64,000 bases of DNA from Clostridiales bacterium (GCA_015069495.1 SVIN01000009.1:1-64000), one strand, 5' to 3'. Numbered from the stretch's first letter, positions 1 to 64,000 are shown. Program-made: numbers and translations. Notes: generated from the letters alone by a model not told the origin.

Positions 1-261
1 CGCAGGATTGGTATTTATATACCAAACCACCAAGGCAAAGGAAGCGGGACTGATGAGGAAGCTGGCATATAAATACCAATCCTGCGTTTCATACCCTTTC
101 GTTGCCCCTGATATAGCCACTGCCAACAAAAAGATAAAGGACAGCACAACGGAAAAGAGAGCCGACAATGAAAAAGTCAGCCCCGAAACTTTTGCAGGCG
201 TTGCTTCGCCAAGCAACGAAGCGCGCACCCCTTTTGGGTTGTAATTATTTTGGTTTGCCAT
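1..261 (-). CDS. Partial membrane protein (N-terminus only; runs off left edge)
   Basis: ATG at 261 on minus strand, open to the window edge: MANQNNYNPKGVRASLLGEATPAKVSGLTFSLSALFSVVLSFIFLLAVAISGATKGYETQDWYLYASFLISPASFALVVWYINTNPA...; hydrophobic segments. Missing from the ORF track because no stop is in the window. Confidence 0.7.
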   Translation of the reverse strand, partial: MANQNNYNPKGVRASLLGEATPAKVSGLTFSLSALFSVVLSFIFLLAVAISGATKGYETQDWYLYASFLISPASFALVVWYINTNPA

Positions 262-353
262 ACGCTTATTATAACAGATTTTTTTTCATTTGTAAAGATT
301 TTGCAAACGGAAAACGCGCGGCGGTAAAAACTTTTTTACCGCCGCGCGTCCCT

Positions 354-1079
354 TTAACCGCTCAACTTTTCACGGAACTCTTTCAAAATACGGCTTTCGA
401 TACGGGAAACCTGCACTTGACTCACCCCGATACGCTCGGCAACTTCACTCTGTGTCATATCCCGAAAATACCGCAAAATAATCACACGCCGATCCCGCTC
501 GGTCAAAGATTCAATCGCACCGCGAAGCAACATCCTATCCAACCAATCGTCTTGGTTATCGTCGGTCGTCAAGGTTTCAATCAAATCCCGCTCCTTACCA
601 TCCTTAAAATCCGTCCCGCCGTACAAGGATAAGGGCATTTTCGACGAACCCATAATGAACACCGCTTCCGCTTCTTCTATCCCAAATTTCTCCGCAATCG
701 CGGACATAGGCGGCTGTTTTCCGTGTTCAATGGTGTATTCTTCCACAAACGCGTTGATTTCTTTCGCAGTCTGTTTCATCGTTCGCGATACTTTCACCGA
801 GCCGTCGTCACGCATAAAGCGTTTGATTTCACCTGCAATCATCGGCACAGCGTAGGTGGAAAATTTCACGCCAAACCCTTCGTCAAACCCTGCGATGGCT
901 TTCAAAAATCCCATGCACGCAATTTGGAAAAGGTCGTCATAATCCACCCCTTTTCCCAAATACCGTTTGACGATGCATTTCACCAAGGAAACGTTGTGTT
1001 CAATGAGGGTTTCTTTGGCTGTAGAATCCCCTGACTTCGCCCTGCGGATGTATTCGATTGTCGATACGTCATCAAGCAT
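354..1079 (-). CDS. sigF: RNA polymerase sporulation sigma factor SigF
   Basis: Sigma-70 region 2-4 motifs (DLFQIACMGFLKAIAGFDEGFGVKFSTYAVPMIAGEIKRFMRDDG; ILRYFRDMTQSEVAERIGVSQVQVSRIE) and spoIIAA-spoIIAB-sigF gene order. Confidence 0.93.
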   Translation of the reverse strand: MLDDVSTIEYIRRAKSGDSTAKETLIEHNVSLVKCIVKRYLGKGVDYDDLFQIACMGFLKAIAGFDEGFGVKFSTYAVPMIAGEIKRFMRDDGSVKVSRTMKQTAKEINAFVEEYTIEHGKQPPMSAIAEKFGIEEAEAVFIMGSSKMPLSLYGGTDFKDGKERDLIETLTTDDNQDDWLDRMLLRGAIESLTERDRRVIILRYFRDMTQSEVAERIGVSQVQVSRIESRILKEFREKLSG

Positions 1080-1527
1080 CTACCCTTTCCTTTTCCACAC
1101 CGATTTTACGGAACATGGACACGCGCGTTCCCTTCCCCTTACCGCTATCCAATGAGAAACCATCCATAAACGTTTGCATGATGGTAAAACCCATCCCCGA
1201 CCGTTCCTCGTGTTCCAGCGTAGTGTAAAAAGGTTGCACTGCCTTTTCTACGTTTTCAATCCCGCAACCGCCGTCTGCAATTACGATATGTAATACTCCG
1301 CCCTGTGCGGAAGGCTCCACACGGCATTCAATCCACACACTTCCTTTTTCCGCCCCCGCGTACGCGTGCACAATACAATTGGTAACCGCTTCACTGACCG
1401 CGGTTTTGATGTCGGATAATTCGGACAGCGATGGGTTTAAACAAAGCGCAAACGCCGCCACCGCATTGCGCGCAAAGCCCTCGTTTTCACCCAACGCAGC
1501 CAATTCTAACTTCATATAATTTTCCAT
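1072..1527 (-). CDS. spoIIAB: Anti-sigma F factor SpoIIAB (serine kinase, GHKL ATPase)
   Basis: HATPase motifs (AVSEAVTNCIVHAY, DGGCGIENVEKA, RSGMGFTIMQTFMD); ORF overlaps sigF start; start chosen at MENYMKLEL. Confidence 0.93.
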   Translation of the reverse strand: MENYMKLELAALGENEGFARNAVAAFALCLNPSLSELSDIKTAVSEAVTNCIVHAYAGAEKGSVWIECRVEPSAQGGVLHIVIADGGCGIENVEKAVQPFYTTLEHEERSGMGFTIMQTFMDGFSLDSGKGKGTRVSMFRKIGVEKERVDA

Positions 1528-1548
1528 ACTTTTCACTCCTTTCCCTTT

Positions 1549-1857
1549 TTAGATTTTGGGCATTAGCGTGTATACGCCGCTCATTTGTAAAATTCTATCC
1601 GTACTGAAATTGGGGTTGGTTAAGTACACGGGAATGCCATAGCGGTGAAATTTTTTATACCGCCCAATCAAGAAGCCAATCCCCGTTGAATCCATAAAAG
1701 ATACCTCGCCAAGATCAATCACAGCCCGCTCGCTGTGCGCGTAATCGTCCGCTAGGCGATCCGCCGTACGCCGAACCGCACCAGCACTGTGCTCGTCCAT
1801 TTCCCCACGCAAGCGCATATATAACACCCGATCCTTAAAATCGGTTTGAATTTGCAT
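1549..1857 (-). CDS. spoIIAA: Anti-sigma F factor antagonist SpoIIAA (STAS domain)
   Basis: STAS motif VSFMDSTGIGFLIGRYKKF; RBS ggaggt upstream; operon context. Confidence 0.93.
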   Translation of the reverse strand: MQIQTDFKDRVLYMRLRGEMDEHSAGAVRRTADRLADDYAHSERAVIDLGEVSFMDSTGIGFLIGRYKKFHRYGIPVYLTNPNFSTDRILQMSGVYTLMPKI

Positions 1858-1887
1858 ATTGTTACCTCCTTTGCTTTTCGCGTTTTT

Positions 1888-1893
1888 ATTGTA
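1888..1893 (-). promoter_or_regulatory. Candidate -10 element (TACAAT) of the spoIIA operon, no good -35 hexamer
   Basis: Minus strand TACAAT about 30 nt upstream of spoIIAA ATG; hexamer 17 nt upstream is AAAACA, consistent with an activated promoter. Confidence 0.4.
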
Positions 1894-1925
1894 GCAAACA
1901 GGGAAGAGAATGTTTTGCAGAGTTT

Positions 1926-1975
1926 TGTCGAAGTTTTTTTAATTTTGACGAAAACTTTTTTTTATTTTTCACGAA
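1926..1975. promoter_or_regulatory. Candidate tandem Spo0A boxes (TGTCGAA 1926-1932, TGACGAA 1946-1952, degenerate TCACGAA 1969-1975)
   Basis: Two exact matches to TGNCGAA, 20 bp apart in the same orientation, upstream of spoIIAA. Confidence 0.6.
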
Positions 1976-1982
1976 AAAATAC

Positions 1983-2011
1983 TTGACATTTATTAGACAA
2001 TCGTTTAAAAT
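1983..2011 (+). promoter_or_regulatory. Sigma-A promoter of the tRNA operon (TTGACA-17-TAAAAT)
   Basis: Near-consensus -35/-10 with 17-bp spacer just upstream of two tRNA genes. Confidence 0.75.
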
Positions 2012-2049
2012 ATATAAGCGTTGTGTGTGACTTACACGTCGAAACATAC

Positions 2050-2125
2050 GGGCCTTTAGCTCAGTGGTTAGAGCTGCCGGCTCATAACCGGTTGGTCCGC
2101 GGTTCGAATCCGTGAAGGCCCACCA
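2050..2125 (+). tRNA. tRNA with CAT anticodon (Met by anticodon; resembles tRNA-Ile2)
   Basis: Cloverleaf: GGGCCTT/AAGGCCC acceptor, anticodon loop CTCATAA, GGTTCGAATCC T-loop, encoded CCA. Confidence 0.93.
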
Positions 2126-2155
2126 ATCCCGTTTCCGATTCATACAATTATATAC

Positions 2156-2232
2156 GGCCCAGTAGCTCAGTTGGTTAGAGCGCCAGCCTGTCACGCTGGA
2201 GGTCGACGGTTCGAGCCCGTTCTGGGTCGCCA
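2156..2232 (+). tRNA. tRNA-Asp (GTC)
   Basis: Cloverleaf: GGCCCAG/CTGGGTC acceptor, anticodon loop CTGTCAC, TTCGAGC T-loop, encoded CCA. Confidence 0.95.
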
Positions 2233-2237
2233 AAAAA

Positions 2238-2264
2238 AAGCAAGCTTTGTAAGCTTGCTTTTTT
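2238..2264 (+). terminator. Rho-independent terminator after tRNA operon
   Basis: AAGCAAGCTT-TGT-AAGCTTGCTT followed by T-run. Confidence 0.85.
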
Positions 2265-2378
2265 ATTTCCACAAAACATCCTTTCACTTTTGCAATTTTT
2301 TAAAATATTTTTTCCTCAAAAACCTTTACAAAACCACCTTTCTGTGATACAATATCATAAAATGATTATGGAGGCATT

Positions 2379-3260
2379 ATGATTTACACCATTGAAAATA
2401 CAAAATTCCGCGTGTCCGTTGACACCTCGGGCGCACAATTACAATCCATGTATTCGAAAGAATCCAAAACCGAATACATTTGGCAAGGCGATTCGAAGTA
2501 TTGGTCGGGCAGAGCCTACAACCTTTTCCCCTTCATCGGCAGAATGTATAAAAATACTTACATGTATCAAGGCGAGCCGTACACCGCTCGCGCACATGGG
2601 ATTGCGCGTTACTATGTCTTCACCATGGAAAAACGTACGGCAACCTCTTTGACTATGCTGTTAAAGGATAACGAGGATACCTTAAAAGAATATCCTTTCC
2701 ATTTTGAGTTCCGCGTATTCTTCGAATTGGAAGACAATATCCTTAACGTACGTTACGAAGTGACGAACACCGACACCAAAACGGTTATCTGCGCATTTGG
2801 CGGGCACCCTGGTATCAACGTACCGTTCGGTGAAGGCGATTTCGAAGATTATTACGTCGAATTCAGCGAGAAGACCAGCGTACAACGCCAACTTCTTTCC
2901 GACAGCGACCGTTTCATGGCAGGCAAAGCCATCCCCTATGCATTGAAAGACGGCTTACAACTGCCTTTACAACACGATTTATTCGCCCACGATGCGGTGA
3001 TTTTGAGCAATACTTCTCGCAAAGTGTTCATTAAGTCAGATAAGGAAAGCCGTTACGTTGCTATGAAGTTCGATGATTTTAAATACCTTGGCATTTGGCA
3101 TCCCGGTGATACCGACGCGCCTTTTATTTGCCTTGAACCTTGGGGTGCTTTACCCGCAACGGATGGTATCATCGATAACTTGGAAAGCAAAGCGGATATG
3201 ACGCACATCCCTGTTGGTCAAAAAGCAGAGGTGTCGTATACCGTAGAAATTTATGAATAA
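2379..3260 (+). CDS. Aldose 1-epimerase family protein
   Basis: NLFPFIGRMYKNTY, YTARAHGIARYY, FGGHPGINVPFGE, ICLEPWGALPATDG motifs of the GalM-like family. Confidence 0.85.
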   Translation: MIYTIENTKFRVSVDTSGAQLQSMYSKESKTEYIWQGDSKYWSGRAYNLFPFIGRMYKNTYMYQGEPYTARAHGIARYYVFTMEKRTATSLTMLLKDNEDTLKEYPFHFEFRVFFELEDNILNVRYEVTNTDTKTVICAFGGHPGINVPFGEGDFEDYYVEFSEKTSVQRQLLSDSDRFMAGKAIPYALKDGLQLPLQHDLFAHDAVILSNTSRKVFIKSDKESRYVAMKFDDFKYLGIWHPGDTDAPFICLEPWGALPATDGIIDNLESKADMTHIPVGQKAEVSYTVEIYE

Positions 3261-3278
3261 TTACATAGTTTAATTGTA

Positions 3279-3311
3279 TGTTAAAAGCCTCGCAAATGCG
3301 AGGCTTTTTTA
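3279..3311 (+). terminator. Rho-independent terminator
   Basis: AAAAGCCTCGC-AAAT-GCGAGGCTTTTTT hairpin after the epimerase gene. Confidence 0.85.
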
Positions 3312-3337
3312 ACTTCAACGCGTACATGGTATACTCT

Positions 3338-3820
3338 TTATGAATATTGCTCACCAACGATAACAGGGGTCGCCTTATCTTTATGAACCACCAAATAGCA
3401 ATAACTGCCACCCTTTCCCACGGAATTTCGAAGAGTGCCTGGATTGATCAAAATTACCCCTTCCATCTCCGTAATTCCCGCAAGGTGGGTATGCCCGTAT
3501 AATGCCACCGCACAACCGCGAGATTTTGCAGCCAATGTCAACGAGTGCAAGTCACTCTTAACGCCATATCGATGCCCATGGCAGAAATAAATACTCACGC
3601 CCTCAACTTCCAAAATACCATCTTCGGGGAGCGGGGTGAAAAAATCACAATTCCCCGCACAAGCATATACTTTATCGGGGTACAAACTCCGTACTTCGCG
3701 CATATCCCCCGCGCCGTCACCAAGATGAATCACATAATCGTTTTCTGCTATCAACGGCATGAGTTCGGAAATCCCTTTCATGTTTCCGTGGCTGTCGGAC
3801 AAAACGATGATGCGCTTCAT
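3338..3820 (-). CDS. Metallophosphoesterase (YfcE/MJ0936 family)
   Basis: MKRIIVLSDSHGN, HLGDGAGD, ACAGNCD, CHGHRYG, LYGHTHLAG motifs; start placed at MKRIIV. Confidence 0.88.
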   Translation of the reverse strand: MKRIIVLSDSHGNMKGISELMPLIAENDYVIHLGDGAGDMREVRSLYPDKVYACAGNCDFFTPLPEDGILEVEGVSIYFCHGHRYGVKSDLHSLTLAAKSRGCAVALYGHTHLAGITEMEGVILINPGTLRNSVGKGGSYCYLVVHKDKATPVIVGEQYS

Positions 3821-4416
3821 AAACCCGCCTCGCGCCATTTTACCAGCATTGCCTGCAATGCGCGAAAACGGTGGGATACTGCGTTCTTTTCTTCTGCTGA
3901 AGCCACGCCGAAAGATTTTTGCAAATCGTCACTGAAGAACAATGGGTCATAACCAAACCCGCCATTCCCCTCTTCTTCCTGTAAAATAGAACCGTAGGTA
4001 TACCCTTCCGCCAAAAACTCCTGACCGTCGGGGTAAACCAAGGCGATCGCACTGGTGAAATGCGCCTTGCGGTTTTTCACACCTTGCATGTTTCGCAAAA
4101 GAGTCTTGCGGTTTTCTTCGTCCGAACCGTGATATCCGCAATAACGCGCACTGAACACCCCAGGCGCGCCATTCAATCCGTCCACACACAAACCGCTGTC
4201 GTCGGCAAGCGCAGGACAGCCAAGCGCCGCGCACGCCGCACGAGCCTTAATCAATGCATTTTCCGCAAAGGTCAAACCCGTTTCTTCTACATCCTCGTTA
4301 AAACCCATTTCTTTTTGTGAAACTACTTCAAAATCGGTGAAGATTTCTGCAATTTCACGTAATTTATTTTTATTCCCGCTGGCAACAACCAAGCGGATTT
4401 TTTCATTTTGTTGCAT
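3817..4416 (-). CDS. rdgB: XTP/dITP diphosphatase (RdgB/HAM1)
   Basis: VVASGNKNKLREI, ALADDSGLCVDGLNGAPGVFSARY, GGFGYDPLF, SHRFRAL motifs. Confidence 0.93.
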   Translation of the reverse strand: MQQNEKIRLVVASGNKNKLREIAEIFTDFEVVSQKEMGFNEDVEETGLTFAENALIKARAACAALGCPALADDSGLCVDGLNGAPGVFSARYCGYHGSDEENRKTLLRNMQGVKNRKAHFTSAIALVYPDGQEFLAEGYTYGSILQEEEGNGGFGYDPLFFSDDLQKSFGVASAEEKNAVSHRFRALQAMLVKWREAGL

Positions 4417-4485
4417 AGTGTTTACCTCTTTTTTCTAATTATACCATATTTCACAGTAAAAAGAAAGCTTTTGTTTGTAAAATTC

Positions 4486-6588
4486 TTACCCGATAAAACG
4501 CACGCGGAAACTGTTAAGTACCGCCAACAACATCACCCCTACGTCAGCAAAAACCGCCAACCATAAAGGTAAAACGCCTACCGCGCCCAACACCATAAAG
4601 CCAACCTTCATAACAATGGAGAAAATGATATTTTGCATAACCACCGCGCGCGTACGCCGAGCAATTTTTACCGCTTTGGGCAACGCGGATAAATTATCCG
4701 ATATCAACACCATATCCGACGCCTCGATGGCAGCCGCACTGCCTAATTTCCCCATGGAAACCGCACAGTCCGCCGTCGCCATCACGGGCGCATCATTGAT
4801 ACCGTCCCCCACGTAAATCAACCCGCCGTTTTTCTTTAATTCTTCCGCCATTGCTAACTTATCCGTAGGGAGTAATTCAGCCTTGAACGCGGACATGCCT
4901 ACCTCGTTTGACAATTTTTCCGCCCGCGCTATACGATCGCCCGTCAGCATAATTCGGTGTATAAACCCCAACTTTTCCATCCTGTCAAGAGTTTCCTTTG
5001 CTTCCGCACGCAAGCAATCCCCTACCTCAACCGAGCCGATATATTTTCCATCTTGCGCAACGTGAATCACAGTATAAATACTATCGATTTCTTCCACGAA
5101 AACGCCTTGCTCCGTCAACCATTTTGCCGTTCCGATACACACCTGTTTTCCGTTAATCTCCGCCGATACACCGCACCCCGCAACCTCTGTGACACGTTCT
5201 GCAAAGTATTTGGATTCCACCCCGATAAATGCCTTTGCAATCGGGTGAGATGAACCTCTTTCCACCGCCGCAAGAAAAGATAACAATTCGGTTTCGTCAG
5301 CATGCGCATGCACTTTTACAATCCGAAACTGCCCTTCCGTAAGTGTACCAGTTTTATCCATCGCCAAAACTTTCGCGTGCGCAATGGTATCCAAATAGGT
5401 TGCGCCCTTTACCAGAATACCATTTTTTGCACATACGCCTATCCCTGTAAAATAGCTAAGCGGCACAGAAATAATCAGTGCGCACGGGCAGGAGATGACC
5501 AAAAACGTCAAAGCTGATTGCACCCATCTATCAAAATTGGAAAATTGAAGATTTCCATTTATCATCCAACCTTCCAACAGCGGTGCAAAAATTGCCAACG
5601 CCAAAGCCAAACCACACACAATCGGCGTATAAACACGCGCAAACTTGGTGATAAATTTTTCAGGTTTCGCCTTGCCCGCCGAGGCATTTTCTACCATGTC
5701 CAAAATTTGCGCAACCGCACTGTCTCGATAGGGGCGAAACACTTTCAACTCGACCATGCCCCCTGCATTTATACAACCTGAGAGAATTTCCGCCCCCATT
5801 TTATACGCGCGTGCCTCTGCCTCTCCAGTCAAAGACTTGGTATCCATGACTGCTGTTTCACTCTGTAAAATGCAATCCGTCGGAACACGCTCACCTGCTT
5901 TTACAACAATCAAATCGCCCACCTGCAAAGCTTCGGGTTGCACGGTTTTTTGCTCGCCACTCACAAGTATGGTTGCCGTTTCACTTTTAAGTGCCATCAA
6001 CCCCGCAACAGACTTACGTGAGGAGCCCACCGCAATCAATTGTAATAATTCGCCCAATTGGTAAAGCAACATCACAAGTACGCTTTCGCTCATTTCACCG
6101 AGCGCAATCGCGCCGATAGACGCCACTGTCATGAGAAAATTCTCATCAAAGACTCTGCCTTTTATAAGATTTTTACAAGTAGAAATCAATACACCATGTC
6201 CCACAAGCAGATATGCTGTTGCATACAAAATATAGTAAACAATCGTCCAAGGCAACCCGCTAAACAGACGTTCAACGAGGAATCCCGCCAAAAATAAAAC
6301 AGCAGAAATACCGATAAATAGCCACTCTTTCATCCGCGAATTGCATTTCATCGCGTACATGCCCCCATCCAATACGCGTACCTGCTCAAAAGCATTGACC
6401 TTTTTCACCACCCGCGCAAGCGTCGTTTCATCGTCTGCATCCAATGTAATCGTTTGCGTTACGTAATCCACAGACACGGAGTTTACGCCTTTCATTTTGG
6501 AAAGGTCTGTTTGTAAAGCTTCCGCGCAAACAGGGCAATCCAAATTTTCAATATGCAAAATTTTTTTCACAGTCAATTCCCCATACAT
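4486..6588 (-). CDS. Heavy-metal-translocating P1B-type ATPase (CadA/ZntA-like)
   Basis: N-terminal HMA motif LDCPVCAE, SCPCALIISVP (CPC), DKTGTLTEG, HP motif SSHPIAKA, GDGINDAP. Confidence 0.93.
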   Translation of the reverse strand: MYGELTVKKILHIENLDCPVCAEALQTDLSKMKGVNSVSVDYVTQTITLDADDETTLARVVKKVNAFEQVRVLDGGMYAMKCNSRMKEWLFIGISAVLFLAGFLVERLFSGLPWTIVYYILYATAYLLVGHGVLISTCKNLIKGRVFDENFLMTVASIGAIALGEMSESVLVMLLYQLGELLQLIAVGSSRKSVAGLMALKSETATILVSGEQKTVQPEALQVGDLIVVKAGERVPTDCILQSETAVMDTKSLTGEAEARAYKMGAEILSGCINAGGMVELKVFRPYRDSAVAQILDMVENASAGKAKPEKFITKFARVYTPIVCGLALALAIFAPLLEGWMINGNLQFSNFDRWVQSALTFLVISCPCALIISVPLSYFTGIGVCAKNGILVKGATYLDTIAHAKVLAMDKTGTLTEGQFRIVKVHAHADETELLSFLAAVERGSSHPIAKAFIGVESKYFAERVTEVAGCGVSAEINGKQVCIGTAKWLTEQGVFVEEIDSIYTVIHVAQDGKYIGSVEVGDCLRAEAKETLDRMEKLGFIHRIMLTGDRIARAEKLSNEVGMSAFKAELLPTDKLAMAEELKKNGGLIYVGDGINDAPVMATADCAVSMGKLGSAAAIEASDMVLISDNLSALPKAVKIARRTRAVVMQNIIFSIVMKVGFMVLGAVGVLPLWLAVFADVGVMLLAVLNSFRVRFIG

Positions 6589-6932
6589 TGCAGATGCGCA
6601 ACCGCTAAGTTTACCATTTCACGAACGTGATTATCCGCGATGGAATATTCTACGTTCTTACCCAAACGGCGAGCGCGGACGATACCGTTGTCGCGCAATA
6701 TGCGCAACTGATGGCTTACTCCGCTTTCCGTCCCATCGCAAACGTCCGTCAAATGGTATACGCACATTTCACCGTTCATTAATCCTAAAACAATTTTTAA
6801 TCGAGTAGTATCTGCCAACATATGAAACATTTTACACATTTTTTCCACGTCCGTATGCGCAAAAGTCCCCTCTTTGGCGCGTTGCGCTGAAATCAAATGC
6901 TCTTTTTCACGTTCACAATACATATTTGCCAT
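6573..6932 (-). CDS. ArsR/SmtB-family metalloregulator
   Basis: wHTH: MLADTTRLKIVLGLMNGEMCVYHLTDVCDGTESGVSHQLRILRDNGIVRARRLGKNVEYSI; directly upstream of the P1B ATPase. Confidence 0.92.
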   Translation of the reverse strand: MANMYCEREKEHLISAQRAKEGTFAHTDVEKMCKMFHMLADTTRLKIVLGLMNGEMCVYHLTDVCDGTESGVSHQLRILRDNGIVRARRLGKNVEYSIADNHVREMVNLAVAHLQCMGN

Positions 6933-7120
6933 AAAAAATTCTCCTCATGTTATATTAAAAATTTTATTTTATTGTATGAAGCCTATTTTTCTTAATATTC
7001 TAACCCTGCACTTACTGCGCATTAACTCTATACTCACTACGTCTGAAACCTATAACAACTAAGACTTACCCCTCACTCACTACACCTGAAGTCTTAAACC
7101 ACTAAGACTTAACCTACACT

Positions 7121-7158
7121 CACTTGAACACTTGAATAATTGTTCAAGTGTTCAAGTG
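7121..7158. promoter_or_regulatory. ArsR-type operator palindrome, copy 1
   Basis: CACTTGAACACTTGAATAATTGTTCAAGTGTTCAAGTG, 18 of 19 pairs symmetric, adjacent to the -10. Confidence 0.75.
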
Positions 7159-7159
7159 T

Positions 7160-7188
7160 ATTATATCACCTTTACCGTGAAACGTCAA
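7160..7188 (-). promoter_or_regulatory. Promoter copy 1 (TTGACG-17-TATAAT)
   Basis: Minus strand TTGACGTTTCACGGTAAAGGTGATATAAT. Confidence 0.85.
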
Positions 7189-7419
7189 GTGTATCACTAT
7201 AATGTATTGTATAACGAATTTTCATGGTTATATATACCACTACACTAAAAAATTCTCCTTATGTTATATTAGAAATCTTGTTTTATTGTATGAAACCTAT
7301 TTTTCTTAATATTCTACCCCTGAAGCCTATAACGGCTAAGACTTAACTCCCACTCACTACACCTTAACTCTACTCTCAATACACCTGAAGTCTATAACCA
7401 CCAAGATTTTACCTACACT

Positions 7420-7457
7420 CACTTGAACACTTGAATAATTGTTCAAGTGTTCAAGTG
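7420..7457. promoter_or_regulatory. ArsR-type operator palindrome, copy 2
   Basis: Sequence identical to copy 1. Confidence 0.75.
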
Positions 7458-7458
7458 T

Positions 7459-7487
7459 ATTATATCACCTTTACCGTGAAATGTCAA
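7459..7487 (-). promoter_or_regulatory. Promoter copy 2 (TTGACA-17-TATAAT, perfect consensus)
   Basis: Minus strand TTGACATTTCACGGTAAAGGTGATATAAT. Confidence 0.85.
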
Positions 7488-7671
7488 GTGTATCGCTATG
7501 ATTTATGGCATGACGAATTTTAATGGTTATATATACCCACTACGCTTTATACTTTTTCATGCAACGCACACTTGAATGTGTTAAATGTATTTTTCAAGCC
7601 TATACATTCTTTCTATAAACACAACTGAAAATAAATGACCGCCAAGAGTTTTCTCCTGACGGTTGTTGTTT

Positions 7672-8499
7672 TTATTCTTTATCAATTCCTACCTCAAAGC
7701 GCGATTGCCATTCTTTATCGCGCAGATATGCCCATTCACTATCCATATCAAAGTGTAAAAACTTCGCAATCAAGCATTGGCGCGCCACTTTATGAGCCTT
7801 ATTGACAGCCGAATCACCATACTTCATATCCCCCACAATCGGGCATCCAATGTGCGACAAGTGCGCGCGGATTTGATGGGTTTTTCCCGTGTGCAAAACC
7901 ACCTCTACTTTTGTAAAATCACCCACAGTCCCCAATACTTTATACTGGGTAATAATCTGCTCCGCGCCCTTGCGAGGCGAATCATATATACGAACCATCG
8001 ATTTTCCCGCGTCCTTTTGCAAATACGCGGTCAATGTTGCTTCTCTTGCAGGGAATGTTCCTACACATAAAGCATGGTAAATTTTTTCAACCTTCCTCTC
8101 TTGAAAAGCACGTAATAAGGCTTGTTCCGTTTTTACATTCAGCGCAAACGCCATCAAGCCTTGGGTGTTACGGTCAAGCCGATGGATGAAATAACATTCC
8201 CTCGAGCGGGATAATGCAGAAAAAACTGCCTCGGAATTCACACCGCTTTCCTTATCGATAATCAAAAGATTCTCATCCTCGTATACGTGGTAAAATGCAG
8301 GTTTTTCTTCCTGCTTCTTAGCGAGATAATAACAAACCTCATCCCCTTCTTCCAAGATAATATCTGTACCAACCCGCTTACCATTGACTCTTATTTCTTT
8401 GTTTTTGAGAAGATAGGTCCAAAAAAATGCGCCTTGTGCATAATTATTTTCCGTAAATTCTTTCAAGCCTTGTCTTTTATCCGAAATCAAACGTAACAC
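7672..8499 (-). CDS. RluA-family pseudouridine synthase with S4-like N-terminus
   Basis: HRLDRNTQGLMAFA, GKTHQIRAHLSHIGCPIVGDMKYG motifs. Confidence 0.92.
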   Translation of the reverse strand: MLRLISDKRQGLKEFTENNYAQGAFFWTYLLKNKEIRVNGKRVGTDIILEEGDEVCYYLAKKQEEKPAFYHVYEDENLLIIDKESGVNSEAVFSALSRSRECYFIHRLDRNTQGLMAFALNVKTEQALLRAFQERKVEKIYHALCVGTFPAREATLTAYLQKDAGKSMVRIYDSPRKGAEQIITQYKVLGTVGDFTKVEVVLHTGKTHQIRAHLSHIGCPIVGDMKYGDSAVNKAHKVARQCLIAKFLHFDMDSEWAYLRDKEWQSRFEVGIDKE

Positions 8500-8550
8500 G
8501 TGTGTTCCCCTTACAAAATAACCTACCTATATTGTATCAAATATCTATAA

Positions 8551-8579
8551 AAAAGGCAACGATTACTCGTTGCCTTTCT
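8551..8579 (-). terminator. Rho-independent terminator
   Basis: AAAGGCAACGA/TCGTTGCCTTT hairpin with T-run on the minus strand downstream of the 8588-10969 gene. Confidence 0.75.
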
Positions 8580-8587
8580 ATCATAAA

Positions 8588-10969
8588 TTAGTTCTTTTTG
8601 TTTTTATCCGTTGCTTGCTTTCTCTTTGCGATGACTTCTTCATCAACGTCTTCCAACGTTTCTTCGGAAGGTTTCACCAACAACAAGATGATGATGAGGA
8701 TCAACATAACGCCCGCAATCGCGAAAAGGATAACGGATACGATGTTATTCTTCAACCATTCGGTTTCACCTTTGATGATATCCTTAGCAGATTCAACTTC
8801 AACCAATTTGAACGCAGGTACGTGGTCTACGTACTTCATATCAGTATCCCAATAATCTGCCATAATCAAGTAGATGTCATCGGTTGCTGCAGTAAAGCTG
8901 CGCGAATCAGGTTTCCATTTATATTCGTTGTCGCTTTCATCCCATGCAGAAGTCATATCTTCCGTGATGCGATCGTCGTATGCTGCAACTTCTTTAAAGA
9001 TTGCCAACATCTTTGCCTTGTCAGCTTCTTCACCCTTAATTGCACTCACCAAGAGATTTGCGTATGCAGTTCTATTAATCGCTGCATAATCGATTTTATC
9101 AGCCGAAGCACCTTCTTTCTTCAGTTCAGCCTCGATAAGCTTTTCAGCTTCCGTCTTTAACTTGTCATAGCTGATACCTTTCAACGTATCCAACGTAAGG
9201 TCATTCTCATTTTTACCGTCGTATGCATCAAGGTCTACAATATACAATTGATAAGCAGAACCCAACGAACCGACAAGACCTTCAACGTCTACCACGGTCA
9301 TGGTATAGTTTTCACCGATGTGCTTATTGTCAACCTTGTTGCCAGCAGTAGTATTTTCAGCCTTGATACCTTTTGCCTTAATCGTATAGGTGAAGGAAGG
9401 AATGCTGTCCAAATCCCAAATATTGTCGGTGGTTACTTTAACGTCAACACCTTCATTGTCTTTTGCATAGATAGGGTTACCAGCGGCGTCGTTTGCAAAT
9501 ACCTTAAATTCGTATTGACCAGGTTCGCTTGCAGGAATCTTCATATCAGAAGGCTTCGATGCGGTTTTCGTTGTAGGAGACGAAGAGCTTTGCGTTTTGT
9601 AGCTAATCGTGAACTTCAAAGAGTCATAACCGTTGTTTGCATCTTCAATCAACCAATTCAAAGAAGGCAATTCGAGTTCTGCACCGCTACCACCAGATAC
9701 TTTACCCGCAAGCTTATCCAAAGATGCTTGATAAGCTTCTACCTCTTCTGTTTTATACGCTTTATAGTTAGGACCCGTTGTATTACGGTTGAATACGAGG
9801 TAAGCAATATCGCCAAACGATTCAGAAGTCGTTGCATACCAAGCGAGGTCATATTCGGGCGTTGCAAATTCACCTTCCGATTCAATAAAGGTATCGTCTT
9901 TCGGTGTGAACTTAATGGAAACGTACTCATTCTTCAATTCTCTATAAACGGTCGTTAACGTGTAACCATCCGTTTTCTCAGTTACCCACTTGTCTTCCGT
10001 CTTATTGTAATATGCGGTACTTTCCATGAAGTAGGTACCGTTGTCTTTAATTTGCAACGTCGTATAATCGTCTTTGGTTACTTCCGTTTTTGCGGGGTTG
10101 TATTGATAATACTTACTTGCATTGGTCGTAGAAATGGTAGAATCCAAAACGTCGATAAACGTATAATCCAATTGGAAACGCGTACCGAGCAAGAATTCGC
10201 CAACGTCTTCGTTTACAACCAAAACGGGAGCAACTTTGTCCGTTACTTTATTATCCGCGCTAACGCCTTCGAACGTTTGACCGTTGATATTGCTCAAATA
10301 TACAACTGCCTGCGCACTTGCTTCCGTTTCTGCCTTAATTTCTAAGGAATTCATTTCATCATCAGCAACGGTGCTTGTTCTGAAATATTTCGCGCCGATG
10401 TTCGTAAATTCATCCAAAGACACATCGTTGATGGATACGGTATAATTGCCCGCTTCGCTAGCTTTACCCAATTTAAGAGTAATTGCCGAAGTATCCGTAA
10501 TCTCCGTACCGTTTTCCGTCACTTCGTCTTCTTCGCCATCCGCGATAACCTTTGCGTAAAGCTTGCCTTCGCTAACCGTGAATTTCACCGTATTGACAGC
10601 AACGTCATCTTTCGTTGCGTGCATAGGCAACGAATTGAAAGTAAAGGAAACCGACGTAAAGTTAAGTTCCTTAAACGAGAAAGAAAGCGTCGTATATTGC
10701 GCCCCATCCTTTGTAAACCATTCAATTGCAAGGTTGCGGGAATAAGTCACCGATTCATCATTATCAAGCGTAAAGACGGTCTTTCTTGCCTCGCCTTCGC
10801 CATCCGCAGTAACTTCACCTGCGCCCTTGAAAATGTCCGTCAATGCGTAAGTTTGAGCCGTAGCAGCCGAAGCATTTACAGGAGCAATTGCCGCTGCCGC
10901 GCCGATTGTTGCGGAGCAAAGCATACCCGCAAGCATAATTGTTAAGAGTTTCTTGTTGTTTCTTTTCAT
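8588..10969 (-). CDS. Secreted/surface protein with signal peptide and C-terminal TM anchor, function unknown
   Basis: Signal peptide MKRNNKKLLTIMLAGMLCSATIGAAAAIAPVNASA; C-terminal VSVILFAIAGVMLILIIILLLVKPSEE then a charged tail. Confidence 0.8.
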   Translation of the reverse strand: MKRNNKKLLTIMLAGMLCSATIGAAAAIAPVNASAATAQTYALTDIFKGAGEVTADGEGEARKTVFTLDNDESVTYSRNLAIEWFTKDGAQYTTLSFSFKELNFTSVSFTFNSLPMHATKDDVAVNTVKFTVSEGKLYAKVIADGEEDEVTENGTEITDTSAITLKLGKASEAGNYTVSINDVSLDEFTNIGAKYFRTSTVADDEMNSLEIKAETEASAQAVVYLSNINGQTFEGVSADNKVTDKVAPVLVVNEDVGEFLLGTRFQLDYTFIDVLDSTISTTNASKYYQYNPAKTEVTKDDYTTLQIKDNGTYFMESTAYYNKTEDKWVTEKTDGYTLTTVYRELKNEYVSIKFTPKDDTFIESEGEFATPEYDLAWYATTSESFGDIAYLVFNRNTTGPNYKAYKTEEVEAYQASLDKLAGKVSGGSGAELELPSLNWLIEDANNGYDSLKFTISYKTQSSSSPTTKTASKPSDMKIPASEPGQYEFKVFANDAAGNPIYAKDNEGVDVKVTTDNIWDLDSIPSFTYTIKAKGIKAENTTAGNKVDNKHIGENYTMTVVDVEGLVGSLGSAYQLYIVDLDAYDGKNENDLTLDTLKGISYDKLKTEAEKLIEAELKKEGASADKIDYAAINRTAYANLLVSAIKGEEADKAKMLAIFKEVAAYDDRITEDMTSAWDESDNEYKWKPDSRSFTAATDDIYLIMADYWDTDMKYVDHVPAFKLVEVESAKDIIKGETEWLKNNIVSVILFAIAGVMLILIIILLLVKPSEETLEDVDEEVIAKRKQATDKNKKN

Positions 10970-11026
10970 GAAAATGTGCCTCATAATTTGTAAACTTTTT
11001 GCATGATTACAATATCGTACTTCTTT

Positions 11027-11055
11027 ATTTTACACCTAAATACATTTTTTGTCAA
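11027..11055 (-). promoter_or_regulatory. Promoter (TTGACA-17-TAAAAT)
   Basis: Minus strand TTGACAAAAAATGTATTTAGGTGTAAAAT upstream of the surface protein. Confidence 0.7.
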
Positions 11056-11102
11056 ACGCATTTTAGTGGTATTTTGCTTGTTTTTGAATTTTTATCAAAA
11101 AA

Positions 11103-11846
11103 TCATTTAATTTCTACCGCTTTTGCCAAATCAAATGCCTTCCAAGGGGTTTCCGTTTCAGGCGGACATGCGATAAATTTTAAACGCTCTTTCGTGATGG
11201 GATGTAAAAAGGACAGCGAATATGCCCATAAAGCCAACTTTCCTTTTTGCGCCAAAGGTCCGCCGTAACGCATATCCCCGTAAATGGGATGGGAAATCCC
11301 TGCCATTTGCACGCGGATTTGGTGCGTTCTGCCCGTATGCAAACGAACCTCGACCAACGAATATTTCGTTTTGTCTTCCACTACACGATAATCCAATTCC
11401 GCATACTTTGCCCCATCTTCGCTGGGCGTACAAATATACACCATATTGTTAACGGTATTTTTACGCAAATAATTGCAAAGCGTTCCGCGTTCGGTATCGG
11501 GCGTACCGCAAAGCACCGCGAGATATTTCTTCTCGAAATCCCCCGTCTGCAACCCCTCGGTCAAGCGCGCCGCTGCCTTACTGGTTTTCGCGTAAACCAT
11601 TACACCGCCCGTGGGACGATCCAAGCGATGCACCAACCCAACGTACACGTTGCCAGGTTTGTTGTATGCGGTTTTAATATACGCCTTGATTTGGTCAAGC
11701 AAGTTATCGTCCTTACTTTCGTCGGGGCAACACGCTGTCATTTGCGGTTTCTGTACAACGATAATATGGTTGTCCTCGTACAAAATTTCAAACGGTGTTT
11801 CTACCGCGACCTTGTTAACTTCTTTCATTTCTTCAGGATTCGTCAT
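11103..11846 (-). CDS. RluA-family pseudouridine synthase
   Basis: HRLDRPTGGVMVYAKTSKAAARL, GRTHQIRVQMAGISHPIYGDMRYG; start placed at MTNPEEMKEV. Confidence 0.9.
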   Translation of the reverse strand: MTNPEEMKEVNKVAVETPFEILYEDNHIIVVQKPQMTACCPDESKDDNLLDQIKAYIKTAYNKPGNVYVGLVHRLDRPTGGVMVYAKTSKAAARLTEGLQTGDFEKKYLAVLCGTPDTERGTLCNYLRKNTVNNMVYICTPSEDGAKYAELDYRVVEDKTKYSLVEVRLHTGRTHQIRVQMAGISHPIYGDMRYGGPLAQKGKLALWAYSLSFLHPITKERLKFIACPPETETPWKAFDLAKAVEIK

Positions 11847-12702
11847 GAACAAATATACCTCCCGCGCCGCAAGGAAGTGCAATCCCTTCCTCCGTTTTGA
11901 TACCCACTTCGTAAGCATCCACCGTGCCGTGGAATTGCTTCAAGGTAAGCTGTAAAATATTTTTCAATACCATCGGTTGCAAACCCGTTGTATAGCTGTT
12001 AATCAACACAAACAGCGGATTGTCGCTTAACACGTTGGCGCAAAGTTCCACAAATTTATATAAATCGTTTTCAATCTTCCACATTTCCCCGTTGGGACCT
12101 CTGCCGTACGAGGGCGGGTCCATGATAATCGCATCGTACTTGTTGCCGCGGCGGATTTCTCTTTGCACGAATTTCAAACAATCGTCTACGATATAACGAA
12201 TCCCCGTATCAATCCCCGACAGCCTTGCATTTTCACCCGCGCGTTCCACCATGCCTTTCGCAGCGTCTACGTGCGTCACCTGCGCCCCCGCTTTGGCGCA
12301 AGCCACCGTCGCACCACCCGTATAAGCGAACAAGTTCAACACTTTAATCGGTCTGACGGCATTCTTGATAAGGCGGGTCATATATTCCCAATTCACTGCT
12401 TGTTCAGGGAATAAACCCGTATGCTTAAAGCCCATCGGTTTGATTTTAAATTTCACGTCCAACGTATCATAGGTAATATTCCACTCGTCGGGGATAGGTT
12501 TCAAAATCTTCCAACCGCCGCCCCCTTTTTCACTGCGCTTATAAAAAGCGTTGAGTTTGGGATAAGCAAACAAGTCGGTCTGTGCAGACCAAATTACTTG
12601 AGGGTCGGGACGAAGAAGGTAAACGTCCTTCCAGCGTTCCAATTTATACCCGTCACCCGTTGCTATAATGGAATAATCCTTCCAATTTTCGGAAATTTTC
12701 AT
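11833..12702 (-). CDS. Class I SAM-dependent methyltransferase (RlmI/RlmK-like rRNA methyltransferase)
   Basis: VLNLFAYTGGATVACAKAGAQVTHVDAAKGMVERAGENARLSG, IIMDPPSYGRGPNGE, LINSYTTG. Confidence 0.88.
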   Translation of the reverse strand: MKISENWKDYSIIATGDGYKLERWKDVYLLRPDPQVIWSAQTDLFAYPKLNAFYKRSEKGGGGWKILKPIPDEWNITYDTLDVKFKIKPMGFKHTGLFPEQAVNWEYMTRLIKNAVRPIKVLNLFAYTGGATVACAKAGAQVTHVDAAKGMVERAGENARLSGIDTGIRYIVDDCLKFVQREIRRGNKYDAIIMDPPSYGRGPNGEMWKIENDLYKFVELCANVLSDNPLFVLINSYTTGLQPMVLKNILQLTLKQFHGTVDAYEVGIKTEEGIALPCGAGGIFVHDES

Positions 12703-12760
12703 AAGATTCCTTTCGCGCGTACACGCGCATTATGACATAATAATACAATTGTACCATATC

Positions 12761-12789
12761 ATTATACAAAAAAAATCTTCACTTGTAAA
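12761..12789 (-). promoter_or_regulatory. Promoter (TTTACA-17-TATAAT) for the methyltransferase/RluA operon
   Basis: Minus strand TTTACAAGTGAAGATTTTTTTTGTATAAT. Confidence 0.65.
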
Positions 12790-12829
12790 GTGTTTTATTT
12801 CCATTATGGAAACTTTCTTTACAAAAACG

Positions 12830-12862
12830 CAAAAAAAATCGCCAGTCCAGCGATTTCTTTGC
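12830..12862 (-). terminator. Rho-independent terminator-like hairpin
   Basis: Minus strand AAATCGC-tggactg-GCGATTTTTTTTG. Confidence 0.65.
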
Positions 12863-12986
12863 GTATATATTTTTCATAATCATCAAGGTAAAATGACACA
12901 GTTTTTATTCGCCTTTTTCCTGTCATTTTCCCTAAAGAGCATAGGCAGGTACGCGTTGAATGAATTTTTACAGCCGTTTTCTAAAA

Positions 12987-13016
12987 GCAAACGGCAGACG
13001 TAAGCCTGCCGTTTTA
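12987..13016 (-). terminator. Rho-independent terminator of the endonuclease gene
   Basis: AAACGGCAG-acgtaagc-CTGCCGTTT; symmetric hairpin just downstream of the stop. Confidence 0.75.
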
Positions 13017-13020
13017 TCCA

Positions 13021-14979
13021 TTATTCGTTATCTGCTTTACGTTTTAAAAGCAAACCGCCAATAGTCAAAGCCGCCATGCCAATCATAGGCAAACCAACCA
13101 CCGCTTGACAACCAGCCATTAAGTTCGCAATCATATCCGAGGTACTGTTGTCAATCACAATATCCGTAGCACTCTGCTCATTGCTGTCAACGTCACTGTC
13201 GAAATCACTACTGCTATCTTCTACATCCAAGAGAGAATATTCTTCTCTTTCTTCATAACCGCAAAGTTCGCAAATGTGCGTTCTAATACCCGTCTTTTCT
13301 TCCGTTGCTGCTTCCAAAACGAACCATCTACCAAATTGATGTTCACACTTTTCATCTTCTGCAGGAACATCGGGACGATCGTCCCCAGGCACATCGGGAG
13401 TATCAGGCACAACAGGCGTATCAGGCACCTCGGGGGTATCAGGGGTATCGGGTACGTCAGGAGTATCAGGCGTGTCAGGTACATCGGGAGCATCGGGGAT
13501 ATCGGGCGTTTCCACACCGCCAACCGCCGTAAACTGACCCCAGTTATACCCAGTATTGTTTGCATCAAATGGACTGAAATTGTCATACGTGTTGGTAGTC
13601 TTTGAACCAAATGCACGATTATTGCCATCGTCTGCAACCACCAAGGTATTCAAGCTTGCATTCCATTCGAATACACTTGCAATGTTCTTATCTGTGGTCG
13701 TAGAACCACCAGTCGAGCTATCACCAAATACGAAATACGTCTTCGTAGCACCATTCATCATGTAAAGCAACTGACCGCCGCTAACGTTTTCAACGTATAC
13801 GGAAACTGCATTTGCATAGTTGGTCGTACAATCAAAACGACCGCTGGTAATCGTACCTTTAAGATACAACGCGCCATTTGCGTTATTTGCTGAAACGGTA
13901 TACGCTACACCTTCCTGCAAACCGCTCGTTACGGGGGGAGTTACAGGGGTATCAGGAATATCGGGAGTATCAGGAGTATCGGGCGTATCGGGAGTATCAG
14001 GTACGTCAGGAGTATCGGGGATATCGGGTACGTCGGGAGTATCGGGGATATCGGGTACAGCCGTACCGTCGCTTGCTTCGCCCGAAGGAGTTACCATATT
14101 CTTAGGTGCGGATTTACCAAACAACAACCAAGCGTATTCGGGATAATCGACGAATACGTTTCTCGTACCCGTAATCGATTGCACCGCGTCATTTCTACCC
14201 ATTTCCCAGGTATCTACGGGGTCTTCTTCCATCCATTTCAAGAGGATATTCAAGCTTTCCATTACACCGCTTGAGCCCCACATATTCTCTGTACCCCAAC
14301 GGGTATATACATACAACATAATACGAGCGCAATCCCCGCGCACATTTTGTCCTAAACTGTTGGGATTATAATACCCAGAACTTTCACCGTAAGCTTTGTT
14401 GCCACGGCTGCTATTTTCGCTGACCGAAGTCGGGCGCAACATCATAATATCATTTTCGCCATTACCATTTGCATCGCCCTTACTATTAGGCCAAGTATGT
14501 TCACGATTCCACGTTTTACCGCCATCCCACGTACCAGAAATTTGTTTCCCCGAATAGAAAGAGGAAATTTTACTGTAGTTACTGCTTACACAGTCGGTAT
14601 AGCAGAACAAATCGCGCGTTGCGTTGTACGACGTTTGATACGTCTGTTTTGTTGTAACCATCGATTTCAACGCCCTGTACAACGCACTACTGGGCGCAGT
14701 CGAAGTAGACGAACCGCCCGCATTCAACGACATTTGCTCATAGGAATACGAACCCGTGTAAAAGCTGGTTGCGTACGTACTTAAGAACACGCAATCTTCA
14801 TCGCGAGCACCCCAGTTTGCAACGTATTTACCGCTCTTCACGTAATCAACGTCCGATGCCTTGGTGTAACCCGTAGGTGTCGTTGCGGCAGATGCAACCT
14901 CTGCTTTGTTTGCAAAAGTAGGCATAGCAATCGCGCCAAACAACGATAAAACCAATGATAATCCAATAATTTTTTTCAT
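13021..14979 (-). CDS. Secreted, membrane-anchored endonuclease I family nuclease with PDxP-repeat linkers
   Basis: Signal peptide; WNREHTWPNSKGDANGNGENDIMMLRPTSVSENSSRGNKAYGESSGYYNP (endonuclease I-type core); two PD[TVI]P repeat tracts; C-terminal TM VVGLPMIGMAALTIGGLLLKRK. Confidence 0.85.
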   Translation of the reverse strand: MKKIIGLSLVLSLFGAIAMPTFANKAEVASAATTPTGYTKASDVDYVKSGKYVANWGARDEDCVFLSTYATSFYTGSYSYEQMSLNAGGSSTSTAPSSALYRALKSMVTTKQTYQTSYNATRDLFCYTDCVSSNYSKISSFYSGKQISGTWDGGKTWNREHTWPNSKGDANGNGENDIMMLRPTSVSENSSRGNKAYGESSGYYNPNSLGQNVRGDCARIMLYVYTRWGTENMWGSSGVMESLNILLKWMEEDPVDTWEMGRNDAVQSITGTRNVFVDYPEYAWLLFGKSAPKNMVTPSGEASDGTAVPDIPDTPDVPDIPDTPDVPDTPDTPDTPDTPDIPDTPVTPPVTSGLQEGVAYTVSANNANGALYLKGTITSGRFDCTTNYANAVSVYVENVSGGQLLYMMNGATKTYFVFGDSSTGGSTTTDKNIASVFEWNASLNTLVVADDGNNRAFGSKTTNTYDNFSPFDANNTGYNWGQFTAVGGVETPDIPDAPDVPDTPDTPDVPDTPDTPEVPDTPVVPDTPDVPGDDRPDVPAEDEKCEHQFGRWFVLEAATEEKTGIRTHICELCGYEEREEYSLLDVEDSSSDFDSDVDSNEQSATDIVIDNSTSDMIANLMAGCQAVVGLPMIGMAALTIGGLLLKRKADNE

Positions 14980-15013
14980 TTGCAACTCCATACATTATAT
15001 AATTTACAACAGT

Positions 15014-15042
15014 ATATTAACACTATCTAAGGAAGATGTCAA
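15014..15042 (-). promoter_or_regulatory. Promoter (TTGACA-17-TAATAT)
   Basis: Minus strand TTGACATCTTCCTTAGATAGTGTTAATAT upstream of the endonuclease gene. Confidence 0.7.
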
Positions 15043-15058
15043 ACATTTTTTGGCAAAA

Positions 15059-17101
15059 TCAGGATTTAATTACAGCATAGCCCATACCTTTTGCAGGCAA
15101 AGTCCACAATCTCCTTTCCATTTGTCCATCACCGCCAACGGAAATAATTTCACCCTCCAAAGCAATTTGCTTTTCTGTTTCCGCATTATTGAACAAGAAA
15201 ACGATATCTTTATCCCCGTTTTTCAAACGTTTTTCATAGAGATTTTCCGCATTATTTGCGTATTGATATTTGCTTGCGCCTGCATCGCGGAAGATGTTTT
15301 CCGCAAAATCCGCAATCGCTTGGTTTTGCGTTTCGTGGTAAGAATACCCCAACGAGAATCCGCACAAATACAATTTTCCCTTGCCCACCGTAACGACTTG
15401 CACAGCGGGTTTGCCATCGTTGAATTGCATCAGCGTTTGCGCATTTTCCACCTCATATTCCGATTTATACGGACGGATTTTGATTTCCGCACCGTTATAT
15501 TGTAAAGTTTCCCCATTCACCAAACGGCGTTCTTCCAACCGAGCGGTCATCAAAGGTTTACAATCGATATCTCCCACCTGCATCCACGTATTCGGTGCGC
15601 GCATACCAAACCCTTCGTCGGCAATCACCGTACCGCCGTTTTCTAAAAACTCTTGCAAATACGGTACAATTTTAGTATCCAACATGGTGTAATAAGGGAA
15701 GTACAGCACTTTGTAATTTTTGAATTTTTCAGGTTGTGTCACCCCAACGTAGTCCACGGCATAGTCCGCATTTTTCATCAAGCGATACATCCCTGCATGC
15801 GCAAAACGATAATAACAAAGCCACGTCGAAAAACCGCAATCAAAGTCAGGTCCGCAGGCATCCTCAATCTCCGCCATCAACATCGAATTGAAGTCAAAGA
15901 CGATACCCATGTCCGCGTTGAGTACATTTGCACCAACAAAATGCGTCATGTCTTTTTTGAGGTTTTCACCGAATTTTTGCACCTCATAAGCAACTTGGCG
16001 GGGACTGCCGTCCATGCGCATCAAGCCCGCGCTATCATTTTCATGTCCTAAGCGTTCGGCACGATATTGCCAATACATCAGCCCCTTTGCGCCAGACGCC
16101 AATGCGCCGTATAATTTAAACCGCAAATCAAAAGGAGTATCATACCATCTAAACATACCCAGTCCAGGGTAAATTTCATGCACGAAATAATTTTCATCCA
16201 CCGAACGGAGAAAATCTTGCAACATGAAATAATCCAAACGTTTTTCATGGCAATCCATCGAACTGTCGCAGGGCACGGACGTACCCCAAAAATCCACCGC
16301 TTTCGATACCGCGTAATCATCGCTAACGTCGGTAAGCGATAATTGGAACGCCGAGGTGAATCCAACGTGAGACATAATCGGGGTCGTCTTATCATATTTA
16401 CGAATCCCGTCATACACAAAACGAAGCCAGTTGTACAATTCCTCACTGCCTTTAAACTTCTTAAACTCGAACATATCCCAATACCCATGCGCCATCGCGG
16501 GCAGGGAAATCGTTTCAAAACTGTCCTCGTTCGTGCCGTAAAAGGCGTTCAATTTTTCCACCGTTTGAAATTTCTTTTCCAAGTATTTTCCAAACGCTTT
16601 TTGACAGTGCGGGCAGAAGCAATCTTCAATGGGGCGATTGCGAATCTCATTCCAAGCATTCCACAAAATCAAATTCTTACGTCCTGCATAACGTTCGGCA
16701 ATTTTTTCCACAAATTTCACCGCACGTTCCTGCACGTAAGGATTGGTAAAACAAGGTCTCCAACCGCCGTAAAACGCACCATGATATCCCCCGCGGATTT
16801 GTTCTCCTTTGGGTCCGATACGCGTACCGCCGTATTTATGGAATACATAATTCGGCGCGCATTCCAACAAGAATTTCATAACAACTTTCTTGTTATATTT
16901 TTCCGCAAGTTCCATCAATTTATCCACATCATCGAAGGTATATTCCCCTTCACGAATTTCATTGTTACGCCAATTGATACGGATTTGAATTGTATCCAAA
17001 TTAAAATCCGCCATACGCGCCAAATCCCCTTCCCATTCTTCAGGAAGCGGAGTGGGAGAACGATAATATTGCGTACCATGAATAATTTCATCAAAAAACA
17101 T
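15059..17101 (-). CDS. GH42-family beta-galactosidase-like glycoside hydrolase
   Basis: MFFDEIIHGTQYYRSPTPLPEEWEGDLARMADFNLDTIQIR, LILWNAWNEIRNRP, GAKGLMYWQYRAERLGHENDSAGLMRMDGSPR. Confidence 0.85.
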   Translation of the reverse strand: MFFDEIIHGTQYYRSPTPLPEEWEGDLARMADFNLDTIQIRINWRNNEIREGEYTFDDVDKLMELAEKYNKKVVMKFLLECAPNYVFHKYGGTRIGPKGEQIRGGYHGAFYGGWRPCFTNPYVQERAVKFVEKIAERYAGRKNLILWNAWNEIRNRPIEDCFCPHCQKAFGKYLEKKFQTVEKLNAFYGTNEDSFETISLPAMAHGYWDMFEFKKFKGSEELYNWLRFVYDGIRKYDKTTPIMSHVGFTSAFQLSLTDVSDDYAVSKAVDFWGTSVPCDSSMDCHEKRLDYFMLQDFLRSVDENYFVHEIYPGLGMFRWYDTPFDLRFKLYGALASGAKGLMYWQYRAERLGHENDSAGLMRMDGSPRQVAYEVQKFGENLKKDMTHFVGANVLNADMGIVFDFNSMLMAEIEDACGPDFDCGFSTWLCYYRFAHAGMYRLMKNADYAVDYVGVTQPEKFKNYKVLYFPYYTMLDTKIVPYLQEFLENGGTVIADEGFGMRAPNTWMQVGDIDCKPLMTARLEERRLVNGETLQYNGAEIKIRPYKSEYEVENAQTLMQFNDGKPAVQVVTVGKGKLYLCGFSLGYSYHETQNQAIADFAENIFRDAGASKYQYANNAENLYEKRLKNGDKDIVFLFNNAETEKQIALEGEIISVGGDGQMERRLWTLPAKGMGYAVIKS

Positions 17102-17170
17102 AAAACCACCTCTTTTCTTTGTCGCCAAGCGATCATATTTATCTTATAATATTTCGTTATAAAAAAGAAT

Positions 17171-17629
17171 TCAACGCGTACATGCCCCCGCCGTTTTATC
17201 GTAAAGCATATAAATATGCGGAATCCCGTCCTCCAAATATTCACCTGAAATTTGTTGAAATCCACACCCTTCGTAAAAGGGTTTTGCATACAGTTGCGCA
17301 CCTATTTTCACCTTGGTTGCCCCGAACTTTTCTTTTGCCGCTTCAAGCCCGATTTTCATCAATTTCGTACCAAGCCCCGCGTGGCGTTTCAATGAAATCA
17401 CCCGTCCAATGGATACTTCATCCAAACGTTTTCCTTTATCTATTACCCGCAGATATGCGACCAGTTTTCCATCTTCTTTCAACCAAACGTGATAGGCTTC
17501 CTTATCGACGCCATCCAAATCCTGATACGCGCAATTTTGTTCCACGACGAACACCTCTGCGCGCGCTTGCATAATCTCGTATAATTCTTCAACAGACAAC
17601 TCGTCAAAGCGTTTTACAAAAACGTCCAT
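17171..17629 (-). CDS. GNAT family N-acetyltransferase (ElaA-like)
   Basis: ARAEVFVVEQNCAYQDLDGVDKEAYHVWL, IGRVISLKRHAGLGTKLM. Confidence 0.85.
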   Translation of the reverse strand: MDVFVKRFDELSVEELYEIMQARAEVFVVEQNCAYQDLDGVDKEAYHVWLKEDGKLVAYLRVIDKGKRLDEVSIGRVISLKRHAGLGTKLMKIGLEAAKEKFGATKVKIGAQLYAKPFYEGCGFQQISGEYLEDGIPHIYMLYDKTAGACTR

Positions 17630-17747
17630 CGCTTCACCTAACTATTTTTCTTTATCATATCATTAAGGCGACCTACTTGTCAAGTGAATAATTGAACAAA
17701 AATTAGCAGAATAACCAAAAAAATTTCCTTAGTCTGCCTCAAACGTT

Positions 17748-17775
17748 TTGCTTTTAGAATAAAGTGTGATATAAT
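17748..17775 (+). promoter_or_regulatory. Promoter of the hydrogenase operon (TTGCTT-16-TATAAT)
   Basis: Consensus -10 upstream of 17829, followed by a strong RBS (aaaggaggacg). Confidence 0.6.
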
Positions 17776-17828
17776 ATAGCGGTAAAATTATTTATAATTA
17801 CATAATTATAACTTAAAGGAGGACGGCC

Positions 17829-18323
17829 ATGGCCCATTTACAAGAAGCGGCGGCGAAAAAAATTATCGAAATTTGCGACAGATACGCAAACGATAAAACC
17901 CCGCTTATGATGATTTTAAGCGATATTCAAAAGGAATACGGATATATTCCTTTGGAAGTACAGGAATTGGTTTCTGAAAAGACGGGGATTTCCGTTGCCG
18001 AAATTTACGGCGTTGTTACCTTTTATTCCTTCTTCTCTTTGACCCCGAAAGGGAAATACGTTATCGGGGTGTGTCTTGGTACGGCTTGTTACGTAAAGGG
18101 CGCGCAACAAATCGTAGACAAATTTTCCGAAATCATCGGGATTAAAGCAGGCGAAACCTCGGCAGACGGCTTGTTTACCTTGGACGCACTTCGTTGCATC
18201 GGCGCATGCGGTATCGCCCCTGCCGTAACCATCAACGGTAAAGTTTATCCCAAATTAACAGTGGACGCCGTACCCAAAATCGTAGCAGAATACAGAGCAA
18301 TGGAGGCAACGAACAATGATTAA
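17829..18323 (+). CDS. NuoE-like [2Fe-2S] subunit of NAD(P)-linked [FeFe] hydrogenase
   Basis: IPLEVQELVSEKTGISVAEIYGVVTFYSFFSLTPKGKYVIGVCLGTACYVKGAQ...CIGACGIAPAV. Confidence 0.93.
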   Translation: MAHLQEAAAKKIIEICDRYANDKTPLMMILSDIQKEYGYIPLEVQELVSEKTGISVAEIYGVVTFYSFFSLTPKGKYVIGVCLGTACYVKGAQQIVDKFSEIIGIKAGETSADGLFTLDALRCIGACGIAPAVTINGKVYPKLTVDAVPKIVAEYRAMEATNND

Positions 18324-20199
18324 GAATTTTGAAGAACTCAATCAAATGCGCGACAAATGCGCGTCCTGCCTCAGCGCAAAATTCACAGGTAAAGACGGTC
18401 AAAGACATATCGTTCTTTGCGGCGGTACGGGCTGTCTGTCCTCACGTTCGGATGAAATTACGGCGGAATTTAAACGCTTGATCGAAGAAAAAGGTCTCAC
18501 CGAAAAAGTAACCGTCAACCAAGCAGGTTGTTTTGGGTTCTGTTCGCAAGGTCCTTTCGTGAAAATTTACCCTGAAGATACTTTATATCGTTTGGTGCAA
18601 GTGGAAGACGTTGCCGAAATCGTTGAAAAAGATTTAATCAGCGGTGAAATCATCGACAGATTGTTGTACGTTGACCCTTCCACAAACGAAAAAATCACCA
18701 AACAGGAAGACATCAATTTCTACAAAAAGCAAGTGCGTATCTCCTTGCACGGTTGCGGCAGCATCAACCCCGAAAACATTGAAGAAAGTCTTGGTTCGGG
18801 TGCATTCCAAGGCCTTGCGCGCGCTTTACAAATGGACAGAGCGGACGTTATTGAAGAAGTGCTCGGTTCCGGTTTGCGCGGCCGCGGTGGCGGTGGTTTC
18901 CCCACGGGTAGAAAGTGGCAGTTTGCTTACGCACAACCCGAAGGTGAAAAGTACGTTGTATGTAACGGCGACGAAGGCGACCCCGGTGCATTCATGGACC
19001 GTTCCATTTTGGAAGGCAATCCCCTTGCCGTTATCGAAGGTATGATGATTGCAGGGTATGCAATTGGCGCGCAAAATGGTTATTTCTACGTTCGTGCTGA
19101 ATATCCCATCGCTGTAAATCGTTTGAAGATGGCAATCGAACAGGCTGAAAGCCTCGGCTTGTTGGGTGACAATATCCTCGGCACAGACTTCTCTTTCCGC
19201 GTACACCTTAGACTTGGCGCGGGCGCATTCGTTTGCGGTGAAGAAACAGCGCTTTTGAACTCGATTGAAGGTCAGCGCGGTATGCCTCGTACCCGTCCCC
19301 CCTTCCCTGCAGTAAAAGGTTTGTGGGGTAAACCTACCATCGTAAACAACGTAGAAACGTTGGCTTGCATCCCCTACATCTTAAGAGAAGGTAAGGACGC
19401 GTTTGCAAATTACGGCACAGAACGTTCGAAGGGTACGAAAGTATTCGCCCTCGGCGGTAAAATCAACAACGTTGGTTTGGTAGAAATTCCTATGGGTACT
19501 ACCTTACGTGAATTGATTTACGACATCGGCGGAGGCATCCCCGACGGCAAACAATTCAAGGCAATCCAAACGGGCGGTCCTTCGGGCGGTTGTTTGACAG
19601 CAGAAGATTTGGATACTGCCATTGACTTTGACAATCTCGTAGCGAAAGGCTCGATGATGGGTTCGGGCGGTGCAATCGTCATGGACGAAGACAACTGTAT
19701 GGTTGACGTTGCAAAATTCTACATGGAATTCATCTGCGACGAATCCTGCGGTAAATGTACCCCTTGCCGTGTCGGCACCAAGCGCATGCTTGAAATTTTA
19801 ACCAAGATCACGGACGGCAAAGCAACGATGGACGATTTGGCACAGTTGGAAGAATTGGCTGAAAACATCAAGAGCAATTCCCTTTGCGGTTTAGGTCAAA
19901 CGGCACCCAACCCCGTACTTTCCACCTTGAAGCACTTCCGTGACGAATACGTAGCGCATATCGTTGATAAGAAATGTCCCGCACACGTATGTAAAAATCT
20001 TATGGAATACCGCATTGAACCCGACAAGTGTTTCGGTTGCGGCGTCTGCGCAAAAGCATGTCCCACAAACGCGTTTGTCAAGACCGATTATATTGCGCCT
20101 GGCAAGAGATTGCCCGCTTATACCATCGATCAAAGCAAGTGCGTAAAATGCGGTATGTGTATTGCAAGCTGTAAATTTAAAGCTATCGTGAAGAAGTAA
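18316..20199 (+). CDS. NuoF-like flavoprotein subunit of electron-bifurcating-type [FeFe] hydrogenase
   Basis: GLRGRGGGGFPTGRKW, CNGDEGDPGAFMDR, ESCGKCTPCRVG, two C-terminal 4Fe-4S motifs (CFGCGVCAKACP, CVKCGMCIASC). Confidence 0.94.
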   Translation: MIKNFEELNQMRDKCASCLSAKFTGKDGQRHIVLCGGTGCLSSRSDEITAEFKRLIEEKGLTEKVTVNQAGCFGFCSQGPFVKIYPEDTLYRLVQVEDVAEIVEKDLISGEIIDRLLYVDPSTNEKITKQEDINFYKKQVRISLHGCGSINPENIEESLGSGAFQGLARALQMDRADVIEEVLGSGLRGRGGGGFPTGRKWQFAYAQPEGEKYVVCNGDEGDPGAFMDRSILEGNPLAVIEGMMIAGYAIGAQNGYFYVRAEYPIAVNRLKMAIEQAESLGLLGDNILGTDFSFRVHLRLGAGAFVCGEETALLNSIEGQRGMPRTRPPFPAVKGLWGKPTIVNNVETLACIPYILREGKDAFANYGTERSKGTKVFALGGKINNVGLVEIPMGTTLRELIYDIGGGIPDGKQFKAIQTGGPSGGCLTAEDLDTAIDFDNLVAKGSMMGSGGAIVMDEDNCMVDVAKFYMEFICDESCGKCTPCRVGTKRMLEILTKITDGKATMDDLAQLEELAENIKSNSLCGLGQTAPNPVLSTLKHFRDEYVAHIVDKKCPAHVCKNLMEYRIEPDKCFGCGVCAKACPTNAFVKTDYIAPGKRLPAYTIDQSKCVKCGMCIASCKFKAIVKK

Positions 20200-20212
20200 G
20201 CGGAGGTGTAAC

Positions 20213-21979
20213 ATGGCAAAAGTTAATATTAAAATTGAAGGCATTCCTTTTGAAGTAGAAGCCGGCATGACCATTTTGGAAGCGGCAAAAAGATGCGGTT
20301 TTGAAATCCCCTCCCTTTGCACCTTCCAAGGCAACGAATGTTCGATGGGTTCCTGCCGCGTATGTTTGGTAGAAGCAACGGGCGCGCGCGGTTTGGTTGC
20401 GTCCTGCGTATACCCCGTAGCGGAAGGTATGGAAATCACCATTTCCTCTCCTAAAGCAACGGCGGCTAGACGTTCCTCGGTAGAGCTGCTTCTTTCCAAC
20501 CACAATAAAAATTGTCAACAATGTGACAAGAACGGCAAATGCGAATTGTTGCACGTTGCAAAAATTACGGGCGCAAGAGACGATATGTATCAAGGCGAGC
20601 AGACCCCCGTTACGGTGGATCAGCTTACTCCCTCGATTGTAAGAGATACGTCCAAGTGTGTACTTTGCGGCAGATGTGTTGCAAGATGTAAAAATGCACA
20701 CGGCATGGGTATCCTCGGCTTTGAAAAGCGTGGTTTCAACACCATCGTTGCCCCCGCAGAAAACAGAAGTTTCGCAAACTCCCCCTGCATCCTTTGCGGT
20801 CAATGCGTAAGCGTTTGTCCTACGGGCGCGTTGATGGAAGTTTCCGAAATCAGCAAAGTAGACGAAGCGATGAAAGCTGGTAAGTACGTCGTTGTACAAA
20901 CGGCACCCGCTGTCCGCGCGGCGCTGGGTGAAGAATTCGACATGCCCATTGGGTCGCTTGTAACGGGTAAAATGGTTGCGGCGTTGAAACGCCTCGGATT
21001 CAAGAAGGTATTCGACACCAACTTCGCGGCTGACCTTACCATCATGGAAGAAGCCACCGAATTGCTTGGCAGAATCGCTAACGGCGGGAAATTGCCTATG
21101 ATCACTTCCTGTTCTCCTGGTTGGGTAAACTACGCTGAATATAACTACGGCGATTTGCTCCCCCACCTCTCTTCCTGCAAATCCCCCCACGAAATGTTCG
21201 GTGCGATTTTGAAGAGCTACTATTGCGAAAAGAACGGCATTGACCCTAAGGATATGTTCGTTGTTTCGATTATGCCTTGTACAGCGAAGAAGTCGGAAAA
21301 GGCACGTCCTGAATTGTCCGTAAACGGTCTTCCTGACGTTGACGCGGTGTTGACCACCAGAGAATTGGCAAAACTTATCAAGCGTTCGGGTATCAATTTC
21401 GTAAAATTGCCCGATGCAGAATTTGACAATGATATCGTAGGCGATTACACGGGTGCAGGTGTTATCTTCGGTACGACGGGCGGCGTTATGGAAGCGGCGC
21501 TTCGTACGGCGGCATTCAAGCTGACCGGTAACGAACTTGACAAGGTCGACATGACGGCAGTTCGCGGGTTCGATGGTATCAAGGAAGCATCTTACGACCT
21601 TGGCGGTACGACGGTGAAAGTTGCTGTTGCACATGGTATGAAGAATGCGAAAGTGTTACTTGACGATATCCGCGCAGGTAAGAGCGAATACCACTTCATC
21701 GAAATCATGGGTTGTCCCGGCGGTTGTATCGCAGGTGGCGGTCAACCCTACGTAAGACCTTGCTTCTTACCCAATGAAGACGCTGATATTATGGATACTT
21801 TCAAGGCAAAACGTGCCGCTGCTTTGTATCAAGAAGACGCGTCGAAAGCACTTCGTGTATCCCACAAGAATCCTCAAGTGATTGCGTTGTACGATGAATA
21901 TTTGGGCGAACCCAACTCGCACAAAGCACACGAATTGTTGCATACGCATTACACAGCAAAAGAAAAGTTCAGCAAATAA
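20213..21979 (+). CDS. [FeFe] hydrogenase catalytic subunit (HndD/HydA-like)
   Basis: N-terminal 2Fe-2S (CTFQGNECSMGSCRVC) and ferredoxin motifs; H-cluster motifs TSCSPGW, MPCTAKKSE, EIMGCPGGCIAGGGQP. Confidence 0.95.
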   Translation: MAKVNIKIEGIPFEVEAGMTILEAAKRCGFEIPSLCTFQGNECSMGSCRVCLVEATGARGLVASCVYPVAEGMEITISSPKATAARRSSVELLLSNHNKNCQQCDKNGKCELLHVAKITGARDDMYQGEQTPVTVDQLTPSIVRDTSKCVLCGRCVARCKNAHGMGILGFEKRGFNTIVAPAENRSFANSPCILCGQCVSVCPTGALMEVSEISKVDEAMKAGKYVVVQTAPAVRAALGEEFDMPIGSLVTGKMVAALKRLGFKKVFDTNFAADLTIMEEATELLGRIANGGKLPMITSCSPGWVNYAEYNYGDLLPHLSSCKSPHEMFGAILKSYYCEKNGIDPKDMFVVSIMPCTAKKSEKARPELSVNGLPDVDAVLTTRELAKLIKRSGINFVKLPDAEFDNDIVGDYTGAGVIFGTTGGVMEAALRTAAFKLTGNELDKVDMTAVRGFDGIKEASYDLGGTTVKVAVAHGMKNAKVLLDDIRAGKSEYHFIEIMGCPGGCIAGGGQPYVRPCFLPNEDADIMDTFKAKRAAALYQEDASKALRVSHKNPQVIALYDEYLGEPNSHKAHELLHTHYTAKEKFSK

Positions 21980-21990
21980 AACTGTATAGC

Positions 21991-22030
21991 AAAAACGGAG
22001 TTTGGAAAGTTTCCAAACTCCGTTTTATTT
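21991..22030 (+). terminator. Rho-independent terminator of the hydrogenase operon
   Basis: AAAACGGAGTTTGGAAA-GTTTCCAAACTCCGTTTTATTTT. Confidence 0.9.
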
Positions 22031-22038
22031 TGTCTTTT

Positions 22039-23340
22039 TTATTGCACAACGTCCAAAACCAAAGGCATTTCCTGAGGTTTTTCTTTACCTATACGGGTTG
22101 CCGCGCGCAAACGCGCTTCCGCACCGTCAAAAGAGTTTTCCTTGTCCGAGTACAATACGGCAATCGAATCGCCCGCTTTTACAAAGTCGCCCGTCTTCGC
22201 CTTCAGGATAATCCCCGCCGCAAAGTCAATCACGTCCTCTTTCGTATTACGCCCTGCGCCAAGCAACAAGCTTGCCACCCCGTACCCTTCGGTATCTACA
22301 CCCACGATATACCCATCCTCGGTTGCCGTAACCGTACGAGAATATTTCGCGGTGGGGAATTTTTCGGGATGCAAAATCCAATCGTCGTTACCACCCTGTG
22401 CCTTGACCATACGCACCAAGGTCTGCAAACCCGTACCGTCCGCAATTGCCCCGCGCACCATCTGTTCGCAGGCAGCATAATCCCCCTTCTCTGCAAGTTC
22501 CAAAATGTGCGCCGCAAGCGCTACGCACAATTCGGTAAGGTCTTGCGGTCCTTTGCCTTGCAAGGTATGAATCGCTTCGACCACCTCCAAAGAGTTACCA
22601 ATTGCAAATCCCAACGGCCTATCCATATCCGTAATCAGGGCGCGCATGCGTTTCCCTGCTTTTTTACCGATCGCAACCATCCATTCGGCAAGTTCACGGC
22701 TCTTTTCCTGCGTTTTCATAAACGAACCGCTGCCCGTCTTAACGTCCAAAACAATACAATCATCGTCCGCCGCAAGCTTTTTACCCATGATACTAGATAC
22801 GATTAACGGCAAACTGTCCACCGTCGCCGTTACGTCACGGAGCGCATACAATAATTTATCCGCAGGCGCGAGTTCTGCATTTTGCCCCACGATGGCAATA
22901 CCAATATCGTTAACGATATCCTTGAAAGTTTCCACGGGTAAATCCGTTTTAAACCCAGGAATTGCTTCCAATTTATCAATCGTACCGCCCGTGTGCCCCA
23001 AACCGCGGCCGCTCATTTTGGCGACTTTTACCCCAAAACTTGCCACGATGGGTGCAACGATTAAGCTGGTTTTGTCACCCACCCCGCCCGTGGAATGTTT
23101 GTCTACGCGCAAGCCTTTGATTTCCGAAAAATCCAAACACTCGCCCGAATCGCGTACCGCAAACGTCAATGCGGTCGTTTCTTCCAAATTCATACCGCGG
23201 AAATAAATCGCCATACACAACGCCGACACTTGATAATCGGGGATATTACCCTTTACGTAATTGTCGATAAACCAATGAATTTCCGCATCGGTCAACACGC
23301 CGCCGTCACGTTTTTTTTGTATAATATCGTACATTCTCAT
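22039..23340 (-). CDS. pdp: Pyrimidine-nucleoside phosphorylase
   Basis: DKHSTGGVGDKTSLIVAPIVASFGVKVAKMSGRGLGHTGGTIDKLEAIPG signature. Confidence 0.94.
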   Translation of the reverse strand: MRMYDIIQKKRDGGVLTDAEIHWFIDNYVKGNIPDYQVSALCMAIYFRGMNLEETTALTFAVRDSGECLDFSEIKGLRVDKHSTGGVGDKTSLIVAPIVASFGVKVAKMSGRGLGHTGGTIDKLEAIPGFKTDLPVETFKDIVNDIGIAIVGQNAELAPADKLLYALRDVTATVDSLPLIVSSIMGKKLAADDDCIVLDVKTGSGSFMKTQEKSRELAEWMVAIGKKAGKRMRALITDMDRPLGFAIGNSLEVVEAIHTLQGKGPQDLTELCVALAAHILELAEKGDYAACEQMVRGAIADGTGLQTLVRMVKAQGGNDDWILHPEKFPTAKYSRTVTATEDGYIVGVDTEGYGVASLLLGAGRNTKEDVIDFAAGIILKAKTGDFVKAGDSIAVLYSDKENSFDGAEARLRAATRIGKEKPQEMPLVLDVVQ

Positions 23341-23348
23341 AATCGTTT

Positions 23349-23753
23349 TTACTCCAAGTCATTCTTACCAAACCCAAACGGCAACAAGTCCTTAAACGCG
23401 AATGCCTGCGGGTTGTCAGGCGTACCCAAAACCACACGAAAATCAGGGCCGCAAAACTCCGCCAAAACCTGCCTGCAAACACCGCAAGGTGCGCAAAAAT
23501 CGTTAATAGTCTCGTACATGCCCCCCACGATTGCGATAGAAACAAATTCTCGTTCCCCTTCGCTCACAGCCTTAAACAGTGCTGTGCGTTCAGCGCAATT
23601 GGTGGGTGAATACGCTGCGTTTTCCACGTTGCATCCCTTGTAGAGTTTACCGCTTTTACCCAAAAGCGCCGCGCCGACACGAAATCCCGAATAGGGTGCA
23701 TACGCCATCTCACGCGCTTCCACAGCATATTGTAATAATTCACGATCAGTCAT
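23349..23753 (-). CDS. cdd: Cytidine deaminase
   Basis: YAPYSGFRVGAALLG, GCNVENAAYSPTNCAERTALFKAVSEG, CAPCGVCRQVLAEF; start at MTDRELL. Confidence 0.94.
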   Translation of the reverse strand: MTDRELLQYAVEAREMAYAPYSGFRVGAALLGKSGKLYKGCNVENAAYSPTNCAERTALFKAVSEGEREFVSIAIVGGMYETINDFCAPCGVCRQVLAEFCGPDFRVVLGTPDNPQAFAFKDLLPFGFGKNDLE

Positions 23754-24912
23754 CGATAATCTCCTGTAAAAAACTTGTACCGTAAATACCGTCAGACGAC
23801 ACGCCAAACCATTCTAATACGGTCGAACCAATATCTGCAAAGCTGTTACGCGTACCAAGATTGACACCCTTTTTCAAAGTTTCACCAAATGCAATCATCG
23901 GAGTGTATTCTCTTGAATGGTCGGTCGAAGGCGTAGAAGGGTCACAGCCGTGATCCGCCGTGATAATCAACAAGTCATCCTTTTGCAATGCGGGCAGGAA
24001 ATCGTTCAGCCAAGCATCGAACGCCGACAAGGCGCGGGCATACCCTGCCACGTCGTTGCGATGTCCGTATACCATATCAAAATCCACCAAATTTACAAAA
24101 CACAAACCGTTGAAATCGCGTTTTGCGATACCCATGGCCGTGTTCATACCCTCTGCATTGTTGCCCGTAGGGTAACTTTCGGTAAAGCCTTTCCCTGCGA
24201 AAATGTCGTAAATTTTCCCTACGGAAATCACGTCAAATCCCTTGTCTTTCAATATATCGGGCATGGTGACCGCAGGCGGTTGCAACGAATAATCGTGACG
24301 TCTTGGCGTACGCTGGAAAGGATATTCTCCCGCAAACGGACGGGCGATGATACGCCCTACACCGTGTTCGCCTTGCAATATCTCACGCGCGATTTCACAA
24401 TAACGGTAAAGCTCCTTGACAGGCACCAAATCTTCATGCGCAGCAATTTGGAAAACGCTGTCGGCTGAAGTGTACACAATCAGTTTTCCCGTCTTCAAAT
24501 GTTCCTCGCCAAAATCTTTGATGACTTCCGTACCCGAATACGGGCGGTTGCAAATTACCCCTCTGCCCGTCAATTTTTCAAACTCTTCAATCACCGACTG
24601 CGGAAAGCCGTTGGGATAGGTGGGCAGGGGTTTTGGGGAATAAATCCCCGCGATTTCCCAATGCCCGATCGTGGTGTCCTTTCCCTTGGACGCCTCAGTC
24701 ATACGGGCATAGCATGTACGCGTTGAAGGGATTTTTTCGTCCATTCCGTCCATACCGAAAAGCCCCATCTTTTCCAAGTTGGGGCAGGAAAAATCGGGGT
24801 GATTACGAATCGCCGCAACGGTGTTGCTGCCCTCGTCTCCCCAATCGCCGGCATCGGGCATCGCACCGATCCCTACGCTGTCTAATACGATTAAAAATGC
24901 TCTTTTTGCCAT
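23746..24912 (-). CDS. deoB: Phosphopentomutase
   Basis: RAFLIVLDSVGIGAMPDAGDWGDEGSNT, KDTTIGHWEIAG, ITADHGCDPSTPSTDHSREYTP. Confidence 0.95.
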   Translation of the reverse strand: MAKRAFLIVLDSVGIGAMPDAGDWGDEGSNTVAAIRNHPDFSCPNLEKMGLFGMDGMDEKIPSTRTCYARMTEASKGKDTTIGHWEIAGIYSPKPLPTYPNGFPQSVIEEFEKLTGRGVICNRPYSGTEVIKDFGEEHLKTGKLIVYTSADSVFQIAAHEDLVPVKELYRYCEIAREILQGEHGVGRIIARPFAGEYPFQRTPRRHDYSLQPPAVTMPDILKDKGFDVISVGKIYDIFAGKGFTESYPTGNNAEGMNTAMGIAKRDFNGLCFVNLVDFDMVYGHRNDVAGYARALSAFDAWLNDFLPALQKDDLLIITADHGCDPSTPSTDHSREYTPMIAFGETLKKGVNLGTRNSFADIGSTVLEWFGVSSDGIYGTSFLQEIIDD

Positions 24913-24925
24913 AATTCCTCTTATT

Positions 24926-25636
24926 TTATTCTGCTACGTTCAACGCAATTTCCATCATCTTCGTGAAAGAATTTTGTCTTTCTTCCGCCGTCGTATTTTC
25001 TTCGGGATAAATGAACGAATCGCTGACCGTACAAATGCAAAGTGCTTTTTTACCTGCGCGAGCCGCATTACAATACAACGCCGCGGATTCCATTTCTACG
25101 CCAAGCACGCCCATCTTCGCCCAATCCATACCCGAATTTGCATCGTCGTAGAACATATCCGAAGACAAAATGTTACCCACGCGGTAATTTACGCCCGCCT
25201 TTTCACATTCTTCCGCCGCACGGCGAACCAAATCAAAATCGGCAATCGGACAGAACGTGCCAGGCAAATTATATTGCGAAGCATAATTGCCGTTGGTACA
25301 AGCCCCCATTGCCACAATGATATCGCGCGCATGAAGGTCGGGTGAGAAAGAACCGCAGGAGCCTACGCGGATGATATTTTCTACGCCGTAAAAGTTAAAC
25401 AACTCGTACGAGTAAATCCCGATTGAGGGTTGTCCCATACCAGATGCCATAACGGAGACTCTTTTACCTTTATAATAACCCGTATAACCTTGCACGCCGC
25501 GTACGTTGTTGACAAGCACTGCGTTTTCAAGATAATTTTTTGCGATAAATTCTGCGCGCAGGGGATCGCCCGGCATCAACACAGTTTTTGCGAAATCACC
25601 AAGTTTCGCTGAAATATGAGGGGTAGGAATTGCCAT
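24926..25636 (-). CDS. deoD: Purine-nucleoside phosphorylase (DeoD type)
   Basis: TPHISAKLGDFAKTVLMPGDPLRAEFIA, VMASGMGQPSIGIYSYELF, VEMESAALYCNAARAGKKALCICTVSD. Confidence 0.95.
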   Translation of the reverse strand: MAIPTPHISAKLGDFAKTVLMPGDPLRAEFIAKNYLENAVLVNNVRGVQGYTGYYKGKRVSVMASGMGQPSIGIYSYELFNFYGVENIIRVGSCGSFSPDLHARDIIVAMGACTNGNYASQYNLPGTFCPIADFDLVRRAAEECEKAGVNYRVGNILSSDMFYDDANSGMDWAKMGVLGVEMESAALYCNAARAGKKALCICTVSDSFIYPEENTTAEERQNSFTKMMEIALNVAE

Positions 25637-25666
25637 AATTTTATTCTCCTTTTTATCCTTAATTTA

Positions 25667-26332
25667 TTAGTAGCCCGAACCTTCGATACCTTGTACCGCT
25701 TTTACCACACGGCTGGTACCAAGTCGGGATGCGCCTGCATCCAAAAAGTTTTGCGCGTCCTGCAAGTTGGAAATACCGCCCGCCGCCTTAACAAGCACTT
25801 TTTCACCTACGTTTGCGCGCATCAATTTCACGTCTTCCAAGGTTGCCCCAGCGGTCGAAAATCCCGTCGAGGTCTTGATATAATCCGCACCCGCTTCAGT
25901 TACAATTTTACACATGCGCAATTTTTCATCTTCTGTCAAAAGACAGGTTTCAATGATGACCTTGAGGATTTTTTCACCGCAAGCCGCTTTGATTTTTTTG
26001 ATTTCATCGCATACCTGCTCATCGCAGCCTTGCTTCAAAAGCCCGATATTGATGACCATATCGATTTCGTCCGCACCCTTTGCGATTGCATCCTGTGTTT
26101 CGAAAACTTTCACCTCAGTCGTATTGTAACCGTTGGGGAACCCGATGACGGTGCAAATCTGCAATTTATCCCCTACGTATTGCTTCGCTTGCTGTACAAA
26201 GCTGGGGGGAATGCAGACGGACGCCGTTTTATATTTCATACCGTCGTCGCAGATTTTTTTAATTTGTTCCCACGTTGCCGTTTGTCCAAGCAAAGTATGG
26301 TCGCATTTCGATAAAATGTTTTGAATATCCAT
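25667..26332 (-). CDS. deoC: Deoxyribose-phosphate aldolase
   Basis: [62 protein letters not shown]. Confidence 0.95.
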
Positions 26333-26365
26333 ATACTATTTTCTCCATATAAAATTTACCCGTTT

Positions 26366-26394
26366 ATTATACCCCATTTTTCCGCGTATGTCAA
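26366..26394 (-). promoter_or_regulatory. Promoter of the deo operon (TTGACA-17-TATAAT, perfect consensus)
   Basis: Minus strand TTGACATACGCGGAAAAATGGGGTATAAT upstream of deoC. Confidence 0.85.
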
Positions 26395-26512
26395 GAGGGG
26401 TTTTCGCTTTTTTTACAGCTTTTTCCTACTTTTTTCGCAAGCTCTTGACAAAACCTAAAATTTTCTTTTTTATAAATCTCTGTATAAATTTTGATTTTTG
26501 GCGAAAAATAAT

Positions 26513-26541
26513 TTGCTTTTTGTCGAATTTCATGCTATTAT
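26513..26541 (+). promoter_or_regulatory. Promoter of the RDD/ABC/nuclease operon (TTGCTT-17-TATTAT); a second possible -35 TTGACA lies at 26445-26450
   Basis: Plus strand TTGCTTTTTGTCGAATTTCATGCTATTAT. Confidence 0.6.
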
Positions 26542-26557
26542 ATACTCGGAGTGATAG

Positions 26558-26609
26558 GGTGGAAAAGTGTTATCCACATTATCTACACGCATTTTTAAAG
26601 TTGTCCACC
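26558..26609. promoter_or_regulatory. Cluster of DnaA-box-like 9-mers in the operon leader
   Basis: TTTTCCACC (rc, 26558-26566), TTATCCACA (26570-26578, perfect box), TTATCTACA (26579-26587), TTGTCCACC (26601-26609). Confidence 0.5.
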
Positions 26610-26632
26610 CTTTAGGGTGTGTTGAGGTTGTC

Positions 26633-27472
26633 ATGTCGATTGGTCTGCAAAAAGCGAATTTTTTTAAACGTATTTCCGCATGGTTATTCGACATTGTTAT
26701 GTGCGTGGTGTTAGCCACTGGGTGCATGGCATTAATGGCGGAACTCATCAATTACGACTTCCAGTACACGAAATTAACTGAACTCGAAACCAAATATTCC
26801 GAGTTGCAACAACCTTATTTGGACGCATACGAAGCGGAGCATGGCGTGAACTTTGACATCACGCAAGAAGCATTTGAAAAGCTTTCCGAGGAAGAAAGAG
26901 CAGCGCTCCAAGCGCACTTGAACGCGTTCAACGAAGAACTGTCCAAAAAGGAAGATATCCAAAAACAATACGCTTTGATTGAGGCGCAATCATCCGTTGT
27001 CACGACCTATACTTTTTTGATGATTAGCATCAGCCTTTTAATCGTTTTTATCGCTTGGTATTTTATCGTACCGTATATTTTACGCGACGGGCGTACTTTT
27101 GGGAAAAAGATATTTGGTTTGGCGGTTATGCGCACAAACAGCGTGAGGGTTTCCAACCCCGTCTTGTTTATCCGTTCCATCCTTGGTATGTATACGATGG
27201 AAACCATGGCGCCCATCTTCTTCTTATTGATGACTTATTTCGGTATGGGTCCTGTCGGTTTTATCGCGGCGGTGCTTGTTGCGGTTTTGGATATAGCCGT
27301 CATGATTTGCACCCCTACGCGCTCATCGATACACGATCTTTTGGCGGACACGGTTGTGGTGGATTTTTCCAGCCAACGCATCTTCGAATCGCAAGAAGCG
27401 TTAAACGAATACCTTGCTTCGCAATCACAAACTTCGGATTTTAATCAAACGCCTAAGGCGAATATTGATTGA
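26633..27472 (+). CDS. RDD family membrane protein
   Basis: ANFFKRISAWLFDIVMCVVLATG, YILRDGRTFGKKIFGLAVMRTN, TRSSIHDLLADTVVVD; start at MSIGLQ behind gttgagg RBS. Confidence 0.8.
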   Translation: MSIGLQKANFFKRISAWLFDIVMCVVLATGCMALMAELINYDFQYTKLTELETKYSELQQPYLDAYEAEHGVNFDITQEAFEKLSEEERAALQAHLNAFNEELSKKEDIQKQYALIEAQSSVVTTYTFLMISISLLIVFIAWYFIVPYILRDGRTFGKKIFGLAVMRTNSVRVSNPVLFIRSILGMYTMETMAPIFFLLMTYFGMGPVGFIAAVLVAVLDIAVMICTPTRSSIHDLLADTVVVDFSSQRIFESQEALNEYLASQSQTSDFNQTPKANID

Positions 27473-27486
27473 TCATATAATTACAT

Positions 27487-28605
27487 GTGCTTTCAGGAGG
27501 TTTTATGAAAGTAGAATTACAAAACCTGACGAAAATTTTCCCCAGCCGTAATAAAAAATCGGGTGAGGAAGTCGTTGCGGTTAACAATTTCACCTTTACC
27601 ATCCCCGATGGGAAATTGGTCGGTTTGCTCGGCCCGTCCGGTTGCGGTAAAAGTACAACCCTGTACATGATCAGCGGTTTACAACAGCCCTCTTCCGGTA
27701 AAATTTTCTTCGGCGATGAAGACGTCACCGACCTTGCACCCGAACACAGAGGGATTGGTCTCGTCTTCCAAAACTATGCTTTGTACCCCCACATGACGGT
27801 TAAGCAAAACATCTTGTTCCCCTTGCAGAATTTGCGCGGTGAGGACAGGCTGTCCAAAAATGAAATGCTTGAACGTGCGCACGAAGCGGCAAGATTGGTG
27901 CAAATCGATGAATTGATGGACAGAAAGCCCAGCGAATTGTCGGGCGGTCAGCAACAACGTGTTGCGATTGCGCGTGCGCTTGTTAAAATGCCCCGCGTAC
28001 TTTTGTTGGACGAACCTTTGTCCAACCTCGACGCGCGTTTGCGTTTGCAGACCCGTGAAGAAATCAGACGTATTCAAAAGGAAACGGGCATCACCACAGT
28101 ATTCGTAACCCACGACCAAGAAGAAGCCATGAGCATTTCCGATATGATCGTCGTTATGAAATTGGGCGTTGTACAACAGGTTGGTAAACCTCAGGAAATC
28201 TACGACAGCCCTACGAACCTTTTCGTTGCGAAATTCCTCGGTACGCCCCCCATCAACGTATTTTCGGGCCGCGTAGCAAACGAGCAATTGTACATCGGCG
28301 ATACGGCTGTATTGACGGTAAAAGGCGCGCCTGACGGCAACGTAACCGTAGGTATCCGTCCTGAAGGCTTTATCATGGATAAGAACGGCGCATTGCGTTG
28401 CAATATCTCCAACGTAGAAGTTATGGGGCGCGACGTCAGCATCGTTTCTACCCACAACAATTCTTTGAATCCTACCATTCGCTCGATTATTGATGCGGAT
28501 GAAAAACCTGATGCAGACGCAACGGTTGCAACCTTTGCATTGAAACCTCATAAGGTATTCCTCTTCGACGCAGAAACGGAAGAAAGAATTTACTTCGAGG
28601 TGTAA
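27487..28605 (+). CDS. ABC transporter ATP-binding protein (UgpC/MalK/MsmX type)
   Basis: Walker A GPSGCGKST, signature LSGGQQQRVAIARAL, Walker B VLLLDEPLSNLD, C-terminal regulatory/TOBE region VTVGIRPEGF. Confidence 0.94.
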   Translation: MLSGGFMKVELQNLTKIFPSRNKKSGEEVVAVNNFTFTIPDGKLVGLLGPSGCGKSTTLYMISGLQQPSSGKIFFGDEDVTDLAPEHRGIGLVFQNYALYPHMTVKQNILFPLQNLRGEDRLSKNEMLERAHEAARLVQIDELMDRKPSELSGGQQQRVAIARALVKMPRVLLLDEPLSNLDARLRLQTREEIRRIQKETGITTVFVTHDQEEAMSISDMIVVMKLGVVQQVGKPQEIYDSPTNLFVAKFLGTPPINVFSGRVANEQLYIGDTAVLTVKGAPDGNVTVGIRPEGFIMDKNGALRCNISNVEVMGRDVSIVSTHNNSLNPTIRSIIDADEKPDADATVATFALKPHKVFLFDAETEERIYFEV

Positions 28606-28608
28606 GTT

Positions 28609-29640
28609 ATGGCAAAAATACGTAATTTTTTCCATACCGTTTTTGTCGAATGGATTTACAACGCGTTTTGGAAGGAACTGGTTGTCAAAAAGTTGAAATT
28701 TGACAAATGGAAAGGCTGGATTTATTTATCCCCCGCCATTGTCCTTTTGTTGATTTTTACAGTATACCCTATATTTAATACGATCAGTATTGCATTTTTG
28801 GACGATTATACCCTTGCAGGCGACAGAATCGGCAAAACCTATCAATTCGGTTTTGAAAACTTCCGTTGGGTTGTACAAGATACTCTGTATTTCCTTCCCG
28901 CATTGAAGAATACCATGTTGCTTTGCTTTATCACCGTGCCTATCTCAACGTTTTTGGCGTTGTTGATTGCGGTTTGTTTGAATGCAATTAAGCCCTTGCA
29001 AAGATTTTTACAAACGATTTTCTTCTTGCCTTACGTAACCAACTCGATTGCAATCGGTATGGTATTCATGGCAATGTTCAATATCACTGGTGATACCACC
29101 GACCTTGCAAACGGTTCGGCGGATACCATCGGCGTTGTAAATATCTTCCTGCAATTCATTGGGCTTGACCCCATCAACTGGATCAGTGCTGGTTCCTCTT
29201 ATTGGAACAATATGTCTGTTGCCATTATTTATATTGTATGGAATGCACTGCCTTTTAAAATACTAATTTTGTTGGGCGGTTTGCAGAGTGTAAATAAGCA
29301 ATACTACGAAGCGGCGAAAATTGACGGCACGCCCCGTTGGAGAGTATTTACCCGTATCACGGTACCCCTTCTTTCCCCGATGATTGCTTACGTTGTTATT
29401 ACAGGCTTTATCGGCGGATTTAAAGAATATTCAAGTATCGTCGGTATCTTCGGTGACGACATGCGAGCTGCAGGCGGTCAAACCTTGCAGACCATGGTTG
29501 GGTATATCCAAAATTCGTTGGATCCCATGTCTGGTGACGGTGAAGGCGTTGCCTCGGCTGCCGCGTTGATTTTGTTTGCGATTATTTTCGTCGTAACCAT
29601 GATTAACTTGTACGTCAGCAAAAAGAAAACACATTATTAA
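28609..29640 (+). CDS. ABC transporter permease (CUT1, MalF/UgpA-like)
   Basis: EAAKIDGTPRWRVFTRITVPLLSPMI EAA motif; multiple TM segments. Confidence 0.92.
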   Translation: MAKIRNFFHTVFVEWIYNAFWKELVVKKLKFDKWKGWIYLSPAIVLLLIFTVYPIFNTISIAFLDDYTLAGDRIGKTYQFGFENFRWVVQDTLYFLPALKNTMLLCFITVPISTFLALLIAVCLNAIKPLQRFLQTIFFLPYVTNSIAIGMVFMAMFNITGDTTDLANGSADTIGVVNIFLQFIGLDPINWISAGSSYWNNMSVAIIYIVWNALPFKILILLGGLQSVNKQYYEAAKIDGTPRWRVFTRITVPLLSPMIAYVVITGFIGGFKEYSSIVGIFGDDMRAAGGQTLQTMVGYIQNSLDPMSGDGEGVASAAALILFAIIFVVTMINLYVSKKKTHY

Positions 29641-29651
29641 GGAGGTGTACG

Positions 29652-30656
29652 ATGGAAGAATTTTCGAATGAAATCGTTGAAGAAAACGAAACCCAAACCA
29701 CCTCTGAGGAAAACTCTATCGCCGCTTTGGTCGGCGGGGTTATGCAAGAACAAAACATTCAGAAGATAACCACCAAACAGCGCGTTATTAAAATTCTCGT
29801 TCAAGTTGGGTTGTATCTATTCCTTGGCGTTATGGCGCTTATCGTTTTGTTCCCCTTCTATTACATGTTGGCAATCTCCGTAAAAGAGTTCGATGAATAT
29901 TATTTAATCGGTAAAAATTATCAAAACTTAACGGAATTACAACAATTATATCCTCAAACCTTAGCATGGCATAACTATGCGGACGCATTCAAAGCAGGCG
30001 CGCTTGACCGCTTATTCCTCAACACCATGTACGTTGGGATTATCTCGACAATTTTGTCCTTGGTGATTACGGTATTGTCGGCGTTTGCGTTTGCCCGCTT
30101 AGAGTTCAAGGGAAAGAATATCTTGTTTGCAGGATTGCTTGCAACCATGATGATTCCCGGGGAATTGTTCACCATTACAAACTTTATCACTGTAAATAAA
30201 TTAGGCTGGGCATTCAGCGCTGATTGGACCGAACTGAGTAAGGCTTTGATTTTACCTTTCTTGGTTAGTATCTTCTATATCTATTTGTTAAAGCAAAACT
30301 TCCAACAAATCCCCAACGAATTGTATTTGGCGGCAAAAGTGGACGGTACAACCGATTTAAAATATCTTTGGAAAGTTATGATTCCCCTTGCTTTGCCCAC
30401 CATTATCTCCATCACAATTTTGAAAATGATGGGTGCATGGAACACTTACCTTTGGCCTAAATTGATTACCGACGAAGAAAGCCACATGTTGATTACCAAC
30501 GGTTTGCGCACCAAGTTCTCGGCGGAAGGATCTAAGCCTCAAATTCCTCAACAGATGGCGGCTGTCGCCATGGTTTCCGCACCTCTCTTCATGGTATTTA
30601 TTTTCCTTAGAAAATATATCATGAAAGGCGTATCTCGAAGCGGTATCAAAGGTTAA
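29652..30656 (+). CDS. ABC transporter permease (CUT1, MalG/UgpE-like)
   Basis: LAAKVDGTTDLKYLWKVMIPLALPTI EAA motif; multiple TM segments. Confidence 0.92.
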   Translation: MEEFSNEIVEENETQTTSEENSIAALVGGVMQEQNIQKITTKQRVIKILVQVGLYLFLGVMALIVLFPFYYMLAISVKEFDEYYLIGKNYQNLTELQQLYPQTLAWHNYADAFKAGALDRLFLNTMYVGIISTILSLVITVLSAFAFARLEFKGKNILFAGLLATMMIPGELFTITNFITVNKLGWAFSADWTELSKALILPFLVSIFYIYLLKQNFQQIPNELYLAAKVDGTTDLKYLWKVMIPLALPTIISITILKMMGAWNTYLWPKLITDEESHMLITNGLRTKFSAEGSKPQIPQQMAAVAMVSAPLFMVFIFLRKYIMKGVSRSGIKG

Positions 30657-30718
30657 TCCCCTTTGTTATTGATAAAGCAATAAAAAAAATATAATAATAT
30701 AAAGGAAGTAAAACAATT

Positions 30719-32203
30719 ATGAAAAAGATGAAAAAATTCTTGTTCAGCGGCGTTGCAGCTATGTTGGCTGCAGCAAACTTAGTAGGTGCAGCTTCTTGCT
30801 TCGGCGGCGACTCCTCTAGCCAGAATAATGCAAACACGAACGTAGACGTTGTTGCTTATGATGGTAGCAAAGTAACCGTTACCTTCTACCACACGATGGG
30901 GGCAGCTTTGACCACCGTATTGAAGGAACACATTGAAGAATTCAACAAGATTTACCCCAACATCAAGATTGATCAAAAATCGCAAGGCGACTACGATACG
31001 TTGCTCAGCCTTTTGAACACCAGAATGTCCACTGGTTTGGAAAACCTTCCTACGATGGCATACTGCTATTCCGACCACGTTGCATCCTACAACGCTTCCA
31101 AGGCCGTTGTTACGCTTGACGAATACATCAATTCGACCTTGACCGTAGCAGGCACCAACGAAACCATGGGTTTGACGGAAACGCAAATCGCTAATTACGT
31201 TGATTCGTACTACGAAGAAGGTAAACAATTCGGCGACGGCAAAATGTACATGCTTCCTTTCGCAAAATCGACCGAAGTATTGTTCTACAACAAAGACTAC
31301 TTTGAAGCAAACAACTTGACCGCTCCTACCACTTGGGACGAAATGGAAGCTCTTTGCGCACGTATCATCGAAATCGATACCGCAAATAAAACCAACTGGA
31401 ACGATACGGCCAAAAAGACGAAGACCATCCCCCTTGGTTATGACAGCGAAGCAAACTGGTTCATCACGATGTGCGAACAACAGGGTTCTGGTTACACCTC
31501 GATGGAAGAAGGCAACCACTTCGTATTCAATAACGATCAAAACAAGGCGTTCGTAAAAGAATTCACCGAATGGTACGGTAAGAAATACGTAACCACGAAA
31601 GAATGCTACGGTTCGTATACTTCCGACCTCTTCACGACGCAAGGTTGCTACATGTCCATCGGTTCGACGGGCGGTACGGGTTACAACATCCCTGGTTTGG
31701 AAGAAGGTTCGGGTACGGAAGCTGCCTTTGAAGTAGGTATCGCGCCCATCCCTCAGGCAAGCACCGATCCCGCTAAGCACAAGGTTATTTCCCAAGGTCC
31801 TTCCGTATGTCTTTTCAAGAAAGACGCACAAGAAGTTGCTGCTGGTTGGTTGTTCCTTAAGTATTTGAACATGAGCGACGATTTCCAAGCAGAATTCTCG
31901 ATGACCAGCGGTTATGCTCCCGTTCTTGAAACGGTTAACAACGAAGCTTATGCAGACTTCCTTGCAAAAGCAGGTCAAGGCAACGCAAACTTGAAGGCTA
32001 CCTGCGTACTTCAAAACATCGCACAGAAAGACGCTTGCTACGTTTCCTATGCTTTCACCGGCTCCGCAAAAGCACGTGAACAAGTTGGTCTTTTGATGCA
32101 AAACGCATTTATCAATGGTTCGCAAAAGACGGGCGACGCTTTGGACGCTTATATCACCGAACAGTTTGATATTTCCATGAGAACTTTGAACAAATACAAC
32201 TAA
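30719..32203 (+). CDS. Extracellular solute-binding lipoprotein, family 1
   Basis: Signal peptide with lipobox VGAASC; KVTVTFYHTMGAALTTVLKEHIEEFNKIYPNIKID, FAKSTEVLFYNKDYFEANNLTAPTTWDEMEALC. Confidence 0.92.
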   Translation: MKKMKKFLFSGVAAMLAAANLVGAASCFGGDSSSQNNANTNVDVVAYDGSKVTVTFYHTMGAALTTVLKEHIEEFNKIYPNIKIDQKSQGDYDTLLSLLNTRMSTGLENLPTMAYCYSDHVASYNASKAVVTLDEYINSTLTVAGTNETMGLTETQIANYVDSYYEEGKQFGDGKMYMLPFAKSTEVLFYNKDYFEANNLTAPTTWDEMEALCARIIEIDTANKTNWNDTAKKTKTIPLGYDSEANWFITMCEQQGSGYTSMEEGNHFVFNNDQNKAFVKEFTEWYGKKYVTTKECYGSYTSDLFTTQGCYMSIGSTGGTGYNIPGLEEGSGTEAAFEVGIAPIPQASTDPAKHKVISQGPSVCLFKKDAQEVAAGWLFLKYLNMSDDFQAEFSMTSGYAPVLETVNNEAYADFLAKAGQGNANLKATCVLQNIAQKDACYVSYAFTGSAKAREQVGLLMQNAFINGSQKTGDALDAYITEQFDISMRTLNKYN

Positions 32204-32228
32204 GTTTTATCTAATATAAGGTAACATT

Positions 32229-33587
32229 ATGAAAAAAAGAATTTTGTCATTATTGTTATTGGCGAGTGTTGCGCTCGGCAGTTTTGCCGGGTGTAACACC
32301 CCCGAATCTTCCTCCAATGATTCGGTAGCAAGCGAATCTTCCGGCAAGGTTGAAATCGAAAAAATCGATTACGCTGGACAAGCTGTTTTGGATTTTTCTG
32401 CTGATTCGCAAACCACGGAAATCGAACGCGTAAAATCGTACATCGACGGCGATACCACCCACTTCTACGTAGAAGACGGTATCATCAAACACGAATTTTT
32501 GAAAGCAAGATACGCGGCGGTAAACACCCCCGAATCGACGGGTCAAATCGAACCTTGGGGCAAAAAGGCATCTGCTTACACCAAGGATAAATTGAAGAAT
32601 GCCACCTCTATCGTTTTGGAAACGGACGGCTCGGATTGGGAAGTAGATTCCACGGGCGAACGTTACCTCGTATGGGTTTGGTATAAACCGCAGGGTTCCG
32701 ACGTATACCGCAACTTAAACCTCGAATTGTTGCAAGAAGGTCTTGCATTGGGTTCGAGCGTTTCCGATTGCCGTTACGCAGAATTGGCAACCAATGCCTT
32801 GAACCAGGCGTCTTTGATGGAAGTGTGCGTACACTCGAACGAACAAGACCCCGATTATTTCTACGGTTCTGCTTTGGAAATCGATTTGAAAGAACTTCGT
32901 ACCAACATTGACGAATACAACGGCGCAAAGGTTGCGTTTGAAGGTATCGTATCCTACTACTCCAGCAACGGTGTATTTGTAGAAAGCTACGACGAAGCAA
33001 CCGATTTCGTTTACGGTATTTACGTATACGTTGGTTATAACTATACTTCCGATTCGAATATCCAAAACATTCTTTCGGTTGGCAACCACGTTCGTGTCGT
33101 AGGTCAATGTTCCTTCCACGAAGATTTCGGTTATCAAATCTCCGACATCAAATATCGTGCAGTTAAACCCAAAGATCCCGATAACGTACAGAAATTGAGC
33201 GACGAAAAATTCCCCGCTTATAACCCCGAAACGAACGCGGCAGATTTTAACGGCACGAAGATTGTTGAAGTCAACGAAGAAGAAAAAGCGTTCCCCTACA
33301 AGAAGCTTGCGTTGGACAGCTCAATTTCCTTTAAAAACTTGAAGGTTGTCGATATGTACACCACCAAGAAAGAAGATTCTGCAAACAAGGGCGCAATCAC
33401 GATTACCTGTCAAGTAGACGGGCAAACAATTACGGTTCGTACCGCTGTTTTGCACGATGAAAACAAAAACTTGGTAACGGAAGCTATGTTTGAAGGCAAA
33501 ACCATCGACGTAAAAGGCGTCGTAGAAGAATATGAAGGGCAATACCAAATCAAGGTATTCTCTTTGAAAGACATTACCATTCATTGA
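32229..33587 (+). CDS. Thermonuclease (SNase)-domain lipoprotein with C-terminal OB-like region
   Basis: Lipobox SFAGC; VKSYIDGDTTHFYV, KARYAAVNTPEST, PWGKKASAYTKDKL, ERYLVWVWY, NLELLQEGLAL correspond to the SNase core. Confidence 0.88.
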   Translation: MKKRILSLLLLASVALGSFAGCNTPESSSNDSVASESSGKVEIEKIDYAGQAVLDFSADSQTTEIERVKSYIDGDTTHFYVEDGIIKHEFLKARYAAVNTPESTGQIEPWGKKASAYTKDKLKNATSIVLETDGSDWEVDSTGERYLVWVWYKPQGSDVYRNLNLELLQEGLALGSSVSDCRYAELATNALNQASLMEVCVHSNEQDPDYFYGSALEIDLKELRTNIDEYNGAKVAFEGIVSYYSSNGVFVESYDEATDFVYGIYVYVGYNYTSDSNIQNILSVGNHVRVVGQCSFHEDFGYQISDIKYRAVKPKDPDNVQKLSDEKFPAYNPETNAADFNGTKIVEVNEEEKAFPYKKLALDSSISFKNLKVVDMYTTKKEDSANKGAITITCQVDGQTITVRTAVLHDENKNLVTEAMFEGKTIDVKGVVEEYEGQYQIKVFSLKDITIH

Positions 33588-33611
33588 TAAAATTTATTAA
33601 GGAGATAAATC

Positions 33612-36600
33612 ATGAACAAAAAACTACTTGCTCTTGTATTGGCTCTTAGCACGTGTCTCTCTTTGTCTAGCTGTGCATTTTTCGGCGGCAACAAAGATGA
33701 AAGCAGCTCGAATCAAACGTCGGAAGCACCTGCAACTACGTACGATTTGGATGGCGCGAAGACCCTTTTGGAATCTCGTGTAAAAACGACCAATGCAGAA
33801 TCTCGTGAAACCTACGAAGTTCCCGCTTCCATTTTGTTGGAAGACGTGACCTACACCATCGAATGGTCCGTAGACGTTGAAACGGTTAAAATCGAAAAAG
33901 ACGGCGATAAAGTGTACGTAAACGTATACGAAGCTTCCCTTTCCTTTGAAGACGTAACCTTCGTTTTGACCGCAAAAATCACCGCTCCTGACGGTTCCAC
34001 CATCGAATCGAAGATGAACCGTGTTGTTCCTAAGTTGGAACGTTTCGTACCTGCAAAGATTACGGAAAAACCTGCTGAAAACGTTGCATACAAGCTCAAC
34101 GTTTACCAAGGTAACACCCAAAAAGAAGTGTACGCTAACGGTGAAATGAAGAACACTTGGTACTTCGCTTCCACGACCGATTATGACAACGGTATCGACG
34201 TATATGCTGAACACGTAGCAACCAGCGAAACCGAATTCTACCTTTATCGTATGGTAGACGTAGAAGGCGGCGCGCAAGTCAAGGAATACATCAACGTTGT
34301 TCCCAATGGTTCGCACGTAAACGCTGTATATGGCAACCCCGATGCTGCCAACTTCCCTGATTATGAAAATTATGAAGGCGAGATGAAGACCGCTTATTAC
34401 TTTGATGAAACTTGGGCAACGGTTGCAACGGTTGTAAACGGCACGCCTTACTACTTTGGTTGCGACGGCACGTATGACACCATCGAACCTCAAAAGAATA
34501 TCGGCAACGACTACTTCATGGGCTACCTCGTAACCGAAGTTGACCGCATGAACGTAGAAGAAGCTGATAAGCTTGCACACGAAGTAACGACCTTGAACAT
34601 TGCACCTGCATTCATCGGCGGCGGTTCTTCCGCAACCTTGATTACGCACGGCGATCGTTATCCCGACGTTAAGATTTCTTGGGCTGTAAACAACGAAGCT
34701 GCTTCGATTTATAGAAACGAACTTTCCTTCAACACTGTAGAAACCGTACAAGAAGTTACCTTGACGGCTACCCTTTCGATTGGCGAAGCAACCGAAACGA
34801 AGACTCTTACTTTCAAGGTTGTTCCCAACGATACCGCTAAGATTATCGAAACGGCAAAAGCGTTCAAGTCCGGCGAAGCATTCGGTAACGACGTAACCAT
34901 GACGGGTATCGTCCTCTCTATTGATGAAGCTTACGATCCTACCTATGACAGCGTTTCCTTCACCATGTGGGTAAACGACACGAAAGTTTTGGGTTATCGT
35001 ATGAAGGGCGAAGGCGCTGACGTGCTTGCCCCTGGTTTCACCGTAACCTGCGGCGGTAAGTTCATGCTTTACAAGTCTGACCTTGAATTCAGCTTTGCTA
35101 AGATTGAAAGCTACGAAATCGGTGATGAATCCGATATTCCCGAAACGGGCGACCCCGTTGTTGACGGTACGGCTGCATCCATCCTTAACGCGCTTTACGG
35201 TTTGGCAGACGGCGAAGAACTTAAAGGTGCATTCACTTTGACCGGTAAAATCACTGCATTGGATAACTACAACAACCCTACCATCGTTGTAGAAGGCTTC
35301 GAAAATATGCCCGTTTACTGCTACAGATTGTCCGTTACGAACAAGGTTGGCGATATCCTCACCGTAACGGCAACGAGCATGAAGAACTACGGCGGTAAGT
35401 ATGAATTTATGAACTGTACGTTGGTTTCTTCCGAAGCAGGTAGTGGCACGGAAACCCCTTCCAACCCTACCTATGCAACCCCCGCAGAAATCCTTAATGC
35501 GCTTTATGCATTGGCTGATAATGAAACCGTTACGGGTGAATTCACTTTGACGGGTAAAATCACTGCATTGGATGACTACAACAACCCTACCATTGTTGTT
35601 GAAGGTTTCGAAAATATGCCCGTTTACTGCTACAGATTGCAAGTTACGAACACTATTAACGACGTTATTACCGTAACCGCAACGACCATGAAGAACTATC
35701 AAGGTAAGTATGAATTCATGAACTGTACGTTGGTTAGCGGCGACAACAACGAAGACGATGGCAACACGGATGTTAGTGCGCCTGCAGCAGACTCCACCCT
35801 TACCATCCCCGAAGCACTTGCTTACGGCGCAACTTTGACTGGCGAAACGACCGCTAAATATTATGTAAGCGGTACGATTACCGGTTTCTACCATAGCTCT
35901 AGCAACCCTACCAGCGGTTACACCTATGGTAACGTATACATCACCGATGATAACAACAACACCATCCTCGTTTATGGTTTGTACAGTGCAGACGGTTCCG
36001 TTAGATATGACGCAATGACCACCAAGCCCGTTGAAGGCGACTACATCAAAGTTTACGGTGTACTTAGCGTATACAATGGCGTTGGTCAATTCAAGAACGC
36101 TTGGTTGATTGAACACACCGCTAACGGTGGTAACGAAGGCGGCAATGATAACACCAATCCCAACGCTCCCGCAGCAGGTACCTTGTTTACTATCCCTGAA
36201 GCAATCGCTTACGGTAAGACTTTGGCTGAAAGCGCAACCTCGACCGAAAAGTTCTATGTAGCTGGTACAATTACAGCTTTCTACGGCTCCAGCGGCACTA
36301 CTTATGGTAATGTATACATCACCGATGAAAACAACAACAGCATTCTTATCTATGGTTTGTACAATGAAGACGGTTCCGTTAAATACAGCGAAATGACCAC
36401 CAAACCCGATGAAGGCGATTACATCAAAGTTTATGGCGTTATTAAGAACTACTATGGCACCCCTCAATTTGTAGACGGTTGGGTAATGGAACATACCGCA
36501 GGTGAACTTGACGTTCCTGAAATCGAAGGTGAAGCATCTGTTCTTAGCTTTGCAGATAAAGCAAATCGTACGAGCCAAACGACCAGCCAACAGGTATGGG

Positions 36601-36914
36601 AAGCAAACGGTATCAAAGTAACCAACGATAAAGCTGCAAGTACCTCTAACGTTGCAGATTACGCTAACCCTGCACGTTTCTACAAGAGCTCCTCTCTTAA
36701 GATTGAAGCAACCAGCATGAAGACAATTGTAATCGAATGCAATACGCCCGATTACGCAAACGCGCTTGCTGCATCCATCGCATCTGACGCAAACGTAACT
36801 GTAAACGCAACCGCTAAAACTGTTACCATTACGTTCACTAATGCAGTTAGCAGCTTCAGCATTGAAGCTCTTTCGGCGCAAGTTCGCGTTGATTCCATCT
36901 CTGTTTACGCATAA
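33612..36914 (+). CDS. Large OB-fold-array lipoprotein (Ig-like N-terminus, five predicted OB-like modules, C-terminal beta-domain)
   Basis: Lipobox SLSSC; two tandem FTLTGKITALD[ND]YNNPTIVVEGFENMPVYCYRL modules, two tandem YV[SA]GTIT.FY..GNVYITD[DE]NNN modules, one diverged module VTMTGIVLSI. Confidence 0.8.
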   Translation: MNKKLLALVLALSTCLSLSSCAFFGGNKDESSSNQTSEAPATTYDLDGAKTLLESRVKTTNAESRETYEVPASILLEDVTYTIEWSVDVETVKIEKDGDKVYVNVYEASLSFEDVTFVLTAKITAPDGSTIESKMNRVVPKLERFVPAKITEKPAENVAYKLNVYQGNTQKEVYANGEMKNTWYFASTTDYDNGIDVYAEHVATSETEFYLYRMVDVEGGAQVKEYINVVPNGSHVNAVYGNPDAANFPDYENYEGEMKTAYYFDETWATVATVVNGTPYYFGCDGTYDTIEPQKNIGNDYFMGYLVTEVDRMNVEEADKLAHEVTTLNIAPAFIGGGSSATLITHGDRYPDVKISWAVNNEAASIYRNELSFNTVETVQEVTLTATLSIGEATETKTLTFKVVPNDTAKIIETAKAFKSGEAFGNDVTMTGIVLSIDEAYDPTYDSVSFTMWVNDTKVLGYRMKGEGADVLAPGFTVTCGGKFMLYKSDLEFSFAKIESYEIGDESDIPETGDPVVDGTAASILNALYGLADGEELKGAFTLTGKITALDNYNNPTIVVEGFENMPVYCYRLSVTNKVGDILTVTATSMKNYGGKYEFMNCTLVSSEAGSGTETPSNPTYATPAEILNALYALADNETVTGEFTLTGKITALDDYNNPTIVVEGFENMPVYCYRLQVTNTINDVITVTATTMKNYQGKYEFMNCTLVSGDNNEDDGNTDVSAPAADSTLTIPEALAYGATLTGETTAKYYVSGTITGFYHSSSNPTSGYTYGNVYITDDNNNTILVYGLYSADGSVRYDAMTTKPVEGDYIKVYGVLSVYNGVGQFKNAWLIEHTANGGNEGGNDNTNPNAPAAGTLFTIPEAIAYGKTLAESATSTEKFYVAGTITAFYGSSGTTYGNVYITDENNNSILIYGLYNEDGSVKYSEMTTKPDEGDYIKVYGVIKNYYGTPQFVDGWVMEHTAGELDVPEIEGEASVLSFADKANRTSQTTSQQVWEANGIKVTNDKAASTSNVADYANPARFYKSSSLKIEATSMKTIVIECNTPDYANALAASIASDANVTVNATAKTVTITFTNAVSSFSIEALSAQVRVDSISVYA
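35181..35740 (+). repeat. Intragenic direct repeat, 309-bp period (type-A OB module x2)
   Basis: atccttaa[ct]gcgctttA... at 35181 and 35490, through gaactgtacgttggtt. Confidence 0.85.
35803..36500 (+). repeat. Intragenic direct repeat (type-B OB module x2)
   Basis: TIPEA[LI]AYG...GNVYITD[DE]NNN[TS]IL[VI]YGLY..DGSV at about 35803-36123 and 36191-36500. Confidence 0.85.
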
Positions 36915-36935
36915 GGATTTTTCCTTGTAAACACA

Positions 36936-36966
36936 CACCGCCCCTTGAAGGGGCGGTGCTTTTTAT
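36936..36966 (+). terminator. Rho-independent terminator
   Basis: CACCGCCCC-TTGAA-GGGGCGGTG-CTTTTTATT. Confidence 0.85.
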
Positions 36967-38398
36967 TGACATTATTTCAAATAAGTGTTATACTTTACAT
37001 ATGAACACTTTTACTCGTAAAATAAAAACTGCATGGTTGATTGCAACCGCTTTTTGCTTAACCTTTACTTCGTGCGCACATCCGCAATCTTCTGCAGATA
37101 GCTTGACTCCGTCATTCTCCCAAAGTCAATCCATCGAAGACTGCTCCGATTGCGATTCCTCTATTGAAAGCGAGGATAGCAGTTCCTCCACTGAAGAAGA
37201 CGGCATCACCGAGGAACAGGCTTACGCAGAACAAATCATGGATCAAGCGTACAATTTGAATACGGGCGATTACTTACCCAATACTTACCAATTAAGCGGT
37301 ACGGTTTCCTACATTGATATCGACTACACGGCGAAAAAAGGCGTTTGTCTGTACTTTGACATAGATGAACCGCAAGCACGCGAAATGTATTGTTACCAGT
37401 TAAAAGGCGACGGCGCGGATTTGATTGATTCGGGTTCGTATATTACCGTCAGCGGTAGAATCAAAAACTACAAGGGTATGATTGAATTTGAAAAGCCTAC
37501 GCTGATTTCCTATCAATTGGAGAACGGACAAGGCTCGCCTGACCAAAGCAACGATCCCTACAAAAATATTTCGAAAACGGAATTTTACAAGGATTATAAA
37601 CCCGCAGAAAGTAACGAGGACGCTTACTACCGCTCCTTACACGGCTTTATGTCGGGGGAATTAACCGTTCCTAATCAAGCCCCTACTCTTTCCGCCTACC
37701 GCCCCAAGCAGGGCTCTGCATATATCCGTAACGACGATACCATTTACGAAGAAGACGGCAACGCCTACGTTGTCACCGACGTATACGGCAACGAAGCTTT
37801 TACCGTTTATCGCGCAGGGGCATATATCACTTTGGAAGAAGTCGCTGCATACGTGTATGCATTCGGTACTTATCCCAAAAATTACACAACCTCGAAAAAT
37901 ACCGACCCCGATGACAGTATTTGGGATGAATATTTGCGCTTAAACCACACGGCATTTTCAGGCAATACCAGCCAATATCCCTACGAACCCGAATTGCCCA
38001 ATATCAGCGGTTGCGGCGGGACTTTGCGGTATTATGAAATGGATATCGGCACCACGGGCACGGATTGCGATCCCTCGTATCCTGCGGATATTTACAATGA
38101 CGGGAACTCCATCACCCGCGGGGCGGCGCGTATCGTATATGGTAAAACGGACCTCGATAAGGACGGCGTTTTCGAAGCGGGCGAATGGCACGTCTTCTAC
38201 ACCTACAACCATTACAACGATTTTCAAGAATATCTCAACTACGCAGGCGGTTGGGGCGAAAAATTTGGCAATATCACGGGGGGCGGCAGTATTTCCAGTA
38301 AGTACGATTACAACCCCACCGATTACGTGCCTATCCATTTCGGGGACTTACCAACCCAAGGCACACGCGCGATTTTTCAGCGTTATTTCACACGGTAA
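36956..38398 (+). CDS. Lipoprotein with OB-like N-terminal module and uncharacterised, possibly nuclease-like C-terminal domain
   Basis: Lipobox TFTSC (MNTFTRKIKTAWLIATAFCLTFTSCAH); YQLSGTVSYIDIDYTAKKGVCLYFDI...YITVSGRIKNYKGMIEFEKPTLISY; C-terminal CGGTLRYYEMDIGTTGTDCD...ITRGAARIVYGKTDLDKDGVFEAGEWHVFYTYNHYNDFQEYLN. Confidence 0.65.
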   Translation: MLFIDIISNKCYTLHMNTFTRKIKTAWLIATAFCLTFTSCAHPQSSADSLTPSFSQSQSIEDCSDCDSSIESEDSSSSTEEDGITEEQAYAEQIMDQAYNLNTGDYLPNTYQLSGTVSYIDIDYTAKKGVCLYFDIDEPQAREMYCYQLKGDGADLIDSGSYITVSGRIKNYKGMIEFEKPTLISYQLENGQGSPDQSNDPYKNISKTEFYKDYKPAESNEDAYYRSLHGFMSGELTVPNQAPTLSAYRPKQGSAYIRNDDTIYEEDGNAYVVTDVYGNEAFTVYRAGAYITLEEVAAYVYAFGTYPKNYTTSKNTDPDDSIWDEYLRLNHTAFSGNTSQYPYEPELPNISGCGGTLRYYEMDIGTTGTDCDPSYPADIYNDGNSITRGAARIVYGKTDLDKDGVFEAGEWHVFYTYNHYNDFQEYLNYAGGWGEKFGNITGGGSISSKYDYNPTDYVPIHFGDLPTQGTRAIFQRYFTR

Positions 38399-38402
38399 AA
38401 TG

Positions 38403-38436
38403 AAAAGCAGGTTCCTCTTCGGGAATCCTGCTTTTA
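38403..38436. terminator. Bidirectional terminator between convergent operons
   Basis: AAAAGCAGGTTCC-tcttc-GGGAATCCTGCTTTT. Confidence 0.75.
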
Positions 38437-38466
38437 TTCGTTTTTACGCCGTTTAACGGCTTATTT

Positions 38467-39186
38467 TTACTTACTGCGATATTTTTCAAACACACCCATA
38501 TCCGTACGAGTTGCCAACAAAGGTGTGACGGAAATATACCCATTGACAAGCGCAACCGTATCGCGGTCCATATCCTCAGGGCAAACGTCGGAAATGGGTT
38601 CGCCTTCCTGCACATAGATATCCCCTTCGCGGTGAATAAAGCGGTCGGAGAAATAAGGCGAACCTTGGTAGGTCATACGAATCCCTTTCGATTCGTTCGG
38701 GATATTCACGTTGAACAACGGACATTCTTTGAAGAGTTCGTTTTTCATGATATAATCGTACACTTCGTCCAAGTATTTCACCGCGATTTCCTGCCCGTCG
38801 GGGAATGCGGAAAACGCAATCGCGGGAACGTGCATGCGCGACGCCTCGAAAATCGCTCCGACCGTACCCGAATACACGATATCTGCGCCAAGGTTTACTC
38901 CACAGTTGATACCCGACAAAATAAGGTCGAATTTCTTCCCCAAACCAAGCACACCGAAACGAATACAATCGGCAGGCGTAGACGACATGGAATAGGCTTC
39001 AACACCATCCAATAAATCCACTTTTTTAATTTCTACAGGGGTAACAAAGTCGATGGCGTGGCTTTTACCGCTCTGTTCCACCTTCGGTGCGACAACCGTG
39101 ACTTCCCCTAATTTTTTTGCCCATTCGGCAAGCAGACGGATACCCTTGTTTTGAATACCGTCGTCGTTTGTAATCAATATCCTCAT
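38467..39186 (-). CDS. surE: 5'/3'-nucleotidase SurE
   Basis: MRILITNDDGIQNKGIRLLAEWA, SGKSHAIDF, LSGINCGVNLGADIVYSGTVGAIFEA. Confidence 0.93.
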   Translation of the reverse strand: MRILITNDDGIQNKGIRLLAEWAKKLGEVTVVAPKVEQSGKSHAIDFVTPVEIKKVDLLDGVEAYSMSSTPADCIRFGVLGLGKKFDLILSGINCGVNLGADIVYSGTVGAIFEASRMHVPAIAFSAFPDGQEIAVKYLDEVYDYIMKNELFKECPLFNVNIPNESKGIRMTYQGSPYFSDRFIHREGDIYVQEGEPISDVCPEDMDRDTVALVNGYISVTPLLATRTDMGVFEKYRSK

Positions 39187-40157
39187 AACCAACCCTCGTT
39201 ATTTTCTTTATAATCCTTTAACAATGCATCCGCTTCGGCAAGCAACGCCTCGGCTTCTGCTTTCGAATAGACGGTTGCGCCCGCTGCACAAGCATGCCCG
39301 CCGCCGTTGTATCTTTCCGCAAGTTCACTCACCGTCACGAAACGGGAACGCAAACGCACGCGGATTTCCGTATCTCCTTCGATAAAGGCAATCCAAATCA
39401 ACGAGCCCTTGATGCTGTCCATAAATGAAACGCACGCGCTGGCTTCTTCGTTGGAAAGGTTAAATTCTTCCTTTATCTCCTTGGTCACGAACATGGAAAC
39501 CACACCGTTTTCGCTAATGTTCATATGACTGTATACGAAGGATTTGAAGCGCAACGCTTCCACTTCTTCCAAATACAAGTTTGCGTAAATCAATTCCGTA
39601 TCAATCCCCTGATCCAAAATCAAACCTGCAAGGCGCATGGTTTCCCCCGAAACTTCACGGAAACGGAAACGCCCCGAATCGGTCACCATACCTGTATAAA
39701 TATATTTCGCCGCTTCTTGCGAGATCTTCAATTCCGCTTTAAATGCCTCGTAAAACGCCGCCACCATTTCACAAGTAGAGGAACGATGTTCTTCCACCCA
39801 TTCGTAATTCGCGTAGTTTTCCACGGGGATATGGTGGTCGATTTTTACCAGCTCTTTACAAAGCGCGTATCTTTGGTTAGAAATGCGTTTCTGCGTTGCC
39901 GTATCCAATACAATCCCCAACGCATCCGCGTATTCTTCATCGGGTAAAGCTTCGTCCTCACCGCCTAAAAACGCCAAATAATCGGAAAAATCATTATTTT
40001 GTAAATAGATTTTTTTATCGGGGTAAGTGTTTTTCAAAAGCGCTGCCAACCCTTTCGTCGAGCCGATGGCGTCGCCGTCGGGACGGAAATGGCGAAAAAT
40101 GATAATTTTGTCATATTCCTTGATTTTATCCAAAATAATTTTCATATTCTCGTTCAT
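39183..40157 (-). CDS. DHH/DHHA1 phosphoesterase (NrnA-like)
   Basis: IIFRHFRPDGDAIGSTKGLA, VKIDHHIPVENYANYEW, TGMVTDSGRFRF, GGGHACAAGATV. Confidence 0.9.
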   Translation of the reverse strand: MNENMKIILDKIKEYDKIIIFRHFRPDGDAIGSTKGLAALLKNTYPDKKIYLQNNDFSDYLAFLGGEDEALPDEEYADALGIVLDTATQKRISNQRYALCKELVKIDHHIPVENYANYEWVEEHRSSTCEMVAAFYEAFKAELKISQEAAKYIYTGMVTDSGRFRFREVSGETMRLAGLILDQGIDTELIYANLYLEEVEALRFKSFVYSHMNISENGVVSMFVTKEIKEEFNLSNEEASACVSFMDSIKGSLIWIAFIEGDTEIRVRLRSRFVTVSELAERYNGGGHACAAGATVYSKAEAEALLAEADALLKDYKENNEGWL

Positions 40158-40158
40158 A

Positions 40159-41097
40159 TCATACCTCTTTATTAAATGCATTCAGGTCCTCTAAAAGTGC
40201 CATCGCTTCTGCGCGGTCTTTGACGGATGCCCCGCACGCTTTGGCGTGACCGCCCCCGCCGTACTTCACCGCGACAGGCTGTACCGTGTGCTTGCTGGAA
40301 CGGATTTCCACCAAGACCTTATCTTCCGTTTCGGTAAAGTTCACCCAAATATCCACCCCGCGAATGTCTGCCATCGTATTGACCATCCCGCGGGAAATGG
40401 TAAAGGTATCGGCATTGTAAGATGCCAATTCCTCTTTCGTGGTGTAAATATACGCCACGCGGTAAGGGGTGAATTGGATTTTTAAAACAAATTGCGCGCG
40501 AAGCTGCATGTTGGCAAAATCGTCCGCGTACAAGTTGCCGTAGATTTCATTGGTATCAAAGCTTTGTTCCTTCAAAGCCGAAGCCAAACGGAAGGTTTTT
40601 GCCGTGGTCGAATCGTAACGGAAACGCCCCGAATCGGTCACCATACCCGTAAACAACGCCTTTGCTGAGGCGGGAGAAAGGGCTAAACCGCTTTCTAATG
40701 CGAACTCAGTTACAAGCCCGCAACAGCTTTCATACGAGGTATCCACCACTTCCAAATCCGCGATTTTTTCACTGAAGATATGGTGGTCGAATCGTACGGT
40801 TTTTTCCGCGAGTTTATAACGGTCGTCACTAATCAGCCAAGCCGAACCGCAATCGAGGATAATTGACAGCGCGCCGTTGAAAAAATCGTCTTCCACCTCG
40901 TCCATATCCGTACCGTCCATGAACGCGTAACGCCCTGCGCCGTCACCAACGGCATAGATTTCCTTGTCGGGAAAATTTTCTTTCAGCAGGCATTTCATAC
41001 CGATTTGACTGCCGAGCGCGTCCCCGTCGGGGCTGGAATGTCTATGAATCACGATTTTATCGTATTCTTTTATACATTGTAAAATTTCTTCAAACAT
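40159..41097 (-). CDS. DHH/DHHA1 phosphoesterase (NrnA-like), tandem paralog
   Basis: IVIHRHSSPDGDALGSQIGMK, VRFDHHIFSEKIADLEVVD, TGMVTDSGRFRYDS, GGGGHAKACGASV. Confidence 0.9.
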   Translation of the reverse strand: MFEEILQCIKEYDKIVIHRHSSPDGDALGSQIGMKCLLKENFPDKEIYAVGDGAGRYAFMDGTDMDEVEDDFFNGALSIILDCGSAWLISDDRYKLAEKTVRFDHHIFSEKIADLEVVDTSYESCCGLVTEFALESGLALSPASAKALFTGMVTDSGRFRYDSTTAKTFRLASALKEQSFDTNEIYGNLYADDFANMQLRAQFVLKIQFTPYRVAYIYTTKEELASYNADTFTISRGMVNTMADIRGVDIWVNFTETEDKVLVEIRSSKHTVQPVAVKYGGGGHAKACGASVKDRAEAMALLEDLNAFNKEV

Positions 41098-41105
41098 AAT
41101 CTACC

Positions 41106-43145
41106 TTACACAAAATATGCATTGCTCATTTCAATGGTTGTCTTGCCGTTGGCAACGTATTTTTTCATGACACCGCAAAGCGTTACCGTGTCGCCTATCT
41201 GCGGTTTGCTTGTCATAGAACCATAACGATTGCCATTTGCATCCCACGTGCCGAAAATATACAGTTGATTGCCGTTTTCATCCTCAATCGTCATATTGCC
41301 GTAAGAATCGGGATATTCGATGGAGATGATTTTACCTTTCACGTAATATTCCGTAGCGGTGGACTTATTATCGCCCAGCCCCGCCCCGATTGACAACAAT
41401 GTCGGGATATCGGTCAACGTTATATTGGGCATAGAAGGCGTGGAAGGATTGGACGAACTGCCTGCGCCCTGACCCCAACCGCCGTTTGCGATATAATCTG
41501 CAAGCAAATCGCGGGCATAAGTCGTATCGTCATAGAAAGCAATTTCCGTCAGGTTATTCCAATCATACAACGACGTATAACGGTCGGTCACGAGATAATA
41601 GGTCTTGTTGCTTTCAATGTTTGCCTTTACGCTTTTACCATATTCGCCGTAAGAAATGTAGTATCTATCGGGCAAATCAAAAAACCGCGAATTTAAATAT
41701 CTACCTTGAATGGAGCAAAGGACAATTTGGTTGTCGAAAGGTAATACGTTTACCAAGTCACCATAATAGATATTGCCTGCAGATAATTCGTACGGCGCGC
41801 GCGTATTCAAGAAACCGCCACCCAAAACGATGTCGTATTCATCCCCCCATTTTTCCAACGCCACTTTATAATAAAGGTCGGCTACCGTTTGACAGATTTC
41901 CGTCGAGGAACGAAGTTTATCATTTTTACCAAGCAAAACGTTTGCCTGTGAAAGTTTCTCGTCATATTTTTCCAACAAGTCTTCCACCACGGAATCGGGC
42001 GTTAAATGGGTATACGAACCCGTAGAAATAAATTCCGCCTTACCTACCGACGTCTTAGCATTTGCAAAATTGATTGTAATATTTGCATGCGATACCCCTT
42101 TATTATCGCCGCCGCCTTGCAAATGGTATACCCCGTAGGAATCCTTCACAACGTATTGTTGATGGCTGTGGCCTTCAAAAACCAAATCCACGTAGCCATT
42201 GGAAAGGGATGTGTCATAATAGGAGCCGATACTGCCGCTTCCGCCATCGTGAATCGCATAAATGATGAAGTCTGCGCCTGCATTGCGTAATTTACTCGAT
42301 TCCGTTTTCACCAAAGAAGCCAAAGCAGAACCCGTTACAAAATATACGTCCTCTACCTTATCGGCGGAAATGGACGAATAACAATCCCCCATCGCACCGA
42401 TAATACCGATTTGCACGCCGCTCATATCAATCATAACAGACGCATCGCAGTAATCAACGCGTTGATGCGTAGCATTGTCGTATACGTTGATTGCAAGGAA
42501 GGGAAATTCCGCCATAGCCGCATTGGCGATGATTGCTTCTTCCCCCCAATCGTATTCATGATTGCCAAGGGTCATCGAAACAAAATCCAACTCGTTCATC
42601 CAATCGGTGATGATATTGCCTTGCGTGAGGTTGGATTCTGATGCGCCCTGCCACATATCCCCCGCAGAAAGTAAAATTGTATTTTCGTTTTTTGCCTTTG
42701 CGTTTTTGAGATAGGTCGTCAGTTCGTCTACCCCAGGATGATTGTCTCCGTCCGTCAATTTACCATGTAAATCATTGACGCTAAAAATATCAAACGTTAC
42801 CGTTACCTTTTCACCGCAATCATCACAGTAAGCATTGTTGTCGATATCCTTGTGGACTTCTTCCGTTTCAATATCGCTAGAGGAATCCCCCGAACTATCT
42901 TCCGAGGAATCGCTTGAAGTTTCTTCCGAAGAGTTATCTATGTTATCGTCAGACGAAGAATCTTTGCTACCGCTCGACGAAGAATCGGAATCACTGTCGC
43001 TTTCTCCCGAGTTACCGCCTTCCACGGATATGGAAGAGGAACCACTGTCCGTAACGTTGGATTGCGGTATACTTATCGCCCCCCCTTCACAAGCGGATAA
43101 TACAAACGTTAAACTTAATAATATCGTTAGAAACGCCTTTTTCAT
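41106..43145 (-). CDS. 5'-nucleotidase/UshA-family lipoprotein with acidic Ser linker and C-terminal OB-fold module
   Basis: Lipobox LSAC; FDIFSVNDLHGKL, LLSAGDMWQGASESNLTQG, MTLGNHEYDWG, VFEGHSHQQY; C-terminal YYVKGKIISIEYPDSYGNMTIEDENGNQLYIFG. Confidence 0.9.
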   Translation of the reverse strand: MKKAFLTILLSLTFVLSACEGGAISIPQSNVTDSGSSSISVEGGNSGESDSDSDSSSSGSKDSSSDDNIDNSSEETSSDSSEDSSGDSSSDIETEEVHKDIDNNAYCDDCGEKVTVTFDIFSVNDLHGKLTDGDNHPGVDELTTYLKNAKAKNENTILLSAGDMWQGASESNLTQGNIITDWMNELDFVSMTLGNHEYDWGEEAIIANAAMAEFPFLAINVYDNATHQRVDYCDASVMIDMSGVQIGIIGAMGDCYSSISADKVEDVYFVTGSALASLVKTESSKLRNAGADFIIYAIHDGGSGSIGSYYDTSLSNGYVDLVFEGHSHQQYVVKDSYGVYHLQGGGDNKGVSHANITINFANAKTSVGKAEFISTGSYTHLTPDSVVEDLLEKYDEKLSQANVLLGKNDKLRSSTEICQTVADLYYKVALEKWGDEYDIVLGGGFLNTRAPYELSAGNIYYGDLVNVLPFDNQIVLCSIQGRYLNSRFFDLPDRYYISYGEYGKSVKANIESNKTYYLVTDRYTSLYDWNNLTEIAFYDDTTYARDLLADYIANGGWGQGAGSSSNPSTPSMPNITLTDIPTLLSIGAGLGDNKSTATEYYVKGKIISIEYPDSYGNMTIEDENGNQLYIFGTWDANGNRYGSMTSKPQIGDTVTLCGVMKKYVANGKTTIEMSNAYFV

Positions 43146-43187
43146 CTTTCATATCTCCTTTTTGCCGATATTTCTGCATTTTATCAT

Positions 43188-43216
43188 ATTATAACACAAA
43201 ACATGCTTTTTTTCAA
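43188..43216 (-). promoter_or_regulatory. Promoter of the 5'-nucleotidase/DHH/surE operon (TTGAAA-17-TATAAT)
   Basis: Minus strand TTGAAAAAAAGCATGTTTTGTGTTATAAT. Confidence 0.75.
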
Positions 43217-43277
43217 GTAGATTTTTATATTTTTTTCATAAATGAAAAAAGAGAAACCGAAGTTTCCCTTTTAGCTT

Positions 43278-44240
43278 TTAGTAAAACACTGCCAATGCTT
43301 GTTCAGGTTGGTCGCAGACAATCACTTTTTCCGCAATCAAAACAGGCCCTTTGCCCTTATAGATGCGATGCTTTTGGAATGTAATTTTCGCTGTAACACA
43401 AATCCAATCACGTGTTTCCAACTCCATTGCAGACGGCAATACGCAGGCTACACCGCAATACTGAATATCGTCTTCACAGCAGGTCATGACGTGTCTGCCA
43501 ACCACGATATCAGTCGGTTCTAAACGTTTATCTCTTGCGACGATGCCTTTGAATTTTACCGTTTTACCAACGTATTCTTCTAAATTTTCCGTCAAATCAC
43601 GGTAGAAGAATGCATAATCCTTATCCTCAATTTCGATAATCGGTGCGTTGACGTCAAAAGGCAACGGGTCTTCAATGTCATCGAAGTCCGCTTTACCATC
43701 CACGCGCTCATACACGATATCGCATCTACGGCTGATGGCGCGCACAAGTTTATGCAGGTTCATCTTGTCCATGGTATCATCATAACGGTTGAATACGACC
43801 AACTGCGTGTCTTGGATTTTGTCAAATACAAGCTGTCGCATGTTGGCGTTATAATTGGTGAAAGTACGCGCATCAAAGAATGTCATCAATTGATTGATCA
43901 TCCAACCTTCGGGCATTGCGTTGAAAAAGTCGCCAAGTTCCCACATGCCGTTGTATTCTACCACGATACGTTCTGCACCGTGTTTTAATTGCAATGCGGA
44001 TAAAACTTCTTCCGTTAATTGGGATTTATCCTCTAAAACCTCAATCGCAACAGATTCCGCCTTCGCAAATTTGATGCTTTCATATTCCTCTTCCCCCTCT
44101 TCACAAACGAGAAGCAAAGTCTTTTCCCCTGCGGAAAAACGAGGATCTTCAAAGGTTTCTTGTATAAATTTGGTTTTGCCCGATTCTAAGAAACCCAAAA
44201 ACATGTATACGGGGGTTTCTACGGGTAATTTTTTCGCCAT
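43278..44240 (-). CDS. G3E/CobW-like GTPase fused to a DUF1980/TIGR03943-like C-terminal domain
   Basis: P-loop FLGFLESGKTKFI; VFNRYDD; C-terminal RHVMTCCEDDIQYCGVACVLP. Confidence 0.7.
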   Translation of the reverse strand: MAKKLPVETPVYMFLGFLESGKTKFIQETFEDPRFSAGEKTLLLVCEEGEEEYESIKFAKAESVAIEVLEDKSQLTEEVLSALQLKHGAERIVVEYNGMWELGDFFNAMPEGWMINQLMTFFDARTFTNYNANMRQLVFDKIQDTQLVVFNRYDDTMDKMNLHKLVRAISRRCDIVYERVDGKADFDDIEDPLPFDVNAPIIEIEDKDYAFFYRDLTENLEEYVGKTVKFKGIVARDKRLEPTDIVVGRHVMTCCEDDIQYCGVACVLPSAMELETRDWICVTAKITFQKHRIYKGKGPVLIAEKVIVCDQPEQALAVFY

Positions 44241-44249
44241 AATATCTCC

Positions 44250-45422
44250 TTACGCGTTGAACAATTCTTTCAATGCGGTTTCATTTAAGTTGCAACCGAT
44301 TACACACAATCTGCCCGTCACACCTGCACTGCCTTCGCGCACGTCCGCTTCACCAGGCACGTAGTCAAAATGCAACCAGCAACCCTCGCCCGCTACAATA
44401 CCTTTCGCACGGAGAATGTTACCGTATTCATGTTCGTGTTGCATTTCCGCCAATGCGTTTTCAAGTTCCGCTTTCGTAAATACACGAGTCGTTTCTACAC
44501 CCCAGCTGGTGAAAACTTCGTCCGCATGGTGGTGCCCGTGATGGTGCTCATGATGGTGTTCGTGGCACCCATGTCCGTGTTCATGCTCATGATGATGGTG
44601 ATGGCAACAACAATCGGGGTCATCACATTCCTCTTCGTGATGGTGATGATGTTCTTCCTCGTGATGGTGATGACAGCAACAATCGGGATCGTGACATTCC
44701 TCTTCGTGATGGTGATGATGTCCTTCCTCGTGATGGTGATGACAGCAACAATCAGGGTCATCACATTCTTCCTCATGATGATGGTGATGCATTTCTTCCG
44801 CCAAACGATCAAGTTCGGCTTGCAAGCAATCCTTTTGTTCCATCGCCGCCAAAATCGTTTTACCGTCCAAGCTATCCCACGATGCAGTCACAAGTGTCGC
44901 CGTTCCATTTTTACCTCTTAAAAGTTCCACAGCGGTCGCCAGCTTATCCGCGGACGCTTTATCCGTATGGGAAAGAATAATACACCCTGCATTTTCCACT
45001 TGGTCGTTGAAAAATTCGCCAAAGTTTTTCATGTACATTTTGCATTTGGACGCGTCTACCACCGTACAGAATGCATTGAGCTGTGCATTGTCAAGTTTCG
45101 CATTTGCAACCGCCTTAATAACGTCGCTGAGTTTCCCTACCCCCGAAGGTTCGATAAGGATACGTTCGGGCGCGTACTGTGCCACAACTTGTTGCAACGC
45201 CTTGGAGAAATCCCCCACGAGGGAACAGCAGATACAACCCGAATTCATCTCCGTTACGTTGATACCTGCATCTTGTAAAAATCCGCCGTCGATACCGATT
45301 TCGCCAAATTCGTTTTCAATCAAAACGACCTTTTCATCAGCATAAGCTTCTTTAATCAACTTCTTAATCAGCGTAGTTTTCCCCGCCCCTAAAAAGCCTG
45401 AAAAAATATCAATTTTAGTCAT
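44250..45422 (-). CDS. G3E-family (COG0523/CobW) GTPase with large His/Cys/Asp-rich metal-binding insertion
   Basis: GFLGAGKTTLIKKLI, NEFGEIGIDGGFL, NSGCICCSLVGDF, EPSGVGKLSDV; His-rich tract HHHHHEEECDDPDCCCHHHH repeated. Confidence 0.92.
   Translation of the reverse strand: MTKIDIFSGFLGAGKTTLIKKLIKEAYADEKVVLIENEFGEIGIDGGFLQDAGINVTEMNSGCICCSLVGDFSKALQQVVAQYAPERILIEPSGVGKLSDVIKAVANAKLDNAQLNAFCTVVDASKCKMYMKNFGEFFNDQVENAGCIILSHTDKASADKLATAVELLRGKNGTATLVTASWDSLDGKTILAAMEQKDCLQAELDRLAEEMHHHHHEEECDDPDCCCHHHHEEGHHHHHEEECHDPDCCCHHHHEEEHHHHHEEECDDPDCCCHHHHHEHEHGHGCHEHHHEHHHGHHHADEVFTSWGVETTRVFTKAELENALAEMQHEHEYGNILRAKGIVAGEGCWLHFDYVPGEADVREGSAGVTGRLCVIGCNLNETALKELFNA
44608..44795 (-). repeat. Three 69-bp (23-aa) intragenic repeats encoding the His/Cys tract
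   Basis: caacaatc[ga]gg[ga]tc at 44608, 44677, 44746, exact 69-bp period. Confidence 0.9.
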
Positions 45423-45493
45423 AATTTTTTACCTTCTTTTATGTTTAAATGTTACAATTTACTAAGACTGCGCAACCTCAGGTTGGTTAAAAA

Positions 45494-45534
45494 CGAAGCA
45501 ACCTTACAAAATGAATGATAAGACACTAAGACTG
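45494..45534 (-). repeat. Solitary diverged copy of the repeat element found as an array at 59440-59933
   Basis: Minus strand CAGTCTTAGTGTCTTATCATTCATTTTGTAAGGTTGCTTCG versus array unit CAGACTTAGTGTCTTTTCGCACGTGTTTGTAGGATACTTCG. Confidence 0.5.
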
Positions 45535-45552
45535 CGTCCAACGTCAGGTTGG

Positions 45553-46779
45553 TTAAAACGCCCAGTTGCCGTTTTCAAAGATCTGGATTCGTTTTCCGTC
45601 TTTCGTTACGCCGACAATCGACATATCCCTCGAACCAATCATGAAATCTACGTGAATCATACTCTCGTTGATACCGCGCGCTTTGCATTCTTCATCCGTC
45701 AAGTTTTCAAAGCCTTTCAAACATTCATTAAACCCAAACCCAAGCGCGAAATGACAGCTTGCATTTTCATCAAACAAGGTGTTGTAGAACAAAACACCCG
45801 ATTCGTTGATAGGCGAATCGTAAGGAATCAATGCGCATTCGCCAAGGCGAGCCGCACCTTCGTCCATCGATACCATCTTCTTCAACAATTCTTCCCCTTT
45901 TTCCGCCTTGACCTCTACAACTCTGCCGCCCTCAAAACGCATAGAGAAATTTTCAATCAATTCACCCATGTACGACAAAGGTTTGGTCGAATATACAATC
46001 CCTTCCGCAGCACCTGCTTTGGGGGAAGTGAAAACTTCTTCCGTGGGCATATTGGGATTGAACACTCTGCCTTGCAAAGTTTTTTCATTACCGCCCGCGA
46101 AAATACCGTCTTCCAACAATTCCACAGTCAAATCCGTGCCATTCGCACTCTTATATTCCAAATACTTCAACCCTAAATTGTTAAGGTAGGCGCAACGCGC
46201 GTCCAAATCATCATTGTGCGCTTTCCACGCCGTCACGGGATCGTCACCGTCCGCGCGCGCCGTGTGCAAAATCACCTTCCACATTTCTTCCACCGCTTCT
46301 TCTTCGGGCAAGTTGGGGAACACTTTTTTTGCCCAAGCTTTACCAGGCACAGCCGCAATGCACCATTGGTGCTTGTTTTCAAGTGCCGTGCGGAAAGGTT
46401 TGATTTCAGGGAAAACGGCTTGTCTAACCTTACTCAATTTCGCTTGGTCAGCCCCCTTCATTCCGTCGGGATCTTCCGATTCAATCCAAAGACGGCAAGC
46501 AAATTTTTCCGCTTTGTACTGCCATTTTGCCTTTACCCAAGGTTGAAGTTTGGACATGCTTTCCAAGGTTTGGTAATTGGAGCGGAGCTTTGCGATGGGT
46601 TGGTGACTCCAATCCACGTAAACTTCCGCCGCGCCTGCCTTGTAGCATTCTTCCACCACCATCGTGACGAAATCAGGTTGATCCAACCCTGCTTCCACGA
46701 ACACCACTTGACCTTCCTGAACGTTTAAGCCGACCTTTGCAAGCAATTCGGCATATTTTTGCAATTGTACTTTTTCCAT
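45553..46779 (-). CDS. M29-family aminopeptidase
   Basis: AVPGKAWAKKVFPNLPEEEAVEEMWKVI, GNEKTLQGRVFNPNMPTEEVFTSP, FMIGSRDMSIVGVTKDGKRIQIFENGNWAF. Confidence 0.92.
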   Translation of the reverse strand: MEKVQLQKYAELLAKVGLNVQEGQVVFVEAGLDQPDFVTMVVEECYKAGAAEVYVDWSHQPIAKLRSNYQTLESMSKLQPWVKAKWQYKAEKFACRLWIESEDPDGMKGADQAKLSKVRQAVFPEIKPFRTALENKHQWCIAAVPGKAWAKKVFPNLPEEEAVEEMWKVILHTARADGDDPVTAWKAHNDDLDARCAYLNNLGLKYLEYKSANGTDLTVELLEDGIFAGGNEKTLQGRVFNPNMPTEEVFTSPKAGAAEGIVYSTKPLSYMGELIENFSMRFEGGRVVEVKAEKGEELLKKMVSMDEGAARLGECALIPYDSPINESGVLFYNTLFDENASCHFALGFGFNECLKGFENLTDEECKARGINESMIHVDFMIGSRDMSIVGVTKDGKRIQIFENGNWAF

Positions 46780-46782
46780 AAT

Positions 46783-48489
46783 TTACTCCTTAATGTCTTC
46801 TTTTAAAATGTTAATGGCATAACTTACCGCGCGTTTTACCCCGCCCGACTCGAAGGGATTGGCAAGGTTCGCCGCACGCAACGTGTCCAAATATCCAAGC
46901 GAGCCGCCCAACTTACACAAGGTCATGTAATCCCGCCAACCTGCCGTTTTGTCCGTTGCGATTTTTTTCTTAAATTCTAACGCGCCCATCGTTGTCAGCG
47001 TGTAGTTGATATAATAGAACGGATAGTGGAAAATATGCAATTTATGATACCACCAACCGCCGCGATTGAAGAAATCATTATCCTCACCATAATCACGCCA
47101 AGGCATATATTTCTTTTCCAAATCACGCCAAGCCGCCGTTCTTTCCGCAGGCGTCATGTCGGGATTTTCGTAAACGATATGTTGAAATTCGTCCACGGCA
47201 ACACCGAATGGCACAAACGTCAACGCTTCCTGCAAGTGTTGGAAACGGTACAAGTCTGCCTTGTCGCCAAAGAAAGATTCCGCATAGGGATAAGCGAATT
47301 GTTCCATGGACATGGAATGAATTTCCGCAATGTCCGTCGGTTCGCTCCACAATGCTTGCAAAGGCTGGTGGCGCATCGCCATATATCCCGCGAACGCGTG
47401 CCCCATTTCATGGGTCAATACGTCTACGTCGCCCGTCGTACCGTTAAAACACGAATATACGAACGGCGCTTTATAATCACTAAGCGTCGTCATATACCCA
47501 GTCGCCGCTTTGTTGGGTTTATTGTCGAGATCCATGAGTTCGTGTTCAATCATGAAATCGATAAATTCCCCTGTTTCCGCGCTCATATCATGGTACATTT
47601 GACGCGCTTGCTCCACAAGATACGCACGGTCGCCGATGGGAACGGCATTACCGCCTAAGAATTTCAATTCTTCGTCATAAAAGTAAAGCTTTTCCACGCC
47701 GATACGCTTGGCTTGCGCCTTGTAAAGTTCACAGCAAAAAGGCACAATTTCCGTCAAGACCTGCTGTCTAAACGAAGCAACGTCCTTTTCGTCATAATCC
47801 ATACGGCCTTGTTGCATGTATCCAAGCGGAACAAAGTTTTTAAAGCCCATGTTCAGCCCCATTTGATGGCGGATTTTGACCAGACGGTCGAAAATTTCAC
47901 CCATTTCCGTATCGTGCTGTTCGAAAAATTCCGCATACTTTTTCGCCGCCGCCTTGCGCACTTCACGGTCGGGGTCGGAGAAATATTTCATGATTCCGTA
48001 CAAATTATGTTCCCCGCCGTCAAAGGGAATTTTACAAGCCGCCGTTAAACGCTGGTAACGGTTTGTCAACTCGTTTTCTTCCTGCATCAGCGCAATATTT
48101 TTTTCCGAGAAACTGTCTACCCCCAATTGAATTGCTTTGAGGAACTGTTCGCCGTATTCACGGTCAATATCCGCCTTGAAAGGCGAATTTAACAAGGCAA
48201 GGTTAAACCCTTGTGTATAGGGCATCAGTTCGGGGTATTGCTGATTGATATATTCATCCTCTTTTTCATAAAATTCATCCGAGGTATCCACGGTGTGGCG
48301 AATGCTTACAATCACCGCCATCGTCGTAAAGTGAGAAGAAATTTTTTCTTCTTCCAAGATACAAGCCTTCACCTCGTCATAGGATTTTGCCGCCGTTACG
48401 CGGGCATTCAAATCGGTGTAAAACGCCTTCAATTCTTCAAAATTCGGGCGTGTGTATTCTAATTCTTCAAAGGTTGTCAACGTTTTCAT
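46783..48489 (-). CDS. M3-family oligoendopeptidase
   Basis: DVLTHEMGHAFAGYMA (HExGH zinc motif) and IAEIHSMSMEQFAYPYAESFF. Confidence 0.93.
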   Translation of the reverse strand: MKTLTTFEELEYTRPNFEELKAFYTDLNARVTAAKSYDEVKACILEEEKISSHFTTMAVIVSIRHTVDTSDEFYEKEDEYINQQYPELMPYTQGFNLALLNSPFKADIDREYGEQFLKAIQLGVDSFSEKNIALMQEENELTNRYQRLTAACKIPFDGGEHNLYGIMKYFSDPDREVRKAAAKKYAEFFEQHDTEMGEIFDRLVKIRHQMGLNMGFKNFVPLGYMQQGRMDYDEKDVASFRQQVLTEIVPFCCELYKAQAKRIGVEKLYFYDEELKFLGGNAVPIGDRAYLVEQARQMYHDMSAETGEFIDFMIEHELMDLDNKPNKAATGYMTTLSDYKAPFVYSCFNGTTGDVDVLTHEMGHAFAGYMAMRHQPLQALWSEPTDIAEIHSMSMEQFAYPYAESFFGDKADLYRFQHLQEALTFVPFGVAVDEFQHIVYENPDMTPAERTAAWRDLEKKYMPWRDYGEDNDFFNRGGWWYHKLHIFHYPFYYINYTLTTMGALEFKKKIATDKTAGWRDYMTLCKLGGSLGYLDTLRAANLANPFESGGVKRAVSYAINILKEDIKE

Positions 48490-48519
48490 GAAACACACAT
48501 CTCCTTAACCTTATAGGTT

Positions 48520-49512
48520 CTAACCTATTAAATCGTAATTTATATTTTGGTAGAACAACGCGCGGATTTCGGCGTCATCCTTGGTTTTTGTCAATATCCA
48601 CATAAGTTTTGTGATAATGCTTTCATAGGTCATCGCGTAACTTTCCAACAGGTCAAAGCGGTTTTTCCAGCCTCTGCCTACTTGGTAAACGTCCATATCG
48701 CTGCCTTCTTCTTGTACTTGTGTGGTGACTACCAACGTCTTGCCTTTGCGTTCCCACTTTTCCATCAGCTCGTAAAAGCCGTAATAATCCCCTTCGGGAA
48801 TACCGCCCGTACCGTACCCCGCCAAAACAACCGCATCGTTGTATTGGAAGTAACTGTTTAAAATTTCACTGTTCATCCCAGGCGTTAAGGTCAACAAACC
48901 AACCTTGGCATTCAATTCTAAGAAAAATTCAGGCTTGTCCTGTTTCGGGGTTTTGATATACTGTATAATCCGCCCATCGCGAATGGTCGCAAGGTGCGGG
49001 AAATCCACGCTGGTAAAGGCGTTGAAACTCTTCGTACGCACTTTCTTCGCGCGCGTGCCTGCAATGACTTTACCTTGGAACACAATCACAACGTCCGATG
49101 CGTCGTTACTTGCCGCGTATAAGAAACTGTCGCGCAGGTTGATTCTGCCGTCCGTATCCTCTTTGTCAATCGGCTTTTGCGATCCCGTAAAGACAATGGG
49201 CTTGGGGGAATGTTGCACCATGTACGAAATCATCGCCGCGGTGTACGACATGGTATCCGTACCATGACAAATGACGAATCCATCGTAAAAATCATAATTG
49301 TCGCGGATTGCCGTTGCCAAACGTACCCAATGGTCGGGGGTCACATTTGTACTGTCGATATTGTAAATTTGAATGGTTTCCGCTTCGCAAAATTGACTAA
49401 TTTCGGGTACGCATTTCAACAAACTGCTTGCCGCCAGTTCAGGGATTAAACCCTGCTTACCCGATTGCGAAGCGATTGTGCCACCCGTTGCTATCAATAA
49501 AATTTTTTTCAT
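48520..49512 (-). CDS. Asparaginase
   Basis: LLIATGGTIAS, FVICHGTDTMSYTAAMISYM, PIVFTGSQKP, VVLAGYGTGGIPE. Confidence 0.93.
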   Translation of the reverse strand: MKKILLIATGGTIASQSGKQGLIPELAASSLLKCVPEISQFCEAETIQIYNIDSTNVTPDHWVRLATAIRDNYDFYDGFVICHGTDTMSYTAAMISYMVQHSPKPIVFTGSQKPIDKEDTDGRINLRDSFLYAASNDASDVVIVFQGKVIAGTRAKKVRTKSFNAFTSVDFPHLATIRDGRIIQYIKTPKQDKPEFFLELNAKVGLLTLTPGMNSEILNSYFQYNDAVVLAGYGTGGIPEGDYYGFYELMEKWERKGKTLVVTTQVQEEGSDMDVYQVGRGWKNRFDLLESYAMTYESIITKLMWILTKTKDDAEIRALFYQNINYDLIG

Positions 49513-50744
49513 ATCGTTTCCGCCTTATTTCTACGCAGATAATCCCCTTTTTTCAAGGTATACGGACATTTGATTTTATAGATTTCTTGTACAAGTTTCC
49601 CATCGTCCGTACGCGCACCCTTGCTGTCGTAAATTTCTTCCGCGACAAAGCGTTTACCAAAGGTATCGTCAGGGGAAAGCACTTCCAATATATCGCCTTG
49701 TTTGAAACGGTTACGCATCTCCGCCAAAATATATCCATCCTCACAGCCGACAACGTCTGCAATATAGACGGAATCGCCTTTGGATTGACTGTCGGCGTAG
49801 TTGACCGTCTGCGCATTTTCACCCAGCGTATATGCCGTTGTGTAATCACGGTGAGCAACGTTGGAGAGTTCCTTTTCCGACACGGATAAGTCCCCGCCGT
49901 TCATCAAACGCCTATACGCATTGATGACCGTTGCCAGGTAATAACCGCTCTTCATTCTGCCCTCAATCTTAAATGAACGCACACCTGCCCCCTCCATTTC
50001 ACGTAAATGGGCAAGCATATTGAGGTCCTTACTGTTGAAAATGTAGGTTCCTCTTTCATCCTCTTCAATCGGCATCCAATCACTCGGCCCGCCCGTTGCA
50101 TTTAACGCACGCACCTCGTAACGCCATCTGCACGATTGCACACATGCACCGCGGTTGGACGATCTGCCGTCCAAATAATCGGACAAAAGACATCTGCCGC
50201 TGTAAGAAATACACATCGCGCCGTGAACAAAAGCTTCTAACTCGGTATCGGGTACAAAATCGTGAATTTCTGCGATTTCGTTTATCGAGAGCTCGCGGGC
50301 AAGAATCACGCGAGAAACACCCTGTTCCTGCCAAAATTTCACCGCATATTTGTTGGTGGTATTCGCCTGCGTGGAAAGGTGGATTTGTAAGTCGGGAGCG
50401 GCTTTTTTTGCCACGTAAACAATACCAGGGTCGCTGATAATCGCCGCATCCGCGCCAATGGCTTGCAGGGTTTGAAAGTAATCGGACAACTGCGCAAAAT
50501 CTGCGTTACGCGCAAACACGTTTGCTGTCACGTACACCTTTTTCCCAAGCGCATGGGCGTGAGAAAATGCGGAGGATAATTCATCCACCGTAAAGTTGTC
50601 GGCAAAGGTACGCAAGGAAAATTGCTTCCCGCCTACATACGCCGCATCCGCACCGAAATGGAATGCCGTAAGGAGTTTTGAATAACTGCCCGCGGGCGCT
50701 AAAAGTTCGGCTTTGATTGTAGTTTCTTCTCTTGTATTTTTCAA
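49509..50744 (-). CDS. U32-family peptidase-like tRNA hydroxylation protein (TrhP-like)
   Basis: KAELLAPAGSYSKLLTAFHFGADAAYVGG, EAFVHGAMCISYSGRCLLSDYL, GACVQSCRWRY; likely TTG start with gggtgg RBS. Confidence 0.88.
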   Translation of the reverse strand: MKNTREETTIKAELLAPAGSYSKLLTAFHFGADAAYVGGKQFSLRTFADNFTVDELSSAFSHAHALGKKVYVTANVFARNADFAQLSDYFQTLQAIGADAAIISDPGIVYVAKKAAPDLQIHLSTQANTTNKYAVKFWQEQGVSRVILARELSINEIAEIHDFVPDTELEAFVHGAMCISYSGRCLLSDYLDGRSSNRGACVQSCRWRYEVRALNATGGPSDWMPIEEDERGTYIFNSKDLNMLAHLREMEGAGVRSFKIEGRMKSGYYLATVINAYRRLMNGGDLSVSEKELSNVAHRDYTTAYTLGENAQTVNYADSQSKGDSVYIADVVGCEDGYILAEMRNRFKQGDILEVLSPDDTFGKRFVAEEIYDSKGARTDDGKLVQEIYKIKCPYTLKKGDYLRRNKAETI

Positions 50745-50766
50745 AATGTACCACCCATGGTCGAGT

Positions 50767-51399
50767 TTAACGATTTTTTTGCGGTTTAAATACCGACAAA
50801 GCAACCCCGTCCCCTACGTTCAAAACAGAGGTAATAAAATCCTTATCCGAGGTCACAACGTCCAAGTACGAACGGATTTTATCCACGATCGATTGACGTT
50901 TCTGCGGGGTCGGTTCTTCACCGCTTACCCAACCGTACAACAACACGTCATCGGCAAAAAGCAACGCCCCAGTCTTCATCATTCGCTTGAGGTCGAATAA
51001 ATATTTTTCATACTGCGCCTTCGGTCCGTCCAAGAAGACGAAGTCAAATTCACCGTCCATCATGGCGAGGATTTCCCCTGCATCACCCAAGTGTGCGGTG
51101 ACTCTGTCCGTCACTCCAAAATCAATGAAGTTTGCCTTAGCTTCCACATAACGTTCTTCTTCCAACTCTATCGTGGTCAAACGCGCGGACGGGCATTGTA
51201 ACAACATCGCCACCGACGATAAACCTACCGCCGTACCGATTTCTAAAATGCGTTTGGGTTTCGTTGCGTCCAACATCAACAAAAGGAAGTTCAGGGTTTC
51301 ATCGTCCGCCACGGGAATACCGCGCGACAATGCATCCGCGCGGCGCGCGGAAATGCGTTCGTCTATATTCAATTTCACCAAAGACGCCGTATATTTCAT
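50767..51399 (-). CDS. trmR: O-methyltransferase (TrmR/YrrM-like)
   Basis: RILEIGTAVGLSSVAMLLQCPSARLTTIELEEERY, FDFVFLDGPKAQYEKYL, LFADDVLLYGWV; adjacent to U32 gene. Confidence 0.85.
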   Translation of the reverse strand: MKYTASLVKLNIDERISARRADALSRGIPVADDETLNFLLLMLDATKPKRILEIGTAVGLSSVAMLLQCPSARLTTIELEEERYVEAKANFIDFGVTDRVTAHLGDAGEILAMMDGEFDFVFLDGPKAQYEKYLFDLKRMMKTGALLFADDVLLYGWVSGEEPTPQKRQSIVDKIRSYLDVVTSDKDFITSVLNVGDGVALSVFKPQKNR

Positions 51400-51406
51400 A
51401 ATGTCC

Positions 51407-53389
51407 TTACAATTCTATCACTGACACCACGATAAGCGGTGCTTGTTTTGTCTTTTTGTAGAAATGATTTTTCAAGGCTTTGCGAATCGCGATTTGTAAA
51501 TCGTCTTTATTGCCCTTGACGTAATCGTATCCCGCTATGGCTCGCTGTACCACGGCGCGGAGTTCCGTTTCCATATCCATACCAGCGAAAACGCAACCGT
51601 GTGCCTCGATAATCGGTTCGCCCACGATATAATTGCCCGACACCGCAACCGCAACCGTGAATACGCCGTCCGCTGACATCTTCAAACGGTCTTTCATCAC
51701 TGCGCTTGTGCCGTAATCTTCTACGCCCTCACCGTCAATCAAGCGGGTACCCGCAGGGATATTTTCACCCAATTTCATCGAGTTTGCCGTCAGTTCGACA
51801 CAGTTGCCGATATCTGTAATGAGAATATTTTGTTCGGGCATACCAAGCGATTCGGCAAGTTGCGCGTGACGCTTGAGATGGCGGTATTCACCATGCACAG
51901 GGATAAAGAATTTGGGTTTGAGCAAGGAGTGTAAAATTTTATGCTCCTCTTGGCAAGCGTGACCTGAAACGTGGATTTTTTCCAAGCTTTCGTACACAAC
52001 GTGCGCGCCCTTTTTATACAGATTGTTGATAACGCGGTAAATCATCTTCTCGTTACCCGGAATGGGGTTCGCAGAAATGATAATCGTATCGTTTTCACCG
52101 ATGGTAACCTTATTAAATTCCCCCATCGCCATACGCGTCAACGCGGACATGGGTTCCCCCTGCGAACCTGTAGACACAATAAGAAGTTCGCCGTCGAAAA
52201 GATTTTTACATTTTTCAACGTCAATCAAAACCCCTTCGGGGATTTTTAATTCGCCAATTTTCACAGCAGCATCCACGACTTTGAACATGCTTCTACCCGA
52301 CAGCGCCACCTTACGGCGGTACTTCACCGCCACGTCGATAATCTGTTGCAAGCGGTGCACGTTGGATGCAAAGGTTGCAATAATCAAACGGCGGGTCATA
52401 TTTTCCGAAAACAGATGATCGAGCGTTGTCCCAACCACCGTTTCACTCATGGTATACCCAGGGCGTTCGATGTTGGTCGATTCACTCATATACAGCAAAA
52501 CGCCTTCCTTGCCCAGCTCGGCAATACGCTTAAAGTCAATCGGTTCGCCTGCAACGGGGGTTAAGTCTACCTTGAAATCCCCGCTGTGGTAAATCAAGCC
52601 GTTAGGGGTGCGAATTGCCAAGGCGCATGCCCCTGAAATGGAGTGGTTTACGTTGATAAATTCTACCTCGAATGCGCCCGCTTTCACAGTGTCACCCGAT
52701 TGCACGACCCTTTGTACGGTGTTTGTAATGTGATGCTCCTGCAATTTATTATCTGCAAGCATCAAGGTCAATTTGGTGGCATAAATGGGGGTATTGGCAT
52801 TGATTTCCTTCATCAAATAAGGAAGACCGCCAATATGATCCTCGTGACCATGGGTCAAAAATACACCGCGGATTTTGTCCTTGTTTTGCGCCAAATAGGT
52901 CACGTCAGGTACAACCGAATCAATCCCTGGCATGTCCTCGGTGTTGGGAAATGTCAGCCCTGCGTCCAAAATCATGATGTCATTGCCATATTCGAACGCG
53001 GTCATGTTTTTACCGATTTCCCCTACCCCGCCAAGGAATAAAATTTTCACCGATTTTTGCTTTTTAACCGTAGCCGTTTTTTGTTTTTCGGGGGTCACGG
53101 TAGGCTGTAAAGCCTTTTCACGCGCGGTTTTTTGCGGTTTTTCAGAGGGGATTTTCCCCTTTTGCTTGCCCGCTTTTTCCTTGGATTTTTTAGGGAGGAG
53201 TTGTTTTTCCTCAATGGGCTTCGGCTGTTTTTTCGTTGATTTTTTCGGCGGTTGCGCGGGCGTAAAATCTACGCTTGACAAGTCGAATGCCGTCCCCATC
53301 GGGTTGTTTTTTCCTTTTGTAAAACGCTTCTTCCCCGTGGGAATTTTTTCATCCATGCGGGGGGATTTGTCTTGTTTTCTTTCTTTCAC
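51407..53389 (-). CDS. rnj: Ribonuclease J with ~115-aa basic N-terminal extension
   Basis: ILFLGGVGEIGKNMTAFEY, VFLTHGHEDHIGGLPYL, GDFKVDLTPV, STGSQGEPMSALTRMA, HVSGHACQEEHKILHSLLKPKFFIPVHGEYRH. Confidence 0.94.
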   Translation of the reverse strand: MKERKQDKSPRMDEKIPTGKKRFTKGKNNPMGTAFDLSSVDFTPAQPPKKSTKKQPKPIEEKQLLPKKSKEKAGKQKGKIPSEKPQKTAREKALQPTVTPEKQKTATVKKQKSVKILFLGGVGEIGKNMTAFEYGNDIMILDAGLTFPNTEDMPGIDSVVPDVTYLAQNKDKIRGVFLTHGHEDHIGGLPYLMKEINANTPIYATKLTLMLADNKLQEHHITNTVQRVVQSGDTVKAGAFEVEFINVNHSISGACALAIRTPNGLIYHSGDFKVDLTPVAGEPIDFKRIAELGKEGVLLYMSESTNIERPGYTMSETVVGTTLDHLFSENMTRRLIIATFASNVHRLQQIIDVAVKYRRKVALSGRSMFKVVDAAVKIGELKIPEGVLIDVEKCKNLFDGELLIVSTGSQGEPMSALTRMAMGEFNKVTIGENDTIIISANPIPGNEKMIYRVINNLYKKGAHVVYESLEKIHVSGHACQEEHKILHSLLKPKFFIPVHGEYRHLKRHAQLAESLGMPEQNILITDIGNCVELTANSMKLGENIPAGTRLIDGEGVEDYGTSAVMKDRLKMSADGVFTVAVAVSGNYIVGEPIIEAHGCVFAGMDMETELRAVVQRAIAGYDYVKGNKDDLQIAIRKALKNHFYKKTKQAPLIVVSVIEL

Positions 53390-53430
53390 TGTTTAATTCT
53401 ATCTCCTCGGCAAAATATTTGCCTATAAAA

Positions 53431-53470
53431 TAGAGAGCCGAAAATTATGGGAATTATCAGCTCTCTTTCA
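53431..53470 (-). terminator. Candidate terminator downstream of the 901-aa repeat protein gene
   Basis: GAGAGCTGATAAT...ATTTTCGGCTCTC followed by TATTTTAT (minus strand). Confidence 0.55.
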
Positions 53471-53499
53471 TTATTTATATATATCTTTTGTTAGAACGT

Positions 53500-56142
53500 T
53501 TAGAAGTTTAAGTCAACCTTCTTTTCTTTCGTTGCCTTGATAAAGCCTTCATCAAAGAGCTGCTTGGTGGAAGCGTAAGCAAATTCGCCTGCGTAATCAA
53601 CTGCTTCAAAGGTTTCGTCCTTTTCCGTACCAAGTTTTTCAGCAAGGTAACCAACCAAACGAAGTGCTTTCTTAGCGGCAGCGTCACTCTTTACCTTGAC
53701 CATGAAAGGCGTGCTTTCGTATGCTTTCTGCGCGCTTACGTCTTTCTGATGGTATACGGTCTGCTTAAATTCGGGATCGTTGGGATCCAAGTCAATATAG
53801 AAGCACAAAGTCTTACCGCAGATATTGATCTTCGCAACCGTATCACGGCCATAGTTGAATCTGTCGCCGTGCCAGCTTACGTTGGAGTTAATCTTCTTGT
53901 AAGAGGTCAATTCGTTTTTAAGGTCGCTGTAATATTCTTTAATCTTTTCTTCGCTCTGTCTCATCTTCGCGGTGAAACTTCTCTTCAAACGAATTACCAA
54001 ACCAGTTTCAGCGTCTACCAATTCATTGCCGACTTCTTCATAATGTGCCGCTTCTGCTACCGCCAATTCGCTTTCCGCTGTTTCCGCTGCAGGTTCTTCT
54101 GCCATCTCTTCAACGGGCGTTTCTTCTACAACTGTTTCTTCAACAGGTGCTTCGATAACTTCTTCAACGATTTCTTCTGCAACTTCTTCAACAATTTCTT
54201 CAGCGGGCGTTTCCTCTGCCGTTTCTTCGGTGGGAACTTCCTCCACGATTTCTTCTACTGTTTCTTCAACGGGTTCTTCTGTAGCCACGTTTTCTTCTAC
54301 AAACGCAAATTCTTCCGCTACTTCTTCAACGATTTCTTCAGTGATTTCTTCTGCGGGAGCTTCTTCAACGGGTTCTTCTACACACACTTCATCCACTGCA
54401 AGTTCGCAAGATGCGCAAATTTGGCAAAGTTCTTCGGATACACCTTTTGCCAAAGCGGAAACGCCTTCTTCATCGATGATAAGGTCATAATCGGGTTCTT
54501 CGTCTGCGCCAAGCTTATCTTCAACGATTTCTGCGATACGGTCATAGTCCACAGGGTCGGGCAAAATTTGTGCCGCTTGCGCTGCTTGGCATACCTTATC
54601 GTAGTCAATCGATTCACTAGGAATAATTTTGCCTGCAACCTTGGTAGCGATTTCGTCAATACCTTCTTCGTCAAGCATGATTTCGCAGGTCTGTTCAGAA
54701 CTTGCCGCCAATTTTTCAATCACGATATCTGCAAGCAAATCATAATCTACTTGAGGTGCTGCAGGTACTGCGATACGAGCGGCAACCATATCCGCAAGAC
54801 GTTCGTAATCCAATTCGGGTGCAGCGGGCGCGGCAGGCACTTCGATTCGGCCAGCCACCATATCCGCGATGCGTTCGTAATCCACTTCGGGAGCGGCGGG
54901 CATCGTCATTCTGCCAACAACCAACCCTGCAAGCATACCGTAATCCACAGCGGGCGCTTCAGGTACGGTCACTTTACCAGCCACCATATCCGAAAGGGCT
55001 TCATAGTCGATTTCTACCGCAGGTGCAGCGGGTACGGTAACTTTTTCCGCTACCATATCCGAAAGCACGTCGTAGTTAATTTCAATGGTAGGAACGGTTA
55101 CCTCGGGAACGTGCACTCTTTCCGCAACCATTTCAGCAATCAAGTTATAGTTCAATGCTTCGGGAGCGGGCGTTTCAGGAATCACGATTCGAGAAGCGAC
55201 CGTATCAGCCAATGCGTTGGGGTCAAGCGCGAGCGCTTGTTCAATGCGGTTGTAATCCACTTTTTCAGGATAAGGAAGAGATTCGACAACCTTTTCTGCT
55301 GCACCGCAGATAATTCTGTCATAATCAATTTTGGTTTCAACAGGAAGAACGGGTGCGGGCTCTTCGCCTTTGATTTGGTGAAGAATATCCATAAGCTTGT
55401 CGCCTACTTCTTCAACGATACGGCTGTAATCTACATTTTCAGCGGTAGGAAGCGCGGCAATTGCCTCGACTACCTGACGGCTGTGCGTAGCGGCGGTTTC
55501 TTCCGTTTTTGCGGAAACGGCTTCCACCAAGCGCGTATAATCTTCTTCGCTAGGCAAGTAAACGAGCTTGTTGTTGATTTCTACAGCCAAAGCCTGGATT
55601 TCGTCCAACAATGCTTGTTTTGCCTGAACGGCGTCTACCTTAGGATTGAGATCGCTGGTAAGGTAGTTGACGATTGCATCCAACTTAGGCGTTACGTCAC
55701 CAGAAAGAACGGCACCAACCGAATCCAATTTAGGATTGATTTCGTTGGTAACAACCGCTTGCGTCGTTTCGCAAATAGACTGCATGGTTACGTAGCCGTA
55801 TTTCAATTCCTCAAGGCTGTCAATGATGAGTTGCAATTTGCTCAACTCAGCCAAGATTTCTTCCATCGAGTTCAGTCTTTCACCGACCTCTTTGGTAAGC
55901 ATCGAAGCAAGACCATCGTAAATCGTTTGGTTTTGCTTGTAGCTAAAACGGATTTCTTGCGAAACGGCGGACGCGGACTTCTCGTGCGCATCTTTCAAAT
56001 CGCCGTGCAAGCTACCAATCTGCGCGGAAGCCATGCGGACTTCCATCAAAAGCGCATCTTTCGCCTGTTGCAATTCACGGGAAAGATATTGGTATACCCC
56101 CAAAAGATCTGCTTGGTTGTTTCTTCTCTTCGTTTCTGGCAT
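53500..56142 (-). CDS. Large repeat protein of unknown function (YDxIAxMVAxK-VPxAP repeats, Glu/Val-rich region, conserved C-terminal domain)
   Basis: Repeats such as VDYERIADMVAGRIEVPAAPAAPELDYERLADMVAARIAVPAAPQVDYDLLADIVIEKL; C-terminal KRSFTAKMRQSEEKIKEYYSDLKNELTSYKKINSNVSW...; start at MPETKRRN. Confidence 0.8.
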   Translation of the reverse strand: MPETKRRNNQADLLGVYQYLSRELQQAKDALLMEVRMASAQIGSLHGDLKDAHEKSASAVSQEIRFSYKQNQTIYDGLASMLTKEVGERLNSMEEILAELSKLQLIIDSLEELKYGYVTMQSICETTQAVVTNEINPKLDSVGAVLSGDVTPKLDAIVNYLTSDLNPKVDAVQAKQALLDEIQALAVEINNKLVYLPSEEDYTRLVEAVSAKTEETAATHSRQVVEAIAALPTAENVDYSRIVEEVGDKLMDILHQIKGEEPAPVLPVETKIDYDRIICGAAEKVVESLPYPEKVDYNRIEQALALDPNALADTVASRIVIPETPAPEALNYNLIAEMVAERVHVPEVTVPTIEINYDVLSDMVAEKVTVPAAPAVEIDYEALSDMVAGKVTVPEAPAVDYGMLAGLVVGRMTMPAAPEVDYERIADMVAGRIEVPAAPAAPELDYERLADMVAARIAVPAAPQVDYDLLADIVIEKLAASSEQTCEIMLDEEGIDEIATKVAGKIIPSESIDYDKVCQAAQAAQILPDPVDYDRIAEIVEDKLGADEEPDYDLIIDEEGVSALAKGVSEELCQICASCELAVDEVCVEEPVEEAPAEEITEEIVEEVAEEFAFVEENVATEEPVEETVEEIVEEVPTEETAEETPAEEIVEEVAEEIVEEVIEAPVEETVVEETPVEEMAEEPAAETAESELAVAEAAHYEEVGNELVDAETGLVIRLKRSFTAKMRQSEEKIKEYYSDLKNELTSYKKINSNVSWHGDRFNYGRDTVAKINICGKTLCFYIDLDPNDPEFKQTVYHQKDVSAQKAYESTPFMVKVKSDAAAKKALRLVGYLAEKLGTEKDETFEAVDYAGEFAYASTKQLFDEGFIKATKEKKVDLNF

Positions 56143-56279
56143 TTTACACCTCGTTTTATTCGCCTTCCTGAGCGAATTTAATTTTCCTATTCTTACTCTG
56201 CCCAAAGTAATACTTTGGAGTGCCTTAATTTTAGGATTTCAACCACAAAAAGTTGCAATCCTACTTCTATACATATACC

Positions 56280-56308
56280 ATTATAACACATCTAAGTCAA
56301 TCGGTCAA
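56280..56308 (-). promoter_or_regulatory. Promoter (TTGACC-17-TATAAT)
   Basis: Minus strand TTGACCGATTGACTTAGATGTGTTATAAT. Confidence 0.75.
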
Positions 56309-56474
56309 GAGTTTGATATAAAAATATCCGAAAAAAAACGAAATTTTTTATAAAAAATCGCATTTTTTCGGATAAGTTTATTGCTTTCAACGCGGACATG
56401 GTACCCACGTAGCCATTTTTTTGTTAAAATGGCAAACGGAAGTTTCGCCCACGCTTTACCCGCCTATGGCAAGA

Positions 56475-59147
56475 TTAATCATTTTTCTTTTTCTTTGCAA
56501 AAATACGTTGGAAAAGCTTTACAATTTCCACGATAGGAATGACGCAGAAACCAACGCCAAGCGCGATACCATATTCAGTCAAACCAATCGAGGTGAAACC
56601 AAACGCATCCGCAAGGAAAGGCACTTCACAAACAAGGGTCGTCAAGACAAGCGTACCAAGCGCAGCCAACCACAAAACAACGTTTTGTTTCTTCATGGTA
56701 AACAGACTTCCTCTCTGCGAACGCATGTTGAAGCTGTGGAAAATTTCCGCCATCGACATAGTCAAGAATGCCATGGTCATGCCGTGTGCACTTTCACCAT
56801 TGATGATATTCCACGAGCTATGTTCCATATAATTACCAATCATATACGAAATCAAAACGAGGATGGAAACCAACAAACCTTGGTAGACAACGTCTACCCC
56901 CAAACCGCCCGCAAAAATACCGTCTTTTGAGGATCTGGGTTCGCGTTTCATTACGTTGCTTTCCGCCGTTTCCATACCGAGCGCAAGCGCGGGGAACGAG
57001 TCGGTTACAAGGTTGATCCACAACAAATGTACGGGTTTTAAAATGGTGAAACCGCACAAGGTTGCCACGAAGATGGAGATAACTTCACTCATGTTGGACG
57101 CCAAGAGGAATTGGATGGCTTTACGGATATTGTCGTAAATACGTCTACCCTCTTCTACCGCGCCGACAATGGTCGCAAAGTTGTCGTCAGCAAGTACCAT
57201 GTCCGCAACGTTTTTGGTTACGTCCGTACCCGTGATACCCATACCGACACCGATGTCCGCCGCCTTAATCGAAGGCGCGTCGTTTACACCGTCACCCGTC
57301 ATAGCGGTGACTTTGCCGATACTTCTCCAAGCGTTTACGATACGCGTTTTATGTTCGGGTTGAACACGCGCGTACACACCGATAGTTTGGAATTCTTGCA
57401 TGAACGTTTCATCGTCCATTTCACTGAGTTGCGCACCGGAAATTGCGCAGGTATTTTCGTTGAGAATGCCCAATTCTTTTGCGATTGCAACCGCCGTATC
57501 AATATGGTCGCCCGTAATCATGATGGGACGGATACCTGCTTCCAAACAACGATCGATTGCATCTTTAACTTCGGGACGAACGGGGTCGATCATACCGCAA
57601 AGCCCCGTAAAGCAAAGTTTTTCTTCCAATGCCGCAGGGTCAAGGTTGGTGGGTTTTACTTCATAAGCGCGTTCTGCGCAAGCCAATACACGCAACGCGC
57701 GATCTGCCATCGCCTTGTTTGCAGAAAGAATTTCAGTCTTGTATTCCGCGGTCATAGGCACAGCCACGCCGTCTTTCAAGTAATGGGTACATCTATCGAT
57801 AACCACGTCGGGCGCACCTTTCGTGTACTGCACAAAGCCGTTGTCCGTTTCGTGTACGGTGGACATCATTTTACGACTGGAGTCGAACGGAGCTTCGCCC
57901 ACACGAGGGAATGCGACCTTTAAGGAATATTTCTTTTGACCGAGTTTATCCGCCCAAGCAACCAACGCGGTTTCCGTAGGTTCACCCGTCAAAGAGCCGT
58001 CTTCGAAGAGTTCAGCATCCGAGCAAAGCGCCATGCCGTTGGCAATACGGGTTTCGTTTTCGCCGAAGAAATCCACCACCGTCATTTTGTTTTGGGTCAG
58101 AGTACCCGTCTTATCCGAACAGATAATCTGTGCACAACCGAGGGTTTCTACCGCCGTTAATTTACGAATGATTGCATTGCGTTTGGACATGTTGGTAACA
58201 CCGATGGAAAGTACCACCGTAACTACCGCAGCAAGACCTTCGGGAATTGCCGCAACAGCCAAAGACACCGCTACCATGAACGCGTCCAATGCAAATTCAA
58301 AGTCGAAACCGCCGTGTTTGATAAGCTGTACACCGAACACGACAACACAGATACCAAGCACCAACCAGGTAAGGATTTGGGACAATTGGCCAAGCTTGAT
58401 TTGCAAAGGTGTTTTACCTTCCTCTGCTTGCGCCAACGCGCCTGCAATTTTACCCATTTCGGTATCCATACCCGTTGCCGTTACTACCGCGATACCACGG
58501 CCGTAAACAACCGTACCGCCCATGTAAACCATGTTTTTACGATCGCCCAAAGGCACGTCTTTTGCAGTGTCTGCAATCTGGATAGCTTCCGAAATTTTCG
58601 TTACGGGTAAGGATTCACCCGTCAACGCCGCTTCTTCAATTTTTAAGCTTGCGCTTTCCAAAATTCTGCCGTCGGCGGGTACTGCATCCCCTGCTTCAAG
58701 CAGGATGATATCACCAATAACCAACTCCTCGCTGGGTACGTGAATTACTTTACCGTCACGTAAAACTTTGGACGTGGCGGCTGACATTTCTTGTAACGCC
58801 TCGATGGCTTTTTCCGCTTTACTTTCTTGGAAAACACCCAAAACTGCGTTGATGATTACTACCGCTAAGATGATGATGACGTCGACAAATTCGCCCTCTT
58901 TACCTTGTGAAATTTCATAGATTGCAAGCGCGCCGCTGATAAATGCTGCCACAATCAAAATGATGATCATGGGGTCGGCGAGCTGTTCTAAGAAACGGCG
59001 GACGAGGGATTTTTTCTTCGCCGCAGCCAACTTGTTTCTGCCGTTTTCAATCAAGCGGGTGGATGCTTCGGACGAGGTTAAACCCGTGTCACGATTGGTT
59101 TCCAATGCTTGCAAAACGGCATTTTGTTCTTCGCAATAATGCTTCAT
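56475..59147 (-). CDS. Cation-translocating P2-type ATPase (calcium/manganese-type)
   Basis: SDKTGTLTQNKMTVVDFF, TGESLPVTK, MTGDGVNDAPSIKAADIGVGMGITGTDVTKNVADMVL, IPEGLAAVVT; start at MKHYCEEQN with AGGAGC RBS. Confidence 0.93.
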   Translation of the reverse strand: MKHYCEEQNAVLQALETNRDTGLTSSEASTRLIENGRNKLAAAKKKSLVRRFLEQLADPMIIILIVAAFISGALAIYEISQGKEGEFVDVIIILAVVIINAVLGVFQESKAEKAIEALQEMSAATSKVLRDGKVIHVPSEELVIGDIILLEAGDAVPADGRILESASLKIEEAALTGESLPVTKISEAIQIADTAKDVPLGDRKNMVYMGGTVVYGRGIAVVTATGMDTEMGKIAGALAQAEEGKTPLQIKLGQLSQILTWLVLGICVVVFGVQLIKHGGFDFEFALDAFMVAVSLAVAAIPEGLAAVVTVVLSIGVTNMSKRNAIIRKLTAVETLGCAQIICSDKTGTLTQNKMTVVDFFGENETRIANGMALCSDAELFEDGSLTGEPTETALVAWADKLGQKKYSLKVAFPRVGEAPFDSSRKMMSTVHETDNGFVQYTKGAPDVVIDRCTHYLKDGVAVPMTAEYKTEILSANKAMADRALRVLACAERAYEVKPTNLDPAALEEKLCFTGLCGMIDPVRPEVKDAIDRCLEAGIRPIMITGDHIDTAVAIAKELGILNENTCAISGAQLSEMDDETFMQEFQTIGVYARVQPEHKTRIVNAWRSIGKVTAMTGDGVNDAPSIKAADIGVGMGITGTDVTKNVADMVLADDNFATIVGAVEEGRRIYDNIRKAIQFLLASNMSEVISIFVATLCGFTILKPVHLLWINLVTDSFPALALGMETAESNVMKREPRSSKDGIFAGGLGVDVVYQGLLVSILVLISYMIGNYMEHSSWNIINGESAHGMTMAFLTMSMAEIFHSFNMRSQRGSLFTMKKQNVVLWLAALGTLVLTTLVCEVPFLADAFGFTSIGLTEYGIALGVGFCVIPIVEIVKLFQRIFAKKKKND

Positions 59148-59187
59148 TTTCTTGCTCCTATATTTATATATTTTATTTCTTTTTCGT

Positions 59188-59238
59188 GAAAATATGCGTT
59201 CCGTGCCAATGAAAACGAGGCACAGCGTTTGCCGTACC
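59188..59238 (-). terminator. Terminator in the P-type ATPase leader (riboswitch expression platform)
   Basis: Minus strand CGAGGTACGGC-AAAC-GCTGTGCCTCG-TTTTCATT; upstream GTTCCGTAC can pair with GTACGG as an antiterminator. Confidence 0.7.
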
Positions 59239-59283
59239 TCGAAATTTTTCAAAGAAAACTCTTTGTACGGAACAACCATATAC

Positions 59284-59374
59284 AAATGAGTCTCGCAATT
59301 TAAGACAAGCCAGACCTTACGGTCGGTGCTGTTGACTTGCCACGCATAATGCGTTTGCTACTCCCTCAATGGGA
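59284..59374 (-). ncRNA. yybP-ykoY-like manganese riboswitch aptamer
   Basis: Minus strand UGAGGGAGUAGC-AAACGCAUUAUGCGUGG-CAAGUCAACAGCACCGACCGUAAGGUCUGGCUUG-UCUUAAAUUGCGAGACUCA: GGGAGUAGC loop, ACGC/GCGU hairpin, GUAA-capped hairpin, GCGAGA loop, UGAG/CUCA closing helix. Confidence 0.75.
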
Positions 59375-59390
59375 TTTTTTAACAGTGTTT

Positions 59391-59419
59391 AGTTTATCAT
59401 ATTTTTTTTGCCTTGTCAA
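59391..59419 (-). promoter_or_regulatory. Promoter for riboswitch/P-type ATPase (TTGACA-17-TAAACT)
   Basis: Minus strand TTGACAAGGCAAAAAAAATATGATAAACT. Confidence 0.6.
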
Positions 59420-59439
59420 GCATTTGCAGGATGATCCTG

Positions 59440-59933
59440 CACTCAGACTTAGTGTCTTTTCGCACGTATTTGTAGGATACTTCGCGCATACCCCATGATA
59501 TGTGAAGTAAAATTCGACACTCAGTATAGTGTCTTTCCACACAGAAAGCTTCGTGCATACTCCATAAAACGAGTTAGATGCGAGGCAAGCTGAGCTTGCA
59601 GGCAGTAAAGTGTCTTTTCGTTCGTGTTTGTAAGGATACTTCGCGCATACCCCATGATATGTGAAGTAAAATTCGACACTCAGACTTAGTGTCTTTTCGC
59701 ACGTGTTTGTAGGATACTTCGCGCATAGCCGATAATATATGCGGTGAAATTCTACGCTCAGACTTAGTGTCTTATCACACACTTTACAGCCAGCTTCGTG
59801 CATACCCCATAAAACGAGTTAGATGCGAGGCAAGCTGAGCTTGCAGGCAGTAAAGTGTCTTATCGCGCGTATTTATAGTATACTTCGCGCATACCCCGCG
59901 GAAGCGCAACGCCGAAATACGACGCATATAACT
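59440..59933. repeat. Tandem array of six ~77-88-bp units of two alternating subtypes
   Basis: AGTGTCTT unit starts at 59451, 59528, 59609, 59688, 59766, 59854; each unit contains CTTCG[CT]GCATA. Confidence 0.9.
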
Positions 59934-59937
59934 TGTT

Positions 59938-60732
59938 TTATTCTTCATCCTCATCAGGAAGCTCTACATTATGATAAACGTTTTGCACGTCGTCGTGTTC
60001 TTCCAACGCGTCAATCATCTTTTCAAACGTAGCCACTTTGTCTTCGGGCAATGTGATTCTGTTTTGAGGAATCATGGCAACTTCTGCCTGAATGAAACGA
60101 ATCTTGGGTTCTTCTTCATCGTTTCGCTTGCCCTTGGGAGCTGCAGCCATCATTTCCGCATTCTTTTCTTCCAAGAATTTGCGAACTTCCGAGAAGGTTT
60201 CGGGTGCGGTGAAAATTTCATAAACGTCGTCGCTTACCACTACGTCGTCTGCACCTGCTTCCAATGCGATTTCGGTCATGGTATCTTCGTCCAATTCTAC
60301 CGTGCGTTCTACAACGATATAGCCTTTGTTGTCAAAGTTGTAGGATACGCAACCATTTTGGCCAAGCTGACCGCCGTGTTTACCCAAAATAGCGCGAACG
60401 TCGCCTGCCGTACGGTTGAGATTGTCCGTCAACGTAACAACGATAACCGCCGAACCTGCTACGCCGTAGCCTTCGTAGGTCAATTCTTTATAATCTGCCC
60501 CGCTCATTTCACCCGAAGCTTTTTTGATGCTGCGTTGAATGTTGTCGTTGGGCATGTTTGCAGCCTTTGCCTTCGCAATGATATCTGCAAGCTTGCTGTT
60601 CGTGTCGGGGTTGGGATTCGATTTTGCCGCAACGGCGATTTCTCTGCCGAGTTTGGTGAAGATACGCCCCTTCGCCGCGTCTGCTTTACCTTTTTTAGCT
60701 TGTATGTTATGCCATTTGCTATGTCCTGACAT
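59938..60732 (-). CDS. yebC: YebC/PmpR family protein
   Basis: MSGHSKWHNIQAKKGKADAAKGRIFTKLGREI, NVQRSIKKASG-type motif, EGYGVAGSAVIVVTLTDNLNRT. Confidence 0.96.
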   Translation of the reverse strand: MSGHSKWHNIQAKKGKADAAKGRIFTKLGREIAVAAKSNPNPDTNSKLADIIAKAKAANMPNDNIQRSIKKASGEMSGADYKELTYEGYGVAGSAVIVVTLTDNLNRTAGDVRAILGKHGGQLGQNGCVSYNFDNKGYIVVERTVELDEDTMTEIALEAGADDVVVSDDVYEIFTAPETFSEVRKFLEEKNAEMMAAAPKGKRNDEEEPKIRFIQAEVAMIPQNRITLPEDKVATFEKMIDALEEHDDVQNVYHNVELPDEDEE

Positions 60733-60751
60733 GTCTTTTTCTCCTTATTGT

Positions 60752-61501
60752 TTAGTCGTTAAATTGGTCCTTGCCTAATACGTACATGATAATACCTGCG
60801 GAAATTGCCGCGTTCAAGCTTTCCTGCGTGGCTTGCATAGGGATTTTCACCGTATGCGTTGCCGCCGCTTCCACCTCACCCGAAATGCCGTTTGCTTCGT
60901 TGCCAATGGCAAGCGCAAAACTTGCGGGCGGAGCGAAAGAAAATACGTTGACCCCACCCATGTCCGCCACCACGATGGGTGTATCCGCCAAAACGGATAA
61001 AATTTCCGAGCGGTTTGCGCGGTAAATTTTCGTGAAAAATACCCCGCTCATGCTAGCGCGAACGCTCTTAGGGGAATAGGGATCCGCACATTCTTCCGTC
61101 AAATATATTTCCTCATACCCCGCCGCGTTGGCTGTACGAATAATCGTCCCAACGTTGCCTGGGTCCGCGACACCGTCCAACAAAAGGCATTTGCCTTTGG
61201 GTGCGGTCAATGCGCGGGTGGGAATTTTAACACGGCAAAGAATACCCTGCGGGGTCTTTTCATCGGATAAAAAGCGGAACACATCGTCCGATACGCGGAC
61301 GATATCGTTTTCGGCAAACGGCACTTCGCCTGCATAGTTTTCCGACACAAACACGCGGTCGATTTCAAAATCACTGTTTTGACACTCTACCGCCATTTTG
61401 CGCCCCTCTACCAAGAACATGCCTTGTTGCTTGCGGGCTTTTTTATCCTTTAACGCCGCTGTTTCTTTGATAAGCGGATTGTTTTTTGAGGTTAAAATCA
61501 T
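60752..61501 (-). CDS. TrmH/SpoU-family RNA 2'-O-methyltransferase
   Basis: LLLDGVADPGNVGTIIRTANAAGYEEIYLTE, FALAIGNEANGIS, VKIPMQATQESLNAAISAGIIMY. Confidence 0.92.
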   Translation of the reverse strand: MILTSKNNPLIKETAALKDKKARKQQGMFLVEGRKMAVECQNSDFEIDRVFVSENYAGEVPFAENDIVRVSDDVFRFLSDEKTPQGILCRVKIPTRALTAPKGKCLLLDGVADPGNVGTIIRTANAAGYEEIYLTEECADPYSPKSVRASMSGVFFTKIYRANRSEILSVLADTPIVVADMGGVNVFSFAPPASFALAIGNEANGISGEVEAAATHTVKIPMQATQESLNAAISAGIIMYVLGKDQFND

Positions 61502-61516
61502 TTTCGTAAAATAGCG

Positions 61517-61546
61517 AAAAAAGCCTTTTGTTCAAAGGCTTTTCTT
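61517..61546 (-). terminator. Rho-independent terminator of infC-rpmI-rplT operon
   Basis: AAAAGCCTTTG-aac-AAAAGGCTTTTTT (minus strand). Confidence 0.85.
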
Positions 61547-61553
61547 TTTTCGA

Positions 61554-61904
61554 TTAAAGCGCTGCTTTTGCTTTTTCAACAAGCTGCGTGAATGCTGCGG
61601 GATCGGAGATAGCAAGATCTGCCAAAACCTTTCTGTTGAGGTTGATACCTGCTACGTTCAAACCGTGCATAAGCTTGCTGTAAGAAATACCATTGATTCT
61701 TGCAGCTGCATTGATTCTCGTAATCCAAAGACGACGGAAATCTCTCTTTCTCAATCTTCTGCCGATGTACGCATAGTTCAACGACTTCATTACAGCTTCG
61801 CGAGCGATTCTGTAAGATCTGCTCTTGCTGCCATAGTAACCTTTGGAAAGTTTGAAAATTTTTCTACGCTTTTTAACTGCGTTCACTGCTCTCTTAATAC
61901 GCAT
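61554..61904 (-). CDS. rplT: Ribosomal protein bL20
   Basis: [57 protein letters not shown]. Confidence 0.97.
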
Positions 61905-61925
61905 AACTATCTATTCTCCTTTCTC

Positions 61926-62126
61926 TTATTTCTTGTAAGGCATCATGCTCTTAACCGTGTTTTCCTGCGTGGAAGCCACGAGAGCGCCTTGACGCAAACG
62001 TCTCTTTCTCTTTCTGTTCTTGGTTTCTGCTTTGTGGTTCTTACCGCTGTGCGAACGGTTAACTTTACCCGAACCGGTCAGCCAGAAACGTTTTTTCGTG
62101 CTGCTATGTGTTTTCTGTTTAGGCAT
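61926..62126 (-). CDS. rpmI: Ribosomal protein bL35
   Basis: MPKQKTHSSTKKRFWLTGSGKVNRSHSGKNHKAETKNRKRKRRLRQ. Confidence 0.96.
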   Translation of the reverse strand: MPKQKTHSSTKKRFWLTGSGKVNRSHSGKNHKAETKNRKRKRRLRQGALVASTQENTVKSMMPYKK

Positions 62127-62202
62127 ATATTTATCCTCCGAATTTTTTTTCTTTCTTAGTTATAACAACCTGCTGTTGCAGGGCTTGTCCATGCTTTGTC
62201 CC

Positions 62203-62712
62203 TTATTTCGCGGGCGAAAGGATCATCAAAATGTTTCTGCCTTCCGTCTTGGGTTCTTTGTCCATAACCGCTTTACCGCCAAGCATCTCGAAGAAACGTT
62301 TCATCACGTCGATACCCATGACAGCGTGCGCTTGCTGACGACCGCGCATACGGATGGAAACCTTTACCTTGTTGCCATCGCCAAGCATTTCAATCGTCTT
62401 CTTCGCCTTGACATTGAGATCGCCAATGTCAATCGTCATCGAAAGATAAATTTCTTTCAATTCGACTACCTTTTGATTCTTGCGGTTTTCCTTTTCCTTC
62501 TTCGCCTGTTCAAATTTGAACTTGCCATAGTTCATAATTTTACATACGGGGGGCACTGCGTTGGGAGAGATTTTTACCAAATCCAAATCTGCCTCTTCTG
62601 CAAGCTGCAACGCCGCGGATGCGCTCATGATACCAAGCTGTTCGCCTTCTGCCGAAATAACCCTGACTTCTCTATCGCGAATTTCTTCGTTGATTTGATG
62701 CTGTTCTTTAAT
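62203..62712 (-). CDS. infC: Translation initiation factor IF-3, probable ATT start
   Basis: INEEIRDREVRVISAEGEQLGIM, NYGKFKFEQAKKEKENRKNQ, GRQQAHAVMGIDVMKRF; ATT at 62712 preceded by TGAGGT. Confidence 0.9.
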   Translation of the reverse strand: MKEQHQINEEIRDREVRVISAEGEQLGIMSASAALQLAEEADLDLVKISPNAVPPVCKIMNYGKFKFEQAKKEKENRKNQKVVELKEIYLSMTIDIGDLNVKAKKTIEMLGDGNKVKVSIRMRGRQQAHAVMGIDVMKRFFEMLGGKAVMDKEPKTEGRNILMILSPAK

Positions 62713-62714
62713 GG

Positions 62715-62856
62715 TCGTATACCTCACGTCAAAATTAAAGGGTCGCCTTGCATCGGCAACCCTTGTTTCTACATAATACACCCGTTTTTCACGGTGGAAT
62801 ATTATTGAGCCGTATCAATCAAAACTATACGGCGAGAAGGTTTGCTTCTGCTTAGC
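62715..62856 (-). promoter_or_regulatory. infC leader with terminator-like attenuator (L20-leader-type region)
   Basis: Minus strand GCCGTAT-agttttgattg-ATACGGC hairpin, then AGGGTTGCC-gatgcaa-GGCGACCCTTTAATTTT just before infC. Confidence 0.6.
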
Positions 62857-62862
62857 TTTAAT

Positions 62863-62892
62863 ATACTAACACAAAGCCGCACCTTCTGTCAA
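62863..62892 (-). promoter_or_regulatory. Promoter of infC operon (TTGACA-18-TAGTAT)
   Basis: Minus strand TTGACAGAAGGTGCGGCTTTGTGTTAGTAT. Confidence 0.6.
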
Positions 62893-62931
62893 GTAAATTT
62901 TCACGCTTTTTGGTAAAAAGTTCAAACTTTT

Positions 62932-64000
62932 TTAGAAAGAGGTTTTATTTTCGATATCCGCAAGGACGGTTGCGATAAATTCGTCCGCGGAAACCACCGC
63001 TTGTTCACCGTCGCGACGGCGTACGGCTACTTGACCTGCTTCCATTTCCTTATCGCCCAATACGAGCATGTAAGGCACTTTTTCCATCTGCGCTTCACGG
63101 ATTTTGTAGCCAATCTTTTCACTGCGATCGTCTACGGTTACGCGTACGCCCGCTTCTTTCATCTTCGCGCAAAGTTCGTTTGCATAAGAAAGCTGTCTGT
63201 CCGTGATGGGAAGAATTTTTACCTGCATGGGCGAAAGCCATACGGGGAATTTACCTGCAAAGTGTTCGATCAAGATACCGATGAAACGTTCAATCGAACC
63301 GAACGCTACACGGTGTACCATGATGGGACGGTGTTTTGCGCCGTCTTCGCCAACGTATTCCATTTCAAAGCGCTGAGGAAGCTGGAAGTCGAGCTGAATC
63401 GTACCGCACTGCCAAGTTCTGCCGATAGAGTCTTCAAGGTGGAAGTCAATCTTAGGTCCGTAGAATGCGCCATCCCCTTCGTTCACAACGTAGCTAAGCC
63501 CCAAATCATCCAACGCGGTGCGCAAGGATTCGGTTGCTACTTCCCAATCTTCGTCACTGCCCATGCTGTTTTCGGGACGGGTGGAAAGTTCCACGTGATA
63601 CTTGAAGCCGAATAAGGTGTAAACTTCGTTAATCAAACGAACTACGCCCTTGATTTCGTCCTTGATTTGTTCACGAGTCATGAAGATGTGCGCGTCGTCC
63701 TGTGTGAAGCAACGCACGCGGAAAAGACCGTGCAACTGACCGGATTTTTCATGACGGTGCACAAGACCCAATTCACCCATACGGATGGGCAAATCCTTAT
63801 AGCTGTGGGGTTCATTTTTGTATACGAGAACACCGCCGGGGCAGTTCATGGGTTTGATCGCGAAATCTTCATCATCCACCTTGGTCGTGTACATGTTGTC
63901 ACGGTAATGGAACCAGTGACCAGAAGTTTCCCAAAGCGTACGGTTAAGCATGATGGGAGTCTGCACTTCTACATAGCCTTCGCGGGTATGGATTTGACGC
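62932..64000 (-). CDS. thrS: Threonyl-tRNA synthetase (partial; N-terminus beyond window)
   Basis: FAIKPMNCPGGVLVYKNEPHSYKDLPIRMGELGLVHRHEKSGQLHGLFRVRCFTQDDAHIF; frame open to 64000 (RQIHTREGYVEVQTPIM). Confidence 0.96.
   Translation of the reverse strand, partial: RQIHTREGYVEVQTPIMLNRTLWETSGHWFHYRDNMYTTKVDDEDFAIKPMNCPGGVLVYKNEPHSYKDLPIRMGELGLVHRHEKSGQLHGLFRVRCFTQDDAHIFMTREQIKDEIKGVVRLINEVYTLFGFKYHVELSTRPENSMGSDEDWEVATESLRTALDDLGLSYVVNEGDGAFYGPKIDFHLEDSIGRTWQCGTIQLDFQLPQRFEMEYVGEDGAKHRPIMVHRVAFGSIERFIGILIEHFAGKFPVWLSPMQVKILPITDRQLSYANELCAKMKEAGVRVTVDDRSEKIGYKIREAQMEKVPYMLVLGDKEMEAGQVAVRRRDGEQAVVSADEFIATVLADIENKTSF

Follow-up and report, generated by a model that had tools for sequence, protein, structure and literature searches.

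Relatives, predicted folds and possible nucleic-acid role of an OB-module lipoprotein encoded behind a surface nuclease in gut Clostridia

Introduction

Gut contents are rich in DNA and RNA, and to our knowledge the consumers of these polymers are little known outside a handful of marine and mycoplasma examples. A stretch of 64,000 nucleotides from a Clostridiales bacterium (GCA_015069495.1, SVIN01000009.1:1-64000; hereafter "the window") holds a locus apparently devoted to feeding on DNA and RNA, from digestion and import to catabolism, and in its midst lies a gene for a large surface lipoprotein made of repeated modules. What does such a protein do there? A preliminary description of this DNA had proposed a surface nucleic-acid-binding scaffold. 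We followed up this proposal with profile searches, structure prediction and a comparison of related loci.

Results

Make-up of the lipoprotein

The open reading frame at 33612-36914 (+) starts with ATG and encodes a modular surface lipoprotein of 1100 amino acids, as had been described. Its parts are as follows:

33612-33674 (+), signal peptide and lipobox LSSC with Cys21 (from the sequence)
33747-34031 (+), Ig1, N-terminal Ig-like domain (aBig-type), common to the genes behind SNases of this type
34059-34547 (+), M2, 12-strand domain, probably a beta-trefoil, with 111 aligned copies among relatives
34590-34820 (+), Ig3, second Ig-like domain (aBig_2)
34827-35117 (+), OB module A1, diverged (aa 406-502)
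35163-35447 (+), OB module A2, tandem pair with A3
35475-35753 (+), OB module A3, tandem pair with A2
35778-36125 (+), OB module B1
36165-36509 (+), OB module B2
36528-36911 (+), C-terminal beta domain

Profile searches, repeats and identities recovered the five OB modules in the arrangement first reported, that is, one diverged module followed by the tandem pairs A-A and B-B. The same OB profile picked up even the diverged A1 module (E 1.4e-27). Profiles started from type A and from type B ended on the same set of about 200 domains, which places the two types as subtypes in a single OB superfamily. At the protein level, A2 and A3 were 82% identical and B1 and B2 were 68% identical. The intragenic DNA repeats proved real, including the 309-bp period given for type A: the type A repeat (35181/35490) extended over 246 nt with 83% identity and a spacing of 309, and the type B repeat (35911/36289) over 211 nt with 78% identity and a spacing of 378. 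No long direct repeats other than these two module repeats occurred at the gene. The reported resemblance of type B to the C-terminal module of the 5'-nucleotidase at 41106 was likewise recovered (35% identity, E 9.6e-14).

Neither Pfam nor NCBIfam yielded an enzyme domain for the 1100-aa protein, as the preliminary description had stated. Cohesin and lamin-tail domains were absent from the Pfam output, and a single-sequence search gave no PDB match. Against PF01336, the whole protein scored 26.1 bits, compared with a gathering cut-off of 27, and its C-terminal half alone scored 27.2; 16 out of 57 family members matched this entry. Ig3 stayed under the Pfam cut-off for aBig_2 in the window protein and reached 2e-20 in relatives. 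The C-terminal beta domain is rare in the family: under a strict profile threshold, 10 proteins yielded 13 copies, whole or partial; an iterated profile had drifted onto the OB modules (195 matches). On the opposite strand, an open frame of 1104 codons (33624-36938, -) spans the whole gene and is probably a codon-usage effect rather than a gene.

Predicted folds and structural neighbours

We built AlphaFold2 models from alignments of relatives' fragments in two pieces, aa 22-505 (pLDDT 92.4, pTM 0.82) and aa 618-1100 (pLDDT 90.5, pTM 0.47). The latter combination indicates that the domains are sure and the links between them flexible. A2 lay outside both models and is represented by its 82%-identical twin A3. 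The OB modules are predicted to be five-stranded OB barrels. In a Foldseek search against the PDB, the modelled OB half gave its top matches to p204 HINab-dsDNA (2.0e-6) and the Oxytricha telomere-end-binding protein-DNA complex (2e-4), followed by IFI16 HIN and Teb1 and, lower down, by lysyl-tRNA synthetases, Stn1/Ten1 and RPA. Judged from the model, the best PDB matches of this half are thus nucleic-acid-binding OBs; the TM-scores were low because several flexible domains were compared together. The OB profile found RPA2 first (2.4e-4; 0.0076 with an OB-only profile) and then STN1. The models, the unbiased PDB search and the RPA2 profile match therefore agreed on the OB fold that had been assigned. 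One family member matched CBM65_1 at 1.8e-4.

The N half matched AbnA arabinanase, cadherins, the surface glycan-binding protein (SGBP) SGBP-B and the SusE-like BT4661, and we read these matches, those to SGBP-B and BT4661 included, as coming through the Ig domains only. The N-terminal segments had been described as Ig-like. Two Ig-like domains were indeed present; by contrast, aa 150-312 formed a separate domain, M2, with 12 strands in the AlphaFold2 model and a position between the Ig domains. The best PDB match of the M2 profile, although weak (E 0.034), was a designed beta-trefoil, making the trefoil its likely fold; M2 is probably a beta-trefoil. The C-terminal domain, which had been called a beta-domain, was predicted to have a beta-rich fold with one helix.

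Conserved residues and charge of the OB modules

Aligned OB columns showed a Tyr at 93% and an Asn at 71% in the presumed L45 loop, and a second Tyr at 82% in the presumed third strand. An Arg conserved in type A (63% of all modules), part of the motif CYRL, was missing from type B; one conserved Tyr belongs to the motif KNY. The conserved tyrosines could stack bases and could equally stack sugars. OB folds in the PDB are mostly nucleic-acid binders, and the fold is also able to bind sugars and proteins. The OB modules carried a mean net charge of -4.4, with 6% of them positive, and the whole protein one of -76. As the enzymes encoded nearby, SNase, RNase and 5'-nucleotidase, were equally acidic, net charge does not decide against binding.

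Gene neighbourhood

The genes and signals around the lipoprotein gene are as follows:

22039-26332 (-), pyrimidine nucleoside phosphorylase, DeoB, purine nucleoside phosphorylase and DeoC
26567-27472 (+), RDD-family membrane protein
27487-28605 (+), ABC ATPase
28609-30656 (+), two ABC permeases, UgpA/UgpE-like
30719-32203 (+), substrate-binding lipoprotein, SBP_bac_8
32229-33587 (+), SNase lipoprotein with a C-terminal OB module
36936-36958 (+), strong terminator-like intrinsic hairpin (10 bp stem, 8 GC) directly 3' of the modular lipoprotein gene
36966-36994 (+), promoter-like TTGACA-17-TATACT, upstream of the RNase gene
37001-38398 (+), barnase-like RNase lipoprotein (weak PF00545) with an N-terminal OB module
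38467-39192 (-), SurE-like 5'/3'-nucleotidase, named from the motif MRILITNDDG alone
39183-41097 (-), two NrnA-like DHH/DHHA1 oligonucleases
41106-43145 (-), secreted 5'-nucleotidase with a C-terminal type-B OB module

The modular lipoprotein gene follows the SNase gene after 24 bp and is the last of the ABC-importer run. The genes for the SurE-like protein, the NrnA pair and the 5'-nucleotidase converge on this operon and the Deo and phosphorylase genes diverge from it, so that nucleic-acid catabolism genes flank the lipoprotein on both sides. The SNase (C-terminus), the RNase (N-terminus) and the 5'-nucleotidase (C-terminus) each contained a single module of this OB superfamily. R94, E102 and R145 of the window SNase were invariant among 13 relatives; we take them to be the catalytic Arg/Glu/Arg of staphylococcal nuclease. 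The two NrnA-like genes had no visible signal peptides, and they are kept as a side-by-side pair in many relatives.

The downstream RNase gave weak matches only (PF00545, E 0.003; barnase, E 0.41), and we rejected a firm barnase identity in favour of the term barnase-like. Its listed GTG start overlaps the terminator and promoter (36956-37001), and translation more likely begins with the ATG at 37001. In locus L060 (4887-7595, +), a 902-aa protein fuses a 5'-nucleotidase to a barnase-like RNase and contains an OB module. Farther along the window, 43278-45422 (-) encodes two consecutive CobW-type GTPases, one of them fused to a DUF1980 C-terminal domain.

Fixed position and reshuffled modules among relatives

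An SNase profile scan of named genomes returned 288 relatives, of which we compared the best 80, nearly all from Clostridia MAGs and mostly from ruminant guts. In 79 of these 80 other loci, a protein beginning with Ig1 came next after the SNase. Its start lay no more than 450 nt behind the SNase stop in 77 out of 80 and within 850 nt in two more; the last contig stops after 118 nt. We therefore defined the family by position and the N-terminal Ig1 domain. The window protein, a lipoprotein directly behind the SNase with Ig1 first, belongs to it.

Behind Ig1, the region was reshuffled, with 46 architectures among the 69 complete proteins from the best 80 of 288 loci. These 69 relatives ranged from 387 to 2201 aa in length, with a coefficient of variation of 0.48 compared with 0.03 for the SNase. 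OB modules occurred in 60 out of 69 and trefoils in 43 out of 69. No OB module was detected in the remaining 9, which include a paralogue in the same genome and most of which carry trefoils instead; the OB array is thus not the defining feature of the family.

The nearest relative among the best 80 was L061 (SNase 83% identical), whose architecture, ITIOOOTOI, differs from the ITIOOOOOC of the window protein. L061 holds a single type-A module of the A2/A3 kind, 77-78% identical to A2 and A3 of the window. Given this single module and the different module order, the A duplication has roughly the same young age as that species split. The recent duplication proposed earlier thus held for the A pair and failed for the B pair, which is older or exchanged, since B1 was nearer to a B module of L042 (74%) than to B2 (68%).

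A second SBP-SNase-modular lipoprotein-RNase run was found in the same genome (L010, contig C46, 3925-11714). Its lipoprotein has four trefoils and no OB module, and Opp-type ABC ATPases adjoin the run. In L048 (7958-9328, -), a 457-aa lipoprotein consists of an Ig1-type N-terminus and the OB-containing C-terminal part of the SNase, and has lost the SNase catalytic residues; from its sequence, it looks like a recombinant of SNase and modular lipoprotein.

OB modules across the genus

Among 57 genomes of the genus, 16 had the SNase and 20 had OB modules. OB modules were present in 16 out of 16 SNase-positive and 4 out of 41 SNase-negative genomes (Fisher exact test, 8e-11, ignoring kinship and genome gaps), a co-occurrence that follows in part from the OB module present on the SNase. 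Genus-wide, 48 out of 91 OB matches lay within 15 kb of an SNase gene and 43 farther away or on other contigs; part of the latter were due to contig breaks within the same locus, and others were on surface proteins, for example in L011 and L012. In L011 (811-14574, same genome) and L055, which lie outside the nucleic-acid locus, genes for OB-bearing surface proteins neighbour those for a GH2 enzyme, MFS transporter and tyrosine phosphatase, in a conserved cluster that encodes giant surface proteins.

Discussion

A possible capture protein for nucleic acid

We consider it somewhat probable that the modular lipoprotein serves a nucleic-acid-utilisation locus by capturing nucleic acid, without catalytic activity of its own, in the manner of the SGBPs of polysaccharide loci and with a polynucleotide in place of the polysaccharide. 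The operon, the position behind the SNase in 79 of the best 80 loci and the co-occurrence fit a nucleic-acid role, and the surface nucleic-acid-binding scaffold first proposed is thereby supported in part; the docking sense of the word scaffold found no direct support. The capture role is further favoured by the nucleic-acid binders among the structural and profile neighbours of the OB modules, by the modules common to SNase, RNase and 5'-nucleotidase, by the second such run in the genome and by the precedents of ExeM and the Mycoplasma operon discussed below. Against it speak the strong acidity, the absence of the type-A Arg from type B, the relatives without OB modules, and the OB modules found beside GH2 and MFS genes (L011) and elsewhere; OB folds are also able to bind sugars and proteins, and nucleic-acid binders make up most of those in the PDB.

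In such a locus, the lipid-anchored protein would be held off the membrane by its Ig-like domains, whose fold comes from the model and whose use as a stalk is our proposal. Through the conserved tyrosines and the L45 loop, the OB modules would hold extracellular DNA and/or RNA, most probably where the strands are single or fray, perhaps together with the trefoil and C-terminal domains; avidity would arise from several weak modules in series. The held polymer would be cut by the co-anchored SNase and barnase-like RNase, putative nucleases that each bear an OB module. The SBP/ABC importer may take up mono- or oligonucleotides, to be broken down by the NrnA pair, apparently cytoplasmic, the SurE-like phosphatase, the nucleoside phosphorylases, DeoB and DeoC. 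The lack of visible signal peptides on the NrnA-like pair suggests that short oligonucleotides, and not nucleosides alone, enter the cell, which is the boldest inference drawn here.

Carbohydrate binding is the main rival. In this account, the protein is a surface adhesin or glycan binder whose trefoil, beta-sandwich and OB modules bind carbohydrates of host mucus, plant fibre or neighbouring cells and so bring the nucleases to DNA-rich surfaces. Trefoils and OB folds commonly bind sugars; trefoils are frequent among the relatives (43/69) and 9 of 69 have no detected OB module; the modules are acidic, some stand next to genes for GH2 and MFS proteins elsewhere in this genome, and one member matches CBM65_1. 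The N half matches SGBP-B and BT4661 as well, though through its Ig domains only. We nevertheless regard this account as rather unlikely, given that the gene stands behind the SNase in 79 of the best 80 loci, that OB modules are fused to the nuclease and nucleotidase enzymes of the locus, and that the structural and profile neighbours of the OB modules are nucleic-acid binders.

The occurrence of the module once per enzyme and in series on the lipoprotein could also be read as a docking scaffold, in which homotypic or heterotypic OB contacts gather SNase, RNase and 5'-nucleotidase into one surface complex like a cellulosome; the variable copy number on the scaffold, with the enzymes constant, agrees with this. 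We think it improbable, however, as Pfam gave no cohesin or dockerin match, OB-less relatives exist, and the SNase and RNase carry their own lipoprotein signals, which make docking unnecessary for anchoring. Finally, 46 architectures among 69 complete proteins and the contrast in length variation with the SNase would suit a variable surface coat shuffled under phage or immune escape, with its place beside the nuclease due to operon history. The strict SNase linkage over many lineages, the modules common to the locus enzymes and the restriction of long direct repeats at the gene to the two module repeats make this very unlikely.

Extending the capture reading, we tentatively suggest, with clearly less confidence than for the protein itself, that gut Clostridia have polynucleotide-utilisation loci, a counterpart of polysaccharide loci, in which fast-reshuffling OB/trefoil/Ig lipoproteins capture DNA or RNA for co-anchored nucleases, an ABC importer takes in short oligonucleotides and an NrnA pair finishes them in the cytoplasm. 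If true, many uncultured ruminant-gut Clostridia would treat nucleic acid like a fibre polysaccharide, with a dedicated non-enzymatic surface protein, and the locus would offer testable parts in the capture protein, the nucleases anchored beside it and a candidate importer of nucleotides or oligonucleotides. A constant SNase beside a freely reshuffled neighbour also raises the question of which substrate variety the module variety matches.

Comparison with known systems

Open-literature searches found no description of the modular lipoprotein family or of such a gut locus, which does not prove that there is none. The core SBP-SNase-ABC arrangement is already known from Mycoplasma agalactiae, and import of nucleic acid precursors has been proposed for the SNase-P80-ABC operon of M. 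agalactiae and the M. hominis group (PMC3585158). In both systems, an SNase lipoprotein lies by a sugar-type SBP lipoprotein, an ABC ATPase and two permeases (PMC3585158); this likeness holds for the window operon and not for the 1100-aa protein. Unlike the window, the Mycoplasma operon as described there has no large modular lipoprotein, and no linked barnase-like RNase, NrnA pair, SurE-like or Deo genes are reported for it (PMC3585158).

The DNA-degradation loci of Ca. Izemoplasmatales likewise combine extracellular nucleases, an ABC importer and a large surface protein in one locus; that protein, of 1,049 aa, has nucleic-acid-binding, nuclease and lamin-tail domains (PMC8289736). By contrast, the window protein has no nuclease or lamin-tail domain in Pfam searches up to E=1, and those loci have phosphate-transport genes (PMC8289736), the window Deo and NrnA genes. 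The nuclease activity of ExeM from Shewanella cannot do without a region that holds two putative OB folds (PMC6085458). ExeM (PMC6085458) and Bacillus YhcR are secreted proteins whose OB-fold regions serve nucleic acid processing, as proposed here, although they unite OB and nuclease in one polypeptide, whereas the window OB array is a separate protein without a nuclease domain. KPN03535 of Klebsiella, an OB-fold lipoprotein suggested to bind DNA, is by description also a secreted OB-fold lipoprotein (PMC2954213); it is a single small OB protein and shares no common locus with the window protein. Cellulosome scaffoldins differ in their cohesin modules, which Pfam did not find in the window protein.

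The SGBPs of polysaccharide loci resemble the window protein in being lipoproteins with Ig-like spacers and non-catalytic distal modules and in being encoded alongside an importer and enzymes that break down a polymer. The window locus differs from theirs in that it lacks SusC/SusD, has enzymes predicted to cut nucleic acid and uses other binding modules. Because its importer is of the ABC type and a SusC/SusD pair is absent, we do not file the window protein as an SGBP, although it may act like one.
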